Origin: Flavobacteriaceae bacterium
Lineage (GTDB): Bacteria > Bacteroidota > Bacteroidia > Flavobacteriales > Flavobacteriaceae
Length of the DNA stretch: 64,000 nucleotides
Direction of reading: 5' to 3'
Assembly (NCBI GenBank): GCA_019634365.1
Contig: JAHQVM010000007.1
Span: 1-64,000, forward strand
Part shown: positions 1 through 64,000 of the stretch, in pieces
How the letters are laid out: each line of letters starts with the position of its first letter
Position numbering within the stretch: position 1 is the first letter of the stretch
The notes under the pieces: model-generated
Seen by the model: the letters and a program-made list of their open reading frames with translations, nothing else
The model's database searches: none
What the model was told of the DNA's origin: nothing
Program-made: the position numbers and the translations under genes

Positions 1-403
1 GGTCGAAATAAGACACGCCTTCAGAAACGCCATCGATAAACGGCTGAAAATTCTGCGATGGTACGCGTACCGTTACCCTTCGGAAAAACTGATTGTAATT
101 TTTGCCCGATTCATCGTTTTGAACAAAGCCTTGGTATTGGGTCACCAACCCCATAATTTGCTGTTGGGTCTTGGCCAGATCTTCGGAAGAAAATTCGAGT
201 TGGGCGGTTTTAATGATCTGTTGTTCTACCTGCTGTTTTGGCCGGCTTTGGTTGTAAGCGAGATTTGTTTCGGCTACTTCTTCTAAAACGTATTCTTCCA
301 TTTCGTCACCAACATTAAGATCAGGCGAGTAAGAAGTTTCTTTGCTGGAATTACTGGAACAGGCCAAGGCAAGGCCAAAAAATAATAGACTAAAAAATTT
401 CAT
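1..403 (-). CDS. DUF4349-like lipoprotein, partial (C-terminus off the window)
   Basis: Reverse-strand translation from ATG at 403 reads MKFFSLLFFGLALACSSNSSKETSYSPDLNVGDEMEEY...KTAQLEFSSEDLAKTQQQIMGLVTQYQGFVQND; lipobox LALAC. Not in the ORF track because it is truncated. Confidence 0.75.
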   Translation of the reverse strand, partial: MKFFSLLFFGLALACSSNSSKETSYSPDLNVGDEMEEYVLEEVAETNLAYNQSRPKQQVEQQIIKTAQLEFSSEDLAKTQQQIMGLVTQYQGFVQNDESGKNYNQFFRRVTVRVPSQNFQPFIDGVSEGVSYFD

Positions 404-405
404 GA

Positions 406-756
406 CTAAATTGTTTTTAGCAGGGCCTTGATGGAGGAGGAGATGTGGGCGTACTGCGGTTTCTCTTTACTAATATACATAAAGAGTAGCGCAAATTTCT
501 TGCCGCTTTGGGATTCCAACACATTTTTTTCGAGCCGGTAGGCTTCCCGCAACTGTCTTTTGATGCGGTTTCGGCTAACGGCCAATTTGAAATTTCGCTT
601 GGGAACAGCAAAGGCAGCTTGATGATATTCGGCCGCATCCAATTCCAAATAAAGGAGCCGAACCGGAAATTTTTTGATCGATTTTCCTTCGGAAAATAAC
701 CGTTCGATCACCTTGCGCGATTTTAATTTTTCGTTCTTTCCGAATTTTTGACTCAC
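406..756 (-). CDS. rnpA: Ribonuclease P protein component
   Basis: RnpA motif AVSRNRIKRQLREAYR; GTG start codon at 754-756. Confidence 0.93.
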   Translation of the reverse strand: MSQKFGKNEKLKSRKVIERLFSEGKSIKKFPVRLLYLELDAAEYHQAAFAVPKRNFKLAVSRNRIKRQLREAYRLEKNVLESQSGKKFALLFMYISKEKPQYAHISSSIKALLKTI

Positions 757-828
757 GGGGTAAAGATAGAAATAAAAAAACCTCGCTTAATCTAAACTAA
801 GCGAGGTGATAAATACCTAAAAAGTAAA

Positions 829-2622
829 TTATTCTGCTACGTATGTGTTGTTTTCTGGCGCAATATCGGCCATTAACTTAGAGGGATCGATTTCCAAACG
901 CTTCACTTTTTTCCCGGCAGGGATTTCAAACTCGTAGGTAGGATAGGCCCAAGCCCAGTCTCCCAAAAGGGTTCGATTTACGTCTGGTGTTGGATTGTCC
1001 TTTTCTCCACGCATCATCTGTAATGGAATGTAATAAGAGGCCTTGGTTCCGTCTTCGAATTCGGCATAGATATCTACGGGCATTCCCATTAGACCGATAC
1101 GCTCTAAGGTAACCTTGGTCGTTCCATTTTCTTCTACCACACTTTGGATACCGTAATCGATCGTGTTCGTGGTTTGCATAAAATCGGTTAAATACCAATC
1201 CAGTTCCATTCCGGACACTTTTTCTGCCACTCTAATAAAGTCGTTCGGGGTTGGGTGCTTGAAGGCCCAATCTTTAAAGTATTGTTTAATGGTCTTGTCT
1301 AGGTTTTCCTTTCCAATGACATATCCCAATTGCGCCATAAACACAGCACCTTTGCTATAGGCGGTAATACCGTATGAACGGTTACTGGCATATCGATCGG
1401 CGTGTGTTGTAGCGGGTTGCTCCTGTCCGCTGGTCGCCAAGAAATTGTATCCGCGGTAGGATCCTGCAACAGGGTTCGCTCTGTTTTCTTCCATCACTTC
1501 ATTTTCGGCCAAGGCAGAAATATAGGAGGTAAAACCTTCGTCCATCCATTCGTGTTTGGCTTCGTTGGTTGCCAACAAGAACTGGAACCAAGTGTGCGCC
1601 AATTCGTGGGCAGTAACCCCGAAAAGGCTTCCGAAGTTCCGCTCCCCGGTAATAAGGGTACACATGGCATATTCCATACCTCCATCACCTCCCTGAATCA
1701 CGGAGTATTGTTTGTAAGGGTATGGTCCGATATGCTCATTGAAGTATTCCAAAAGTTCCGCAGTCTTGGGCTGAAGTTTTTTCCAATTTTCAATAATAGC
1801 TGGATTGTTCTTGTAATAAAAATTCAGCTCCACACCATTAGGACCTGCATAGGTATCATGAATATAATAGGGATCTGCCGCCCAAGTGAAATCGTGTACG
1901 TCGGGGGCATCGAACACCCATGTTTTTTTCCCGCGGCGTTTCTTGGGTTCTCCTTGAAGATAGCCAGTACCACCCACAATGTATTCCGCATCGATTGTAA
2001 TACTCACATTAAAATCACCCCAAACCCCGTGGAATTCACGGGCAATATAAGGGTCTGCATGCCAACCTTGAAAATCGTATTCGGCCAATTTTGGGAACCA
2101 TTGGGTCATGGATAGTGCCACACCCTCTTTACTATTTCGTCCACTTCTTCGAATCTGAATCGGGATTTGTGCATCCCACTCCATTTTCAAAACAGTACTC
2201 TGCCCAGGTTGTAATGGGGTTGCCAAATCTACTTCCAAAACCGTTCCGGCTACCGAATAATTAATCGCTGTTCCATCCTGAGTAAGGGAAGTGGGTTTAA
2301 TATAACCTACTTCGGAAGGTGATAAATCTGCAATGCGACTTCCCACCCTTGGGTCGGGATCACCTATGGTGCGCGAACGAACATCCATTTCACTTCCTGG
2401 TTGAAAGGCGTTGAAATACAAATGATAGAAAACACGATCCAACACATCGGGCGAGTTGTTGGTATAAGTGATTTCCTGTTTCCCTTCATACTGCCACTTT
2501 TCAACATCCACATCGATTTCCATCTGGTAATCGACCTTCTGTTGCCAGTAGCCCATATTGTTTTGGGCATGTGCCATGGTAATGCACAACAAGGCCCAAA
2601 GACTGTTCTTTAGAAATTTCAT
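829..2622 (-). CDS. M1 family metallopeptidase (aminopeptidase), secreted
   Basis: Signal peptide; GGDGGMEYAMCTLI and HELAHTWFQ...NEAKHEWMDEG (HExxH-18-E). Confidence 0.92.
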   Translation of the reverse strand: MKFLKNSLWALLCITMAHAQNNMGYWQQKVDYQMEIDVDVEKWQYEGKQEITYTNNSPDVLDRVFYHLYFNAFQPGSEMDVRSRTIGDPDPRVGSRIADLSPSEVGYIKPTSLTQDGTAINYSVAGTVLEVDLATPLQPGQSTVLKMEWDAQIPIQIRRSGRNSKEGVALSMTQWFPKLAEYDFQGWHADPYIAREFHGVWGDFNVSITIDAEYIVGGTGYLQGEPKKRRGKKTWVFDAPDVHDFTWAADPYYIHDTYAGPNGVELNFYYKNNPAIIENWKKLQPKTAELLEYFNEHIGPYPYKQYSVIQGGDGGMEYAMCTLITGERNFGSLFGVTAHELAHTWFQFLLATNEAKHEWMDEGFTSYISALAENEVMEENRANPVAGSYRGYNFLATSGQEQPATTHADRYASNRSYGITAYSKGAVFMAQLGYVIGKENLDKTIKQYFKDWAFKHPTPNDFIRVAEKVSGMELDWYLTDFMQTTNTIDYGIQSVVEENGTTKVTLERIGLMGMPVDIYAEFEDGTKASYYIPLQMMRGEKDNPTPDVNRTLLGDWAWAYPTYEFEIPAGKKVKRLEIDPSKLMADIAPENNTYVAE

Positions 2623-4292
2623 TATCTAGACATTTTATCTGCCATAATTAAGGCATTATACAAATTCACCATTTTTCCAGATTTGGAAATAGTGCTGAAG
2701 TTACTCTGATTGGAAGAATCTCCTCCTAAAATGACTGGGGTCTTGGATGATAATCCACTGTTCATTAAAATTTGCTTTACTTCCTTGGCCGAAAGTTTTG
2801 GGAAGTAAGATCGTATGGTTGCTGCAACACCGGCTACAGCAGGCGCAGCCATGGAGGTTCCTTGTAAGAATTCGTAAGTGTTGAGGGGAGTGGTAGAATA
2901 AATTTTTACACCGGGCGCAAAAGCATCTACATTAGACACTCCGTAGTTGGAGAAATTGGCTACCATCTCACTACCATAGTCATAGTTCAGGGCTCCAATC
3001 GTGATAAAGGTATCTCCCATTTCGGCACCTGTACCTTTTTGGTCGTTGGGATACACTTGGATGGTATCCAGGTCGAAGGCTTCATTACCGGCAGCGTTTA
3101 CGATAAGCACATCATTGTCGCTGGCATATTTAATAGCATCCCAAACCCATTCTGGATGTGGAGAATAGTACTTTCCGAAACTGGTATTTATTACCTTGGC
3201 GCCATTGTCCACTGCATAGCGGATGGCCAAGGCAATGTCTTTGTCGTACTCATCTCCATCAGGTACAGCACGAATCACCATAATTTCGGCATTATCGGCA
3301 ACACCATTCATTCCAATGCCGTTGTTGCGGGATGCTGCGATGATTCCAGCAACGTGCGTTCCATGTGTGGCATCTTCTTCTTTAGGATCGGGGCCATCAA
3401 CATCATTATTGCCATACCCTTTACTACTCATATTGTCTGGATCGTCTCCAAGCGCTACTCTAAAATTGGTTTCCATATTGAAATGGGAGGTAAGTCGCCC
3501 ATCAAAATATTCCACACCACCATTAAGTTGCTCGATGACTTCAGGAACGGAATCGCCATAACTAAGCATTTGGGAAAGCATTCCGATTTGCTGTTGTTCT
3601 GCTTCTGAAGGATTTTGAATTCCCGCAAGATCTTTTTGGTTATAATCTTCTTTTCCAAGTTTTTCGCTCATGGCAGCATGCGCGGGTTTTATTTGCGCCA
3701 AAATCTGATTGTAACGCTGTAGGTTACCGTTCACTTCACCAAATTCTTTTTCGTATTCAGCCTTGGCTTTCTGATAGAGTTGGAAATCGGCACGATCGGC
3801 AGCCCCTACGGAAGCTTCTGTTTTTCCTTCGAACTTAGGGCCCAGTTTTTTGATGTAGCGCACGTACTCCATATTTTCTGCAACAATATCACCCAAGAAG
3901 TTCCAACCATGGATATCATCCACATATCCGTTCTTGTCATCGTCCTTTCCGTTCCCGGGGATTTCATTCTTATTGGTCCAAATGACATCTTTTAAGTCTT
4001 CGTGTTCAATATCAACACCACTATCGATGACCCCAACGATTACTTTTTCCCCTTTTCTTCCTTTCAGGATTTCATTGTAGGCACGATCCACACTCATTCC
4101 TGGAATGGTATCGGTCATTAAATCGGCTAAAGCCCAAGATTCCAATTGGGAATCGGTTAAGGGCGTTACTTTTAGTGGAAGGGTATCAATATTTTCTACT
4201 GGAGTTGACACTATGGGTGCTACTCCTCCTGTACAACCTGCCAATAAGGCTGCGGTTGCGACTGTAAACAAAGATGCTTTTACAAATTTCAT
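2622..4292 (-). CDS. S8 (subtilisin-like) serine peptidase, lipoprotein
   Basis: Lipobox LLAGC; GVIDSGVDIEHEDL, HGTHVAGIIAA, GTSMAAPAVAGVAA catalytic motifs. Confidence 0.94.
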   Translation of the reverse strand: MKFVKASLFTVATAALLAGCTGGVAPIVSTPVENIDTLPLKVTPLTDSQLESWALADLMTDTIPGMSVDRAYNEILKGRKGEKVIVGVIDSGVDIEHEDLKDVIWTNKNEIPGNGKDDDKNGYVDDIHGWNFLGDIVAENMEYVRYIKKLGPKFEGKTEASVGAADRADFQLYQKAKAEYEKEFGEVNGNLQRYNQILAQIKPAHAAMSEKLGKEDYNQKDLAGIQNPSEAEQQQIGMLSQMLSYGDSVPEVIEQLNGGVEYFDGRLTSHFNMETNFRVALGDDPDNMSSKGYGNNDVDGPDPKEEDATHGTHVAGIIAASRNNGIGMNGVADNAEIMVIRAVPDGDEYDKDIALAIRYAVDNGAKVINTSFGKYYSPHPEWVWDAIKYASDNDVLIVNAAGNEAFDLDTIQVYPNDQKGTGAEMGDTFITIGALNYDYGSEMVANFSNYGVSNVDAFAPGVKIYSTTPLNTYEFLQGTSMAAPAVAGVAATIRSYFPKLSAKEVKQILMNSGLSSKTPVILGGDSSNQSNFSTISKSGKMVNLYNALIMADKMSR

Positions 4293-4302
4293 TTCTAGGT
4301 AT

Positions 4303-5181
4303 TTAATTTAAAATTTCGTCTAATGTATAGGTTTCGTTCAAACGAACTCCTTTTTCGGTATGTTTTACGGTAATGATCGGATTGTGCGCGTCGTGCTCCA
4401 AAAACAGATAGTAATTGTTGTCGGCGGCCGCCTTCAGAAACTTCTCTTTTTCGGGAAGGGTTAACAGTGGCCGGGTATCGTATCCCATCACAAAGGGTAA
4501 GGGTAAATGCCCGGCTGTGGGCAACAGGTCTGCCATAAACACGATGGTTTTATCCTTGTATTGAATGTGTGGAATCATTTGTTTTTCGGTATGCCCATCT
4601 GCAAAGAAGATGCCGAAATCCAATTCTTTCTTTTCAGAAAAATCCGCAATGGGATCGGAAACGAATTTCAACTGCCCACTTTCTTCCATGGGAAGAATGT
4701 TTTCTTTCAAGAAGGAAGCGCGCTCCCTTCTGTTGGGTTGTGTGGCCCATTGCCAATGGCGTTCATTGCTCCAGAAAGTGGCGTTTTTAAAAGCAGGTTC
4801 GTACCCGGTTCGATCCTTATTCCATTGTACACTTCCCCCGCAATGATCGAAATGCAGGTGTGTCATGAAAACATCGGTAATATCGTCTCGATGAAACCCC
4901 AGCGCTTTCAGCGAATCATCTAAATTATGTTCGCCCCAGGGATAGTAATAACCAAAGAATTTATCGCTTTGTTTGTTCCCCATTCCCGTATCAATAAGCG
5001 TAAGTCGATCGCCATTTTCGATAAGTAAACAACGAGCTGCGATATCGATCATATTGTTGCTATCGGCAGGATTGGTTCTGCTCCATAAGGACTTGGGAAC
5101 CACCCCGAACATCGCGCCTCCATCCAACTTAAAATTACCAGCTTCTACAGGGTATAGATTCATAGGATGCGCAAAATACAA
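4303..5181 (-). CDS. MBL-fold metallohydrolase
   Basis: Motif THLHFDHCGG and downstream ADGHTEKQ, typical of metallo-beta-lactamase fold hydrolases. Confidence 0.88.
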   Translation of the reverse strand: MYFAHPMNLYPVEAGNFKLDGGAMFGVVPKSLWSRTNPADSNNMIDIAARCLLIENGDRLTLIDTGMGNKQSDKFFGYYYPWGEHNLDDSLKALGFHRDDITDVFMTHLHFDHCGGSVQWNKDRTGYEPAFKNATFWSNERHWQWATQPNRRERASFLKENILPMEESGQLKFVSDPIADFSEKKELDFGIFFADGHTEKQMIPHIQYKDKTIVFMADLLPTAGHLPLPFVMGYDTRPLLTLPEKEKFLKAAADNNYYLFLEHDAHNPIITVKHTEKGVRLNETYTLDEILN

Positions 5182-5329
5182 AAAGGCAGGGGATTGCGTA
5201 AAGATGTTAAGGCTTTATTAAGAATTCTATTAGAAGACTGTTAGTTATTCTACATTCTCATCCCTAAAGGAAAAGAAAATAAGTGTCAATAAAAGTATTT
5301 GGTTATTTTTATGATCCAAACAAAATCAA

Positions 5330-7183
5330 ATGCTCGAACTGGCAGGAATTATTATACTGGGTATTTTGGCGCAATGGGTAGCATGGCGCTTTAAGATCCC
5401 AGCTATCTTACCGCTTATATTAATCGGTCTTTTTGTTGGGCCTATCTCCACATTGATTTCTGAAGACGGAACGCAGTGGATTCAACCCATTTGGAACGGG
5501 GAAGAAGGATTATTCCCAGGGGAAAGTCTGTTCTATTTTGTTTCCTTAGCGATTGGGATCATCCTTTTTGAAGGAGGACTTACCCTTCGTTTTGGAGAAG
5601 TGAAACGTGTGGGTGGAATTATCGGTAAACTAATAAGCCTAGGCTCTTTTGTGACTTTTATAGGTTGTGGTGTGGCTGCTCATTTTGTGTTGGATTTAAA
5701 CTGGAAGATTTCCTTTCTATTCGCTTCATTGATTATCGTTACGGGACCTACCGTGATCACTCCTATTTTAAGAAACATTCCCTTGAAGAAAGACATATCT
5801 GCCGTATTGAAATGGGAAGGAATTTTGATCGATCCCATCGGGGCCTTGGTAGCCGTATTGGTTTTCGAGTTTATATCGGTTAAGGGAGATCTAGGATTTA
5901 CCAAGCAAGCATTTATCGAATTTGGGAAGATTCTTCTCATCGGTTTCTCTTTTGGGATATCGGGAGGATACGCTTTGTATTTGGCCATAAAGAAAAATTT
6001 GATCCCCCATTACTTATTGAATGTGGTTTCCCTGTCTGTGGTACTGCTCATTTTTGTAGAGAGTGATGTCTTTGCCCATGAATCAGGATTATTGTCTGTG
6101 GTGGTTATGGGAATGTTCCTTGGAAATAGCGATTTGCCCAACCTAAAGGAGCTCTTATATTTTAAGGAGTCATTGAGCGTACTTCTTATTTCGATTTTAT
6201 TCATTTTGCTTTCGGCAAACATTACCTTGGAAGACCTATATCTTGTAGCTAATTACAAAACAGCAATATTATTTGCCATTGTTATATTCGTTGTCAGGCC
6301 TATTGGAGTTTTCCTGAGCACCATAAATTCTCCATTAAAGACCAATGAAAAATTATTCATAAGCTGGGTAGGTCCTCGAGGAATCGTAGCCGCAGGTATC
6401 GCCTCTCTTTTTGGGAGTAAATTGGTACAAAAAGGAGTAGAGGGCGCAGAATATATTACGCCTTTGGTCTTTGCGGTGGTGTTGATCACGGTATTGTTGA
6501 ACGCAACTACGGCCCGTTTTTTTGCTAAGATTGTTGGGGTTTTCCTGAAGAAGTCCGAAGGAATCTTGATTGTTGGAGCTTCTTTATTTCCAAGGCTGCT
6601 CGCGCAGTACCTACATGGCAATGGTAGGCATGTGGTTGTAATAGACAGCAATCAAGACAATGTAAAGCGCGCTAAGGAAATGGGCGTGGAGGCATTTTCG
6701 GCCAATGTGTATTCCGACACTCTAATAGATAATGTCGAATTGAGCGATGTGGGATATTTAATGGCGCTTACAGGCAATGCAGATATCAATCGCTATGCCC
6801 TTAATAAATACGAAAAGCAATTTGGGGAGAACGGGGCTTTCCGACTCATCACTCCAGAAGAATTGGAAGACCCAAACAATAATCCGGAACAAGGACTGTT
6901 TTCACATATAGACGATTTTTCATCGGTGAATAAAGTGGCCGAAGAATTTCCAAACATATTAGAAATGCCTTTGAACGATAAGGAACATTATGATGCGCTC
7001 ATTGATCGTACCAATGTCACCAAAGAAAGTATTCCCTTGTTCGTAAAGGACCCCAAGGGAGACTTAAGAATCATATCATCGCACAATAAAAATGTGGATG
7101 ATATTAAGAAAGGATTTTCTCTGGTTTATATTGGGAAGCCACTGAATGGAGAAGTGATAGAAAACAAAAACGATACAGATTGA
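5330..7183 (+). CDS. CPA1-type cation:proton antiporter with C-terminal TrkA-N-like domain
   Basis: Many TM helices, WVGPRGIVAAGIASLFGSKL (NhaP/CPA1 motif), then a Rossmann-like ILIVGASLFPRLLAQYL...VVVIDSNQDNVKRAKEMG segment. Confidence 0.88.
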   Translation: MLELAGIIILGILAQWVAWRFKIPAILPLILIGLFVGPISTLISEDGTQWIQPIWNGEEGLFPGESLFYFVSLAIGIILFEGGLTLRFGEVKRVGGIIGKLISLGSFVTFIGCGVAAHFVLDLNWKISFLFASLIIVTGPTVITPILRNIPLKKDISAVLKWEGILIDPIGALVAVLVFEFISVKGDLGFTKQAFIEFGKILLIGFSFGISGGYALYLAIKKNLIPHYLLNVVSLSVVLLIFVESDVFAHESGLLSVVVMGMFLGNSDLPNLKELLYFKESLSVLLISILFILLSANITLEDLYLVANYKTAILFAIVIFVVRPIGVFLSTINSPLKTNEKLFISWVGPRGIVAAGIASLFGSKLVQKGVEGAEYITPLVFAVVLITVLLNATTARFFAKIVGVFLKKSEGILIVGASLFPRLLAQYLHGNGRHVVVIDSNQDNVKRAKEMGVEAFSANVYSDTLIDNVELSDVGYLMALTGNADINRYALNKYEKQFGENGAFRLITPEELEDPNNNPEQGLFSHIDDFSSVNKVAEEFPNILEMPLNDKEHYDALIDRTNVTKESIPLFVKDPKGDLRIISSHNKNVDDIKKGFSLVYIGKPLNGEVIENKNDTD

Positions 7184-7413
7184 AAACCCCAATTGCCTAC
7201 GCATACCTAATTGCCTTTTTAGTAATTACACTTACCTCATGCAAGGATGACGATTCGCGAACTTGCAGGGAATGCACCAATGAGCAAACACCTGCCTTCG
7301 AATTGTGTCGTGAACCCAATGGCAATGCTTCCGTCAACGGACAGGATACTGGTACAGACTACGATGTTTACCTAGCCGACCTGGAAGAGGTTGGTAGCAA
7401 CTGCAGCGGCTAG
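7180..7413 (+). CDS. Small cysteine-containing lipoprotein, unknown function
   Basis: TTG start overlapping the TGA stop of the upstream antiporter; signal peptide with lipobox LTSC. Confidence 0.55.
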   Translation: MKTPIAYAYLIAFLVITLTSCKDDDSRTCRECTNEQTPAFELCREPNGNASVNGQDTGTDYDVYLADLEEVGSNCSG

Positions 7414-7438
7414 GCATCCAAACGATTTCATCTTAATT

Positions 7439-8788
7439 TTAATCTAAGCCGATTCTTAGACTTGCTGAAAATGTAGTTCTGTCGGTAATGAATAATGAAT
7501 TGTTCACCGTGGTCTTCTCGCCTTCTTCTGGTTTAAATTGAATACTGCTGTATTCAAACAGATTGAGGAGTACGCCCACACCTATATTTTCATTTAGTTG
7601 AATTTCAACCCCTCCGTAGACGTTGGCGACAATCCCAGAGGTGTTCTGCTTAAATCCAAATGCATCGACACTACCAAAGGAATAACCCGTATTAACACCG
7701 CCCAATAGTTGTGTGTTTCCATTTGCCAAGGGCACTCGGTATTCGGCCGACGGACCTATAAGAAGTTGAGTGGATTTTATATCGGAATTGGTGAGCGATG
7801 TGGTTTTAACAGTGGCCTTTGGGCCTATATAGAACGGATTGTTGAACAAGGATGTCACATAAAAGAAAACCCCAGCAGCTCCAACGATCTCTGTTTCTTC
7901 GTCCTTGGCAACACTCACGCCCACATTGGTATCCACAAAGATGTCACGATGATTGATGTCTTCATCCGGTGAAACATAACTGCCGTCTTCGGTTTTCGGT
8001 TTTTCAGGACAGCATTCTAGTTTGTGCCGTTTGTATTTGGCTGAAGTCACTTTTCCGAAACGTACGCCAAACCCAACGATGTTGAAATGATCATTGGCAT
8101 ATCTGGAGTAGGGCCCGGCAACTTTTCCCCTGTAGTGATAAATAGCACGTTTTACATTATGCTTGTTCTTTTCGTTGCAGGGGCATTCAATGTCTATTTC
8201 TGTGGTTATTTCCCATTCAATGGATAGAAAGTGTGGGCTTCTGTTGTACCCTTGCTTCCATTTCAAAGGTTTTATATTAGTTCTTGCAATGACTTCACAC
8301 CCTTTGTGCTTGACGGTGATGGGCTTCAAATCAATTCCCTTTTTATAGAACCGCTTTGCCTTCTCATAATACTTTTTGATCATTCGTTGTTGGTTCGATG
8401 GAATATCTTTGTAGGGTTTAATCAAAAGGCCACGGCCGAACTCCTGTAGTGTTTCGGAAGTGCTGAAAACCTCAAAGGCGATGTGGCCATATTTACCCAT
8501 GATTAAGTCTTGGGGCAAGTTGATGGTATCCATGATGCGATTGATTTCTTTGGCCAAAACTTCCTTGGAAGCGACCAATTTTTTTCTAGGTATTGATTTG
8601 AGTATTTTGGAGGCATCGCAGGTTTTGGGTTTCACCTTTTCCTCCTTTGCATTCTTAAGGATATTTAAAATGGTAGTGCGAAGGTTCTTTCCACTTTCCA
8701 CCCTTGGGTTTTCCCTTTGCGCATGAAGACCCTGGAACGAGATGAATATAAGCGCCAGACACAGCGCCTTTGCAATTGAAGTTTTCAT
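7439..8788 (-). CDS. Secreted protein with C-terminal outer-membrane beta-barrel-like region, unknown function
   Basis: Signal peptide ending LHAQ; C-terminal half has alternating beta-strand pattern (GPSAEYRVPLANGNTQLLGGVNTGYSFG...GGVEIQLNENIGVGVLLNLFEY...FSASLRIGLD). Confidence 0.6.
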   Translation of the reverse strand: MKTSIAKALCLALIFISFQGLHAQRENPRVESGKNLRTTILNILKNAKEEKVKPKTCDASKILKSIPRKKLVASKEVLAKEINRIMDTINLPQDLIMGKYGHIAFEVFSTSETLQEFGRGLLIKPYKDIPSNQQRMIKKYYEKAKRFYKKGIDLKPITVKHKGCEVIARTNIKPLKWKQGYNRSPHFLSIEWEITTEIDIECPCNEKNKHNVKRAIYHYRGKVAGPYSRYANDHFNIVGFGVRFGKVTSAKYKRHKLECCPEKPKTEDGSYVSPDEDINHRDIFVDTNVGVSVAKDEETEIVGAAGVFFYVTSLFNNPFYIGPKATVKTTSLTNSDIKSTQLLIGPSAEYRVPLANGNTQLLGGVNTGYSFGSVDAFGFKQNTSGIVANVYGGVEIQLNENIGVGVLLNLFEYSSIQFKPEEGEKTTVNNSLFITDRTTFSASLRIGLD

Positions 8789-8949
8789 TGTTTAGAGTTT
8801 TAGTTGCCTAAATATTCCTCTAAACACTTATATATACAAAAGAATGGGACGAGTGACGATAAAAGGTTGACGAATAACAGAAGCCCAGGAATCCATCATT
8901 GCCATACAACAAGGGTCCTAAGCAAGTAAATGATAAATGCTAAGTATGT

Positions 8950-10746
8950 TTAGTCGTTCAGCTTAAGAACTGCCATAAATGCTTCCTGCGGAATTTCAAC
9001 ATTTCCCACGGCACGCATGCGTTTCTTACCCTTCTTCTGCTTCTCCAGAAGTTTACGTTTACGGGAAATATCACCTCCATAACATTTGGCGGTAACATCT
9101 TTCCGCAATGCCTTTACGGTTTCACGTGCAATAATCTTGGCACCAATGGCCGCCTGAATCGGGATGTCGAACTGTTGCCGTGGAATGAGCTGGCGAAGCT
9201 TTTCACACATTTTCTTTCCAATATCGTACGCATTGTCTTGGTGCAATAATGCGGAAAGGGCGTCTACGGTTTGTCCATTTAATAGTACGTCCACTTTCAC
9301 CAATTTCGAAGAGCGCATCCCAATAGGACTGTAGTCGAAAGAAGCATAGCCTTTGGAAACGGTTTTTAGACGATCGTAAAAATCGAATACGATTTCTGCC
9401 AAAGGCATATCGAACATCAATTCCACACGTTCGGTGGTAAGGTAGGTTTGGTTGGTAATCTGTCCCCTTTTTTCAATACACAAGGACATTACGGGACCTA
9501 CGAAATCGGCCTTGGTAATAATGGTCGCCTTTATGTAGGGTTCTTCAACACGATTTAGGGTAGAAGGTTCGGGTAAATCACTTGGGTTATTTACCAGGAT
9601 GACATCATCGGGTGCTCGGTTGGTGAAGGCATGGTAGGATACGTTGGGAACCGTTGTAATTACGGTCATATCGAACTCACGCTCCAAACGTTCTTGAATG
9701 ATTTCCAGGTGCAGCATTCCCAGAAATCCACATCGGAACCCGAAACCGAGTGCTGCCGAGCTTTCAGGTTGGAAGACCAAGGAGGCATCGTTCAATTGCA
9801 GTTTTTCCATTGAGGCTCGAAGTTCTTCGTAATCTTCAGTATCCACCGGATATATACCGGCAAACACCATGGGTTTCACATCTTCAAAACCTTCAATGGC
9901 ATTTTCGGTTGGGGTTTTAGCATCGGTAATCGTATCACCCACTTTTACTTCGCGAGCATCCTTAATACCTGTAATCAAGTAACCCACATCCCCGCAAGTA
10001 ATTTCTTTCTTCGGGGTTTGTTTTAGGTGCAAGGTTCCTACCTCATCGGCAAAATAGTTTTTGCCGGTTGCCACAAACTTGATTTGCTGCCCTTTCTTTA
10101 TAGACCCATTCATAATACGGAAATAGGTTTCCACACCACGAAAAGGGTTATAAACGGAATCGAAAATCAGAGCCTGCAGTGACTCATCTGGATTTCCTTT
10201 AGGAGCTGGGATTCTATCGATAATGGCAGTAAGGATCTCTTCAATCCCAATACCAGTTTTCGCACTGGCAGGAATTACCTCTTCCGCATCGCAACCCAAA
10301 AGGTCAACAATATCATCGGTCACTTCCTCGGGATTGGCAGAAGGCAGGTCTACCTTATTAAGGACCGGAATGATTTCGAGATCATTCTCTAGGGCCAAAT
10401 ACAAGTTGGAAATGGTCTGCGCTTGTATACTTTGTGCTGCATCCACTACCAAAAGGGCTCCTTCACAAGCAGCAATGGAACGGGAAACTTCGTAGGAGAA
10501 GTCTACGTGCCCAGGAGTATCGATAAGATTTAATATATATTCTTCACCATTGTGGGTATAGTCCATCTGAATGGCGTGGCTCTTAATGGTAATACCACGC
10601 TCACGCTCCAGATCCATATTGTCCAAAAGTTGGTTTTGTGCTTCACGTTGTGTCACCGCTCCTGTAAAATCCAAAAGGCGATCTGCCAAAGTACTTTTAC
10701 CATGGTCGATATGGGCAATGATGCAAAAATTGCGAATGTTCTTCAT
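8950..10746 (-). CDS. lepA: Elongation factor 4 (LepA)
   Basis: [25 protein letters not shown] and LepA C-terminal [25 protein letters not shown]. The ORF-track start at 10776 is probably 10 codons too early. Confidence 0.97.
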
Positions 10747-10891
10747 AGGTTCGTTCGTCCACCAATTAGGCCGCAAATATAGTGCAATTTAACTGCTTTT
10801 TTATTGAAATCTAGCCTATTGTTTCGCCCTCAGGGTGTAGGGTCATTTTAAAGATGCCCGAAATTGCCTTATGAAAGATTGCTAATTTGAG

Positions 10892-10899
10892 TATTTTTG
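10892..10899 (+). promoter_or_regulatory. Bacteroidota -7 promoter element (TATTTTTG, matches TAnnTTTG) upstream of dus
   Basis: tatttttg 8 nt upstream of ATG 10908; conflicts with the TTG start at 10887 given by the ORF track. Confidence 0.5.
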
Positions 10900-10907
10900 C
10901 ATCGACT

Positions 10908-11900
10908 ATGGTAAAGATAGGAGACATAGAGGTTGGAGCATTTCCGTTGTTGCTTGCGCCAATGGAAGATGTAAGCGATCCACCGTTCCGCGCATTGTGC
11001 AAGGAACAAGGTGCCGATGTGGTATATACGGAGTTCATCTCTTCTGAAGGTTTGATTCGTGACGCTGCCAAAAGTGTCATGAAGTTGGATATCTACGAGA
11101 AAGAACGTCCGGTTGGGATTCAGATTTTTGGTGCTGTTTTGGAGTCCATGTTGCGCAGCGTGGAAATCGTGGAAGCCAGTGGGCCGGATATCATTGACAT
11201 CAATTTTGGCTGTCCCGTAAAAAAAGTGGTGAGTAAAGGTGCCGGAGCGGGAATCTTGAAAGATATCGACCTCATGGTGAAGCTAACCGAAGCCATGGTA
11301 AAACACACCAAATTACCAGTAACCGTTAAAACGCGTTTGGGATGGGATCACGATTCCATAAAAATCGTTGAGGTAGCAGAAAGGCTTCAGGATGTGGGTT
11401 GTAAAGCTATTTCCATCCATGGTCGCACCAGAGCCCAGATGTATAAAGGAGATGCCGATTGGGTACCGATTGCCGAAGTGAAGAATAACCCTAGAATGCA
11501 CATTCCCGTATTTGGAAATGGTGATGTAAATTCACCAGAGCGTGCCAAAGAAATGCGTGATGTCTATGGTTTGGACGGTGCAATGATTGGTCGGGCTAGT
11601 ATAGGCTATCCTTGGTTCTTTCGGGAAGTAAAGCACTATTTTGAAACGGGCACCCACTTAGCCCCGCCTACCATGGTAGAACGTGTGGAGGCTGCGAGAA
11701 GGCACCTGAAAATGTCGATCGATTGGAAGGGAGAAAAACTAGGGGTTTTCGAAACCCGCAGGCATTACACGAATTATTTTAAAGGCATTCCAGACTTCAA
11801 GAAATACCGAATGAAAATGGTAACCAGCGATGATTCCGCTTCAGTCTTTGAAGCCTTTGATGAGGTGCTGGAGAAATTCGGGGATTTTCAGTTTGCTTAA
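10908..11900 (+). CDS. dus: tRNA-dihydrouridine synthase
   Basis: LAPMEDVSDPPFRALC, DINFGCPVKKVVSKGAGAGIL, ISIHGRTRAQMYKG, VFGNGDVNSPERA. Confidence 0.94.
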   Translation: MVKIGDIEVGAFPLLLAPMEDVSDPPFRALCKEQGADVVYTEFISSEGLIRDAAKSVMKLDIYEKERPVGIQIFGAVLESMLRSVEIVEASGPDIIDINFGCPVKKVVSKGAGAGILKDIDLMVKLTEAMVKHTKLPVTVKTRLGWDHDSIKIVEVAERLQDVGCKAISIHGRTRAQMYKGDADWVPIAEVKNNPRMHIPVFGNGDVNSPERAKEMRDVYGLDGAMIGRASIGYPWFFREVKHYFETGTHLAPPTMVERVEAARRHLKMSIDWKGEKLGVFETRRHYTNYFKGIPDFKKYRMKMVTSDDSASVFEAFDEVLEKFGDFQFA

Positions 11901-13102
11901 TCCAACAGCTTTTCAGTCACTTTTAAGGAGGCGACTTTCGACGCCAAAGCTCCCAGTGCAGTAATGGTAGTTAACACCAACAGCAGGTTGAGCACATTAA
12001 ACCGAACGGGATACGCCAATGTGGGTGTTATGGGCACAAACCCAAACCACAGTTGGAGCAAGACAGCTACGGCACCCAGAAAAAGTCCAATGGTAACGCC
12101 CAAAAGGGTCATCATTAAACCGTTGTAAAAAAAGATTCGCCGTATTTCCCGAATGGTTAAACCCAAAAAATAGAGGGTTCTAATGTTGCCCCTTTTTTCT
12201 AGGATCACCATTATTATGGTTCCTGCCAAATTGAAAATGGCTATGGCCGCTATGAGGCTCAGGAAAAAATAAACGAAAACATATTCGGCGTTCAACATTT
12301 TGTAAAGAGCATCATTCTGTTGAATCCGATTCTTTATAACCACCTCTTGGGGAAAGAGCCCAGATAGTTGAGTCACGATATTTTCTTCCGCAATCATTGG
12401 ATCGAGTTTGAACTCCAAATAGGAAACCTTCAGGGAATCCAATCCCAGTAAATCCCTGGCAAAGGGCAGGTCCGAAAAAACGTATTTGCTATTGAGGTCA
12501 TCATTGATTTCGTAGACTCCACTGGAAACGACCTTTCTTTTGGAAAAAGCGGAAGAAGGATCCAAAATATTGATCTGTCCAGTTCCCGGCTTAGGAACAT
12601 AAACCTCCAATAGATTGCCATAATCCCTAGGGGGTAGCGACAATTTGCTCGAAATTCCATACCCTACCACCACCTCATCCTGATGGGGAATCAACCAATC
12701 TCCTGCAAACAAGATACTATCGGTGGGGATTACATTTTGGTATTGGGTATCGACTCCTTTAATATAGGTGATGTGATTTTTCCCTTTGTATTGCAGAAAC
12801 ACGCGCTCTTCAATAACCTTGGATACAGCCTCGACCCCTTCTACTTCTTGCAACTGCAGGAATTGTTCAGGTGTAATGGCGAGGGTTTTGCCCTTGGCGG
12901 GGCTTATCTTAAGGTCGCTGTCGAAAACATTGGTGAATTGCAGGGCAAAATGTTTCAACCCTGAAAAACCGGAGAGCACAATGAACAAAGCCATAGAACC
13001 CAAGATCACGGCTACCACGGCTATTCCCGAAATGATATTTACGGCGTTGCGGTTGCTTTTGGAAAACAAATAACGCTTGGCTATGTAGACGGGATACCTC
13101 AA
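11897..13102 (-). CDS. FtsX-like ABC transporter permease (LolC/LolE-type)
   Basis: YIAKRYLFSKSNRNAVNIISGIAVVAVILGSMALFIVLSGFSGL N-terminus; C-terminal ILEKRGNIRTLYFLGLTIREIRRIFFYNG. Confidence 0.9.
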   Translation of the reverse strand: MRYPVYIAKRYLFSKSNRNAVNIISGIAVVAVILGSMALFIVLSGFSGLKHFALQFTNVFDSDLKISPAKGKTLAITPEQFLQLQEVEGVEAVSKVIEERVFLQYKGKNHITYIKGVDTQYQNVIPTDSILFAGDWLIPHQDEVVVGYGISSKLSLPPRDYGNLLEVYVPKPGTGQINILDPSSAFSKRKVVSSGVYEINDDLNSKYVFSDLPFARDLLGLDSLKVSYLEFKLDPMIAEENIVTQLSGLFPQEVVIKNRIQQNDALYKMLNAEYVFVYFFLSLIAAIAIFNLAGTIIMVILEKRGNIRTLYFLGLTIREIRRIFFYNGLMMTLLGVTIGLFLGAVAVLLQLWFGFVPITPTLAYPVRFNVLNLLLVLTTITALGALASKVASLKVTEKLLD

Positions 13103-13108
13103 AAAAAC

Positions 13109-13504
13109 CTACTTCTTTTTGCGTTGCTCGAGGAGATCTGGATCTTTAATGGGATTTTCCTCCCCTTTAACAGCTTGTTCGATGCGGTCGATATAATCGA
13201 GCGAATCATCGTTGTAAAAACTGAGGTCTGGCATTTTTCTTAGCTGGTCCTTGGTAAGCTGGGCCATTTTATGCTTTATGGAAGGGGTAATGGCATTGAT
13301 TTCACTCACGATGGTCTCGGCCTTTTCCGAAGGAAAAACACTTACATAGACCTTTGCGATCGAAAGGTCGACCGTTACATTAACCTTGGAAACGGAAATA
13401 ATGATGCCCATCTGTCCAGCTTCCCGCAACATATTCTGTAATAAGGAGGAAAGGTCCTTTTGTAAGACCCCTGCGATTTTCTTTTGCCTATTGCTCTCTG
13501 TCAT
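13109..13504 (-). CDS. rbfA: Ribosome-binding factor A
   Basis: NRQKKIAGVLQKDLSSLLQ...ISVSKVNVTVDLSIAKVYVSVFP...MPDLSFYNDDSLDYIDRIE. Confidence 0.94.
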   Translation of the reverse strand: MTESNRQKKIAGVLQKDLSSLLQNMLREAGQMGIIISVSKVNVTVDLSIAKVYVSVFPSEKAETIVSEINAITPSIKHKMAQLTKDQLRKMPDLSFYNDDSLDYIDRIEQAVKGEENPIKDPDLLEQRKKK

Positions 13505-13562
13505 GCTGCAAAAATACTATAATTAATTAGGAATGAGCTAAAGGTCATCCCCTTGGGTTTTG

Positions 13563-13570
13563 TAATTTTG
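13563..13570 (+). promoter_or_regulatory. Bacteroidota -7 promoter element (TAATTTTG) for the epimerase gene
   Basis: TAnnTTTG match 25 bp upstream of ATG 13596, with TTG about 20 nt further upstream. Confidence 0.45.
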
Positions 13571-13595
13571 AAAATTAAGAACGAATTATATTTCC

Positions 13596-14003
13596 ATGAA
13601 TAAGATTGAACATATAGGTATAGCCGTTAAGGATTTGAAAGCTGCCAATAGTGTCTACGAAAGTCTATTGGGATACGAACATTATAAAACCGAAGAGGTA
13701 GCCGGTGAAGGGGTTACCACCTCTTTTTTTAAATGTGGCGAGAGTAAGATAGAGTTGCTCGAGGCCACCCGCGAAGACAGCCCGATTGCTAAGTTCATTG
13801 AAAAAAGGGGTGAGGGGATCCACCATATTGCCTTCGCTGTAGACGACATCATAGCAGAAAAGGAACGGCTGAAGGAAGAGGGTTTCAGGGTTCTTAACGA
13901 AGAACCCAAACGTGGTGCGGACAATAAATGGGTGGTTTTTTTACATCCTAAGTCGGCTCATGGCGTATTGGTAGAGCTTTGTCAGGAGATAAATCAGAAA
14001 TAG
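13596..14003 (+). CDS. mce: Methylmalonyl-CoA epimerase
   Basis: IEHIGIAVKDLKAANSVYESLLG...GEGIHHIAFAVDDI...FLHPKSAHGVLVELCQ. Confidence 0.93.
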   Translation: MNKIEHIGIAVKDLKAANSVYESLLGYEHYKTEEVAGEGVTTSFFKCGESKIELLEATREDSPIAKFIEKRGEGIHHIAFAVDDIIAEKERLKEEGFRVLNEEPKRGADNKWVVFLHPKSAHGVLVELCQEINQK

Positions 14004-14027
14004 TTTTGCTAAAATTATAAAGTATTA

Positions 14028-14035
14028 TACCTTTG
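14028..14035 (+). promoter_or_regulatory. -7 promoter element (TACCTTTG) for the tRNA
   Basis: TAnnTTTG match about 47 bp upstream of the tRNA 5' end. Confidence 0.4.
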
Positions 14036-14081
14036 CCGCTCGTTTTTTCTGTATGTTGAACAAGCGCTCAGAAAGTTCGAA

Positions 14082-14155
14082 GGTCCCATAGCTCAGCTGG
14101 TTAGAGCACCTGACTCATAATCAGGGGGTCCTTGGTTCGAGCCCAAGTGGGACCA
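14082..14155 (+). tRNA. tRNA with CAU anticodon (Met, or Ile2 if lysidine-modified)
   Basis: GGTCCCA/TGGGACC acceptor stem, TAGCTCAGCTGGTTAGAGCA D-arm, CTGACTCATAATCAG anticodon arm, GGTTCGAGCC T-arm. Confidence 0.94.
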
Positions 14156-14260
14156 CAAATTTTTTGGAAAGAAGACAATTTAATTGAAAAAAAGCAGTTA
14201 ATATTTTTTTGATAACTTCAATTTTACTTTGTTGTTTAAAAAAAATTATTACATTAGCCG

Positions 14261-14494
14261 ATGTATATGCGACCCCAAATCGTAACTATAGCAACCTTAG
14301 TGCTATTTCTTGCAAATAGTACATTAATGCTTGGACAATCTAAAGGCAAAGATGCTGGACCGCCAGAACCTGCCTTAAGAACCCCGGGTGAACTTCCTAT
14401 TGACAGCGGTTTCTACATCTTACTTATTGCAGGAATTATTTACGGAGCCTACGTGCTTTTACAGAAAAGAAAGGCTAAAAATATCCTTGACTAA
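14261..14494 (+). CDS. Short secreted protein with PID-CTERM-like C-terminal sorting signal
   Basis: Signal peptide, low-complexity middle, then GELPIDSG + hydrophobic helix FYILLIAGIIYGAYVLL + basic tail QKRKAKN. Confidence 0.65.
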   Translation: MYMRPQIVTIATLVLFLANSTLMLGQSKGKDAGPPEPALRTPGELPIDSGFYILLIAGIIYGAYVLLQKRKAKNILD

Positions 14495-15065
14495 GCCGCT
14501 TTAGGTATTTTCCAATAACATCAAACTCCAGATTTACCGAGCTTCCCTTTTCAATATTTTTGAAGGTGGTATGATTGTAGGTGTACGGTATTATAGCCAC
14601 ACTAAATTCGTTTTCTTTGGAATTTACTACGGTAAGACTTACACCGTTCACTGTAATAGACCCTTTTTCAATGGTTACATTGCCAAAAGAGGTGTCATAG
14701 CCAAAAGTAAAGACCCAGCTACCATCCATAGTATCTACCGATAAACAAGTTCCCATCTGGTCCACATGCCCCTGAACCATATGCCCATCCAGTCGATCCC
14801 CTAATTTCATGGCCCTTTCAAGATTTACAAAACTTCCCACCTCGAGCTCGCCCAAGTTGCTTTTGTCCAGGGTTTCCTTAATGGCTGTGACCACGTATTC
14901 GTCGTTGTGTATTTCAACCACGGTAAGGCATACCCCATTATGAGCAACACTCTGATCGATTTTCAATTCTTGAGTAATGCTGGATTTAACGGTTATATGA
15001 AGGTTCTCGGTTTCTTGTGCAAGGGCGGTTATTTCCCCAATAGTCTCGACAATTCCTGTAAACAT
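14475..15065 (-). CDS. ribE: Riboflavin synthase, alpha chain
   Basis: MFTGIVETIGEI, NGVCLTVVEI, GDRLDGHMVQGHVDQ, KGSITVNGVSLTV duplicated lumazine-binding repeats. Confidence 0.96.
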   Translation of the reverse strand: MFTGIVETIGEITALAQETENLHITVKSSITQELKIDQSVAHNGVCLTVVEIHNDEYVVTAIKETLDKSNLGELEVGSFVNLERAMKLGDRLDGHMVQGHVDQMGTCLSVDTMDGSWVFTFGYDTSFGNVTIEKGSITVNGVSLTVVNSKENEFSVAIIPYTYNHTTFKNIEKGSSVNLEFDVIGKYLKRLSQGYF

Positions 15066-15114
15066 GAATTAAATGGGTTACATTTGTGCTACAAAAATAA
15101 TACATTAATAAGTA

Positions 15115-16188
15115 GTGACATCCATGTCCAAAAATGAAAAAATTGTAGTCGGAATATCTATTGGCGACCTAAATGGGATTGGCAGTGAGGTGGTATTAAA
15201 AACATTTCAGGATAGTAGAATGCTGGATTTTTGCACCCCCGTTATTTTCGCTTCGGTAAAACTGATGTCTTTCTTCAAAAAAAACTATGGTTTGGAGATG
15301 AACCTACATGGAATCGATAATGTATCGGGCATCGTGCACAAAAAGATTAACGTACTTAATGTTTGGAAAGAACCTGTAGATATTGATTTTGGCAAGGAAG
15401 ACCCCAAAATTGGGGCGTATGCTGTCAAGTCATTGGAGGCGGCAACCCGAGCATTGAAAGCGTCGCAGATCGATGTTTTGGTTACAGCACCCATTAACAA
15501 GAGTAATGTGCAGTCTGATACTTTCAAATTTCCAGGCCATACCGATTATTTGGCTCAGGAATTGGGCGGAAACAGCCTTATGCTCATGGTAACAGAAGGC
15601 CTTAAAGTTGGGCTGTTAACGGACCATGTAGCGGTAAAGGATGTTCCAGGAACCATTACACGCGAGCTGGTTGAAAAGAAAATCAATACCATTCATAAGA
15701 CGTTGGTTGAGGACTTTGGGATTGTAAAGCCTAAGATTGCTGTATTAGGAATAAACCCGCATAATGGTGATAATGGGGTTATTGGTGATGAAGATGACAC
15801 CGTTCTTAAACCGGCCTTGGACAATATCCGGAATAATGGTAAAATCGTGATGGGACCCTACGCAGCAGATAGTTTTTTCGGATCTGGCAACTACAAGCAT
15901 TTTGACGTAGTCATTGCATCCTATCATGATCAAGGGCTCATCCCCTTTAAGACACTGTCTTTCGGAAAAGGGGTGAATTATACGGCAGGATTGAGTAAAA
16001 TTCGCACGTCTCCTGACCATGGAACGGCCTACGATGTGGCTGGCAAGAATATGGCCAATGCCGATTCTTTCAAAGAGGCGGTCTTTGCGGCGCTTCACAT
16101 ATATCGCAAACGCCGTGATTACAAGGCTTTTTCAGAAAACCCCTTAAAAACCAACCGCAAGAAATTAGCCCCAAAAAAGAATTCATAA
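15115..16188 (+). CDS. pdxA: 4-hydroxythreonine-4-phosphate dehydrogenase
   Basis: ISIGDLNGIGSEVVLKT, TAPINKSNVQ, FPGHTDYLA, ASYHDQGLIPFK, RTSPDHGTAYDVAGK. Confidence 0.95.
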   Translation: MTSMSKNEKIVVGISIGDLNGIGSEVVLKTFQDSRMLDFCTPVIFASVKLMSFFKKNYGLEMNLHGIDNVSGIVHKKINVLNVWKEPVDIDFGKEDPKIGAYAVKSLEAATRALKASQIDVLVTAPINKSNVQSDTFKFPGHTDYLAQELGGNSLMLMVTEGLKVGLLTDHVAVKDVPGTITRELVEKKINTIHKTLVEDFGIVKPKIAVLGINPHNGDNGVIGDEDDTVLKPALDNIRNNGKIVMGPYAADSFFGSGNYKHFDVVIASYHDQGLIPFKTLSFGKGVNYTAGLSKIRTSPDHGTAYDVAGKNMANADSFKEAVFAALHIYRKRRDYKAFSENPLKTNRKKLAPKKNS

Positions 16189-16216
16189 TTCGAATTGGGA
16201 AATTAAAATATTTTTT

Positions 16217-16224
16217 ATCTTTGC
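16217..16224 (+). promoter_or_regulatory. -7 promoter element (TATCTTTG) for the YceD/rpmF genes
   Basis: TAnnTTTG match about 40 bp upstream of the DUF177 ORF with a TTG about 20 nt upstream. Confidence 0.5.
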
Positions 16225-16261
16225 AGCCGCCTTATTCGTAAGGGGATAGCAAAATTTAGGT

Positions 16262-16801
16262 GTGATTATGAAGGAAATGAAAGAATATACCATTCCTTTT
16301 GTAGGATTAAAAGTCGGGGAACACGCCTTTAAATTTGATATCGAAAACACGTTCTTTGAGCATTTCGAATACGACGAATTTAATGATGTCAACATCATTC
16401 TGGATGTAGCACTGAATAAGAAAACAACATTGCTGGAGTTTTCGCTGCGATTTGACGGGAAGGTTAATGTAAATTGTGACCTTACCAATGAACCCTTCGA
16501 TCAACCTATTGAGGGCGATTATCATTTTGTGGTTAAATTTGGTGAAGAATACAATGATGAGTTGGAAGATATTTTGATCCTTCCCCACGGAAGCTATCAG
16601 GTAAATATCCAACAGCAAATCTATGAATCCATTGTGCTTTCTATACCTGCACGGAGGATCCATCCAGGAATTGAAGACGGTACATTGCAAAGTGATATAC
16701 TCGAAAGGCTTGAAGAATTGAGCCCAAAGGAAGAAAAGGAGACCGAAGAGGAAACCGATCCAAGATGGGACGACTTAAAAAAACTATTAACGGATAAATA
16801 A
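16262..16801 (+). CDS. DUF177/YceD family protein
   Basis: Position directly upstream of rpmF; CDLTNEPFDQPIEGDYHFVVKFG, DPRWDDLKKLL C-terminus. Confidence 0.88.
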   Translation: MIMKEMKEYTIPFVGLKVGEHAFKFDIENTFFEHFEYDEFNDVNIILDVALNKKTTLLEFSLRFDGKVNVNCDLTNEPFDQPIEGDYHFVVKFGEEYNDELEDILILPHGSYQVNIQQQIYESIVLSIPARRIHPGIEDGTLQSDILERLEELSPKEEKETEEETDPRWDDLKKLLTDK

Positions 16802-16809
16802 GATAAGTA

Positions 16810-17007
16810 ATGGCACATCCTAAGAGAAAAATCTCTAAAACTAGAAGAGATAAAAGAAGAACGCATTACAAAGCCTCAGCTCCAAAAATAGCTACAGATC
16901 CAACGACTGGAGAAGCTCACCTATATCATAGAGCTCACTGGCACGAAGGAAAACTATACTACAGAGGTCAGGTAGTAATTGATGCAACCGAAGAGGTAGA
17001 AGCATAA
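16810..17007 (+). CDS. rpmF: 50S ribosomal protein L32
   Basis: [25 protein letters not shown]. Confidence 0.97.
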
Positions 17008-17029
17008 TTACAGATACATAAAGACGTTG

Positions 17030-17067
17030 AACTCTCACGATCCCAGTTTGGATGTGGGAGTTTTTTA
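17030..17067 (+). terminator. Intrinsic terminator after rpmF
   Basis: AACTCTCAC...GTGGGAGTT stem (one GU pair) followed by TTTTT. Confidence 0.75.
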
Positions 17068-17186
17068 TTAGCACTCATCGTAGGTCAAAAACGAATAATT
17101 TTTAGGTTGTTTTTGATTAAAAATTAGTAATTTTCACTCCTTTTTAAAGGTTTTTTGCCTTGTTTAGTGAATTTTAATTCGATTTT

Positions 17187-18185
17187 ATGAGTAAAATCAC
17201 AGCGGCGATCACAGCTGTAGGGGGCTATGTCCCAGAGTATGTTCTCACCAACCAGATTCTGGAGACGATGGTGGATACCAACGACGAATGGATCGTTACC
17301 CGAACAGGGATCAGAGAACGGCGCATTTTAAAAGAAGAAGGAAAAGGGACTTCGTACCTGGCTATCCAAGCGGCAAAAGACCTACTGGAAAAAAGCAATA
17401 CGGACCCCAAAGATATCGATATGGTGATTTTGGCAACAGCCACACCCGATATGCCCGTAGCAGTAACTGGCGTTTACGTTGCCTCAGAGATAGGAGCCGT
17501 AAACGCTTTTTCATATGACCTTATCGCAGCCTGTTCCAGCTTTTTGTTTGGAATGTCAACAGCTGCTAAGTACATCGAATCTGGCCGATACAAGAAAGTG
17601 CTTCTTATTGGTGCCGATAAGATGTCTTCCATTATCGACTATGAAGATAGGGCGACTTGTATCATCTTTGGAGATGGTGCAGGAGCAGTACTCTTCGAAC
17701 CCAACGAAGAAGGTTTTGGAGTTCAGGATGAATTCCTTAGAACCGATGGGGTGGGAAGACCCCACCTAAAGATTGATGCTGGAGGGTCTATCCTCCCGGC
17801 TTCTGCAGAAACGGTAGCCAATAAACAACACTATGTTTTTCAGGACGGAAGGACCGTATTCAAATTCGCCGTTTCCAATATGGCCGAAGTAAGTGAAAAG
17901 ATCATGGAACGAAATGGTCTTTCTGGCGATGATGTGCACTGGCTTGTGCCACATCAAGCCAATAAGCGAATCATCGATGCCACGGCAAACCGAATGAATC
18001 TTCCTGAAGAAAAAGTGATGATTAATATTGACAAGTACGGAAATACCACTTCGGCAACATTGCCGTTGTGCTTGAACGATTACGAAAAACAGCTCAAAAA
18101 AGGAGACAATATTGTATTTGCTGCCTTTGGAGGAGGATTTACCTGGGGTTCACTTTATCTAAAATGGGCCTATAATTCTAATTAA
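17187..18185 (+). CDS. fabH: 3-oxoacyl-ACP synthase III
   Basis: ITAVGGYVPEYVLTN, DLIAACSSFLFG, WLVPHQANKRIIDA, NIDKYGNTTSATLPL. Confidence 0.96.
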   Translation: MSKITAAITAVGGYVPEYVLTNQILETMVDTNDEWIVTRTGIRERRILKEEGKGTSYLAIQAAKDLLEKSNTDPKDIDMVILATATPDMPVAVTGVYVASEIGAVNAFSYDLIAACSSFLFGMSTAAKYIESGRYKKVLLIGADKMSSIIDYEDRATCIIFGDGAGAVLFEPNEEGFGVQDEFLRTDGVGRPHLKIDAGGSILPASAETVANKQHYVFQDGRTVFKFAVSNMAEVSEKIMERNGLSGDDVHWLVPHQANKRIIDATANRMNLPEEKVMINIDKYGNTTSATLPLCLNDYEKQLKKGDNIVFAAFGGGFTWGSLYLKWAYNSN

Positions 18186-18211
18186 ACTAGACCAATCAAC
18201 AAGAACATATT

Positions 18212-18709
18212 ATGGAATTAAAAGACATTCAAAACCTTATCAAGTTTGTAGCCAAGTCTGGCGCCAGCGAAGTAAAACTTGAAATGGAAGATGTAAAAAT
18301 CACCATTAGAACGGGAGAAGGCGGAAAAGCCGAAACCACATATATCCAACAAATTCCCGCCATGCCAACACCAGCGCAACCAGCGGCGGCTGCAGCACCG
18401 GCACCGGTTGAAGCGGCACCTGCAGCAACACCTGCGGCAGAAGCAGCCCCAGCAGAGGATGACTCGAAATATGTGACCATTAAATCCCCAATGATTGGAA
18501 CCTTTTACAGAAAACCTTCCCCAGATAAACCTGTTTTCTGCGAGGTTGGAGATACTGTTGCCGTAGGAGATACCCTATGTATTATCGAAGCGATGAAACT
18601 TTTCAACGAAATTGAAAGTGAGGTTTCCGGTAAAATCGTTAAAGTGTTATTAGACGATTCTTCTCCAGTAGAATACGACCAACCATTATATTTAATAGAC
18701 CCTTCATAA
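18212..18709 (+). CDS. accB: Biotin carboxyl carrier protein of acetyl-CoA carboxylase
   Basis: Ala/Pro linker and biotinyl motif IIEAMKLFNEIE. Confidence 0.97.
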   Translation: MELKDIQNLIKFVAKSGASEVKLEMEDVKITIRTGEGGKAETTYIQQIPAMPTPAQPAAAAAPAPVEAAPAATPAAEAAPAEDDSKYVTIKSPMIGTFYRKPSPDKPVFCEVGDTVAVGDTLCIIEAMKLFNEIESEVSGKIVKVLLDDSSPVEYDQPLYLIDPS

Positions 18710-18783
18710 GTTCTAATTCCTAATTCTCAAGCTCTTCCATTCATTAGAATAGGTGGAGTGCGGAGTTTTAAATTACCAACATT

Positions 18784-20136
18784 ATGTTTAAGAAGATACT
18801 TATTGCCAATAGGGGGGAGATAGCGCTGCGCGTGATCCGTACCTGCAAGGAAATGGGAATTAAAACGGTGGCCGTTTATTCTAAGGCCGATGAAGAAAGT
18901 CTTCACGTGCGATTTGCCGATGAAGCCGTTTGTATTGGACCCGCTCCCAGTAGTGAAAGCTATTTGAAAATTTCCAATATAATTGCTGCTGCAGAAATCA
19001 CCAATGCAGATGCCATCCACCCAGGATATGGATTCCTTTCCGAAAATGCCAAGTTCTCCAAGATTTGTGATGAGCACAATATTAAGTTCATTGGGGCGAG
19101 TGCAAAAATGATCGACCAAATGGGAGATAAGGCCTCGGCCAAAGCCACCATGAAAGCTGCAGGCGTACCCTGCGTGCCCGGTAGCGATGGTGTCATTGAG
19201 GATTTTGAGACCTGTAAAAAGATTGCCATTGAAACTGGATATCCCGTGATGCTTAAAGCAAGTGCCGGTGGAGGAGGAAAAGGGATGCGAGCCGTTTGGA
19301 AAGAAGAAGACCTTCAAGAAGCTTGGGAAAGTGCCAGAATGGAGAGTAAAGCTGCCTTTGGAAATGATGATATGTACATGGAAAAACTCATCGAAGAGCC
19401 AAGGCACATCGAAATCCAGATCGTTGGGGATAGCAACGGAAAAGCATGCCATTTAAGTGAGCGTGATTGTTCGGTACAACGCCGACATCAAAAATTAACA
19501 GAAGAAACCCCTAGCCCTTTCATGACCGACGAATTGAGAGAGGCCATGGGAAATGCCGCTATTAAAGCGGCCGAATATATCAAGTACGAAGGTGCAGGAA
19601 CAGTAGAATTTTTGGTAGACAAACACCGGAACTTCTACTTTATGGAGATGAATACACGTATCCAGGTAGAGCACCCCATTACCGAACAGGTAGTGGATCA
19701 CGACTTGATCCGTGAGCAAATCCTTGTGGCAGCAGGCGTGCCTATTTCTGGTAAAAATTACTATCCTTCTCTGCACTCTATAGAATGCCGAATCAATGCT
19801 GAGGACCCGTATAACAATTTCCGCCCATCACCGGGCCGAATCACAACCCTACATGCTCCAGGTGGGCACGGGGTTCGATTGGACACCCATGTATATGCAG
19901 GGTATATCATTCCGCCAAATTACGATTCCATGATTGCCAAGCTTATCACCACGGCTCAAACCCGTGAAGAAGCAATCAACAAGATGAAAAGGGCACTGGA
20001 TGAATTTGTGATCGAAGGAATAAAGACCACGATTCCGTTCCATAGACAATTGATGGATCATCCCGACTATGTAGCTGGGGAATACACCACTGCGTTTATG
20101 AACGATTTCGAAATGGAAGAACCCGAAGAAGAATAG
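18784..20136 (+). CDS. accC: Biotin carboxylase subunit
   Basis: [54 protein letters not shown]. Confidence 0.98.
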
Positions 20137-20160
20137 ATACTATATTCAAAACGCTATACG

Positions 20161-20204
20161 AAGCACCGCATTCTTGATTGGATAGAATGCGGTGCTTTTT
20201 TCTT
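20161..20204 (+). terminator. Intrinsic terminator after accC
   Basis: AAGCACCGCATTC-ttgattggata-GAATGCGGTGCTT followed by a T-run. Confidence 0.9.
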
Positions 20205-20230
20205 TTGTGGGATTGCACTATCTTTTCCAT

Positions 20231-20467
20231 ATGCTAAACTACCTTGATCTTTTAATAAAACTCTCCGCAATACCGGCTTTTATGATGATCATAGATGGGT
20301 ATCGTTCTGGGAGCATCAAAAAAGGGATATATCGATTTTTTGTATTTGCGTTTTTCTGCGGAATAATGATTCTTCTATTAAAATGGGCCAAGCTGGAATT
20401 TGTAATCGCCATCCCAGTCATTCTGGGGGTGCTGTTGTTACTATTCCGAAAAAAATTGAGAACATGA
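20231..20467 (+). CDS. Small predicted membrane protein
   Basis: MLNYLDLLIKLSAIPAFMMIIDGYRSG...; two hydrophobic segments. The ORF-track start (20192) would run into the accC terminator, so ATG 20231 is preferred. Confidence 0.55.
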   Translation: MLNYLDLLIKLSAIPAFMMIIDGYRSGSIKKGIYRFFVFAFFCGIMILLLKWAKLEFVIAIPVILGVLLLLFRKKLRT

Positions 20468-21588
20468 ACCTATCTTTTTGGGAATATGAAACCTGGCTCC
20501 GCAATATCGACTTTGCTATTGTTGGCAGTGGGATTGTGGGATTGAGCTGTGCGTTGTCTCTCCAGAAAAAACATCCTAAGAGCAAGATAGTCGTGTTTGA
20601 AAGAGGCGTCCTGCCCTCTGGTGCCAGCACCAAAAATGCAGGATTTGCCTGCTTTGGAAGTGTTTCCGAGCTATTGGATGATTTGAAGACACATACAGAA
20701 AATGAGGTTATTTCCTTGGTAAAAAACCGCCTTGAAGGATTGCAGTTGCTGAGACGCAATTTAGGGGATGAAGCCTTGGATTATAAAGAGTATGGTGGCT
20801 ACGAGGTTTTTCGGAGTGTAGACCAATCACTATTTGAGGAATGTTTGTCTAAAATACCATACATTAACAATTTACTGAAAGCGTTGAATTTGGGCGAAAA
20901 AGAGGTGTTTTCTGTAAAAAAGGACCCATTTTTGTTCAAAAACGTACAAAAAAAGCTCATTTTCAATCAATTTGAAGGTCAATTGAACACCGGAAAAATG
21001 ATGCAATCTCTTGTCAAAAAATGTGTGGAAGAAGGCATTATTATTCTCAATTCTGTTTCTGTTTCCAGCTTTACTTCCACCCATCAAGGAGTTTCCATTT
21101 TATTGAATGATACCATCGAAACTGCTGCGCGAAAAATCTTCATTGCTACCAATGGTTTCGCATCTCAACTTTTGGATCAACCTGTTGCTCCAGCCCGGGC
21201 TCAAGTATTAATTACAGAACCTATTCCCAATCTGAAGATCAAGGGTACCTTTCACATTGAGAAAGGATACTATTATTTCAGGAATATAAATGGGAGAATT
21301 CTATTGGGTGGAGGCCGCAATTTGGATTTCGATGGTGAGACCACTACCCAGCTCAATACCACCCAACGTATTCAAGATGAACTAGAAAGGTTACTTCGCA
21401 CAACAATTCTACCGGAAACTACGTTTAAGATAAGCAGCCGATGGAGTGGCATCATGGGAGTTGGGACCCAGAAGAAGCCCATTGTTAAGGAATTGGAACC
21501 CAATGTTTACTGCGGGGTCCGATTAGGCGGAATGGGAGTCGCTTTGGGAAGTTCTATCGGTGAGCAACTTTCATCATTCACCAATTAA
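20464..21588 (+). CDS. FAD-dependent oxidoreductase (DAO family)
   Basis: FAIVGSGIVGLSCALSLQKKHPKSKIVVFERG FAD motif; PGG-like RLGGMGVALGSSIG. ATGA overlap with the upstream ORF supports ATG 20464. Confidence 0.86.
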   Translation: MNLSFWEYETWLRNIDFAIVGSGIVGLSCALSLQKKHPKSKIVVFERGVLPSGASTKNAGFACFGSVSELLDDLKTHTENEVISLVKNRLEGLQLLRRNLGDEALDYKEYGGYEVFRSVDQSLFEECLSKIPYINNLLKALNLGEKEVFSVKKDPFLFKNVQKKLIFNQFEGQLNTGKMMQSLVKKCVEEGIIILNSVSVSSFTSTHQGVSILLNDTIETAARKIFIATNGFASQLLDQPVAPARAQVLITEPIPNLKIKGTFHIEKGYYYFRNINGRILLGGGRNLDFDGETTTQLNTTQRIQDELERLLRTTILPETTFKISSRWSGIMGVGTQKKPIVKELEPNVYCGVRLGGMGVALGSSIGEQLSSFTN

Positions 21589-21637
21589 AAAACACACTTG
21601 CATTACCGCCAAATGCGGTACGCGGTAGAATCTAAAG

Positions 21638-22327
21638 ATGCTTAAAAGACTAGCTAGGATGGTACTTAGATGCCTGCTATGGTTTCTGGTATTGAGCGTG
21701 GCTTGGGTACTGCTCTACAAATTTGTTCCCGTGCCTTACACTTCACTTATGGCCATTCGCACCGCTCAAGGTGGCCCCGATACACAGCATGATTGGGTTT
21801 CGATAGAAAACATATCGGCCAGTATGCAATTGGCTGTTATTTGTGCCGAAGATCAACGTTTTCTGGATCACAACGGTTTCGATTACAATGCGATTAAGGC
21901 GGCATATGAAAGAAACCGCAAAGGGAATACCCTTCGAGGAGGCAGTACGATTTCTCAACAAACCGCCAAAAATGTTTTCCTTTGGCCTGGCAGGAGTTAT
22001 GTGCGCAAGGGTTTTGAAGCCTACTTCACTTTTTTAATTGAATTATTCTGGAGCAAGGAGCGAATTTTGGAAGTATACCTCAATAGTGTCGAAATGGGCG
22101 AAGGGATTTATGGTGTTGAGGCTGCCGCACAGCATTGGTTCAGAAAATCGGCCGAGGATCTCACTCGGCATGAGGCTGCCGCAATTGCTGCTATCTTACC
22201 GAATCCAAGAAAATACAAGGCAAATCCTAGGACGCCTTATCTCGAGACACGAAAACAATGGGTATTGCGCCAAATGTATAACTTTGGTTCCTTAGATTTT
22301 GAGATTCGTGAAACCGCAAGAAATTAA
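21638..22327 (+). CDS. mtgA: Monofunctional peptidoglycan glycosyltransferase
   Basis: GT51 motifs AEDQRFLDHNGFD, RGGSTISQQTAKNVFLWPGRS, EVYLNSVEMGEGIYGVEAAAQHWF. Confidence 0.95.
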   Translation: MLKRLARMVLRCLLWFLVLSVAWVLLYKFVPVPYTSLMAIRTAQGGPDTQHDWVSIENISASMQLAVICAEDQRFLDHNGFDYNAIKAAYERNRKGNTLRGGSTISQQTAKNVFLWPGRSYVRKGFEAYFTFLIELFWSKERILEVYLNSVEMGEGIYGVEAAAQHWFRKSAEDLTRHEAAAIAAILPNPRKYKANPRTPYLETRKQWVLRQMYNFGSLDFEIRETARN

Positions 22328-22766
22328 AAAAGAACTTCAGAAATTCTGCGAGGCTTTTGTCAATGAAAGAAGAAAAAAGATTGAGGACGATATAGCCCGT
22401 ATCGAAGAGTCCCTTTTCAGTGAAGGAAAAAGCACCGCAGGTGACAAGCACCATACGGCCAGAGCCATGCTTCAGTTGGAACGGGAAAATGCGGGGAATC
22501 AACTTTTGGAGGTTGAAAAACTGGAAACAGTTTTAGGAAAAATCAATATCGAACGCAAACCTTACCCCATAGCACTAGGGAGTTGGGTTACCACTTCATC
22601 GGGGAATTATTTTCTGAGCATTTCGGCTGGGAGGTTCACTACCCAGGAGAGGGAGATTTATTGTATCTCACCAGGGACACCCATTGGCAGGTTACTATTG
22701 GGAAAAAACCCCGGGGACACGTTCCCATTTCAGGGCCATGAAATTAGGATACAGGACGTAAAGTGA
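22299..22766 (+). CDS. GreA/GreB-like domain protein
   Basis: N-terminal charged helical region then SPGTPIGRLLLGKNPGDTFPFQGHEIRI, resembling the Gre-factor C-terminal SPIARALIGKxxGD motif; overlaps the mtgA 3' end. Confidence 0.6.
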   Translation: MRFVKPQEIKKELQKFCEAFVNERRKKIEDDIARIEESLFSEGKSTAGDKHHTARAMLQLERENAGNQLLEVEKLETVLGKINIERKPYPIALGSWVTTSSGNYFLSISAGRFTTQEREIYCISPGTPIGRLLLGKNPGDTFPFQGHEIRIQDVK

Positions 22767-22769
22767 ACA

Positions 22770-23234
22770 TCAGGTGGCATCGTGAATTTCGCATCCCAGA
22801 GCTTCCTGCAGTTGTTTGGCAAGGGTAAATGCTTCTTCTTTCTCCTCGGCCTCGTATACTTCAATATGTTTATTGGTGTTATGGAATAAATTTACCTTGT
22901 ACACAATCGAATCTAGCGTTACCTCTGCCGTAACGCCACGGCTCCTAGTTTTCTTTTTGGTCTTAAAAACCGAGATGTATTCGATTTCTGGAAGTGCTTT
23001 CCATGTACCAATGGTCCAACCGAAAAGCGAATAGGTATTTCGATATTTCACGAGTCCTTCCAACCGCACTTCAACACCATGCCTTAGGGCAAAACGAACC
23101 CCCAAACCAAGAATAATAAGGCCGTAAAGAAAGCCATTGTCGAATGCCAAATAGAGTGATAACAGGATAAGAACCGTGGCAAAAAACGCCTTAAACTTAT
23201 TAAGGGGCTGGGTGTATTTTATGGTTTTTTTCAT
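22770..23234 (-). CDS. Hypothetical membrane protein
   Basis: Two hydrophobic segments near the N-terminus followed by a soluble domain. Confidence 0.6.
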   Translation of the reverse strand: MKKTIKYTQPLNKFKAFFATVLILLSLYLAFDNGFLYGLIILGLGVRFALRHGVEVRLEGLVKYRNTYSLFGWTIGTWKALPEIEYISVFKTKKKTRSRGVTAEVTLDSIVYKVNLFHNTNKHIEVYEAEEKEEAFTLAKQLQEALGCEIHDAT

Positions 23235-23355
23235 AGCGCTTTCAAAACTAAGCTAAAAAATTAGGGTAACAAATTCATGGGCTAGTCTCTTGTTTATGAA
23301 TCGATTCGCATGGGCTTCATTCGTTGGCCCGTAATTAAGTATAACCTAATTTAAA

Positions 23356-26300
23356 TTGAACATTATGCAAAGAACCAAACGATTTCTAATGTTCTTGCTC
23401 TGTTTTGGCACCTTCTTTTATGGAGATGCCCAAAACTCAAGAATTCAGAAAAAGACGGTTTCCAAAGATGGAAACGCGAGCATTGTGGTTTTTCAGAAAA
23501 GTGATTCCTACACCGTGGGTGAGGTACAAAATTTCTTTGCTGAAGAGCTACAATTGGGAAATAATATGGAATTAAGGCAGGTAGATCTTACCACCGACCA
23601 ACTTTCCTTCGACCATTATACGTATCAGCAGTACTACAATGGAATTAAGGTAGAGCACGGAATCTATAAGATCCATGCGAGAGACAACCAATTGCAGGTA
23701 GCTAATGGAGAACACTTTAAAGTAGAATTAGCTTCAACAAGTACTTCGTTATCGGCTGAAGCTGCTTTGAGAACACTTTTAAGCAGAATAGGTGCTAAAT
23801 CCTATGTTTGGGAACATCCCGAAGCTGCTGCAGAGATGGATTATGAAAGACCAGAGGGTGAATTGGTTGTCCTTCCTGTAAAACAATCAGGTTCTGACAA
23901 CTATGAGTACTTTTTAACGTACAAGTTCGATATCTTTTCCAATGACCCCTTAGACAGGGCCCATTATTTTGTGAATGCCCGAACAGGTGTAGTAGTAGCC
24001 AAAGAACAGATCATGTGTACCGCGCCCGCAGAGACCATGTACAGCGGAGATCGCAATATTGAAACCCAAGCGGTTATTGGAAGTGGATTTACCCTCGTAG
24101 ACGTAACACGCGGAAGTGGAATTAGAACCCGCAATAATCAAGGAGCTGAGTTTTTCGATTTAAGTGGCGCGGTCATGTTTATTGACAATGACGATAACTG
24201 GACCGCAGCAGAATGGAATAATGCCAATCAGGATCAGGCGGCGTTGGATGCTCATTGGGGATTGGAGATGACCTATGATTACTTCAGCAATGTACATGGT
24301 AGAGATAGTTATGATGGCAATGGCGCATTAATTGATGCGTATGCCCATGTCAGTTTTTTCGGAAGCCCAAACAATGCAGCTTGGACAGGAAACAACATTG
24401 TATTTGGTGATGGCGATGGCTTCAATTTTAGCCCATTAACTTCCCTTGATGTTTGTGCACATGAAATGGCCCATGCAGTGGATCAATTTTCTTCGAATCT
24501 TACCTATCAAGATGAATCTGGTGCTTTAGACGAAGGACTAGCCGATATCTGGGGAGCTTGTGCCGAAAGCCTTTACGCACCAGAAAAAAGCCGTTGGCTC
24601 ATTGGTGAGGAAATTACATTATTTCAGTACGCGTTGCGGGATATGTCGAATCCAAATGCCCTTAATCTGCCAGACACTTATCATGGCAACTTCTGGTTTT
24701 TCGGATCGGGAGATAATGGGGGTGTTCATACGAACAGCAGTGTATTAAATCACTGGTTTTATTTACTTACTGAAGGTTCAGGAGCTACCGATGGGGTAAA
24801 TGACAATGGAGATGTGTTTAACGTGGTTGGAATCGGAATTCAAGATGCAGAGCAAATCACATACCGCATGGAAACGGTATATCTTACTGCCAGTTCCAAT
24901 TATGCAGATGCGCGGGAATATGGAATTCAATCTGCTATAGATCTCTTTGGGGAATGCTCTCAGCAGCACATATCAACTCAGAATGCATTTTACGCTGTGG
25001 GGATTGGTGAAGAATTTACCGACTGCTGCCCGTTTATCGACATGGTACGCCTTTGGGATGATTCCTATCAAAACCCATCGGGAGAAAGTGCAGATAACTA
25101 TACAGATTACACACAAGAAGCCTGTATCCCAATTTTTGAGACAGATGCGCCACAAATTAATATTGAGCCCTCTAGCGATGGTGTTTTCATAGCCATGTTC
25201 ATTGACCTAAATGGTGATGGAGATTTCTGTGATACCGATGAAGAGATGTTCAATGATTTTGTTGCTAGCGGGTCTGTGGGTGTAAGCTTTACCGATCTCA
25301 TCAATAATAACGACATTGTAGGAGATGAGATTGTGAGGGCTGTAGTGAGCGATAGCCCAATTACATGCAATGAAATACCAGTATGCGGTGAAGCAGAAGA
25401 TTATAGGCTATGCCCTCCTTGTGATGGTGGTACAGATGGATGTATGGACTTCAATTGTGAAGACTATACAGGTCTAATGGGCACTTCATGTGATGCCCAA
25501 TGCTATCACAATTTGCTCGATGGTTGGGGAGGATCGAATATTGATGGAGTTGCTTACAGAAACGACGACAGTATCGATGGTCCAGACGATTATTACTTGT
25601 TTATTGATGATGGAGGGTGTAGCAGTGCTGGTTCGTTTGTGTTTAATCACGACGACTTTGCCGGTGACTGGACAGAACGGGGAAAATGTATTTGTTTCGA
25701 TTTAAATGCGTTTCATGTGGGAAGCACCATTTCAGGATCAAGTAGTTTGCGCATTGGAAACGGTATAGATAATTGTACTTCCAATATAACAGCAACATTC
25801 GTATTGGATGATCCGATAAACGTAGCAGATGGTTGGGTAAATATATGTGCCCCTATTGGACTATCGGATGCCGGTGAGCTACCCAGTAACGATGTAGGCC
25901 ACTGGGTAATCAATACAGGCTCTACCACAGATTGGGACGCCCTCATTCAGAACGTACAGTCCCTGCTCTTTTACGTAGATGTAGATAGTGGAAACGAACA
26001 ATGGGGATTGGATAATATCTGTTTCGATCCTTGTATTGATTGTGAGGATGTAAACAGTGCCGACTTTACCGTAGTGCAGGAGTGCAGCAGTGAGGGTGTG
26101 ACCATTTCTGTTCAGGATTTCGAATTGTATACGGATTTCGGTGCAACGCACGAATGGTATATCCTATCCAGTCCTAACCAAGGAGCGGGGCCATACACCC
26201 CTGTGACCAGTACGACGACCACAGGACCAGGACCACATGTGTTGGCAACGGGATTGCCAGACACGTTGTATTATACGGTGTTCCATAAAGTGGTAACCGA

Positions 26301-27312
26301 AGATTGCGGCGAAATTTGTTTTGCCCGCGAAGTATGGTGTACGGGTCTTAAAACTGCCTCAAGATTCGCACCTGTGGATTGCTGTCTCATTTTCGAGCAT
26401 TGGCCCAATGGACCCGGAGAGCCAATCGAATTTACAGCTGAGTTCAATCATGAAATTACATTGGACAACACCATCAATGCTGTTCCTTTGTATGAATATG
26501 AGAACAACTCAAGCGTAGTTCACGAGTGGTATTTGTATTCACGTGATGAATTGAATGCAGGTGACTTTACATTTGTTACTATGCAAACAGGGGTGAACTT
26601 CAGTTGGGGTCCAGCCCAAGAAGGAGTTTATTATTTCCTATTGCACAAAGTAATCAGCGATTGTGGTGAAGTATGTTATATGCGTGCTATTTACAAGAGT
26701 AGATTTGCTGGTGAAGAGTGCGAGATTTGTGGCCCAATAGATTGTAGCTTTATCGACAATCCAAACCCAGAGTGTGAAACAACGCAACCCATCAACGTTC
26801 AGTATGTGGAAGGTTTCCTAACGTGGGATCCGGTTCCGGATGCACAAGGCTATATAGTAGAAAATGCTCAAGTATGGCCTACGGATTGCAGATGCGATGC
26901 GCCTAGTTCCATTGTTCCTTTCCAAACCATGGATACAAGTGTGCCAATCCCATTGGGCGATGGCAGATGCTATGTCCTGCAGGTTAGGGCAATCTGTGCC
27001 GATGGATCCGTTTCACTGCCTTCCGATTTGATATGCGTGGGTGGCCGAAAATTGAAAAAGCTTATTGCTACGGTCACACCTAACCCAACACATGGTGAAA
27101 TGGTGTTTAATGTGGAGACCGATGAAGCTTCTCCAGTTACCATTGAAGTATATAACTTCTATGGAGAATTGGTGAGATCATTCGCTACACAAACCACCAA
27201 TGATGAGGTAGGTTCGGTCTCTTGGGAAGGACCTGTCCTAAGAAAAGGCGTGTACTTTGTTAAATTTATTACCAACGAAGGAATCGCTACCAAGCGTGTA
27301 ATCGTACATTAA
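23356..27312 (+). CDS. M4-family (thermolysin-like) metallopeptidase, multidomain, T9SS-sorted
   Basis: Signal peptide; HEMAHAVDQFSSNL...ESGALDEGLADIWG; GEVED-like GEAEDYRLC; C-terminal T9SS type A sorting domain (VTPNPTHGEMVFNVETDEASPVTIEVYNFYGELV...GVYFVKFITNEGIATKRVIV). Confidence 0.92.
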   Translation: MNIMQRTKRFLMFLLCFGTFFYGDAQNSRIQKKTVSKDGNASIVVFQKSDSYTVGEVQNFFAEELQLGNNMELRQVDLTTDQLSFDHYTYQQYYNGIKVEHGIYKIHARDNQLQVANGEHFKVELASTSTSLSAEAALRTLLSRIGAKSYVWEHPEAAAEMDYERPEGELVVLPVKQSGSDNYEYFLTYKFDIFSNDPLDRAHYFVNARTGVVVAKEQIMCTAPAETMYSGDRNIETQAVIGSGFTLVDVTRGSGIRTRNNQGAEFFDLSGAVMFIDNDDNWTAAEWNNANQDQAALDAHWGLEMTYDYFSNVHGRDSYDGNGALIDAYAHVSFFGSPNNAAWTGNNIVFGDGDGFNFSPLTSLDVCAHEMAHAVDQFSSNLTYQDESGALDEGLADIWGACAESLYAPEKSRWLIGEEITLFQYALRDMSNPNALNLPDTYHGNFWFFGSGDNGGVHTNSSVLNHWFYLLTEGSGATDGVNDNGDVFNVVGIGIQDAEQITYRMETVYLTASSNYADAREYGIQSAIDLFGECSQQHISTQNAFYAVGIGEEFTDCCPFIDMVRLWDDSYQNPSGESADNYTDYTQEACIPIFETDAPQINIEPSSDGVFIAMFIDLNGDGDFCDTDEEMFNDFVASGSVGVSFTDLINNNDIVGDEIVRAVVSDSPITCNEIPVCGEAEDYRLCPPCDGGTDGCMDFNCEDYTGLMGTSCDAQCYHNLLDGWGGSNIDGVAYRNDDSIDGPDDYYLFIDDGGCSSAGSFVFNHDDFAGDWTERGKCICFDLNAFHVGSTISGSSSLRIGNGIDNCTSNITATFVLDDPINVADGWVNICAPIGLSDAGELPSNDVGHWVINTGSTTDWDALIQNVQSLLFYVDVDSGNEQWGLDNICFDPCIDCEDVNSADFTVVQECSSEGVTISVQDFELYTDFGATHEWYILSSPNQGAGPYTPVTSTTTTGPGPHVLATGLPDTLYYTVFHKVVTEDCGEICFAREVWCTGLKTASRFAPVDCCLIFEHWPNGPGEPIEFTAEFNHEITLDNTINAVPLYEYENNSSVVHEWYLYSRDELNAGDFTFVTMQTGVNFSWGPAQEGVYYFLLHKVISDCGEVCYMRAIYKSRFAGEECEICGPIDCSFIDNPNPECETTQPINVQYVEGFLTWDPVPDAQGYIVENAQVWPTDCRCDAPSSIVPFQTMDTSVPIPLGDGRCYVLQVRAICADGSVSLPSDLICVGGRKLKKLIATVTPNPTHGEMVFNVETDEASPVTIEVYNFYGELVRSFATQTTNDEVGSVSWEGPVLRKGVYFVKFITNEGIATKRVIVH

Positions 27313-27334
27313 ATCTTTATAAATATGAAAAGAG

Positions 27335-27361
27335 AAAGCACCTCCTTGGAGGTGCTTTTTT
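27335..27361. terminator. Bidirectional intrinsic terminator between convergent M4 peptidase and pirin genes
   Basis: AAAGCACCTCC-tt-GGAGGTGCTTT with T-run on + and A-run upstream. Confidence 0.85.
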
Positions 27362-27366
27362 GTTTT

Positions 27367-28260
27367 TTAGGATTTCAAGGGTTCCTTCATTTCGGGAATT
27401 GGAATGTAGGTGTCGTCTCCTAGGACTTTGGGAAATCGCTTGTGCTTCCAGTCATCTGCGGCCTTTTGCAGACGCTCTTTGGAGGAGGACACAAAATTCC
27501 ATAATAAAAAACGTTCTTCATTCAAAGGTTTGCCACCGAAAAGCAACACACGACTTCCTTTTTCCAATGTAATGATGCATTCATCTTCGGTTTTGGAGAT
27601 GAGCATTTGCCCTTGTTCAATAGCGTCGCCATTATTAAGTACTTTGCCTACTGTGACAACAATGGCAATTTCCCCTTCCAATTGCCCATGTATTTCCAGA
27701 CAGGTTTCTTCATTGGCTTTAACGTCTACCATAAAGAGAGGAGAATGAACCGGAAGTGGGGATACCCTTCCAAAACCTTGTCCTGCGACCAGGGTAATAT
27801 CCAAATTATGCTCCTTCCATTGGGGCAATTTTTCTTTGGAAACATAATCGAATTGCGGTTCCATTTCTTCCTTCTCTTTCGGAAGAGCAACCCATACCTG
27901 GTACCCATGTACAGCATAATTGTTCCCGTCCCTTAAATGTTTTGGGGTGCGTTCCGTATGCGTGACCCCCTTACCTGATGTCATAAACCCAACATCACCA
28001 GCTTTAATAAGCTGCTCTGCACCGGTGCTGTCCTTGTGCGCTATTTCACCATCTAACAGATAGGTTAGTGTAGAAAGACCAATATGGGGGTGTTGATCCA
28101 CGTCCATATATTTACCTGGACCAATTTGTGAAGGGCCCATATGATCTATAAAGGTGAAGGGCCCGACTTGTCTTTTTTTTCTGAAAGGAAGCAATCTTCC
28201 TACTAAAAAATTGCCTAAGTCACGGGAGCGTTCTTCGACCAGCATTTTGTTGTTTCCCAT
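27367..28260 (-). CDS. Pirin family protein
   Basis: GPFTFIDHMGPSQIGPGKYMDVDQHPHIGLSTLTYLLDGEIAHKDSTG. Confidence 0.94.
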   Translation of the reverse strand: MGNNKMLVEERSRDLGNFLVGRLLPFRKKRQVGPFTFIDHMGPSQIGPGKYMDVDQHPHIGLSTLTYLLDGEIAHKDSTGAEQLIKAGDVGFMTSGKGVTHTERTPKHLRDGNNYAVHGYQVWVALPKEKEEMEPQFDYVSKEKLPQWKEHNLDITLVAGQGFGRVSPLPVHSPLFMVDVKANEETCLEIHGQLEGEIAIVVTVGKVLNNGDAIEQGQMLISKTEDECIITLEKGSRVLLFGGKPLNEERFLLWNFVSSSKERLQKAADDWKHKRFPKVLGDDTYIPIPEMKEPLKS

Positions 28261-28314
28261 ACCAAATTATCTTTTCCTAAAGTTACGATAATAGTAAGTA
28301 AGTATCTAAAAAAA

Positions 28315-28341
28315 GAGCGGAGTGCATTTCGCACCCCGCTC
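28315..28341 (-). terminator. Intrinsic terminator for the CBM/T9SS gene
   Basis: Reverse strand GAGCGGGGTGCGAAATGCACTCCGCTC followed by TTTTTTT. Confidence 0.8.
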
Positions 28342-28393
28342 AGACTCAAACCTATAATGATTATCAATTATAGAATTTTAAAATATGAAAAAA

Positions 28394-29671
28394 TTACTGC
28401 TTTAATAGTTTGATCGTCTTAGTTCCTTGTTGAGTTGAAACTTGCGCGATGTACATTCCAGACTGTAATCTAGAAACATCCACAGGAACATCGGTTTGGT
28501 TGGGTGCCAATGTCATTACTTGTTGCCCAAGGATGTCGTATACCGAAATTTGAGTAATAGGCTCTTGAGAATTAACATTCCAATCGCTGTTCACAGGGTT
28601 AGGATAGGTTACAATGCTGGATGCATCGAAATCATCAAGACCAAGCACGGTATTGTTGTGTAGGTAAATATTATCTACGAATACCGTTCTAACTCCGGCA
28701 TCTGCTCCTACAACGGTAAGAACGAACTGACGCAATGCATCTCTTTGTTGTGTCACATCACCAGCATCGAAATCGGAGAGAGGAATATCGATGGAAACCC
28801 ACTCACCAAAAGTTGAAACTGGGTTAGTAAGCTCAAAAGCAGAAGTTTCCCCTGCATCCCCTACGTGGTTAGACCATTTAGGGTTGGCAATAAGACCAGT
28901 GGTTAATGAAGTATCCGTCCAGTAATCCATGTGAAAATGGGTCATAGCACTGGCATCAACAGTAGTACCCCAGTCTACCAAAAGGAAGCCAGGGTCTGGT
29001 TGAGTGAATACAATTTGTTGGAAATTATCACCTGCAACGTCTAGTTCTGTAATATCCAAAGTACCTACACCAAAGGCACCGAACACAACGTCTGCTTGAT
29101 CGGTATATGCATCGCTATAAATAGAGAATACGGCACTTGCATCTCTCGCTGGTGGAGTTGGTGCGGCTTCAGATGGCGTATCTCCTCCCGTACTACCCCC
29201 AACAACTAAGGATACGTTATCAATGACCACAATTCCCACTTCAGCGCCCATGTCGAATAGCACACGGCTGTTGGCCAATCCAAAAGAGGCTGTAAAAACC
29301 AATTCAAAGGTTTGTGTGGTTTCAGTTAAGGTAACAGTCTCGGTATTGGCAGTCCAAGGATCTTCATTAAGGCCAATACCTGCAATAATAGTTCGGGTTC
29401 CTGTTCCTGCATCGGTAGACGCATCGAATGTTAATGTATAGGTTTCACCCAATGTGATTTCAACACCTTGACTAAGGTTTACGTCGAACGGGTTTCCGGC
29501 AACAAGGACTTCAGCAAAATTGAAGCTGTTCCCACCATCGGTTTGTACGTTGAATGCGTTTCCAAACCAATCTACCATTCCTGATTCAAAATCTCCATTG
29601 GAAAGCAAGTTCTGCCCATAAGCAGTAATTCCAACAAAGATCATTGCGATTAATAGAGTAAATTTTCTCAT
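28394..29671 (-). CDS. Carbohydrate-binding (CBM4_9-like) secreted protein with T9SS type A sorting domain
   Basis: MRKFTLLIAMIFVGITAYGQ signal; NLLSNGDFESGMVDWFGNAFNVQTDGGNSF...FVDNIYL; C-terminal YPNPVNSDWNV...YDILGQQVMTL...GMYIAQVSTQQGTKTIKLLKQ. ORF-track start 29704 is likely 11 codons early. Confidence 0.85.
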   Translation of the reverse strand: MRKFTLLIAMIFVGITAYGQNLLSNGDFESGMVDWFGNAFNVQTDGGNSFNFAEVLVAGNPFDVNLSQGVEITLGETYTLTFDASTDAGTGTRTIIAGIGLNEDPWTANTETVTLTETTQTFELVFTASFGLANSRVLFDMGAEVGIVVIDNVSLVVGGSTGGDTPSEAAPTPPARDASAVFSIYSDAYTDQADVVFGAFGVGTLDITELDVAGDNFQQIVFTQPDPGFLLVDWGTTVDASAMTHFHMDYWTDTSLTTGLIANPKWSNHVGDAGETSAFELTNPVSTFGEWVSIDIPLSDFDAGDVTQQRDALRQFVLTVVGADAGVRTVFVDNIYLHNNTVLGLDDFDASSIVTYPNPVNSDWNVNSQEPITQISVYDILGQQVMTLAPNQTDVPVDVSRLQSGMYIAQVSTQQGTKTIKLLKQ

Positions 29672-30171
29672 AATGATTTTATTAATGTTATTGTTTTGTT
29701 TCATCAGCTATCTCCGTAATTCTCTCGCGAAACGATACCTTCATATGAAGCGCAGGTACAAGTGGGTTGAACTCAAAATTTGTTCGAAAATCATACATGA
29801 GCAGGTCCCATTTTTAATCACCTAAGTATCACATGGATAACTCACTATGCAAAAGAGTGCAAAAAAGCGCAGAATTGAAATTTTTTTACCTCAACATTTA
29901 TACAACATTAAGAGTTTATTAACACAACAATTGTTGCTTCTACCCAATTTAACAACCTCCAATAAGATTGAGTATAATGACAAAATATAGCCAGTAAAAC
30001 CGCGAAATCCCTAATAAAACTGTAAAAAAATTGCGAATGTATAGTTTTTGTTGACGGTCATAATTAGGTGTTTACCTTATTAATGTGATAATTTTAAACC
30101 ATAACAAAAGTATACAAACGTAATACAGCTTACGTTGGTAGAAGCAACACAATGCACATAAAGTTATTCAT

Positions 30172-33100
30172 ATGAAAAAGTACGTATTACCATTCGTTTT
30201 CATGTTACTATCAACCTCACTTATGGCACAAGCCAATAAAGTGAGTGTCTCTGAATCTGCAGATGGCAGCCGTTTGATGGTAGATGGAAAAGAGCTAATT
30301 GTGAATGGAATGAACTGGGACTATGTTCCCATTGGAACTACACTGGCAAGTACCTCCTATCAATTTTGGAACCAACCAGACGAAATTATAAGGGCAGCAT
30401 TGGATGCCGAAATGGCGCTATTGAAAAATATGGGCGTAAATGCCGTTAGGCAATATGTAGGTGTAAAGCCCAAATGGGTACAGTACATTTATGAGGAATA
30501 TGGTATTTATACCATGATCAATCATGCTTTCGGTCGTTATGGACTAACCCTTAATGGTACTTGGACGCCACATACGGATTATGCAGATCCTGAAACCAAA
30601 GCGCTTCTCATGAAAGAGGTGACAGATTTGGCCAATATGTACAAGGACACACCAGGGATCTTATTGTTTCTTCTGGGAAATGAAAACAATTATGGATTGT
30701 TCTGGGACGGAGCAGAAACTGAAGACATCCCAGAAGAGGATAGTAGAACAAAACCTCGGGCGAGAGCCATGTACAAACTCTTTAATGAGGCCACAGTGGC
30801 TATGAAAGAAATCATTAAGGATCGCCCAATTGCCATTTGTAATGGTGATTTGCTCTTCTTGGATATCATCGTAGAGGAATGTCCAGATATAGATATCTTC
30901 GGTACGAACATGTATCGTGGTGTCACCTTTACCGATGCCTTTGAAAAGGTAAAGAACGAATATGGTAAGCCGATACTTTTCACCGAATTTGGTGCAGATG
31001 CTTTTAATACCATTCAAAACCAAGAGGATCAAGAATCCCAGGCATTTTACATGGTCGAAAACTGGAAAGATATTTATGCCAATGCCGCAGGGATGGGAAG
31101 GGCCGGAAACTCCTTAGGAGGCTTTACCTTTCAATTCAGTGATGGATGGTGGAAATATGGTCAAACCAAAAATTTGGATATTCATGATAATAATGCCTCT
31201 TGGCCCAATGGAGGGTATTATAAGGACTTTGTTGAAGGGGAGAATAACATGAATGAGGAGTGGTTTGGAATCTGTGCCAAAGGACCCACCAATGAACAAG
31301 GGCTATACACCCTTTATCCAAGAGCCGCTTATTATGCATTAAAGGAAGCACATGAGTTTAATCCATACGCTATGGGCGAAACGGCAGAGAGCTTACAAAA
31401 TCATTTCAACGAGATACAGATTATTGATGCTGTGCTCCGTGCTCGAGGAGATAAGGCCGCTTCTGGCGGAAGCTCTGGCGGTAGTAAAATAAAAATTAGC
31501 ACCTTACGTGCAGAATTCACGACCTTCAATACGGGAGGTAAAAGTATCACCACACCCGAATCCCCGGATCCGAATGATCCCACGACTTTTCCGAACCAAC
31601 TAGGGTTCGATAATATGGAATCTTATTTTATTGGACTGGAGGGAAATCCAAGCCCAGGTTTGCGAGCAAGTGTTACGGCCAGTGTTCTTGGAAATGTTGC
31701 GGGTAACCCAATTAACGAGATTTTTTACGAAAATAGAGGGCGCCCATACATCGCAGAAACCACTGCAGGTGAAACCCTTATTACCGATAATAATAGAGTT
31801 CAGATATATCAGGCCGATCTTAACTGGAACAATAAGTATGCGAATGTAACTGGGTTCTATCGAACGGGTCATTACCATTGGGGATACGAAGGGGATTTCT
31901 TCGGATTGTATCCCGAAGCCAATTATGGTCCTAACTTGGATATCTATAATGGACGTGCACCCTTTGGGTTTGAGTTTGAAGGAAAGAAAGAATTGAGCGG
32001 GCTTAAAGTTGCTTTTGGTCCAGAACTTTGGTGGGGAGCTAACCCAGCGGTACTTGTAAAATATTCACGAAATTTTGGCGGTGTCGATGTAACCGGAGTT
32101 TTTCATGAGGACATTGCAGACCCAGGTGCGGCAGTTACCTCTATTGCCATTCCTCAACCTAGAACCCGAAGAGCTACGCTTTACGCAACTAAGACTTTCG
32201 GAAAGTTCGACGTGGAAGTTGGAGGTATTTGGGGAGGAGAACCTTTGAATGGTCGTGAATATCAAGTGGTAAAAACCGATGCCAATGGCGACATGAATGT
32301 GTTTGTTAATACGGTTACTTCGGATGATAACTGGGGAGGTAAGCTAAAAGTAAAGTATTCAGGAGGTAAATTCAACTGGTATGCCCAAGGTGCGGCCCAA
32401 GGCTTGGTTGCCAATGGTGGTGCCGATCTTACCAGAACATTTACGGGCTGGAGACTTAAAGACAGTGGAAGTGGAAACCAATATAACTTCCTAACTGGAT
32501 TCACATATACCATTGGGGATTTACAAATCGCACCTAACTTCATGTGGCAGGAACCCATTGTGGATCCTATCCCAATTGGAGCACCGGCACCTGCAAGGGC
32601 CCGAAATATTTTGGCAGATCCATTTGTGGTTAGATCCAACAGAAAAACAACAGCGGGGGAAATTCTCCTCACCTACGACCCAACACCGGCTTCATGGTTT
32701 TACGAATGGGATAACGACAGAGCGGAAGATGCCAAATTTGCTGCCAGTTTAGGGTTTGTATATCGTAGCTTGCCTACCACGCAAGATGCCGCCATCGGTT
32801 TCTTTGCAGGAAGTCGTACACCAACTGCTTTCGATGGAGCACCTCCGGCAGAAGATTTATGGGAGTTTAATGGACGAATCGTATCCAAAATCTCTCCCGA
32901 ATTTGGTTTAATTTCCAACTTCTTTGGTGGAAACGGACAGGCCAACGGAAGCGATGCTAGGGTAATTCACCGTTACGGTGCAGATGTGAGAATGATCTAT
33001 AAAAAGCTGAAGTTCACTACCGAAGTAAAAGTAGATGATTGGGGTCCTTTCGATTACCATCGAGACTTTAACCTTACGTATCCCTTCCAGTTCATGGCAG

Positions 33101-33291
33101 ATCTCTCAACGACAGTTGGAAAACCAGACTGGTTCATATTGCCGAATACACGATTGGGAATCCGATATACCTGGCGTTCCTTAGATAATTTCTCTCCAAG
33201 ATTCCTATATCAGGATCCCATAGATCAGGGATTCTCTAATGGAAATGAGTGGGAAATAAGAACATACATACACGTTAACATTGGAAAATAG
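30172..33291 (+). CDS. Clan GH-A glycosidase domain fused to C-terminal outer-membrane beta-barrel-like domain
   Basis: N-terminal TIM-barrel glycosidase motifs (GMNWDYVPIG, LFLLGNENNYGLFW acid/base region, PILFTEFGADAF nucleophile region); ASGGSSGGS linker at about 31455-31485; C-terminal ~600 aa with alternating amphipathic beta-strands (SYFIGLEGNP...WEIRTYIHVNIGK). Confidence 0.82.
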   Translation: MKKYVLPFVFMLLSTSLMAQANKVSVSESADGSRLMVDGKELIVNGMNWDYVPIGTTLASTSYQFWNQPDEIIRAALDAEMALLKNMGVNAVRQYVGVKPKWVQYIYEEYGIYTMINHAFGRYGLTLNGTWTPHTDYADPETKALLMKEVTDLANMYKDTPGILLFLLGNENNYGLFWDGAETEDIPEEDSRTKPRARAMYKLFNEATVAMKEIIKDRPIAICNGDLLFLDIIVEECPDIDIFGTNMYRGVTFTDAFEKVKNEYGKPILFTEFGADAFNTIQNQEDQESQAFYMVENWKDIYANAAGMGRAGNSLGGFTFQFSDGWWKYGQTKNLDIHDNNASWPNGGYYKDFVEGENNMNEEWFGICAKGPTNEQGLYTLYPRAAYYALKEAHEFNPYAMGETAESLQNHFNEIQIIDAVLRARGDKAASGGSSGGSKIKISTLRAEFTTFNTGGKSITTPESPDPNDPTTFPNQLGFDNMESYFIGLEGNPSPGLRASVTASVLGNVAGNPINEIFYENRGRPYIAETTAGETLITDNNRVQIYQADLNWNNKYANVTGFYRTGHYHWGYEGDFFGLYPEANYGPNLDIYNGRAPFGFEFEGKKELSGLKVAFGPELWWGANPAVLVKYSRNFGGVDVTGVFHEDIADPGAAVTSIAIPQPRTRRATLYATKTFGKFDVEVGGIWGGEPLNGREYQVVKTDANGDMNVFVNTVTSDDNWGGKLKVKYSGGKFNWYAQGAAQGLVANGGADLTRTFTGWRLKDSGSGNQYNFLTGFTYTIGDLQIAPNFMWQEPIVDPIPIGAPAPARARNILADPFVVRSNRKTTAGEILLTYDPTPASWFYEWDNDRAEDAKFAASLGFVYRSLPTTQDAAIGFFAGSRTPTAFDGAPPAEDLWEFNGRIVSKISPEFGLISNFFGGNGQANGSDARVIHRYGADVRMIYKKLKFTTEVKVDDWGPFDYHRDFNLTYPFQFMADLSTTVGKPDWFILPNTRLGIRYTWRSLDNFSPRFLYQDPIDQGFSNGNEWEIRTYIHVNIGK

Positions 33292-33297
33292 AAAGAG

Positions 33298-35139
33298 ATG
33301 AATAAGATAGTATCAAATAAGACACTTGGTTATCTAATGGCCCTTGTACTCGTAGTGATTGGCTCTAGTTGTGAACCAGATGAAAGTAGTCTAACAGAAG
33401 CGACGTTTCCAAATATTCCAGAAATTTTTATCGATGGCTTTAGTGCTGGATTGCAATATGACGCCTTCGGAACATCCAAGGTCACGGCCTTTCAAGTAGA
33501 TGCCGATATGGTATTCGAAGGCTCCTTGGCGATGCGATTTGACATACCTAATACAAGCGATCCAGAGGGTGGATTTGCTGGAGGTGTTTTCTCTACTGGA
33601 GTGGGAAGAAACCTTACTGGTTACAATGTGCTTAGCTTTTATGCAAGAGCCTCCAAAGGGGAAACCATCAACGAAATTGGATTCGGTTTAACCTTTCAAG
33701 GTGAGGTTTACAGAACGCAGGTCTTCAATGTACAAGTAGGTACCGCCTGGCAGAAGTATTACATTCCTATACCCGATGCGGCCAAACTTACTGAGGAACG
33801 TGGGATGTTATGGATCGCCGAAGCAGCCGATAATGGTGAAGCTTACCAATTATGGATTGACGAGGTTAAATTCGAAAATACCAATACGGTTTTAAAAGAG
33901 GAATCTTTCATATTTGATGGTCAAAATCTTGTAACGGCTGCCAACCCAGGGAACACAGTACCTGTTACTGGAACATTCGCCGATTATAACCTACCCAATG
34001 GATTGGTTCAACGGGTATTCACAACTCCAGCCTTCTTTACATATACCTCTTCGAACGAAGCGGTAGCCACGGTTGATGAATTTGGGGTGATATCCGTAAA
34101 TAGTGCCTCTGGTGCGACCACAATTACGGCGACGCTGGATGGTGCAGCGACCACAGGATCTATAGTGATTACGGAAGTAGATGCTTCTGGAAACGTAGAT
34201 GATTCCGATGCTACCGAAGTGGCTTTACCTCTAGGTTTTCAGTCCACAACCCTTAATTACAACCCCATTGGATTCGAAGGTGCTGTCCCATCCTTAGCAG
34301 CGAATCCCGTAGTAGGAGGCTTGAATAATAGCTCCACGGCTTTGAGATCGCTTAAGAGCCAGGGATCTGTATTCTTTGCAGGTCAATTTATAGATTTGGA
34401 TGTCCCTGTAGATTTTTCAGAAACACAATTAATAAGTGCCTTGGTACTATCGCCCAATGCCGGTACTCCAGTAAGACTTGCTTTAGAGAATAGTCAAGAT
34501 GCAGGTACGCAAATTAGAGTAGACTTATTAACCAGTACTGCTAATGAGTGGGAAGAATTGGTTTACGATTTCAGTGCATTGGTAAATCCTGCCGTGGATT
34601 ATGATAGATTAGTAATCATTTTTGATATCGATGAGGCCAATCCAACACCTGGAGATGGTTCGGTATACTTTATCGATGATATTCAACTCACCGATGACGA
34701 CGGAGGTGGTGGAGACGGGGATAATCTACTTACCAATGGAGATTTTGAACAAGGAGCCTCCGCTTGGTTTGGAAATGCATTCAATGTACAAACCGATGGC
34801 GGTAACAGTTTCAACTTTGCCGATATTGAAGTAGCTGGAAATCCATTCGATGTAAACTTAAGTCAAGGGGTAGAAATAGTTCAAGGCCAATCGTACACAT
34901 TAACCTTTGATGCTGCCACAGATGCCGCTACAGGTTCACGAACAATAATTGCTGGTATAGGGCTTAATGAGTCTCCATTCACTGCAGACACAGAGACAGT
35001 CACACTTACAGAGACGCTACAGACCTTTGAGTTAACATTTACTGCCTCATTTGGACTAGCCAATAGCCGTGTGCTATTCGATATGGGTGCAGAAGTGGGA
35101 GTTGTTGTTATTGACAATGTATCACTTACCCAAAACTAG
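33298..35139 (+). CDS. Multi-CBM surface lipoprotein (candidate surface glycan-binding protein)
   Basis: Lipobox IGSSC; CBM11-like first domain, Ig-like/Big_2 region (TSSNEAVATVDEFGVISVNSASGATTITATLDG), further binding-type domain, C-terminal CBM4_9-like NLLTNGDFEQ...DNVSL. Confidence 0.8.
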   Translation: MNKIVSNKTLGYLMALVLVVIGSSCEPDESSLTEATFPNIPEIFIDGFSAGLQYDAFGTSKVTAFQVDADMVFEGSLAMRFDIPNTSDPEGGFAGGVFSTGVGRNLTGYNVLSFYARASKGETINEIGFGLTFQGEVYRTQVFNVQVGTAWQKYYIPIPDAAKLTEERGMLWIAEAADNGEAYQLWIDEVKFENTNTVLKEESFIFDGQNLVTAANPGNTVPVTGTFADYNLPNGLVQRVFTTPAFFTYTSSNEAVATVDEFGVISVNSASGATTITATLDGAATTGSIVITEVDASGNVDDSDATEVALPLGFQSTTLNYNPIGFEGAVPSLAANPVVGGLNNSSTALRSLKSQGSVFFAGQFIDLDVPVDFSETQLISALVLSPNAGTPVRLALENSQDAGTQIRVDLLTSTANEWEELVYDFSALVNPAVDYDRLVIIFDIDEANPTPGDGSVYFIDDIQLTDDDGGGGDGDNLLTNGDFEQGASAWFGNAFNVQTDGGNSFNFADIEVAGNPFDVNLSQGVEIVQGQSYTLTFDAATDAATGSRTIIAGIGLNESPFTADTETVTLTETLQTFELTFTASFGLANSRVLFDMGAEVGVVVIDNVSLTQN

Positions 35140-35162
35140 TAACGAAAAACGTAAAAAAATAG

Positions 35163-36038
35163 ATGATGAAATTGAAAAATGTTTTAAGAATGGCTCTGGT
35201 TTGTGGCGCACTAATTGCCACAACATGGAGCTGCACGGACGACGAAGGTAATTCGATCGGAATCAATGAATCCAATCTACGGTTGGTTTTTGAAGATGAT
35301 TTTAATGGAACCGAAGGTACATCCATTAATACAGATGTTTGGAACTTCGATATCGGAAATGGTGATAATGGATGGGGAAATCAAGAATTGCAATATTATA
35401 CGAACCGTCCAGAGAACATTGCCTTGGATGGACAAGGGAATATGGTAATCACAACAAGAAGGGAATCTTTCTCGGGTTCTGAATTCACTTCTGCAAGGAT
35501 CAACACCAAAGATAAGTTCGAACAGCAATATGGCCGATTTGAAGCCAGAATCAAGATGCCCGGAGGACGCGGTATTTGGCCAGCATTTTGGATGTTGGGA
35601 AGTCCTATTGAAACAACACCGGATGATGACCCAACTACGGAACCTTGGCCCTTTATTGGCGAGATCGATGTAACAGAGTTGCGTGGTCAGGAACCGTCAT
35701 TAAGTATCGGAAGTATTCACGGACCAGGATACTCTGGGGGGGGAGCGATTTCAGGCACCTTCGAACTCGAAGGAGAACGCTTCGATGCCGATTTCCATGT
35801 CTTTGCCGTGGAATGGACAGCCGACTACATTGACTATTTCATAGATGGTGTAAGATACAACCGAATTGCTCGCAAGGATATTCCCGATGGGTCAGATTGG
35901 CCTTTCGACGACCATCCATTCTTTGTTTTATTGAATGTAGCTGTAGGTGGTGGATTTGTTGGATTCCCAGTAGATCAAACCCCTTTCCCACAGACCATGG
36001 TTGTGGACTACGTTCGCGTGTATGAGATTGTAGAATAA
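35163..36038 (+). CDS. GH16 endo-beta-1,3-glucanase (laminarinase-type), lipoprotein
   Basis: Lipobox TWSC; WNFDIGNGDNGWGNQELQYYT and GEIDVTELRG (GH16 ExDxxE signature). Confidence 0.94.
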   Translation: MMKLKNVLRMALVCGALIATTWSCTDDEGNSIGINESNLRLVFEDDFNGTEGTSINTDVWNFDIGNGDNGWGNQELQYYTNRPENIALDGQGNMVITTRRESFSGSEFTSARINTKDKFEQQYGRFEARIKMPGGRGIWPAFWMLGSPIETTPDDDPTTEPWPFIGEIDVTELRGQEPSLSIGSIHGPGYSGGGAISGTFELEGERFDADFHVFAVEWTADYIDYFIDGVRYNRIARKDIPDGSDWPFDDHPFFVLLNVAVGGGFVGFPVDQTPFPQTMVVDYVRVYEIVE

Positions 36039-36059
36039 ATATTTCAAAAATAGCTTTTA

Positions 36060-36092
36060 GGAAAACCGGTTATAAAGATAATCGGGTTTTCC
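36060..36092 (+). promoter_or_regulatory. Intra-operon hairpin between GH16 and GH149-like genes
   Basis: GGAAAACC...GGTTTTCC 8-bp perfect stem without a poly-T tail. Confidence 0.45.
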
Positions 36093-36121
36093 GCTGGCAT
36101 ATCCCATAAGGAAGAAAAAGA

Positions 36122-39100
36122 ATGACCCATTCGTCTATACATATCGGAAGCACCTCAGCTTCAACCATTCAAAAAGAAGTAAAAGGAGCGCTCATAACCA
36201 TCGGAAATGAGCAGTACTACAAAATTTCCAATAGCAACGCCATGCGGCCATTTTTAATGAGTCTCGTGAGCGATTCGGACCATTGGATGTTTATTTCCAG
36301 CAATGGTGCCCTTACGGCTGGAAGGAAAAATTCTGACTATTCTCTTTTTCCGTACTATACCGACGATAAGATCACGGAATCTTCAGAAATAACAGGGAGC
36401 AAGAGCATATTTAAGGTAACCCGGGATGGGAAATCTTACCTATGGGAACCTTTTTCGGAAAGGTATCAGGGGATATACGATATTACCCAGAATCTTTATA
36501 AAAACGCATTTGGGAACAAAGTCATTTTTGAAGAACACAACGAGAAGCTGGGTCTTACCTTCCGCTATCAATGGAGCTATAGTAATTCGTATGGTTTTGT
36601 AAGAAAATGTGATCTAATAAATACCCAAGAAACGTCAGTTCAAGTAACGATGTTGGATGGGGTTCAGAATGTGATACCCTATGGGGTTGGCGCAGATCTG
36701 CAAAATGCAAGCAGCAATTTGGTTGATGCCTATAAGCGAAGCGAATTAATTCCTGATTGTGGATTGGGAATCTACGCATTGAGTGCTATCATTGTAGATC
36801 GGGCAGAACCCAGTGAAGCCCTCAAATGCAATACGGTTTGGTCGTTAGGAATCGACCATCCCACGTATTTGTTGTCCTCACAACAATTGGAGGCATTTAG
36901 GCTTGGCGATACCATTATTCAGGAAGAAGATGTAAAAGCAGAAAAGGGGGCTTATTTTATACAAGCGACCTATACCCTAGCATCAAGTCAGGAAAAGCAG
37001 TGGATGTTAGTCGCTGAGGTAAATCAGTCTATGAATGCCGTGATTGCAATGGCCGATAAATTGCGCAGTGCGGACAATCTTTGGCAGTTGATCGAACAGG
37101 ATATTGATCTGGGAACCGAGAAACTGAAACAACTTACAGGTTCATCAGATGCTATGCAGCTTAGTGCCAATAAGCTGCGAAACCTGAGGCATTATTCCAA
37201 CACGCTTTTCAATATTATGCGAGGCGGGATTTTCGACAACAACTATCAGATAGAAAAATGGGATTTTATGGACTATATGTCCAAAGCCAACAAACAGGTT
37301 TTTATTGATTCCAAGCATTTGTGGGATGAGTTGCCGGAATCCTTTTCTCAGGAAAAACTTAAATCGCTGGCGTATGCTAGTAGCGACAGGAACTTTAGGA
37401 GATTATCCCTAGAGTACATGCCCCTAAAATTTAGCAGAAGGCATGGGGATCCCAGTCGCCCATGGAATAAATTTTCCATCAATACCCGAAATGAAATAGA
37501 TGGCTCCAAAATTTTGGATTATGAAGGAAACTGGCGGGATATTTTCCAAAACTGGGAAGCCCTTTCACTTTCATTCCCGGAGTTTTTGGAAAGTATGATT
37601 CATAAATTCCTGAATGCCACAACCTTCGATGGGTACAATCCTTATAGGGTAACCAAAGATGGATTTGATTGGGAGGCCATCGAGGAGCATGACCCCTGGT
37701 CTTATATTGGATATTGGGGTGATCATCAGATCATTTATTTACTGAAGTTCTTGGAGATATTGGAAGATCATTATCCTGGAAAATTGGCAGGGTATTTTAG
37801 TCAGGACTTATTTGTTTATGCCGATGTACCCTATAAAATAAAACCCTACGAAGATATTCTTAAAGACCCCAAAGACACTATAGATTTCGATTATGAGTCG
37901 GATAAAAGCATACGGGAGAAAAGATCGGAATTGGGAGCAGACGGAGCCTTATTAAGAAATGCCAAGCAGGTCATTCATAAAGTAAACTTTATTGAAAAGA
38001 TATTGGCAACTGTACTGGCCAAGATGTCCAATTTTATTCCTGAAGGAGGAATTTGGATGAATACCCAAAGGCCGGAATGGAATGATGCCAACAACGCATT
38101 GGTGGGTAATGGGGTCTCTATGGTAACACTGTGCTATCTGAGACGATTCCTTACTTTTTTTGGTAAAGTAATCCAACAAGCTACCGATGATTCGGTAGCG
38201 ATTTCGGAAGAGCTTTACCATTTTTATGAAACTGTAGTCGCAACGCTGGATCAGCACAAGTCCATACTTTCTGGACGAGTTTCCAATGCTGACAGAAAAA
38301 CGGTATTGGATGGTTTGGGACAAGCTGCGAGCCAATATCGTTGGCAAATTTATGACCAAACCTTCTCTGGCAACATGAAACAGATTTCCTTAAAAGACTT
38401 GGCCTTGTTCATCGAAACAGCCTGTTCGTATTTGGAACATTCCATAGAGGCAAATAAGCGTTCCGATGACATGTACCACGCTTATAACTTGATGACCGTA
38501 AAGGGCAATGAGGTAGCAATTAGCTACCTGCAGGAAATGTTGGAAGGACAAGTAGCCGCTTTAAGTTCCGGGTACCTTAGCTCGGAAGAAAGCTTGGAGC
38601 TACTGGACGGACTCAAAGCGAGTGCATTATTTCGGGACGATCAATATAGCTATCTACTTTATCCCAATAAAGCCCTACCCAAGTTTTTGGAGAAAAATAC
38701 AATTCCGAAGGAAGCGATCGAGAAATCGGAACTTCTAAACGAATTAATCGAAAATAAAAATGGGGCTATTGTTCAGAAAGACCTTCATGGGCACTATCAT
38801 TTTAATGGCAATTTTAACAACGCCAACAGCCTCAATGCAGCGTTGGATGCCCTGGAAAGTAGTTCTTATGGTGCGAAGGTGAAAAAGGACCGACAAATGC
38901 TATTGGACACTTTTGAGGAAGTCTTCAACCATAAGGCTTTTACAGGTAGATCGGGAACCTTCTATGGGTACGAAGGTTTGGGTTCCATTTACTGGCATAT
39001 GGTGTCCAAATTATTGGTAGCCACGCAAGAAGTATGCTTAAAAGCCATCCGGGAAGGGGCATCAGCAGAAATTACAGGTCGATTATTGGAACATTACTAT

Positions 39101-39592
39101 GAGATCAACGAAGGGATTGGCGTGCACAAATCACCCAAACTGTATGGAGCTTTTCCAACAGATCCCTATTCGCATACACCCGCAGGAAGAGGTGCTCAAC
39201 AACCCGGAATGACCGGACAAGTTAAGGAAGACATCCTTTGCCGGTTTGGGGAGTTGGGAGTTTTTGTGGAAAAGGGCAGCTTGTTCTTTGATCCTTGCAT
39301 GCTTCGCAAAACTGAATTCTTGAAGGAGTCTAAGTCATTTGCATATGTAGACGTCTCGGGCGATGCGCAGGAGATTTCCGTACCCAACGATTCCATCTGT
39401 TTCACCTATTGCCAGGTCCCTGTGATTTACCGCATTTCCGAAAATGAATTCCTTTCGGTGCATCATTCAGATGGAAGTGTACAGCAATATGACGGGTTGA
39501 AATTGGATCAGAATTCCAGTCATGACCTCTTTAAACGATCTGGAAAAATAACGATGATCGTGGCGGGGGTCCTGAAAACAGCATTAAAGTAA
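36122..39592 (+). CDS. GH149-like beta-1,3-oligoglucan phosphorylase
   Basis: ~1156 aa, no signal peptide; GH94/GH149-like sequence (YSNSYGFVRKCDLINTQETSVQVTMLDGVQNVIPYGV, GGIWMNTQRPEWNDANNALVGNGVSMVTLCYLRR, GRGAQQPGMTGQVKEDILCRFGELG); located in a beta-glucan locus. Confidence 0.82.
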   Translation: MTHSSIHIGSTSASTIQKEVKGALITIGNEQYYKISNSNAMRPFLMSLVSDSDHWMFISSNGALTAGRKNSDYSLFPYYTDDKITESSEITGSKSIFKVTRDGKSYLWEPFSERYQGIYDITQNLYKNAFGNKVIFEEHNEKLGLTFRYQWSYSNSYGFVRKCDLINTQETSVQVTMLDGVQNVIPYGVGADLQNASSNLVDAYKRSELIPDCGLGIYALSAIIVDRAEPSEALKCNTVWSLGIDHPTYLLSSQQLEAFRLGDTIIQEEDVKAEKGAYFIQATYTLASSQEKQWMLVAEVNQSMNAVIAMADKLRSADNLWQLIEQDIDLGTEKLKQLTGSSDAMQLSANKLRNLRHYSNTLFNIMRGGIFDNNYQIEKWDFMDYMSKANKQVFIDSKHLWDELPESFSQEKLKSLAYASSDRNFRRLSLEYMPLKFSRRHGDPSRPWNKFSINTRNEIDGSKILDYEGNWRDIFQNWEALSLSFPEFLESMIHKFLNATTFDGYNPYRVTKDGFDWEAIEEHDPWSYIGYWGDHQIIYLLKFLEILEDHYPGKLAGYFSQDLFVYADVPYKIKPYEDILKDPKDTIDFDYESDKSIREKRSELGADGALLRNAKQVIHKVNFIEKILATVLAKMSNFIPEGGIWMNTQRPEWNDANNALVGNGVSMVTLCYLRRFLTFFGKVIQQATDDSVAISEELYHFYETVVATLDQHKSILSGRVSNADRKTVLDGLGQAASQYRWQIYDQTFSGNMKQISLKDLALFIETACSYLEHSIEANKRSDDMYHAYNLMTVKGNEVAISYLQEMLEGQVAALSSGYLSSEESLELLDGLKASALFRDDQYSYLLYPNKALPKFLEKNTIPKEAIEKSELLNELIENKNGAIVQKDLHGHYHFNGNFNNANSLNAALDALESSSYGAKVKKDRQMLLDTFEEVFNHKAFTGRSGTFYGYEGLGSIYWHMVSKLLVATQEVCLKAIREGASAEITGRLLEHYYEINEGIGVHKSPKLYGAFPTDPYSHTPAGRGAQQPGMTGQVKEDILCRFGELGVFVEKGSLFFDPCMLRKTEFLKESKSFAYVDVSGDAQEISVPNDSICFTYCQVPVIYRISENEFLSVHHSDGSVQQYDGLKLDQNSSHDLFKRSGKITMIVAGVLKTALK

Positions 39593-39603
39593 AAACCAAA
39601 GAA

Positions 39604-40911
39604 ATGAACGCAAGAATAGCAATAGGAAGGAGTACGTTATTGAGTATGGCGATGGTTGCCATTTTCACCTTCTTTTTTGTTTCTTGCAAAGATGCAAAGC
39701 CCGAAAAAGGGGAACAATTAATAGAGAAAAAAGTGACTGCTAAAGACATCTTAGGAAACCCAGCGTATTTAGCCATATCCTATGGAGGATATCGCACTAC
39801 GTCCAGGGAAAATCAGCCTACCCTAGATGAGCTGAAAGAAGATTTATTGATTCTGCATGCCATGGGCATAAGGGTTCTTAGAACGTACAATGTACAATTT
39901 CCGCATGCTGGGAATGTACTCAAAGCGGTTCGAGAACTCAAAGCTTCAGATCCAGCATTTGAAATGTACGTAATGCTTGGAGCATGGATCGATTGTTTGA
40001 ATGCATGGACCGAACATCCACCCAATCACGATGTAGAAAGTCCCAATAATGCCGACGAAATAGACCGTGCTGTGGCACTTGCCCAAGAATATCCAGAAAT
40101 TGTTATTGTTCTGGCAGTAGGGAATGAGGCCATGGTGAAATGGGCGGCCAGTTACTACGTGCAACCCGGAGTAATATTAAAATGGGTTAACCACCTTCAA
40201 GCGCTAAAAAAGGACGGTCAATTACCAGAAACTCTTTGGATCACAAGTTCGGATGATTTCGCCTCATGGGGAGGAGGTGATCCTTTATATCATACCGAAG
40301 ATCTTAAGAAATTGGTAAAAGCAGTGGATTATATTTCGATGCATACCTACCCTTACCACAATTCGCATTACAATCCTGAGTTTTGGATCACTCCGCAAGA
40401 AGATGAAGAGTTACCCAATTTAGACAAGGTAAACAGCGCTATGAATCGCGCCAAGCAATTTGCCATCAAGCAGTATGATTCAGTAAGCTCGTTTATGAAA
40501 AGCTTAGGGGTAGAAAAACCCATACATATTGGAGAAACTGGATGGGCTACCATCTCGGATGGATTGTATGGGCCCTCAGGTTCCAAAGCTACCGATGAAT
40601 ACAAGCAAGCCCTTTATTATCAGCATATGCGAGAGTGGACCAACGCCAACGGCATATCGTGTTTCTATTTTGAGGCGTTCAACGAGCCTTGGAAAGATGC
40701 AGGTAACCCCGTAGGATCTGAGAATCACTTTGGGTTATTTACCGTGGATGGAAAGGCGAAGTATGTGTTGTGGGATTTGGTCGATAAAGGTGTTTTTAAG
40801 GATTTAACCCGGGGCGGAAATACGATTGAGAAAACCTATGAAGGGAGCAGGGATTCATTGCTCATTGAAGTGGCCGCTCCTCCTTCTAACCCAATGATGG
40901 TAAAACACTGA
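39604..40911 (+). CDS. GH17 family glycosidase, lipoprotein
   Basis: Lipobox FVSC; LAVGNEAMVKW acid/base region, IHIGETGWATISD nucleophile region. Confidence 0.88.
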   Translation: MNARIAIGRSTLLSMAMVAIFTFFFVSCKDAKPEKGEQLIEKKVTAKDILGNPAYLAISYGGYRTTSRENQPTLDELKEDLLILHAMGIRVLRTYNVQFPHAGNVLKAVRELKASDPAFEMYVMLGAWIDCLNAWTEHPPNHDVESPNNADEIDRAVALAQEYPEIVIVLAVGNEAMVKWAASYYVQPGVILKWVNHLQALKKDGQLPETLWITSSDDFASWGGGDPLYHTEDLKKLVKAVDYISMHTYPYHNSHYNPEFWITPQEDEELPNLDKVNSAMNRAKQFAIKQYDSVSSFMKSLGVEKPIHIGETGWATISDGLYGPSGSKATDEYKQALYYQHMREWTNANGISCFYFEAFNEPWKDAGNPVGSENHFGLFTVDGKAKYVLWDLVDKGVFKDLTRGGNTIEKTYEGSRDSLLIEVAAPPSNPMMVKH

Positions 40912-40913
40912 TT

Positions 40914-42413
40914 ATGAATAGAACGATAACTATTGGAATAGCCTCCCTGTTAATTATGACGACAGCCTGTAAGCAAAAAAACACCTTGGAAGTAGAAGTA
41001 TTTGAGACTTCGTTGAAAGGAAATCAACTTACCCGTATCCAAGCAGGAACAGATGCTGAAAATTTGTTGGAAGTTAGGATCCATCCGGAGAAGGAACGGC
41101 AAACCATTTCAGGTTTTGGTGGTGCCTTCACAGAATCGTCCGCGTATTTGCTCAATCGCATGAGTAAAGAACAACGGGACTCCATTATGCGTGCTTATTT
41201 CAGTAAAGAAGGAGCCAATTACTCGCTTACAAGAACCCACATGAATTCCTGTGATTTTTCGCTGACCAACTATTCCTACGCGGCGGTTGAAAATGATAGG
41301 GAACTGGAACATTTTTCCATCGAAGAAGATCGGGAAGATCTTATTCCCATGATTCAGCAAGCATTGGAAATTTCGGAAGAAGGATTCAAAATATTTGCTT
41401 CCCCGTGGACTGCCCCGCCTTGGATGAAAGATAACAACGCATGGGTTGGCGGGAAATTGCTCCCCGAATATTATGATACTTGGGCCTTATTTTTCTCAAA
41501 GTATGTTGATGCCTATAAGGAAGAAGGGATCGATATCTGGGGGTTTACGGTTGAGAATGAACCTCACGGTAATGGTAATAACTGGGAAAGCATGCATTAT
41601 ACGCCTAAGGAGATGACCGATTTTGTGGAATTTCACTTAGGCCCCAAACTGGAAGCTGATGGCAAAGGGGATCTCATCATTTTAGGGTACGATCAAAATC
41701 GTGCAGAGCTCAAAAAATGGGTCGATGAGATGTATCGCGATGAGAATTCTTCCAAGTACTTTGATGGAACAGCGGTACACTGGTATGAAAGTACCTATGA
41801 GGTCTTTCCAGAGGAACTTCAGTATGCACATGAAAAGGCTCCGAATAAATTCTTAATCGAGACCGAGGGCTGCATTGATGCGCAGGTACCCGTATGGCAG
41901 GACGATGCGTGGTACTGGTCCAAAGAAGCCACAGATTGGGGTTGGGACTGGGCACCCGAAGACCAAAAGTATTTACACCCAAAATATGCACCCGTAAACC
42001 GCTATGCAAGAGATATTATTGGATGCTTGAACAACTGGGTAGATGGATGGGTAGATTGGAATATGGTGCTAGATACCCAAGGAGGCCCCAATTGGTTTAA
42101 GAATTGGTGTATTGCTCCGGTAATCGTTGATCCAGAAAAAGATGAAGTGTATTATACACCCCTCTATTATACCATGGCTCATTTCAGCAAATACATTCGG
42201 CCTGGAGCCAAAGTGATTGAAGTGGAACGGCCAAAAGACGACAAGTTAATGGTAACTGCTGCCAAGAACCCAGACAATTCAATTGCTGTAATTGTCTTCA
42301 ATGAAGAAGCCGTAGGGAAAGATTTCAGTATAGCTATTGGTGAAGAACAAATAGCTATGCATATAGACGGACAAGCCCTTCAAACCATAATAATTCCAAA
42401 TACAACGAAATAA
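40914..42413 (+). CDS. GH30 family glycosidase (candidate beta-1,6-glucanase), lipoprotein
   Basis: Lipobox TTAC; SGFGGAFTESSAYLL, SPWTAPPWMKDNNAWVGGKL, FTVENEPHG, LIETEGCID. Confidence 0.93.
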   Translation: MNRTITIGIASLLIMTTACKQKNTLEVEVFETSLKGNQLTRIQAGTDAENLLEVRIHPEKERQTISGFGGAFTESSAYLLNRMSKEQRDSIMRAYFSKEGANYSLTRTHMNSCDFSLTNYSYAAVENDRELEHFSIEEDREDLIPMIQQALEISEEGFKIFASPWTAPPWMKDNNAWVGGKLLPEYYDTWALFFSKYVDAYKEEGIDIWGFTVENEPHGNGNNWESMHYTPKEMTDFVEFHLGPKLEADGKGDLIILGYDQNRAELKKWVDEMYRDENSSKYFDGTAVHWYESTYEVFPEELQYAHEKAPNKFLIETEGCIDAQVPVWQDDAWYWSKEATDWGWDWAPEDQKYLHPKYAPVNRYARDIIGCLNNWVDGWVDWNMVLDTQGGPNWFKNWCIAPVIVDPEKDEVYYTPLYYTMAHFSKYIRPGAKVIEVERPKDDKLMVTAAKNPDNSIAVIVFNEEAVGKDFSIAIGEEQIAMHIDGQALQTIIIPNTTK

Positions 42414-42461
42414 CCTGTATAGGATACGTGAGGTAAACAGTATTAATTAAAAACCAAGAGT

Positions 42462-44801
42462 ATGTCAACAACTACTAAAAAAGTTCCATTCGGTCAAAAA
42501 ATAGCCTTCGGGATAGGAATGTTTGCCAACCAAATGTTCCCTGCGATTTTAGGAATATTTATGGTTGTGTTGGTTGAAGACCTAAAATTTACAGGTTTAA
42601 TGTGGGCCATGATTTATCTTTTCCCACGACTCTTTGATGCTATTTCGGATCCAGTAATGGGTTTTATATCTGACAATACAAAATCCAAATGGGGCCGTAG
42701 AAGACAGTATGTTCTTGTAGGAGGAATCATTATGGGGGTAGCCTATATTTTTATGTGGCAATTGTTCAAAGAGAATACCGTACAGTACAATTTTTGGTAT
42801 TTCTTTTTGTGGTCGGTTGTGTTTTATCTAGGACTTACCTTCTTCAGTGTGCCTTACGTTGCCATGGGTTATGAAATGAGTGATGATTTCCATGAACGTA
42901 CCAGTATTATGGCCGTAGCACAATGGATTGGTCAGTGGGCTTGGGTAATTGCACCCTTATTTTGGATTATCATGTATGATCCTGAGTGGTTTCCTTCAGC
43001 AGATGTTGCAGCGAGAAAATTAGCCGTTTGGGTGGCGATCCCGTGCGCTTTTTGTGCAATAGTACCCGCTCTTTTCATAAAAAGTGAATCTACACTCGAT
43101 AAGGATTACGAACCATTGAGTTTATCCAATATTGGAGGGAGTCTCAAAAAGATATTGACCAGTTTTGTAGAAGCATTCAGAATTAAAGAATTTAGACAAT
43201 TGTGTTTTTCCACTTTCTTTATTTACAACGCCTTTATGGCGGTTTCGTCTCTTACCTTTTTTGTAATCGTATACAAACTATTTAATGGTGACGCTGGAGC
43301 TTCTGGATGGTGGGTGTCTTTGTTTGGCGCACTGGGCGCATTAGGAACAACCTTTATCGTAATTCCAATAGTAACCAAACTATCCAAAAAATTTGGAAAA
43401 AAGAAGGCATTTATGATATGCCAGAGCATATCAATCGTAGGATACTTTATGCTTTATTTCTTGTTCATTCCAGGTAAACCTTGGATGTACATCATTGCCC
43501 TACCCTTTTTCTCATTCGGAATTGGAAGTTTGTTCACGGTTATGATGTCCATGACGGCTGATGTAATCGACATAGATGAACTGAATTCTGGTAAACGACG
43601 TGAAGGTATTTTTGGCGCCATCTATTGGTGGATGGTGAAAGTAGGATTTGCCATTGCAGGGGCATTTAGTGGATTAATCATTTGGTTGGTTGGTTTTAAT
43701 TCAGACTTACCTACTACAGAACAGATGGGTGCTGTTGAAGGATTGCATGCTTTTTTCTGCTTCTTTCCTATGCTAGGAACCTTTGCGGCCATGTATGTGA
43801 TGCGTAACTATAACGTTACTGAAGAACGGGCAAATGAGATTAGGGAGCAATTGGAAAAGCGAAAAACACCCGAAGCAAAGCTCTCGTCCAATTACGAAAA
43901 CTTCAAGTTCGACTCGTTGAGACATGGAGGTATTGTGGTAGACACATCAAAGGATATTGATTTTTCATCCAAATCGGAAAGCGAGATTGCGCAACTTTTT
44001 AAAACTACTTTAGAACGTGGTATGCATGGGTTGTGTTTTAGTCCTTATACCGAAGGACAAAATATTGGAGATCAATTATCTGAAGAACAGATTCGACGCA
44101 GGATGGATGTGGTCGCTCCTTACACCAAATGGGTGCGTTCCTTTTCCTGTACAGAAGGGAATGAATTCATTCCAAAAGTAGCGCATGAAAAAGGCTTACA
44201 GACGATGGTCGGTGCATGGATTGGCAAGGATAAGTCGAAAAACGAAGAAGAGATTAATGCTCTCATTTCATTAGCGAAAGAAGGCATGGTCGATATAGCA
44301 GTGGTTGGTAATGAGGTGCTGTTGCGAAACGACCTTGATACCCAGGAAATTGTGAGGTACATCCGCCGTGTGAAGGAAGCCATACCCAACATTCCTGTGG
44401 GCTATGTGGATGCGTACTATCAATATTACGAAAATAGAGAGCTCATAGAAGCCAGCGACCTTATCCTGGTGAACTGCTACCCTTTCTGGGAAGGTTGTAG
44501 CGTAGAAGATGCATCCAAGTACATACGACAGATGCACGCCATTACAAAAGAGATTTCCCAGAATACCCCAATCATCATTACTGAAACAGGTTGGCCAAAT
44601 CAAGGAGAAAACAACCATGGGGCACAACCTTCAAAAGTGAATGCCATGAAATATTTCATACATGTGAATCAATGGGCGAAAGAAGAGGGCATACCGCTAT
44701 TCTATTTCTCGTCCTTCGACGAATCCTGGAAGGTACATCATGAAGGTGATGTGGGAGCCCGTTGGGGAATTTGGGATAAAAATGAATCATTAAAATACTA
44801 G
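42462..44801 (+). CDS. GPH-type MFS sugar transporter fused to C-terminal GH17 domain
   Basis: N-terminal ~460 aa MelB/GPH-like transporter (FPRLFDAISDPVMGFISDNTKSKWGRRRQYVL); C-terminal ~300 aa GH17 (IAVVGNEVLLRND, IIITETGWPNQG, LFYFSSFDESWK). Confidence 0.92.
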   Translation: MSTTTKKVPFGQKIAFGIGMFANQMFPAILGIFMVVLVEDLKFTGLMWAMIYLFPRLFDAISDPVMGFISDNTKSKWGRRRQYVLVGGIIMGVAYIFMWQLFKENTVQYNFWYFFLWSVVFYLGLTFFSVPYVAMGYEMSDDFHERTSIMAVAQWIGQWAWVIAPLFWIIMYDPEWFPSADVAARKLAVWVAIPCAFCAIVPALFIKSESTLDKDYEPLSLSNIGGSLKKILTSFVEAFRIKEFRQLCFSTFFIYNAFMAVSSLTFFVIVYKLFNGDAGASGWWVSLFGALGALGTTFIVIPIVTKLSKKFGKKKAFMICQSISIVGYFMLYFLFIPGKPWMYIIALPFFSFGIGSLFTVMMSMTADVIDIDELNSGKRREGIFGAIYWWMVKVGFAIAGAFSGLIIWLVGFNSDLPTTEQMGAVEGLHAFFCFFPMLGTFAAMYVMRNYNVTEERANEIREQLEKRKTPEAKLSSNYENFKFDSLRHGGIVVDTSKDIDFSSKSESEIAQLFKTTLERGMHGLCFSPYTEGQNIGDQLSEEQIRRRMDVVAPYTKWVRSFSCTEGNEFIPKVAHEKGLQTMVGAWIGKDKSKNEEEINALISLAKEGMVDIAVVGNEVLLRNDLDTQEIVRYIRRVKEAIPNIPVGYVDAYYQYYENRELIEASDLILVNCYPFWEGCSVEDASKYIRQMHAITKEISQNTPIIITETGWPNQGENNHGAQPSKVNAMKYFIHVNQWAKEEGIPLFYFSSFDESWKVHHEGDVGARWGIWDKNESLKY

Positions 44802-44808
44802 GAATACT

Positions 44809-45717
44809 ATGTCTTATAGAGGAGAACACGATTTCTTGATGGAGAATGCCCGCTACACAGAGTTTGGTGGGGTGGATTTTGAATCGTATTCAATTGAAGA
44901 ATTAAAGAAACTTTGGAGAGCAACGCTCGAAAAAGGCATGCACGGATTATGCTTTAGCATGTACGAAGATGGTCAAAAGCCGGGTGACATTATTACCGAA
45001 GCTCAGGTAGAGCGAAGAATAAAGATTATAGAACCTTACACGCAATGGGTGCGTTCTTTTTCCTGTATCGAAGGGAACGAATTTGTTCCTAGGGTAGCCC
45101 ATAAATATGGATTAAAAACCATGGTGGGGGCATGGCTTGGATTCGATCTCAACAAGAATGAAGATGAAATTGAGGCACTGATTGCCTTGGCTAAGGAAGG
45201 CTGCGTCGATATCGCCGTGGTTGGGAATGAAGTCATGTACCGTAACGACCTTACCGAAGAACAATTGCTGGATTATATAGAGGTTGTCAAAGATGCTCTC
45301 CCAGATATACCGGTGGGTTATGTAGATGCGTATTACGAGTTTTCCCATCGGCCCAGAATTACCGATGCCTGCGATATCATCCTAGCCAATTGTTATCCGT
45401 ATTGGGAAGGTTGTGATATCGATAACTCCCTCAATCATATGCAACAGATGTTTGGTCAGGCCATGCAAGCGGGAAAAGGGAAACGTGTTATTATAACAGA
45501 GACGGGCTGGCCCAGTCAGGGAACGAATTTAAAAGGAGCCTTCCCTTCCGAAGTTAATGCCATGAAGTACTTCATTAATGCGATGCAGTGGGCAACGAGG
45601 GACAACGTAGATATGTTTTACTTTTCCTCATTCGATGAAGCTTGGAAAGTAGGGCCCGAAGGAGATGTAGGAGCGTATTGGGGCCTCTGGGATAAACACG
45701 AACGGCTTAAATTTTAA
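44809..45717 (+). CDS. GH17 family glycosidase, no signal peptide (predicted cytoplasmic)
   Basis: IAVVGNEVMYRNDL, VIITETGWPSQG, MFYFSSFDEAWK; close paralogue of the C-terminal domain of the preceding gene. Confidence 0.9.
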   Translation: MSYRGEHDFLMENARYTEFGGVDFESYSIEELKKLWRATLEKGMHGLCFSMYEDGQKPGDIITEAQVERRIKIIEPYTQWVRSFSCIEGNEFVPRVAHKYGLKTMVGAWLGFDLNKNEDEIEALIALAKEGCVDIAVVGNEVMYRNDLTEEQLLDYIEVVKDALPDIPVGYVDAYYEFSHRPRITDACDIILANCYPYWEGCDIDNSLNHMQQMFGQAMQAGKGKRVIITETGWPSQGTNLKGAFPSEVNAMKYFINAMQWATRDNVDMFYFSSFDEAWKVGPEGDVGAYWGLWDKHERLKF

Positions 45718-48617
45718 AGGCTGATAAAATAGTCGTTAAGATTAGTGTTCCTAGGTAGATCAATCTTTTTTCTAAGCCTATAACGTTTAATTTCTACACT
45801 TCTTGGGGAAATATTGAACAGTGGGGCAATCTCTTTGGAAGATAGATTGAGTCTTAAATAAACACAGAGCCTAAGATCATTTGCAGTTAATTCTGGATGC
45901 AATTCCTTTACTTTCTTGAAGAAGTCTTTATCGGCATGGTTGAAGGCCTTTTCAAAGAATTTCCAATCATCCTCATTGTTGAGGTTTTTATTGATGATAC
46001 GAATTACCGAAGGTAACTTACCAAGATCTGTAATCGTTTCCAATTCTGCCTTTAGATCATTAAGTATGCTGTTCTTTTTAACCATGCTCATGGTCGAAAT
46101 AGCAAGTTCACGGTTACGGGATTCGATCTCCTGATTTAGACTCTGATTTTTCAGTTGAATAATTTCCTTCTGATTGGCCAGCGTTTTGAGTTCCATATCC
46201 CTTTCATTTTTTTCCAATAGACGTTCCCGTTGTTTTCGGTAATATCCACGGTGAAAGGCGTGCATCGCGAATAACAATAAGATAAAACCAATGATGTAAC
46301 CCACTATGGCAGTATTCGATGCAAACCATGGCTTGGCGATTTCGAAGGAAAAAGAGGCTGTGTTCAATGATTCCCGAGCATCGATCCGTGATCGTACCTG
46401 AAATTCGTAGTCCCCATAGGGTAAATTATCGTAGGATTTAGATGCAGTTTTAGACCATGAACTCCATTGCTCTTGTAGGCCCACTAGGCGATATTGGTAT
46501 TCTGTAAGATGGAATTTATTGAAATCCGGCGTGCTAAATTCGAAGTACAAGTAGTTTTCCTTGGTGGCAAATTCTTGAAATTTATCCAAGGGAATCAATT
46601 GCATATTACCCTGTACAGTGCCAACAGACGCACTGTTAATTTTTACTCTTTGTTCCCTGTCATCGGGATATGATAAATCCATTCGCAAATAGCCACTCGA
46701 AGTACCCACCAAATAGTCTTGATCCCCTAGGAAGGAAATATTTTCGAAACCCTCCAGACCGGTTCTTAGAAACGCCGGAATAGCGATGGTTCGGATCTTT
46801 GGTGCATTATTTAGTTTGTCCGTTGAGATTTGAACTAATGTATTTTTAGTAAAGGCCCATAAATTGCCCGAAGCATCAGAAACCAATTTGCCCGACACAT
46901 ATTCATCATTAGAAAAAATAGCGCTCAATTGCTCCTCCCTAACAAACTCATTGGTTGCATTATCGAAGCTGTAAATACCATCTTTAAAGGCGTAATAAAC
47001 AGTATTGTTGAATTTAGCCAGACTCGCATGTGATCCTTTAGAAACCGACGGAACTTCTCGGAAATCGATAGCTTGGGCATACGAATTGTCTACCTCAAGC
47101 TGAAAAACTCCTTTGTATTCGTGACCCACAAGAATTTCATAGTCTTGGGTGAATTCGAAAAAGCGGGAAGAAATATGAAAGTCAGCAATTTTATTTCTGT
47201 AGCGCCAACTATTCCCATCCTTTTCTAAAATATGCAAACCATCGTAATTCCCCTGTATTAGGAGATTGGGTCTGTTCGGAATTTTCTTGATATCCCAAGT
47301 ACCCTGTACATTGGCGATCCTTTGCGCCGAATTTCCAATGATCTGAAAAGTTCCTGTATGGTGGCCACAAAATAGCATCCTGTCCACTATTTTAAGGTTC
47401 CAGACCTGGGCTTCTGTACCCGGCACCAACTGAAAGGCTTGATTGGAATCCAGAGGTCTGGAGAATAGCCCTTGGTTGGTGCCTAAGTATAAATACCCTT
47501 CATGAACAATAGAAGCATACACGGTTCCTAGACTCCCATTTCTATTGGCATAGGTCGAAAAAGGCACCTGGGTGTTTATGCAGTCGATGCCATGATCCAG
47601 GCCTAACCAGATATTCTTTTGTCGATCTTCAAAAAGGGATAATGCCGTATTGTCCCCCAGACCGCTGGATTGGTCCATTTGGTACAATACACTGCCAGTT
47701 TCCGAAAGCGCAATCACCCCATTGGCTATGGTTCCCAAAACCACATGCCCATTCTCCAAGGTAATACTGTTGTAAATACTCACGGTTTCGAGTAGAGGAT
47801 CTGCTGGGACCGGTATTTCGGAAAAGTTGCCTTCCCTTATTTCGAAGAAACCATCGGCAGCGGTAAGTGCCATCAACGAGCCTTGACGTTCGAAAAGGTT
47901 AACAAGCACTTTCTCCCTAGCGATTGGGTCGTCACTTAAAAGGACTTTTTCTTTGTTCTCGATCGCATATATACCCTCTCCGGCGACTTGAAAATAGAAG
48001 GAGCCGTTAGATTGAAACAGTTTAAGAATGGTGTTGTCGGAACTTATAAAACTGAATGTTTCATCTACCGTATTATAGAGGTAGATTCTATTTAAGGATT
48101 GAAAGAGGATCCATTGATCGTAATCAATGATATTCCAAATCTGCTCGTCTTCCACCATGGGTTCAGTGAGAATGGCACTCAAGGAAGTATATTCAAGCCG
48201 ACCCAATTGGTTGCGCTCCCAGTATCCGAAATCCATGTAGCAACCTGTATAGATCCTATCCTTTATGGCGTTTACCGAACGAAAAATGGTTTCATTAGGG
48301 GAAGGGTATAAGGTCCATCTGGCTCCGTTAAATTCTAGAAGTCCCTTATTGTTGGCTGCATAAATGTAGTTTTCATCAGATTGGGAAATCATCCAATTCT
48401 GATTTTCCGCACCATAAGTCGATGGAGTATAATTTACAACTGGGGGTAATTCTTGTGCAATCCCAATGGCACCGGATAGTAAAATGAGTATATAGATCAG
48501 CTTCTTCAAACGCAATACAAAAGAGTAGTCTCTATGTGCTAAATCCGCTTCAGATACACCTGAGAAGCGGTTTTCAGTTTTACCGAAGATACAAAAAACA
48601 CTTCTTTCCCGTTCCAT
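45714..48617 (-). CDS. Membrane-anchored sensor/regulator: beta-propeller-like repeats, Y_Y_Y domain, TM, LuxR-type HTH
   Basis: YQYRLVGLQEQWSSWSKTASKSYDNLPYGDYEFQVRSR (Y_Y_Y), TM AIVGYIIGFILLLFAMHAF, C-terminal HTH LTANDLRLCVYLRLNLSSKEIAPLFNISPRSVEIKRYRLRKKI. True start may be TTG at 48515 (LRLKKLIYILILLSGAIGIAQ signal). Confidence 0.88.
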   Translation of the reverse strand: MERERSVFCIFGKTENRFSGVSEADLAHRDYSFVLRLKKLIYILILLSGAIGIAQELPPVVNYTPSTYGAENQNWMISQSDENYIYAANNKGLLEFNGARWTLYPSPNETIFRSVNAIKDRIYTGCYMDFGYWERNQLGRLEYTSLSAILTEPMVEDEQIWNIIDYDQWILFQSLNRIYLYNTVDETFSFISSDNTILKLFQSNGSFYFQVAGEGIYAIENKEKVLLSDDPIAREKVLVNLFERQGSLMALTAADGFFEIREGNFSEIPVPADPLLETVSIYNSITLENGHVVLGTIANGVIALSETGSVLYQMDQSSGLGDNTALSLFEDRQKNIWLGLDHGIDCINTQVPFSTYANRNGSLGTVYASIVHEGYLYLGTNQGLFSRPLDSNQAFQLVPGTEAQVWNLKIVDRMLFCGHHTGTFQIIGNSAQRIANVQGTWDIKKIPNRPNLLIQGNYDGLHILEKDGNSWRYRNKIADFHISSRFFEFTQDYEILVGHEYKGVFQLEVDNSYAQAIDFREVPSVSKGSHASLAKFNNTVYYAFKDGIYSFDNATNEFVREEQLSAIFSNDEYVSGKLVSDASGNLWAFTKNTLVQISTDKLNNAPKIRTIAIPAFLRTGLEGFENISFLGDQDYLVGTSSGYLRMDLSYPDDREQRVKINSASVGTVQGNMQLIPLDKFQEFATKENYLYFEFSTPDFNKFHLTEYQYRLVGLQEQWSSWSKTASKSYDNLPYGDYEFQVRSRIDARESLNTASFSFEIAKPWFASNTAIVGYIIGFILLLFAMHAFHRGYYRKQRERLLEKNERDMELKTLANQKEIIQLKNQSLNQEIESRNRELAISTMSMVKKNSILNDLKAELETITDLGKLPSVIRIINKNLNNEDDWKFFEKAFNHADKDFFKKVKELHPELTANDLRLCVYLRLNLSSKEIAPLFNISPRSVEIKRYRLRKKIDLPRNTNLNDYFISL

Positions 48618-49483
48618 ACCGATGCAATGAGATAATGGTTCCCTTTGTAATAAGAACCCATGACTTCTACAAGTAAGGGCGTTTCAGTTTTCGATATGCC
48701 CAATTGATGGGGGAGTAAGTAAAGGACGGGTTTGGTAGCATCATCTGGAAAAAGTGACGCAGGGAGCTCATTTACTTCCCCAAAAAAACTTCCTTGATAT
48801 CGGCTGGAGATATGGGTATAAATTTCCTTCGGTGTTCCCATAGCTTCTACACCTCCTTGATGTAGGATAAGCAATTGATCCGAAAAAGCCAGCGCTTCTT
48901 CACTATCATGTGTAGCGGTGATACAGGCAATATTTTTCTCTTTTAAATAACCGTAAAGCTTCCTCCGCAATTTGTTCTTCCGAAAACTATCGATGTGACT
49001 GAAAGGTTCGTCCAAGAGAAGTAACTCTGGTTCTTTAGCCAAGGCTTTTGCCAATGCAACCCGTTGCTTCTGTCCACCGCTGAGGTCTTTCACCATTCTG
49101 TCCTTATGTTCCTCCAGATCAACTACCCTAATAAGCTCTTCAACCCTTTCAAGATCACTTTCGGCATCCAATCGATTGAGATGGGTCGCGATATTCTCCG
49201 AAACCGTAATGAAAGGCATAACGTTAAATTCTTGGGCCACCAATTTCATAAAAGGTTCGCCAGGAATGAGATTGTGGTTGGGACCCAATAGGGGCTTTTC
49301 ATCCCATGTAAGGGATCCATTTTCCAAATGGAGCAATCCATAAATGATATGCAGCAGGGTAGATTTTCCGCATCCACTCTCCCCTAATACGGCGAGATGT
49401 TCGCCTTTCTGAAGGCAAAACGAAATCTCTTTGAGAATGTCATCTTCAGTATAAGAAAAAGAAGAAATGGCGACCTTAAGCAT
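48539..49483 (-). CDS. ABC transporter ATP-binding protein
   Basis: Walker A GESGCGKSTLL, signature LSGGQKQRVALAKALAKEPELLLLDEP. Confidence 0.94.
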   Translation of the reverse strand: MLKVAISSFSYTEDDILKEISFCLQKGEHLAVLGESGCGKSTLLHIIYGLLHLENGSLTWDEKPLLGPNHNLIPGEPFMKLVAQEFNVMPFITVSENIATHLNRLDAESDLERVEELIRVVDLEEHKDRMVKDLSGGQKQRVALAKALAKEPELLLLDEPFSHIDSFRKNKLRRKLYGYLKEKNIACITATHDSEEALAFSDQLLILHQGGVEAMGTPKEIYTHISSRYQGSFFGEVNELPASLFPDDATKPVLYLLPHQLGISKTETPLLVEVMGSYYKGNHYLIASVWNGKEVFFVSSVKLKTASQVYLKRI

Positions 49484-49499
49484 GGAGTCTATTAAAAGA

Positions 49500-49547
49500 G
49501 AAGGTTGTCATGGACGTTTCGAAAATGTTCGATACATGACAACCTTC
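49500..49547. terminator. Long perfect hairpin between prolyl oligopeptidase stop and ABC ATPase start
   Basis: GAAGGTTGTCATG / CATGACAACCTTC 13-bp perfect stem, 22-nt spacer; on the - strand followed by TCTTTT. Confidence 0.6.
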
Positions 49548-49568
49548 AATTATATGTTTCGATAAAAA

Positions 49569-51731
49569 TTATTCCTTAATCTCACTGTTAACCTTTTCGG
49601 GCAGTACTTCATAGCCCATATTGAAAAGGGTGAATCCAAAAATGTCAGCATATTGTTCGATGGTTTTGGCTACAGGGGTTCCTGCACCATGTCCTGCGTC
49701 CGTTTCGATACGAATAAGTACTGGATTGGTACCGGCTTGCTTTTCCTGAAGTTCGGCAGCAAACTTAAAACTGTGGGCGGGTACTACGCGATCGTCATGA
49801 TCCCCCGTAGTAACCAAAGTAGCTGGATAGCTGGTACCTGCCGTAACATTATGCACTGGGGAATACCCTTTTAGGTATTGGAACATTTCTTCGCTTTGTT
49901 CTGCAGTACCATAGTCATACGCCCAACCAGCTCCAGCCGTGAAAGTATGATAACGCAACATATCCAATACACCTACCGCTGGTAATGCAACTTTCATAAG
50001 ATCAGGACGTTGTGTCATCGTGGCACCTACCAAAAGACCTCCATTGGATCCACCACGAATGGCGAGATAATCACTTGAGGTGTAATTGTTTTCGATGAGG
50101 TATTCGGCAGCAGCGATAAAATCGTCGAATACGTTCTGCTTGTTCATCTGTGTTCCAGCAACGTGCCACTCCTTACCATATTCTCCACCACCACGAAGGT
50201 TAGGAACCGCATAAATGCCGCCTTGCTCCATCCAAACGGCATTGGAAATACTGAAGCTTGGCGTTAGCGATATGTTGAAGCCACCATAACCATAGAGAAT
50301 GGTCGGGTTTTTTCCGTTCATTTCAAGATCCTTCTTGTGGGTAATTATCATGGGTACTTTGGTGCCATCCTTGGAGGTATAAAACACCTGGTTACTCACA
50401 TAGTCGTCTGGATTGAAATCGATCTTGGACTTTCTGTACAATTCCGAATTTCCAGTATCCATATTGAACTTATAAATGGTCGATGGATTCACATAATTGG
50501 TGAAAGAATAGTATAGTTCGGAATCCTTCTTTTTGGCTCCAAAACCTCCTGCACTACCTACTCCTGGGAGTTCAATTTCCCGAATTTTGTTTCCATCGAA
50601 ATCGTATTGGTAGACCTTGGAAACGGCATCTACCATATACTCCGCAAAGAAATACTTACCACCGCTGGATGGGCTTAATACATGCTCCGTTTCTGGAATA
50701 AAATCTTCCCAGTGATCTGAAGTTGGATTGGAGGCATCCACCTTGACAATCTTTTTATTGGGCGCATCCAAGTTGGTACTAAGGTACAAGGTAGATCCTT
50801 CATTTTCCATAACGTAGGTATCACTATCGGTATGGTCCAATACGGTCACAAAACCACTTCCTGCTTGCTCAAGGTCTTTGATAAAAAGTTTATTCCCTGA
50901 AGTGGAAACACTCGCGGTAACGACTAAGTATCTATTGTCTTCGGTAACATATCCACCAACATATCGGTGTTTTTCCTCAGGTGTTCCTCCAAATACGAGG
51001 GCATCCTCACTTTGTGGAGTACCCAATTTGTGATAATATAGTTTGTGCTGATCTGTTTTGGCCGAGAGCTCGCTTCCTTTGGGCTTGTCGTAACTGGAAT
51101 AGTAAAAACCATCATTGGCTTTCCAGGAGAGCCCACTAAACTTTATATCGATAAGCGTGTCCTCGGTAATTTCTTTGGTTTCAGCATTCATTACGAGTAC
51201 TTTTCTCCAATCGCTACCTCCTTCAGAGATGCTATAGGCAGCAGTTTTTCCATCTTCAGAAAAAGTAAGTCCTCCCAGGGATATCGTTCCATCTTCCTTA
51301 AAGGTATTTGGGTCTAGGAACACCTCTGCTGTATTGGGATCATCACCGGTTTTGAAACGATAGATTACATATTGGTTCTGAAGCCCGTCGTTTTTGTAGT
51401 AATAGGTATAATCACCTTCTTCAAAAGGCGCTCCCACCTTTTCGTAATTCCAAAGTGAGGAGAGGCGATCTTTCAGTTCCGAACGGAACGGAATGGAGTC
51501 TAAATAGCCAAAGGTAACGGCGTTTTGAGCCTTTACCCACTCTCCGGTTTCTTCACTCATATCATCTTCAAGCCATCGGTAAGGATCTTGCACTTCGGTA
51601 CCGAAGTAATTATCCACGGTATCCACTTTTTTGGTTTTATGGTAGGTCACAACGATTGGTTCTTTTTTTTCGGTTTCGGCACAAGAACCCAGAAGGGATA
51701 ATGCCAAGAAGGATAAAAATAAATTTTTCAT
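49569..51731 (-). CDS. Prolyl oligopeptidase (S9A), lipoprotein
   Basis: Lipobox [45 protein letters not shown]. Confidence 0.96.
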
Positions 51732-51802
51732 TTTTGGTTCGTATTAAGCGTCGTTAAAAATACGCAATTCTTAAGGTGTATTGTGTTAGGAATCTGTTAG
51801 AA

Positions 51803-52180
51803 TTAGTACTGAAACAATGGACGATAGGCCTTCCAATATTTATAAATAAGAATGATGTTGCAAAGCATGATGATAATGGCCACTAAAGAGCCTGAAATGT
51901 TCAAGAAAATATGGAACAATAAGATATTTATTGATATGGGAGCCAATACGATTAAAGCGAAGGGCACCCATTTCTTTAGAATGAGAAGAAGACCTACTCC
52001 AATTTCGATAATGGCTATTAAATAGAACACATACCCCGTGTTTTTTAAGGACTCGAGAAAATTAAAGGCCGCTTGAGGCATTTCGAACATGGTGAGAAAC
52101 CCGAAAAACTTGTTAAGCCCAAATACCAATAGGGATAAACCAAGTATAAACCGGAGAATTGTGGTAAACGTGGAATTCAT
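51803..52180 (-). CDS. DoxX family membrane protein
   Basis: ILRFILGLSLLVFGLNKFF...LLLILKKWVPFALIVLAPISINILLFH. Confidence 0.82.
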   Translation of the reverse strand: MNSTFTTILRFILGLSLLVFGLNKFFGFLTMFEMPQAAFNFLESLKNTGYVFYLIAIIEIGVGLLLILKKWVPFALIVLAPISINILLFHIFLNISGSLVAIIIMLCNIILIYKYWKAYRPLFQY

Positions 52181-52278
52181 AAGCTTGGAAGGTTGGATTA
52201 GTGTTCTTTAAAGATACAAAAAAACACCGCTCGAAAAGGATCCGAACGGTGTCATGCAACTAGCAAATAAATTCTTGC

Positions 52279-53898
52279 TTATTTTTTGATAAAGCGTTGT
52301 GTTCTAATAAGATTCTTATCGAAAACCCTTAGGATGTAATTTCCCTGTGAAAGTTGGGAAACATCGATAGACTCACCTTCCAATTTGGCGTTGGCCACTC
52401 TTCGTCCAGTGACATCAAAAATGGTATAAATGGGAGTATCGAACTCGTTTACGGTTCCCAAATTAAGGATATCCGATGTTGGGTTCGGGTACAAAATCAA
52501 ATTGTCCACAAGGGTATCTTCCAATCCAAGGGTAGAACCTTCGATTACCTCGATAGATTGGTTGGCAGGAACATCTTCTAGAATGTCGATGGTTCCGGAG
52601 GTCCAATAAATGGTGACGTTAACCATTTCATCGGCTCCCAGTCCAAAGTGTGTGTTCATACTACTCATATCTCCAAATCCTTCACCACTTCTAACATCAC
52701 GCATCTGCGTTCCCAAAGCCGAAGTAATTTCAACACGAGCGCCCAAACCGTCTACATTACTATCGGTTCCGACAGTATAAATTTTAAGCCAGTTATTAGC
52801 ATTTCCATTGTTGTAGTGTATGGTACTCCCTAGGAAAACATCGATAAATCCATCGTCGTTGGCGTCTCCAAATGCACCATTAATGAAGTTGGCGGAGGAT
52901 CCAATGGTAAAGGTTAAATCTCCATTTCCGTATAAAATGGTGTTAGAGCTAGCGATGTCTGCATACCCATCATTGTTAAAATCATGAGTAGCATTTTCAA
53001 TATCTGTGCTGTTAAAGGATTCAAGACCGGATCCCGTGATTACATCTGTGAACGTTCCGTCTCCGTTGTTACGCATTAAACGGTGGAATCCGTCTCCTAA
53101 GCTACTGGCACCTACCCAAGCGTCCATATCTCCGTCATTATCGTAATCTGCCCAAGCTGAAGACCAGGTTTGCATGTCATCTTCCAAACCAACAATTGCA
53201 CCTATCTCGGTGAATGTTCCATCTCCATTGTTGTTGTGCAATTCATTGTCACGTCTGGCAGACTCACCACCACACTTGGCAATAAAAAGATCTACGTCAC
53301 GATCGTTGTCATAATCGATCCAAACCGATCCATAGTGTCCTCCTGAAGGGTAATCTCCCAGTCCTCCTTGGAAGAACGTAAAGTTTCCATTACCATCGTT
53401 AATGTAGTAAACATTGGGTTCTACATCGTGGCATACGAAAGCATCCAAGTGTCCATCATTATTAATATCAACAAAATTGGAACGTTGTGAAAACACGTAT
53501 TCACTTCCAGAAATTTCGGTATAGGCCGTACCATCATCACTCGCTTTCATAAAGGTTACACCGTTTCCACCTCCATAGAGAAGATCGGTATATCCATTGC
53601 GGTCGTAATCTGCCGCTGCCATACTCCAGGAGGGAAGATTGTTGGCATTGGTAGTTGAGATATTGGTTTCAACAAATGTACCATCATCTTGCTGGTAGAA
53701 GATCTGAATATTGCTACTGGTTACAGAAACAATGTCATCCAAGTGGTCGCCATTCATATCAACCAAAGTTCGGCTATACGAACCATTGGTAGCAATACCT
53801 TGCGTAGTAAAGGATACTTCTTGCGCCATCAAAGGAAAGACCGCCATTAGAGCACCCAATAAAATAGTTTTTTTCATGATTATGAGTATTAGATTCAA
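52279..53898 (-). CDS. FG-GAP/VCBS-repeat secreted protein with T9SS type A sorting domain
   Basis: Repeats DMNGDHLDDIVSV, DYDRNGYTDLLYG, DINNDGHLDAFV, DYDNDGDMDAWVG; C-terminal YPNPTSDILNLG...GNYILRVFDKNLIRTQRFIKK. Confidence 0.9.
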   Translation of the reverse strand: MNLILIIMKKTILLGALMAVFPLMAQEVSFTTQGIATNGSYSRTLVDMNGDHLDDIVSVTSSNIQIFYQQDDGTFVETNISTTNANNLPSWSMAAADYDRNGYTDLLYGGGNGVTFMKASDDGTAYTEISGSEYVFSQRSNFVDINNDGHLDAFVCHDVEPNVYYINDGNGNFTFFQGGLGDYPSGGHYGSVWIDYDNDRDVDLFIAKCGGESARRDNELHNNNGDGTFTEIGAIVGLEDDMQTWSSAWADYDNDGDMDAWVGASSLGDGFHRLMRNNGDGTFTDVITGSGLESFNSTDIENATHDFNNDGYADIASSNTILYGNGDLTFTIGSSANFINGAFGDANDDGFIDVFLGSTIHYNNGNANNWLKIYTVGTDSNVDGLGARVEITSALGTQMRDVRSGEGFGDMSSMNTHFGLGADEMVNVTIYWTSGTIDILEDVPANQSIEVIEGSTLGLEDTLVDNLILYPNPTSDILNLGTVNEFDTPIYTIFDVTGRRVANAKLEGESIDVSQLSQGNYILRVFDKNLIRTQRFIKK

Positions 53899-53909
53899 TA
53901 GTTGATTCG

Positions 53910-55298
53910 TTAATTACAATTTTCTGATAAGGAATTGATCCATTCCTCAATTAAAGCAACACCTTCTTCGTGTTGTATGGTTCTACCCAACAAGGGCATT
54001 CTATAGTTTTCTTCGTTAGTCTCCATTCTAAAAAAGAGAACAGAATCGTCTGGAGCTCCGGGAGTAATAATTTTACTATTATCATATCCAGGAATCGGAG
54101 TCTGAGGTGTATCGCATACACCCATTAAAACTGGATCTGTGGTTTCATCGAAGGCAAAACGAATGGCTCTATAATTACAGTGGCCTTCGTCACTATGACA
54201 GCTAGCGCAATTTATATCGAAATAGGATCTCACCCTCAAGTCTAGGGGTTGCGACGTGTCATTATAATCTACCACACCATTGATATTGTCTGGAACATTA
54301 TTGGCTAGATATCCCATGTCCATCCATTTTTGCAGTTGATTTTGAGCACCATCAGCATACGGATAATCCGAATCCAAGCTCTGTGGTTTGGTTCCAATAG
54401 GAGCATTCACAAAATTGGCCTTATGGCATGTAAAACACTGACTGTCTGCCGGAATTCGGTAGTTGGTAGACTTTTCAACGCCATCCTGTAACCAAGTAAT
54501 GTCTACAAAACCTCCATCGCCCGAAGTATCTAAATCGGCTTCATTTTGGGCGTCGTTCCATAGATAATCCGCAGTAATCCATCCATCCGATTTCTTGATG
54601 AGTAATCGTGTTTCAATGATTTGAGTGTTATTGCCAGGCTGCACATTTTCGTAGTAAAAAGTCTTAATGAGGATGGCACCCACAGGGAAATCCAACAATT
54701 CACTATCACTCACATACGAGGCTTGCGTTCCCATAGGCATCCATACAAATCTCTTTTTTAGGGCATAATCTGTAAATAAGCTACTGGTGGGCTTGTAAGG
54801 AAGCACACCATAAACCGGGTTGTGGTCTGCCATATTGCCATTGAAGAAATTATAATCGGACAATTTTGGGTAGGGAACCGCGTCGATATCGAAAACCACA
54901 GGTGATATGGGCAGGACCGTTATGGTCACAGTTTCTGTCTCACAATTTTCACTGTTGGCATCGCAAATGGTATACTGAAAAGTAACTTCTCCGAAAAAAC
55001 TGTCGCTAGGGGTATATCGAATACTGTCGTCTTGCGTATTAGAAGGTGTCCCATTGTCTAGAACCGTTGCGCTCCCAGACGAAGGATTGCTCAATTGTAA
55101 TACCCCATCTGTTGGAACGTTGCTATCGTTCGAAAAAATAGGGATGTCCACTGTGGCATTTTGGAATACCTCTGCAGCATCGGGTTGGGTAGTAATATTG
55201 AGTGGGACATAGGTGTCCCCACCATCGTCTTTGTTGCAGGCAAAAAATAACACTGCAAGGGTCAAAAAACCAAAGAATCGTAGGCAAATTCTTTTCAT
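53910..55298 (-). CDS. Diheme cytochrome c-type lipoprotein (SO2930-like)
   Basis: Lipobox LFFAC; two CxxCH heme motifs (CFTCH, CASCH). Confidence 0.78.
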   Translation of the reverse strand: MKRICLRFFGFLTLAVLFFACNKDDGGDTYVPLNITTQPDAAEVFQNATVDIPIFSNDSNVPTDGVLQLSNPSSGSATVLDNGTPSNTQDDSIRYTPSDSFFGEVTFQYTICDANSENCETETVTITVLPISPVVFDIDAVPYPKLSDYNFFNGNMADHNPVYGVLPYKPTSSLFTDYALKKRFVWMPMGTQASYVSDSELLDFPVGAILIKTFYYENVQPGNNTQIIETRLLIKKSDGWITADYLWNDAQNEADLDTSGDGGFVDITWLQDGVEKSTNYRIPADSQCFTCHKANFVNAPIGTKPQSLDSDYPYADGAQNQLQKWMDMGYLANNVPDNINGVVDYNDTSQPLDLRVRSYFDINCASCHSDEGHCNYRAIRFAFDETTDPVLMGVCDTPQTPIPGYDNSKIITPGAPDDSVLFFRMETNEENYRMPLLGRTIQHEEGVALIEEWINSLSENCN

Positions 55299-55326
55299 AG
55301 TAACTCGTAAACAATTTTTTATTAAA

Positions 55327-55350
55327 AAGGGATCCCCGAAAGAATCCCTT
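55327..55350 (-). terminator. Intrinsic terminator for DoxX gene
   Basis: Reverse strand AAGGGAT...ATCCCTT followed by TTT. Confidence 0.65.
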
Positions 55351-55404
55351 AAATGTACTAAAAACTTTTGTTTACAAGTGTTTACGAGGGTTTTTGTGTG
55401 AATT

Positions 55405-55806
55405 TTATGAGAAAAGTGGGCGGTAATGATCCCAATGTTTGTACATCAAATAGGCATTCACTAATGCCACTACAATGGCTGGGCCAATATTGGGAAGGTT
55501 TACGAAGGCATGGAATAATACAATATTGATAGAAATCGGTACTAACATTACCAATGCAAATGGTACCCATTTCTTTATCACCAATAACAGGCCAACAATG
55601 ACCTCGGTAAGCCCTACTAAGTGCATGATATACCCTTTGCCACTTCCTGCCTCAGGCCCTGAATAGCGCAGGGCATCGAAGAGGTGTTGGGCTTCAGGAA
55701 ATCCGGTAAAATCGAAATCCTGAAGAAACCAAAGGAATTTGTTCAGTCCAAATGCCAAAAGCATTAGTCCAAGTCCTACGCGTAAAATAATGTGAAAGAT
55801 TTTCAT
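55405..55806 (-). CDS. DoxX family membrane protein
   Basis: ILRVGLGLMLLAFGLNKFLWFL...LLLVIKKWVPFALVMLVPISINIVLFHAF; paralogue of 51803-52180. Confidence 0.84.
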   Translation of the reverse strand: MKIFHIILRVGLGLMLLAFGLNKFLWFLQDFDFTGFPEAQHLFDALRYSGPEAGSGKGYIMHLVGLTEVIVGLLLVIKKWVPFALVMLVPISINIVLFHAFVNLPNIGPAIVVALVNAYLMYKHWDHYRPLFS

Positions 55807-55873
55807 GGTTGTCTTTTAAAATGGTTATGCGCGTTTAGACGCAAGACTCCGAAAAGACTTACATGATAGCGAA

Positions 55874-56884
55874 TTAAACCAGTTCGTGATGCAACAAATA
55901 TTCGGCAATTTGAATGGCATTGGTCGCAGCTCCTTTTCGGAGGTTATCACTCACCACCCAAAGGTTAAGCGTATTGGGTTGGGTCTCATCCCTTCTTAGC
56001 CTTCCTACGAAGACCTCGTCCTTTTCATGGGCATAAATTGGCATGGGATAGGTATTGGTATCGGGATTGTCCTGTACGGTTACCCCAGGTGTAGCATGCA
56101 AAATTTTGCGCACTTCTTTAAGGTCGAAATCATTTCTGAATTCAACATTTACCGCCTCACTGTGTCCACCAGCCGTAGGGATGCGAACCGCTGTTGCAGA
56201 AACCGAAAAAGTACGATCATTCAAAATTTTCTGGGGCTCACGGGCCAATTTCATTTCCTCTTTGGTGTATCCGTTTTCTTCGAAAACATCGCAATGGGGT
56301 AAGGCATTTTTATGAATGGGATAGGGATAGGCCATTTCCCCTCGCTGACCGGAAATCTCATTCTCCAATTGCTTTACCGCTTTAACGCCCGTTCCTGATA
56401 CCGATTGATAGGTAGCCACCACCACGCGTTTCATCTGGTATTTTTTATGCAAGGGAGCCAATGCCATGACCATTTGTATGGTCGAGCAATTGGGATTGGC
56501 GATGATCTTATCTTCTTTTGTCAAAACATCTGCATTGATTTCTGGAACCACAAGCTTTTTACTCGGGTCCATGCGCCATGCAGACGAATTGTCGATGACC
56601 GTTGTGCCTACCTCAGCAAATTTTGGAGCCCATTCTACCGAAGTGCTTCCGCCCGCCGAGAAAATGGCGATATCGGGTTTGGCTTCAATGGCTTCCTCGA
56701 GCCCAATGATTTTATGAAGTTTTCCTTTGAATACAATTTCCCGGCCTACGGATCGACGGGAAGCTACAGGCAACATTTCCTTGATCGGGAATTGCCGTTC
56801 TTCCAATAATTTCAGCATGACACTACCCACCATTCCGGTGGCACCTACTACAGCTACTCTCATTTTAGGTCTGTTTTCCATCAA
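55874..56884 (-). CDS. asd: Aspartate-semialdehyde dehydrogenase
   Basis: MRVAVVGATGMVGSVMLKLLEER, NPNCSTIQMVMAL, RIPTAGGHSEAVNVEF. Confidence 0.96.
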   Translation of the reverse strand: MMENRPKMRVAVVGATGMVGSVMLKLLEERQFPIKEMLPVASRRSVGREIVFKGKLHKIIGLEEAIEAKPDIAIFSAGGSTSVEWAPKFAEVGTTVIDNSSAWRMDPSKKLVVPEINADVLTKEDKIIANPNCSTIQMVMALAPLHKKYQMKRVVVATYQSVSGTGVKAVKQLENEISGQRGEMAYPYPIHKNALPHCDVFEENGYTKEEMKLAREPQKILNDRTFSVSATAVRIPTAGGHSEAVNVEFRNDFDLKEVRKILHATPGVTVQDNPDTNTYPMPIYAHEKDEVFVGRLRRDETQPNTLNLWVVSDNLRKGAATNAIQIAEYLLHHELV

Positions 56885-56932
56885 ATGTAAACGTTTATGA
56901 AATTGGCCTGTAAAATTACAACGAAAAAAAAG

Positions 56933-56960
56933 ACCATCCTGTCGAAAAACAGGATGGTTT
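56933..56960 (-). terminator. Intrinsic terminator-like hairpin between mscL and asd
   Basis: ACCATCCTGT-cgaaaa-ACAGGATGGT; reverse strand followed by TCTTTTTTTT. Confidence 0.75.
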
Positions 56961-56995
56961 AGTTAAAATGTATAGTGTAGCGGTATTTCGGCGTC

Positions 56996-57403
56996 TTATT
57001 TTTTTAGCGCATCTCTAATTTCCGTCAATAAATCGATTTCGGATGGTCCTGGATCTGGTGCAGGTGCCTCTTCCTTTTTCTTCTTCGTTTTGTTGTATGC
57101 CTTGACGATCATGAACAATACAAATCCAACAATTACCAAGTTAATGAGTGCATTTACCCATTTACCCCACATAATGGCATTTTCGGGAGTGGTAACAGTT
57201 CCGTCCTCGGCTACAACTGCTTCTGAAAGTATGACTTTCATTGAGGAAAAGTCCATGCCTCCGGTAAAATGACCTATGATGGGCATCATAATATCATTGG
57301 TAAATCCTGAAACAACACCACCAATTGCACCTGCCAAAATTACGGCAACTGCTAAATCGATGACATTACCTGTCATGATAAATTCTTTGAATTCTTTAAG
57401 CAT
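56996..57403 (-). CDS. mscL: Large-conductance mechanosensitive channel
   Basis: MLKEFKEFIMTGNVIDLAVAVILAGAIGGVVSGFTNDIMMPIIG. ORF-track start 57451 probably 16 codons early. Confidence 0.95.
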   Translation of the reverse strand: MLKEFKEFIMTGNVIDLAVAVILAGAIGGVVSGFTNDIMMPIIGHFTGGMDFSSMKVILSEAVVAEDGTVTTPENAIMWGKWVNALINLVIVGFVLFMIVKAYNKTKKKKEEAPAPDPGPSEIDLLTEIRDALKK

Positions 57404-57476
57404 TTCTGATTGGTTTTGAGGGTTAATAAGTTCCAAATTACACAAAAGCATTAGCTTTCACAAAATTCTGTAGGAA

Positions 57477-58604
57477 TTATCTTTTCGGTTTTCGACGAAC
57501 GACGCGCTTTACCCTTTGGGAGATAGCCGTGAGTAATTCGTAGGAAATACTTCCCATGCTTTCAGCCAAATCAGAAGCATTCTGTTGGGATCCAATAATG
57601 ATAACTTCGTCACCCTCTTTACAGTCGATCCCTGTAATATCGACCATGAGCATATCCATGCATACATTGCCTATGATAGGGACCGAGTGTCCATTTATGA
57701 CCACCTTTCCTACACCATTTCCTAAGTTTCTGGAAATACCATCGGCATGACCTATGGGTAGGGTAGCTGTTTTAGCAAAATGGGTGGCTTTGTAAGCTCT
57801 ATTATACCCTACGGTTTCACCAGGTTCTATAGTATGGATTTGTGAAATAATGCTTTTTAAGTGGACAACGGGTTTTAAATTAGCATCGTAGGCCTCAGAA
57901 TTGCCATACCCGTACAATCCAATGCCTGTTCGTACCATATCGAACTGCGCCTCTGGGTAGTTGAGGATAGCCGAGGTATTGCTTTGGTGGAGCATTGGGC
58001 GATACCCAAGTCGCTCCGCCATGTCGGATGCAATGTTCTTGAAGTTTGCTATTTGCCCCAAGGTGAACTCCCTTTCGTTCATGTCCTCACTCGCAGCCAA
58101 ATGCGAAAAAAGTGACTTGATTTTAATGGATTGAGTTTCGGCAAGCCGTTCGACAATCCACTCGGTATCACTTTCCCAAAATCCCAGACGGTTCAATCCA
58201 GTATTGAATTTAATATGAACGGGATAGTCCTGTTGTTTTTTGCCCTCTGCAACGGCCACGAACGATCGAAGGATCCGTGCACTATAAAGGGCAGGTTCTA
58301 GGCATCGATCTATGAGGGATTCAAAATGAACAGGCTGTGGGTGAAGTACCAAAATAGGCTGTGTAATACCTGCATCCCTAAGCGCAATGCCTTCTTTTAC
58401 GTACGCCACAGCGAAATAATCTACGCCCAATGAAGCCAATTCTTTGGCCACCTCACAAGCATCACTGCCATAACCGAAGGCTTTTACCACCCCCATAACT
58501 TTGGTATCGGGATGTAACTTGGACGTAAGGAATTCGTAATTGTGCGCTAGAGCGTCCAGATCAATTTCAAGAACGGTTTCATGCGTTTGGCTCATAATGG
58601 GCAA
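57477..58604 (-). CDS. alr: Alanine racemase
   Basis: EIDLDALAHNYEFL, VMGVVKAFGYGSDA (PLP Lys), VGYNRAYKA, IGNVCMDMLMVDIT. Confidence 0.95.
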   Translation of the reverse strand: MPIMSQTHETVLEIDLDALAHNYEFLTSKLHPDTKVMGVVKAFGYGSDACEVAKELASLGVDYFAVAYVKEGIALRDAGITQPILVLHPQPVHFESLIDRCLEPALYSARILRSFVAVAEGKKQQDYPVHIKFNTGLNRLGFWESDTEWIVERLAETQSIKIKSLFSHLAASEDMNEREFTLGQIANFKNIASDMAERLGYRPMLHQSNTSAILNYPEAQFDMVRTGIGLYGYGNSEAYDANLKPVVHLKSIISQIHTIEPGETVGYNRAYKATHFAKTATLPIGHADGISRNLGNGVGKVVINGHSVPIIGNVCMDMLMVDITGIDCKEGDEVIIIGSQQNASDLAESMGSISYELLTAISQRVKRVVRRKPKR

Positions 58605-58610
58605 TAGGTC

Positions 58611-59252
58611 TTATTGGGCTCTTTTTTTTGGAGTGATTTGCTCGGCATCATTCACATCCATTTTGCGCACTTTTTCACGGAGTTGGGCCTTGTAAAAAGC
58701 AGCTCTACTAAGCGGTTCGTATTCGTCTGTTTCCCCGAGCAAAACAAGATCATCACTTTTTGCTTTCCGGTAGCTGTAATTGGCTAGGTTGCCTGTACGG
58801 GTGCATACAGCGTGCACTTTGGTAACATACTCGGCCGTGGCCATGAGCGCTGGCATGGGGCCAAACGGATTGCCCTTGTAGTCCATATCCAGACCTGCCA
58901 CGATAACGCGCATTCCCTGGTTAGCAAGGTCATTGCAAACTTTTACGATTTCGTCGTCGAAGAACTGGGCTTCATCAATCCCCACAACGTCGCATCCATC
59001 AGCCAGAATAGGAATATTGGCGGCAGCCGGAACGGGCGTAGAACGAATTTCATTACTATCGTGTGAAACCACTTTGTCCTCATCGTAGCGAACATCCACA
59101 GCAGGCTTAAAGATTTCTACCTTCTGCCGGGCAAATTGGGCGCGCTTTAACCTTCGGATGAGTTCCTCTGTTTTTCCCGAAAACATGGAGCCACAGATCA
59201 CTTCAATCCACCCAAATTGCTCCTTCTGGTTCACCGTATTTTCAAGAAACAT
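58611..59252 (-). CDS. tdk: Thymidine kinase
   Basis: [40 protein letters not shown]. Confidence 0.96.
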
Positions 59253-59352
59253 AACTTAATTTTAGAATAAAACGTAAAACTTTGACGTTTACGTAAAGGA
59301 TGCGTAAATTTAACAAAACAAAAAATAGGAAGGCACTTTAATTGGAAAAGTT

Positions 59353-60144
59353 ATGAAGAAGAAACTTCGGTTGCAGATAAAGGATTTGGCCTCACAGATC
59401 CTTTCCGAAAATTCAGAGAACAATACCCGAAAAATGAAGGAACTGACACGTGAGCTTTTCGAAAAGCTTACGGTATTGGAGTATGTAGAAGTACAGTTAT
59501 TGGGTGAGGGAGAAGATGAAGCAGGAGAACAATCCTTCGATTCTAAAAGTTACAGGGAAAACAACTGGTTCAAAGAGCCAGAGCCTGTTCCACAACCCGA
59601 GCATAAGGAAGAATTGGTAGAGCCGGCCATCGAAAAAATTAAAGACATCGTTGCACAAATGCCAGAGGAATCCCAAAGTGTGGATGCCTTACTGGAAGAG
59701 GTTTTACCCAAAAAAGAATTCCATAAAAACGATTTAGAGGAGTTTGCCTCCAATTATCAGGAGATGCCTGTTTTTGAACGTAAAGACGATAGTCATGTCG
59801 CTACCGAAGTGAAACCCGTTATCGAAACGAAAAAAGAAGAACCCGCACCAGAAATTGAGGAACGGGTGAGTGCCAATGATATGGATCGACCCAAATCGAT
59901 CAATGATGCAGTGGGTAAAGGGCTTCATATTGGCCTCAACGACCGTTTGGCCTTCGTAAAGCATCTTTTCGACGGCAAAAGTGAGGATTATACCCGTGTG
60001 CTTTCGCAAATAAGCACCTTTGGAAATTATGAAGAAGCCGAAACCTTTATTAAAGGGAAGGTAAAGCCCGATTACAATTATTGGCTTCAGAAAGAGGATG
60101 TGGCGAATCGTTTCATGAAGATCATTGAGAAGAGCTTCAGTTAA
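59353..60144 (+). CDS. Hypothetical acidic, helical protein
   Basis: Full-length ORF with start near a plausible promoter; low-complexity acidic middle, conserved-looking C-terminal domain (GLHIGLNDRLAFVKHLFDGKSEDYTRVLSQISTFGNYEEAETFI). Confidence 0.75.
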   Translation: MKKKLRLQIKDLASQILSENSENNTRKMKELTRELFEKLTVLEYVEVQLLGEGEDEAGEQSFDSKSYRENNWFKEPEPVPQPEHKEELVEPAIEKIKDIVAQMPEESQSVDALLEEVLPKKEFHKNDLEEFASNYQEMPVFERKDDSHVATEVKPVIETKKEEPAPEIEERVSANDMDRPKSINDAVGKGLHIGLNDRLAFVKHLFDGKSEDYTRVLSQISTFGNYEEAETFIKGKVKPDYNYWLQKEDVANRFMKIIEKSFS

Positions 60145-60168
60145 TTGAATTTTACATAACCAACCCAA

Positions 60169-60522
60169 ATGAAACTTCAGAAGATTATTTATTGGGTAGC
60201 TACCCTGCTATTCTGTGCGGTTATGCTGTATTCGGCATCCATGTATTTTTCCAATACGGAAATGGTCAAGGGATTCTTCGAACGATTTAATTATCCTACA
60301 TATATCGTGATCCCATTGGCGGTTGCAAAAGTGCTTGGCGTGATCATGGTAATATGGAGAAAAAGCAAATGGCTTACCGAATGGGCCTATGCAGGATTCT
60401 TTTTCGATGTTGTTCTTGCTTTCTTTGCCCATCAGATGCTCGGGGATGATGTTACCTTCACCCTTGCTACCCTTGTATTTTTATTGCTCTCCTATTTCTT
60501 CGGAAAGGAGGTTCGATCCTAA
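60169..60522 (+). CDS. DoxX-like small membrane protein
   Basis: Four predicted TM helices, IYWVATLLFCAVMLYSASMYF...AKVLGVIMVIWRKSKWLTEWAYAGFFFDVVLAFFAH. Confidence 0.75.
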   Translation: MKLQKIIYWVATLLFCAVMLYSASMYFSNTEMVKGFFERFNYPTYIVIPLAVAKVLGVIMVIWRKSKWLTEWAYAGFFFDVVLAFFAHQMLGDDVTFTLATLVFLLLSYFFGKEVRS

Positions 60523-60525
60523 CCC

Positions 60526-61197
60526 ATGGCCAAACTATACCTTGTTCCAACACCCATCGGCAATTTACAAGACATGACTTTTCGTGCCATCGAAGTGCTT
60601 AAAGAAGCCGATATTATTTTGGCCGAAGATACCCGCACCAGTGGAAAACTATTGAAACATTTCGATATCGCCACGCCCATGCATTCACATCATATGCACA
60701 ATGAGCACAAAACCGTAGCGGGAATCGTGGAAAGGATTAAAGCTGGTGAAACCGTGGCTTTGATCAGCGATGCAGGAACTCCCGCCATTAGCGACCCCGG
60801 ATTTTTACTCACCCGTGCTTGTGTAGAAGAAGGCATTGAAGTGGATTGCTTACCCGGTGCAACAGCTTTTGTTCCAGCATTGGTAAACAGCGGACTTCCG
60901 AACGATCGTTTTGTGTTCGAAGGGTTTTTGCCTGTAAAGAAAGGCCGCCAAACCCGACTGCAATTATTGGCAGAGGAGACCCGTACGATGATCTTCTACG
61001 AATCCCCTCATAAATTATTGAAGACCCTTTCCCATTTTTCGGAATATTTTGGGGCAGATCGTCGTGTTTCAGTATCACGCGAATTGACCAAAATGCACGA
61101 GGAAACCATTCGGGGTACGCTTACTGAGGTCATTGGGCATTTTGAAAAGAAAGCACCCAAAGGCGAATTGGTGGTCATAGTACAGGGCAAAAAATAA
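60526..61197 (+). CDS. rsmI: 16S rRNA (cytidine-2'-O-)-methyltransferase
   Basis: LYLVPTPIGNLQDMTFRAIEVLKEADIILAEDTRTSGKLL, ISDAGTPAISDPGF, GLPNDRFVFEGFLP. Confidence 0.96.
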   Translation: MAKLYLVPTPIGNLQDMTFRAIEVLKEADIILAEDTRTSGKLLKHFDIATPMHSHHMHNEHKTVAGIVERIKAGETVALISDAGTPAISDPGFLLTRACVEEGIEVDCLPGATAFVPALVNSGLPNDRFVFEGFLPVKKGRQTRLQLLAEETRTMIFYESPHKLLKTLSHFSEYFGADRRVSVSRELTKMHEETIRGTLTEVIGHFEKKAPKGELVVIVQGKK

Positions 61198-61769
61198 TGA
61201 AAGCACTTCTTTCTGATATTAAAGATTGCACCTTTTGCGAAGAGTATCTTCCCTTAGGCCCTCGCCCTGTGGTGACAGGTCACCCAGATGCTAAAATTGT
61301 GATCATTGGTCAGGCGCCTGGTACCAAGGTGCATGCCTCGGGCATTCCGTGGGATGACGCCAGCGGGAAGGAATTGCGGAGATGGTTGGATGTGACCCCC
61401 GAAGTCTTTTACGATACCTCAAAGATTGCCATCGTCCCTATGGGATTCTGTTATCCCGGCAAAGGAAAAAGTGGGGATTTGCCACCACGTCCCGAATGCG
61501 CTCCAAAGTGGCATGAAACCCTGCTATCGCAAATGAAGCGTGTCGAACTTGTGTTGCTCATTGGGATGTATTCCCAAAAATACTATTTGCAAGATGCCGC
61601 TAAACGAACGCTCACTGAGACGGTTCAGCATTATGGTGAATATCTACCTAAGTACCTTCCTTTACCCCATCCATCGCCCCGAAATCGAATTTGGATGAAA
61701 CGAAACGATTGGTTCGAGGCCGAAGTGGTTCCTGTCCTTCGAAAAGAAGTTTCTCGTATGTTGAAATAA
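61197..61769 (+). CDS. Uracil-DNA glycosylase family protein
   Basis: CTFCEEYLPLGPRPVVTGHPDAKIVIIGQAPGTKVHASGIPWDDASG; LPLPHPSPRNRIW. Confidence 0.88.
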   Translation: MKALLSDIKDCTFCEEYLPLGPRPVVTGHPDAKIVIIGQAPGTKVHASGIPWDDASGKELRRWLDVTPEVFYDTSKIAIVPMGFCYPGKGKSGDLPPRPECAPKWHETLLSQMKRVELVLLIGMYSQKYYLQDAAKRTLTETVQHYGEYLPKYLPLPHPSPRNRIWMKRNDWFEAEVVPVLRKEVSRMLK

Positions 61770-61820
61770 AAAGCGCCCCGATTTTTCGAGGCACGCTATT
61801 TTAATATATGGAAAAAGGGA

Positions 61821-62411
61821 TTACAAATGCTTCCCTTTGTTCCACCCGTGTTTTCCTAAGTATTGATTTCCACTTTCTACGGCTCCATCTTCGATGGAAG
61901 TTCCCATAGAATCGTTCCAGCGGTTCAGGTATCCAAACAAGGATATGACACCCAACATCTCTACAATTTCACCTTCGTCCCAATGTTCATATAGGCGTTT
62001 TTTGATTTCTTCGTCTACTTGATTGGGCACCTGTGAAGCCTGCAAGGAAAAATCCAGTGCGGCGCGTTCTGCCTCACTAAAAGCAGGATGGGTTCGGTAT
62101 TCCCAGATATTGTCCAACTGTTCTTGTTCTGCACCGTAACGTTCTGCTGCCCTAATAGCATGGGCTTGGCAATAACGGCAACCGGTTGAATTGCTACTCA
62201 CCCAAGCGATCATTCTTTTTAAGGCCGAAGTTACCCGTCCTTCATTGGCCATTACGGCTTTATTTAAATTGATGAACGCTTTACTGATGGCAGGCCTACG
62301 CTGCATCGTTAAGACGCTATTGGGACAAAACCCTAGGGTTTCGTTGAAAAACTCTGCTAATTCTTTTGTTTCCAGATCATGATCTGCTGAAAGAGGTGTT
62401 ACTAAAGGCAT
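61821..62411 (-). CDS. Carboxymuconolactone decarboxylase / peroxidase-related (AhpD-like) protein
   Basis: MIAWVSSNSTGCRYCQAHAIRAAERYG CxxC-H motif. Confidence 0.85.
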   Translation of the reverse strand: MPLVTPLSADHDLETKELAEFFNETLGFCPNSVLTMQRRPAISKAFINLNKAVMANEGRVTSALKRMIAWVSSNSTGCRYCQAHAIRAAERYGAEQEQLDNIWEYRTHPAFSEAERAALDFSLQASQVPNQVDEEIKKRLYEHWDEGEIVEMLGVISLFGYLNRWNDSMGTSIEDGAVESGNQYLGKHGWNKGKHL

Positions 62412-62535
62412 AGGTTCGTATTTACGTTTAAGCGTCTCGAAAATACGATTTCCCCGGCATAATTTCGTTGATTGAATAAAGTAAATTGAATGCTGTTATT
62501 CCTTAAAGCTACAGAACCCAATGTATTCGAATGAA

Positions 62536-62569
62536 AAAAGCCGTGAATGTTTATCCTTTCACGGCTTTT
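62536..62569 (-). terminator. Orphan intrinsic terminator (better oriented on - strand)
   Basis: Reverse strand AAAAGCCGTGAAaggataaacatTCACGGCTTTTTT; lies upstream of the - strand gene 61821-62411, so it does not terminate it. Confidence 0.7.
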
Positions 62570-62762
62570 GGCTAATTCAACTAAACTTTAACTCTATAAA
62601 AAAATTACGCTATTACTTTCATTTTGATAGTGCTAATATATGCGGTGTTGAAAAATATTAGCACATGTTATACACTGAAAATCAATCAACTAATTCCATG
62701 TTGTTCAAAGGGGAAAAATCCCTTTTTGAAATAGGGCGCATTTCTTGTAATTTGTAGAATTA

Positions 62763-64000
62763 ATGAAAAGGCATATGCGTTGGAACTTAAAACCAAAACC
62801 TTCGCCAGAGAAGGTAACCAAACTAGCAACCGAACTCACCATAGATCCCATTTTAGCTTCCCTTCTGGTGCAAAGGGGAATCGAAACTTACGAAGCAGCC
62901 AAAAACTTTTTTAGACCTTCCCTGGAAAATCTGCACGATCCTTTTCTCATGAAAGACATGGAGCTGGCGGTAGATCGTATTGAAAAGGCCCTTCAATTTG
63001 GGGAAAATATTCTGGTATATGGCGATTACGATGTAGACGGTACTACCAGTGTTGCTTTGGTGGCTTCCTTTTTAAAGACCATCACACCCAATATTGCCAC
63101 TTACATACCCGATCGCTATGAGGAGGGTTATGGAATTTCCTATCAAGGGATTGATTTTGCTGAGGATAACGACTTTAGCCTCATTATTGCTTTGGACTGT
63201 GGTGTGAAAGCCATCGACAAGGTGGCATATGCTTCGGAAAAAGGAATCGATTTCATTATTTGTGACCATCACCTCCCGGGAGAGGACATTCCCAAGGCAA
63301 TAGCTGTTTTGGATCCCAAACGGCCCGATTGTGGGTATCCGTACAAGGAATTGTGTGGGTGTGGTGTTGGATTCAAATTGATTCAGGCCCTGGGCATGGG
63401 TGTTGGGATCACGTCTCAGGATCTGATTCCTTACATGGATTTGGTGGCAACAGCCATTGGAGCAGATATTGTTCCCATAACGGGCGAGAATAGGGTGCTC
63501 GCACAATTGGGTTTGCAGGTGATTAACAACCATCCCAGAACGGGCTTTCAAGCGATTTTAAAACAAGTCAAGAAAAAGAAACTGACCATCACCGACGTGG
63601 TCTTTATCATTGCACCACGGATCAATGCGGCGGGTCGTATGAAACATGGAAATCATGCGGTTACACTTCTCACCGAAACGGATATGAATAAAGCAGCGGT
63701 TTGGGCAGCAGAAATAGAACAATACAATACCGATCGTAAAGAAACCGACAAGAGAATTACGAAGGAGGCACTACAACAGATTGAAGATAACCAAGAACAG
63801 GACCGGTTCACTACGGTGGTTTATCATGAGGCTTGGCATAAAGGGGTGATTGGGATTGTGGCTTCCCGATTAACCGAAACCTATTATCGTCCCACCCTTG
63901 TATTTACCAAAAGCGGTGATACATTAGCTGGCTCTGCCCGTTCGGTAAAAGGGTTCGATGTGTATAAAGCACTAGAGCAATGCAGTGAGTATATCGTACA
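62763..64000 (+). CDS. recJ: Single-stranded-DNA-specific exonuclease RecJ, partial (3' end off the window)
   Basis: Translation MKRHMRWNLKPKPSPEKVTKLATELTIDPILASLLVQRGI...ILVYGDYDVDGTTSVAL...FIICDHHLPGEDIP...IAPRINAAGRMKHG. Confidence 0.95.
   Translation, partial: MKRHMRWNLKPKPSPEKVTKLATELTIDPILASLLVQRGIETYEAAKNFFRPSLENLHDPFLMKDMELAVDRIEKALQFGENILVYGDYDVDGTTSVALVASFLKTITPNIATYIPDRYEEGYGISYQGIDFAEDNDFSLIIALDCGVKAIDKVAYASEKGIDFIICDHHLPGEDIPKAIAVLDPKRPDCGYPYKELCGCGVGFKLIQALGMGVGITSQDLIPYMDLVATAIGADIVPITGENRVLAQLGLQVINNHPRTGFQAILKQVKKKKLTITDVVFIIAPRINAAGRMKHGNHAVTLLTETDMNKAAVWAAEIEQYNTDRKETDKRITKEALQQIEDNQEQDRFTTVVYHEAWHKGVIGIVASRLTETYYRPTLVFTKSGDTLAGSARSVKGFDVYKALEQCSEYIV

Follow-up and report, generated by a model that had tools for sequence, protein, structure and literature searches.

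A glycoside hydrolase fused to a predicted 24-strand outer-membrane barrel, a candidate import gate for laminarin-type glucans in Bacteroidota

We found that one gene of a Flavobacteriaceae bacterium (GCA_019634365.1), at 30172-33291 on the plus strand of the 64,000-nucleotide stretch of contig JAHQVM010000007.1 analysed here ("the window"), encodes a 1039-aa protein in which a signal peptide and a clan GH-A hydrolase are joined to a predicted 24-strand outer-membrane (OM) beta-barrel. Fusions of this kind make up a widespread, conserved family, present in hundreds of Bacteroidota, and their locus is, by gene content, a conserved beta-1,3-glucan catabolic operon, without SusC and SusD in 84 of 87 cases. 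With a sugar-binding surface lipoprotein as its partner, the fusion probably serves as a gate through which laminarin-type glucans are imported. With some reserve, we favour the more specific proposal that it is an enzyme-coupled OM channel for beta-1,3-glucan (laminarin-type) fragments, its barrel and partner replacing SusC and SusD.

The reading frame runs unbroken from the ATG at 30172 through a stop codon whose last base is 33291, and the gene is single-copy in the 3.29-Mb draft genome, which is 88.6% complete. The product begins with a Sec signal peptide (residues 1-20, ending in LMAQ; 30172-30231) that has no lipobox and forms a helix over residues 2-17 in the AF2 model. There follow a GH158-like/GH2-like TIM-barrel domain (residues 21-424; 30232-31443), a connecting segment (residues 425-439; 31444-31488) that leads from a conserved helix end, RGDKAA, through the Gly/Ser linker proper (residues 431-438; 31462-31485) into strand 1, and the 24-strand barrel (residues 440-1039; 31489-33288). 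Fused proteins keep the RGDKAA helix end, which decays where the barrel is missing. Pfam and NCBIfam-type domain searches found no T9SS sorting domain in the fusion (no Por_Secre_tail), unlike in the neighbour at 28394-29704, which has a Por_Secre_tail. An earlier note on this DNA had described the uninterrupted frame with its signal peptide, a TIM-barrel glycosidase with the motifs LFLLGNENN and ILFTEFG, a Gly/Ser linker at about 31455-31485, and a C-terminal part of some 600 aa, free of a T9SS domain, that it took for an OM barrel. Each of these points was borne out, the last as a prediction from a 24-strand AF2 model and OM-barrel fold matches, and the note's interpretation is supported; missing from it were the obligate partner lipoprotein, the relationship to GH158 and the breadth of the family.

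Residues 440-1039 gave no Pfam match, even at E 5, and no sequence relative in the PDB; searching the PDB and PHROG with the barrel sequence returned nothing useful, and no relative with known transport was found among its sequence kin. The case for a barrel comes from structure prediction, in which the AF2 models rested on 75-79 close homologues. A barrel-only model built from 75 sequences reached a pLDDT of 78.5 and a pTM of 0.76 and contains 24 long strands; the model of the full-length fusion is of modest confidence (pTM 0.57). When the barrel model was compared with the PDB by Foldseek, the 50 matches listed were OM barrels only: TonB-dependent receptors (Cir, BtuB), OprC, MOMP, OccAB3, AlgE, Omp32 and FimD. 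TM-scores were low (0.2-0.4), the best to the query among the matches listed being 0.38 for the 24-strand usher FimD, so the barrel resembles the OM-barrel class and no particular member of it. An alternating-hydrophobicity score, taken against each sequence's own shuffles, gave z 3.6 for the C-terminal half and -1.2 for the enzyme domain, but carries little weight because it fails to separate known SusC barrels (only 0.8 to 2.5) from a CBM lipoprotein (2.4). All structural computations run point to an OM beta-barrel as the C-terminal half.

Read from the DSSP string, the connections between strands are by turns short (median 2) and long (median about 23 residues); they measure 2, 3, 6, 2, 2, 2, 2, 21, 2, 2 and 12 residues on the side that receives the hydrolase and 20, 36, 34, 9, 18, 30, 26, 30, 29, 7, 11 and 19 on the opposite side. 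As a rule, OM barrels have short turns in the periplasm and long loops outside; because the hydrolase joins the barrel at its short-turn end, it would sit at the periplasmic side of the barrel. The long-loop side bears a long, conserved, aromatic-rich loop, GFYRTGHYHWGYEGDFFGLYPEANYGPN, whose aromatics may stack with sugar rings. Pfam identified no TonB plug in the fusion (no Plug match); in the SusC of a comparison locus (L096) Plug and CarboxypepD_reg both match, and neither does so in the fusion.

In the hydrolase domain, Pfam Glyco_hydro_2_C matches residues 77-282 with a score that exceeds the gathering cut-off (E 3.4e-7), and PGAP annotates the fusion as 'GH2'. The GH2 N-terminal sugar-binding and Ig domains are absent, Glyco_hydro_2_C being the only match, with about 75 residues ahead of it. 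Foldseek placed the GH158 endo-laminarinases 6pal and 9p26 at the top for the AF2 model, and a profile built from just the hydrolase domain matched BuGH158 (6pal) at E 3.6e-8, GH158(Pro) at 1e-4 and GH2 enzymes at 0.002. In the profile alignment GNE, within LFLLGNENN and holding the acid/base E171, and TEFG, within ILFTEFG and holding the nucleophile E272, are in register with the catalytic pair of BuGH158, which is backed by mutagenesis (PMC7157763), and both residues are invariant across 79 sequences; the fusion has the GH158-type TIM barrel with its N-E acid/base and E nucleophile. With the GH158 endo-beta-1,3-glucanases (BuGH158, 6pal; GH158(Pro)) it shares fold, catalytic pair and type of locus, whereas sequence similarity is low (that same profile E of 3.6e-8) and the fusion has an OM barrel where BuGH158 ends in an Ig-like domain (PMC7157763).

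A scan of genome contigs yielded at least 580 confirmed relatives, and the 80 named relatives kept from these span five Bacteroidota classes (Flavobacteriia, Cytophagia, Saprospiria, Chitinophagia and Bacteroidia) at 62-80% identity. All 80 of the 80 are intact fusions, which rules out the fusion being a product of chance or artefact. Among 396 genomes sampled across the phylum we found 33 intact fusions (two or more in draft contigs), two decaying remnants and no intact barrel without a hydrolase. For Flavobacteriaceae, the hydrolase matched in 91 of 398 genomes, nearly always within a long open frame of fusion size, and about a fifth of the sampled genomes have the gene. In the gut species Bacteroides finegoldii the copy carries the annotation 'glycoside hydrolase family 2 TIM barrel-domain containing protein'; it belongs to a fusion-partner-GH16 module without SusCD (L183, NZ_OY725931.1, 10738-13872), on a record that is labelled plasmid but is probably a chromosomal piece, since it has rpsA and a valine--tRNA ligase gene. 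Two further loci are irregular: in one (L138, 1271-4173, genome G501) stops break the fusion gene and a transposase-like ORF lies just downstream of the remaining barrel piece, and in another (L098, 8504-11779, genome G091) a divergent 1092-aa protein combines a related segment of TIM barrel with a weak match to an AMPK-type CBM, and no barrel relationship was seen in it.

Downstream of the fusion on the plus strand lie the partner lipoprotein (33298-35139); a GH16 endo-beta-glucanase lipoprotein whose start reads SC-TDDE and which is the sole GH16 that the genome was found to have (35163-36038); a GH149 beta-1,3-glucan phosphorylase without a signal peptide (36122-39592; NCBIfam NF058639 equivalog, 1781 bits); and, by domain search, a GH17 lipoprotein (39604-40911), a GH30 of the side-chain beta-1,6-glucosidase type, going by the family activity in PMC13188888 (40914-42413), an MFS (GPH-type) sugar transporter fused to GH17 (42462-44801) and a second GH17 without a signal peptide (44809-45717). 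On the minus strand follows a regulator with Reg_prop, Y_Y_Y and a LuxR/sigma4-like HTH (45714-48617), whose family lies near the fusion in 51 of 81 loci (the 80 kept loci plus the window). The usual order in these 81 is regulator, fusion, lipoprotein, GH16, GH149, GH17, GH30, MFS; the lipoprotein, present in 81, always follows the fusion (81/81), and GH16 is found in 72, GH149 in 56, GH17 in 54, GH30 in 40 and MFS in 39. Upstream of the operon a long metallopeptidase-like ORF has a T9SS-like C-terminal tail (23356-27312).

SusC and SusD are absent from the window. Across the 81 loci they occur within the flanks of three (L028, L085, L093), a count that stays at three among the 54 loci flanked by 7 kb or more in each direction, and a search by eye for TonB receptors among other large neighbours found none. 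Three SusC genes in the genome scored over the cut-off, all on other contigs and none beside beta-glucan enzymes (one adjoins a fructan-type set, two are without beta-glucan enzymes); at 88.6% completeness, the assembly may have missed a SusCD laminarin locus. The locus is not a polysaccharide utilization locus (PUL) in the strict sense of a susCD pair with CAZymes, a pair found in three of 87 fused loci.

The partner has a lipid Cys25, a family-specific N-terminal domain, a Big_2-like stretch and a C-terminal CBM_4_9; SusD_RagB, which matches the SusD of L096, has no match in it, CBM_4_9 and weaker matches being all that was found. Its N-terminal domain was present in 87 of 87 fused loci and in none of 12 barrel-less loci. 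Judging from the acidic-rich residues that follow the lipid Cys across the family, and from the resemblance of its CBM_4_9 to that of the T9SS-exported protein at 28394-29704 (minus strand), the partner is probably at the cell surface, where it may capture glucan fragments at the pore mouth. The close similarity of these two CBM_4_9 domains (28394-29704 and 34723-35073) suggests a domain duplication.

The hydrolase lacks a barrel at twelve loci (L096, L129-L137, L176 and L177); L175 was left out of this set because its contig ends inside the gene, and is probably a fused locus with SusCD. SusC/SusD lie near the barrel-less gene in four of 11 loci with usable context (L096, L131, L176 and L177, the last with SusD alone within the stretch) versus three of 87 fused loci (Fisher p 0.003), and within Flavobacteriaceae in 3/3 versus 2/39 (Fisher p 0.0009), tests that treat loci as independent. 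A phylogeny-aware sign test on independent pairs did not reach significance (median p 0.25), having too few pairs and a tree that includes L175. As SusCD stands beside the fusion in 3/87 loci, the two are not mutually exclusive, and outside Flavobacteriaceae most barrel-less loci have no nearby SusCD (some flanks are incomplete). In one genus the two arrangements occupy the same site after tpiA-prmA-clpS: genome G203 has regulator-SusC-SusD-lipoprotein-GH16-hydrolase-GH149, and G965 has GH16-regulator-fusion-lipoprotein-GH16 without SusCD. At L129 the hydrolase is followed by a stop codon, beyond which remnants of the first barrel strands can still be read; at this locus, then, the barrel disappeared in situ. 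Barrel presence and absence require about 8 changes on the tree, 7 of them forced by well-supported branches, and loss has therefore probably been repeated, although in the outermost pair (L136/L137) a barrel may never have been present. At L177, in the locus with SusD, the hydrolase domain is fused to GH16 instead of to a barrel (8882-10936).

The route that we propose is as follows. The polymer would be cut by the surface GH16 lipoprotein; its fragments would be caught at the mouth by the partner lipoprotein, cross the wide 24-strand barrel, and be cleaved as they emerge by the GH158-like domain, held on its short linker under the periplasmic opening. Cleavage at the exit, we propose, would keep the flow inward by hydrolysis and not by TonB. 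Periplasmic GH17 and GH30 would finish the trimming, the MFS-GH17 fusion would move sugars across the inner membrane, the cytoplasmic GH149 would phosphorolyse the remainder, and barrel and partner would take the places of SusC and SusD. That the fusion may substitute for SusC/SusD, as the earlier note had suggested, is consistent with the gene content of the SusC/SusD-free operon and with the SusC/SusD found in a subset of barrel-less loci.

Alternatively, the barrel could be a mere membrane anchor for the hydrolase, the fragments entering by other porins. Barrel-less orthologues, several of them lipoproteins, do occur beside otherwise similar enzyme sets, and so the enzyme can work without a barrel. 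However, a 600-aa barrel of 24 strands would be costly where a lipid tail suffices, it is strongly conserved down to its long loop, and the partner lipoprotein is missing wherever the barrel is missing, which makes a simple anchor unlikely. Display of the hydrolase outside the cell as a passenger, with the barrel as its translocator, would fit the order of the domains, catalytic N-terminal and barrel C-terminal, and the conserved helix 417-435 before strand 1 could in principle thread the pore. Autotransporter barrels, however, have 12 strands and this one has 24, so it is not a 12-strand type V translocator; no autotransporter family of Pfam matches the fusion, few flexible residues separate the helix from strand 1, and barrel-less forms with a plain Sec signal and no T9SS tag (e.g., L096) are most simply periplasmic, and we regard such display as quite improbable. 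The appearance of AlgE among the listed fold matches, and the existence of porin-type exporters with periplasmic domains, might suggest a process akin to exopolysaccharide secretion, with the barrel exporting a glucan that the hydrolase trims as it leaves, but this is very hard to reconcile with an operon that is catabolic (phosphorylase, laminarinases, sugar importer and a Reg_prop/LuxR-type regulator) and in which neither a glycosyltransferase nor a polymerase was seen. A soluble beta-sandwich or CBM array in the C-terminal half, the outcome that the earlier note had set against its own reading, was looked for and deserves almost no credence: the modest confidence of the full-length model would allow it, but the structure models and fold searches rule it out, the barrel-only model and all listed matches being OM barrels, with no CBM or Ig family of Pfam matching this half and with the crude alternation score pointing the same way.

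The channel reading invites comparison with the SusC/SusD importers of Bacteroidota, which likewise pair a large OM barrel with a surface glycan-binding lipoprotein, encoded next to each other in a glycan operon that also has a surface GH16, and which occupy the same locus in one species of a fusion carrier's genus. The fusion differs in having no plug, no carboxypeptidase-like N-terminal domain and no SusD fold, in its 24 strands as against 22 in SusC, and in the catalytic domain at the plug position. Slightly short of an even chance, in our estimate, is the broader view that it represents a class of OM glycan importer additional to porins and to the TonB-dependent SusCD: a 24-strand pore with a hydrolase at the plug position and its own lipoprotein partner, driven by cleavage at the exit instead of by TonB, that can trade places with SusCD in the beta-1,3-glucan operons of Bacteroidota, a gut Bacteroides included. 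If transport is shown, the fusion would be a separate importer class, and it allows a direct test of hydrolysis at the exit of a pore as a replacement for TonB energy.

Laminarin PULs of North Sea bacteria ('variant 1') and of Muricauda lutaonensis comprise the same enzymes, GH149, GH17, GH30 and GH16 (PMC10108472, PMC13188888), and the accessible sections of these reports mention neither a barrel nor an OM route through one; the M. lutaonensis cluster, as listed there, includes a 'GH2' gene and names no SusC/D (PMC13188888). Laminarin loci without susCD have been remarked on as such (PMC10108472, PMC10811738 and PMC5827456). If the proposed gate exists, 'CAZyme clusters without susCD' gain a candidate OM route. 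The GH0 proteins of the variant 1 PULs could be relatives. Loci and uptake are called by whether SusC/SusD are present (PMC6298971), and laminarin is said to make up more than 10% of each year's fixed carbon dioxide (PMC11345257); if a SusCD-free gate is this common, SusCD-keyed surveys miss part of the flux.

In the open-access literature, as far as its texts were available and with subscription literature outside the scope, no OM route of this kind has been proposed, and no glycosidase-porin fusion appears. The one fusion of related design found there is Cyc2, a fused cytochrome-porin with an N-terminal catalytic/redox domain on an OM porin, whose domain is a small cytochrome that serves electron transfer in iron oxidation (PMC8406198). 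Fusion of an enzyme to a transporter in a laminarin operon is also known from FbGH17b, the MFS-GH17 protein of Formosa (PMC6246565), which, unlike the OM barrel fusion, is alpha-helical and resides in the inner membrane. The same fusion at 42462-44801 in the window forms an inner-membrane counterpart to the enzyme-transporter theme.

Follow-up and report, generated by a model that had tools for sequence, protein, structure and literature searches.

In 2018, Unfried et al. (PMC6246565) reported an MFS-GH17 fusion, FORMB_24740 (FbGH17B; AOR29491.1), from Formosa sp. Hel1_33_131 and stated that the arrangement is common among marine Flavobacteriia; to the knowledge of those authors, a transporter-CAZyme fusion was undescribed for other bacteria. 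FbGH17B couples an N-terminal 12-TM MFS part to a C-terminal GH17 domain, and its laminarin locus also encodes a GH30 and a secreted GH17A next to it. In a single report, the enzyme hydrolysed debranched, but not branched, laminarin and released glucose from it and from its oligosaccharides (PMC6246565). A laminarin cluster of this kind in Muricauda lutaonensis (PMC11005184, PMC13188888) encodes MlGH17B, a GH17 without a signal peptide that is not described as fused and is a proven β-1,3-glucanosyltransglycosylase releasing Glc2. MlGH17B is 53% identical to FbGH17B and requires Tyr136 (Tyr102 in RmBgt17A), Trp191 and Glu192 for transglycosylation, the Tyr136 position being occupied by Met in FbGH17B (PMC11005184). 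The fungal enzyme RmBgt17A of Rhizomucor miehei (PDB 4WTP-4WTS) is also unfused, and its Tyr to Ala mutant, as cited in PMC11005184, lost transglycosylation. Type II GH149 clusters of Alteromonadales (Kuhaudomlarp et al. 2018, PMC5827456) bring together GH149, a cytoplasmic GH17 and an MFS_2 transporter, with transporter and GH17 described as separate genes. No report of other MFS-GH fusions was found in a literature search limited to open-licence papers.

The gene analysed here lies within a stretch of 64,000 nucleotides of Flavobacteriaceae DNA (the window) and belongs to the kind of fusion already described by Unfried et al., although the first-pass annotation of this DNA had implied that it was novel. 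Domain order, neighbouring GH30 and secreted GH17A, and the possession of a GH149 are common to the Formosa strain and the window, whereas Met at the acceptor-platform site of FbGH17B is replaced by Leu in the window. MlGH17B corresponds to the stand-alone GH17 gene directly behind the fusion, and differs from the fused domain in keeping Tyr136. The fused domain has the GH17 fold, the catalytic Glu residues and the acceptor-site Trp and Glu of RmBgt17A, in which, however, Tyr102 is present. The contrast between paralogues across many loci and the alternative pairings described below, together with repeated loss and occurrence outside Flavobacteriia, were not found in the open-licence papers searched.

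Eight same-strand genes separated by short gaps run from 30172 to 45717, in the order GH/β-barrel protein, CBM lipoprotein, GH16, GH149, GH17A, GH30, fusion and stand-alone GH17 (Table 1). With the sequences read by eye, the GH149, the fusion and the stand-alone GH17 are without a signal peptide, and the CBM protein, GH16, GH17A and GH30 have lipoprotein-type starts. SusD models gave only two matches in the genome (88.6% complete), on contigs C7 and C4, and none on the window's contig, C63; strictly, with no susC/susD pair adjacent, the locus is a CAZyme cluster and not a PUL. Neighbours were counted at the 54 fusion loci with at least 7 kb of upstream sequence among the best 80 loci of the scan described below. 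GH149, whose co-occurrence with the fusion had been raised for survey in the first-pass annotation, was present in 52 of these 54, secreted GH17 in all 54 and GH30 in 40. The convergent regulator gene overlaps the stand-alone GH17 by 4 bp and likely controls the cluster.

Table 1. Features of the laminarin cluster and of the fusion gene (window positions, except in the last row, where the locus is given before each position).
Feature	Position	Strand	Basis
Secreted GH (TIM-barrel, GH158/GH157-like fold) followed by predicted outer-membrane β-barrel; first of run	30172..33291	+	Barrel from predicted strands only
Lipoprotein with C-terminal CBM4_9	33298..35139	+	Profile match, signal read by eye
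GH16 lipoprotein	35163..36038	+	Profile match, signal read by eye
GH149 β-1,3-glucan phosphorylase, no signal peptide, cytoplasmic	36122..39592	+	NCBIfam NF058639, 1781 bits, cut-off 1150
GH17A-type, lipoprotein-type signal peptide; likely endo-laminarinase	39604..40911	+	Function by synteny with FbGH17A, MlGH17A
GH30, lipoprotein-type signal peptide; likely β-1,6 debranching	40914..42413	+	Function by homology to FbGH30 (PMC6246565)
MFS(GPH)-GH17 fusion gene, 779 aa	42462..44801	+	ORF, Pfam, alignment, AF2
Transporter part, residues 1-468: 12 TM helices and C-terminal helix 454-468	42462..43865	+	AF2, MelB match, alignment
Linker, ~residues 469-498, poorly conserved	43866..43955	+	pLDDT <50 at 470-476; few conserved columns
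GH17 catalytic domain, residues 499-779	43956..44798	+	Pfam, alignment, solved-structure match
Catalytic acid E618 (VVGNEV)	44313-44315	+	Fused GH17 domain
Nucleophile E708 (ITETGWP)	44583-44585	+	Fused GH17 domain
L621, where transglycosylases have Tyr	44322-44324	+	Fused GH17 domain
Stand-alone GH17 paralogue, 302 aa, no signal peptide; Tyr144 at 45238-45240	44809..45717	+	
Convergent regulator, Reg_prop/Y_Y_Y propeller, weak HTH match; likely local sensor	45714..48617	-	
~211-aa NCRGVF protein	L005:9301-9936, L010:8119-8736, L022:9260-9892, L146:8107-8739		

The protein encoded by the first gene of the run (1039 aa) contains an N-terminal TIM-barrel with best fold matches to GH158/GH157 endo-laminarinases (Z ~27, ~282 residues), and the ~600 residues after it are predicted, at low confidence (pLDDT 62), to form long antiparallel β-strands resembling an outer-membrane barrel. 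Of 198 genomes in the class, 10 others encode full-length relatives, some of them within the same cluster. This protein may represent another fusion of enzyme and channel, located at the outer membrane, and with no SusC/SusD beside the cluster it could serve outer-membrane uptake. The CBM4_9 regions of the lipoprotein in Table 1 and of a second protein (28394-29704, minus strand), both flanking the cluster, are 83% identical; one protein of the pair carries a Por_Secre_tail (type IX secretion) and the other a lipoprotein-type signal. The domain was recently copied, and the copies take different routes of export.

The fusion gene is a single uninterrupted ORF with an ATG start and a TAG stop. 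The Pfam model MFS_2 matches residues 16-454 with 208.1 bits (cut-off 27) and Glyco_hydro_17 matches the C-terminal part with 44.8 bits (cut-off 28.2). The TIGR00792 ‘gph’ model matches over its full length with 175.9 bits, below the curated cut-off of 231.35, and the transporter part is termed MelB-like rather than a strict member of the gph subfamily. The nearest solved structures are MelB, over residues 11-470, and for the GH17 part the β-1,3-glucanosyltransferase RmBgt17A (E 3.6e-32). An AF2 model from 54 aligned fusions comprises 12 TM helices followed by a C-terminal helix (mean pLDDT 85.3, pTM 0.61), with MelB (PDB 4M64, 7L16), which has no enzyme domain, as its best structural match (Z 39.5, rmsd 3.0 over 443 residues of the GPH fold). 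At a pTM of 0.61, how the two domains sit relative to each other is uncertain, and any channel between them would be hypothetical. Because the fold-search alignment spans the transporter part only, the GH17 assignment rests on sequence. Both E618 and E708 are invariant in the 54 aligned fusions, and both catalytic Glu residues are kept in 65 of 65 tabulated fused domains. The first-pass annotation had read a continuous 779-aa frame at these coordinates with a GPH/MelB-like 12-TM N-terminus and a complete GH17 domain carrying both catalytic glutamate motifs; the ORF call, the Pfam and solved-structure matches and the 12 AF2 helices bear this out, with TIGR00792 alone falling short of its cut-off. 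Its account of the locus was accurate for the fusion, but left the paralogous GH17 gene directly behind it unmentioned.

To determine how widespread the fusion is, relatives were sought in one genome per species across 84,980 species, and the best 80 loci, which represent the nearest relatives and not a census, were analysed. All 80 were from Bacteroidota. By ORF calls, 64 of them encode the full fusion and 16 a transporter gene with a separate GH17, the fusion hosts belonging to Flavobacteriaceae, Cyclobacteriaceae/Flammeovirgaceae and Saprospiraceae/Lewinellaceae. Some matches that look full-length contain internal stops; these are separate genes lying side by side, and the fusion counts exclude them. 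Full-length stop-free matches were found in 10 of 296 genomes evenly sampled across the phylum, or 12 of 296 with two genomes of other pairings, and in 13 of 249 genomes of the family, plus two more (G053 and G568). Within the window's own genus the fusion was present in one of nine genomes, and the distribution is patchy.

The orientation of the fusion in the membrane was assessed from the loops of 54 homologues, in which the mean number of Lys and Arg residues, summed over loops, is ~24 on the side of the N- and C-termini vs ~2.5 on the other. The MFS motif-A-type loop DNTKSKWGRRR lies on the same side as the C-terminus. Given the 12 helices, this positive-inside bias and the homology to MelB, the fused GH17 is predicted to be cytoplasmic. 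Residues D59 and D63, invariant in the 54 fusions, align with Asp55 and Asp59 of the MelB cation site, whereas Asp19 and Asp124 of the MelB sugar site are replaced by Q24 and S129. This pattern would fit a cation-coupled importer of a sugar other than melibiose, and the gene cluster suggests linear laminari-oligosaccharides as the substrate.

The stand-alone GH17 is 58% identical to the fused domain and contains equivalents of Tyr136, Trp191 and Glu192 of MlGH17B (GNEVMYR, NCYPYWEGC). Among the best 80 loci, a signal-less paralogue of this kind follows the fusion in 59 of 64 fusion loci, with a gap of 2 to 50 bp in most. Trees of the first set placed the fused GH17 domains in one clade and the stand-alone enzymes in another. 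At the position of Tyr102/Tyr136, all 81 domains of the fused clade carry Leu or Met (L621 here). Among 131 stand-alone enzymes, 119 carry Tyr and the other 12 Leu. The acceptor-site Trp and Glu are universal in 144 tabulated domains, including 65 of 65 fused. From the Leu/Met and Tyr pattern, the fused domain is more likely a hydrolase and its twin a transglycosylase, which is consistent with FbGH17B as hydrolase and MlGH17B as transglycosylase. As proof of chemistry the contrast is weak, because it is largely fixed by clade, kinship reducing the 81 Leu/Met cases to far fewer independent observations, and because 12 stand-alone enzymes also have Leu.

Transporter genes without GH17 are nested among the fused ones, three of the nestings (L034, L045 and L022) having local support of ~0.97 or higher, and the GH17 part has therefore been lost repeatedly. 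Since the transporter was retained in these cases, the linkage is not essential; it is recurrent but dispensable. Two transporter lineages and two GH17 lineages occur in four pairings, the main one being a type A transporter with a Leu/Met GH17. Type B transporters with a Leu/Met GH17 are found in one genus, in which 23 of 27 genomes match and the 13 sampled, counting L099, are single ORFs; the GH17 of these fusions nests inside the main fused clade, and an existing GH17 part therefore changed its transporter. A type A transporter is joined to a Tyr-type GH17 in one genome (L098), where an internal MSFREERFLNF resembles the old start of a stand-alone GH17 gene, and a type B transporter to a Tyr-type GH17 in another (L157). 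The comparison indicates more than one origin for such fusions, and the four pairings point to recurrent selection for linkage. At four loci, the gene between a type B GPH transporter and a GH17 or fusion gene encodes a conserved protein of ~211 aa that begins with two TM segments and has an NCRGVF motif in its C-terminal part (Table 1). A triple fusion, MFS-(2-TM protein)-GH17, considered from ‘open frames’ of ~1025 aa, was rejected as ORF calls show separate genes.

In our overall reading, which we consider fairly probable, the gene encodes a MelB/GPH-type importer of a laminarin cluster with an attached cytoplasmic GH17 hydrolase that feeds GH149. That an assembly error or frameshift joined two genes, an artefact that the first-pass annotation had named as grounds for refutation, is extremely improbable. 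No support for such an origin was found, and it is ruled out by the recurrence of the same full-length frame in 64 independent loci among the best 80, and by the 10 full-length stop-free matches across the phylum; because of this recurrence the fusion is not a product of chance either. A GH17 facing the periplasm would cut oligosaccharides before entry and leave the transporter to import glucose or laminaribiose, and Unfried et al. mention simultaneous cleavage and transport, with the enzymes likely resident in the periplasm (PMC6246565). The even number of helices, the strong positive-inside bias, the motif-A-type loop on the C-terminal side and the homology to MelB all argue against this arrangement, which is disfavoured by the predicted topology and seems very improbable. 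The same evidence supports the cytoplasmic GH17 that the first-pass annotation had proposed.

The same annotation had also suggested vectorial trapping, in which the fused GH17 is a transglycosylase that elongates or branches imported oligosaccharides and so prevents backflow. All fused domains retain the acceptor-site (+1/+2) Trp and Glu, which agrees with such an activity, as do the nearest solved structure, a glucanosyltransferase, and the proven activity of MlGH17B, a stand-alone paralogue and close relative of FbGH17B; the two independent fusions with Tyr, L098 and L157, may be exceptions. However, the Tyr needed in RmBgt17A (as cited in PMC11005184) is Leu or Met throughout the fused clade and FbGH17B is reported to yield glucose (PMC6246565), and trapping by the fused domain is not favoured and, in our judgement, unlikely. 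The fusion could alternatively be a neutral device for co-expression or stoichiometry, its parts acting independently and the linkage bringing no kinetic gain. In favour of such a device, the GH17 part has been lost several times from transporters that persist beside a stand-alone GH17, and the genes are already 2-50 bp apart in one run; full-length conservation in several Bacteroidota families and the four pairings nevertheless exceed what drift readily gives, and we regard neutrality as rather doubtful.

Beside the architecture, conservation, synteny and residue pattern observed here, the enzyme activities of the cluster would be those of published homologues, and from these a route for laminarin can be proposed. 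The GH16, GH17A and GH30 lipoproteins, located outside the inner membrane, would cut and debranch laminarin to linear β-1,3-oligosaccharides, which the MFS part would take in, probably by cation coupling. The GH17 part, held at the cytoplasmic exit by a flexible linker, would hydrolyse the imported oligosaccharides, keeping the local substrate concentration low and supplying short chains and glucose, and the cytoplasmic GH149 phosphorylase would convert the remainder to glucose-1-phosphate. The stand-alone GH17 would be a separate cytoplasmic enzyme, likely a β-1,3-glucanosyltransglycosylase acting to redistribute chain lengths. The other two roles raised in the first-pass annotation, metabolic channelling and chain trimming ahead of phosphorolysis, may both apply; a benefit of covalent tethering is something we infer only. 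More tentatively, and as a proposal that is possible but short of probable, the linkage may have evolved repeatedly because a tethered hydrolase at the cytoplasmic mouth is a local sink that speeds uptake, in a MalQ/MalP-like route with the Tyr-type transglycosylase and GH149.

The residue contrast between fused and tandem GH17 offers a possible reason why close homologues have been reported as a hydrolase (FbGH17B) and as a transglycosylase (MlGH17B). Natural fused, split and re-fused versions exist side by side and allow a clean test of whether flux rises when an enzyme is covalently tethered to an importer. Much marine carbon is stored as laminarin, and such Bacteroidota are among its main consumers. 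If the proposed route is true, these bacteria would possess a β-1,3-glucan counterpart of the maltodextrin MalQ/MalP pathway, with its first step built into the importer.
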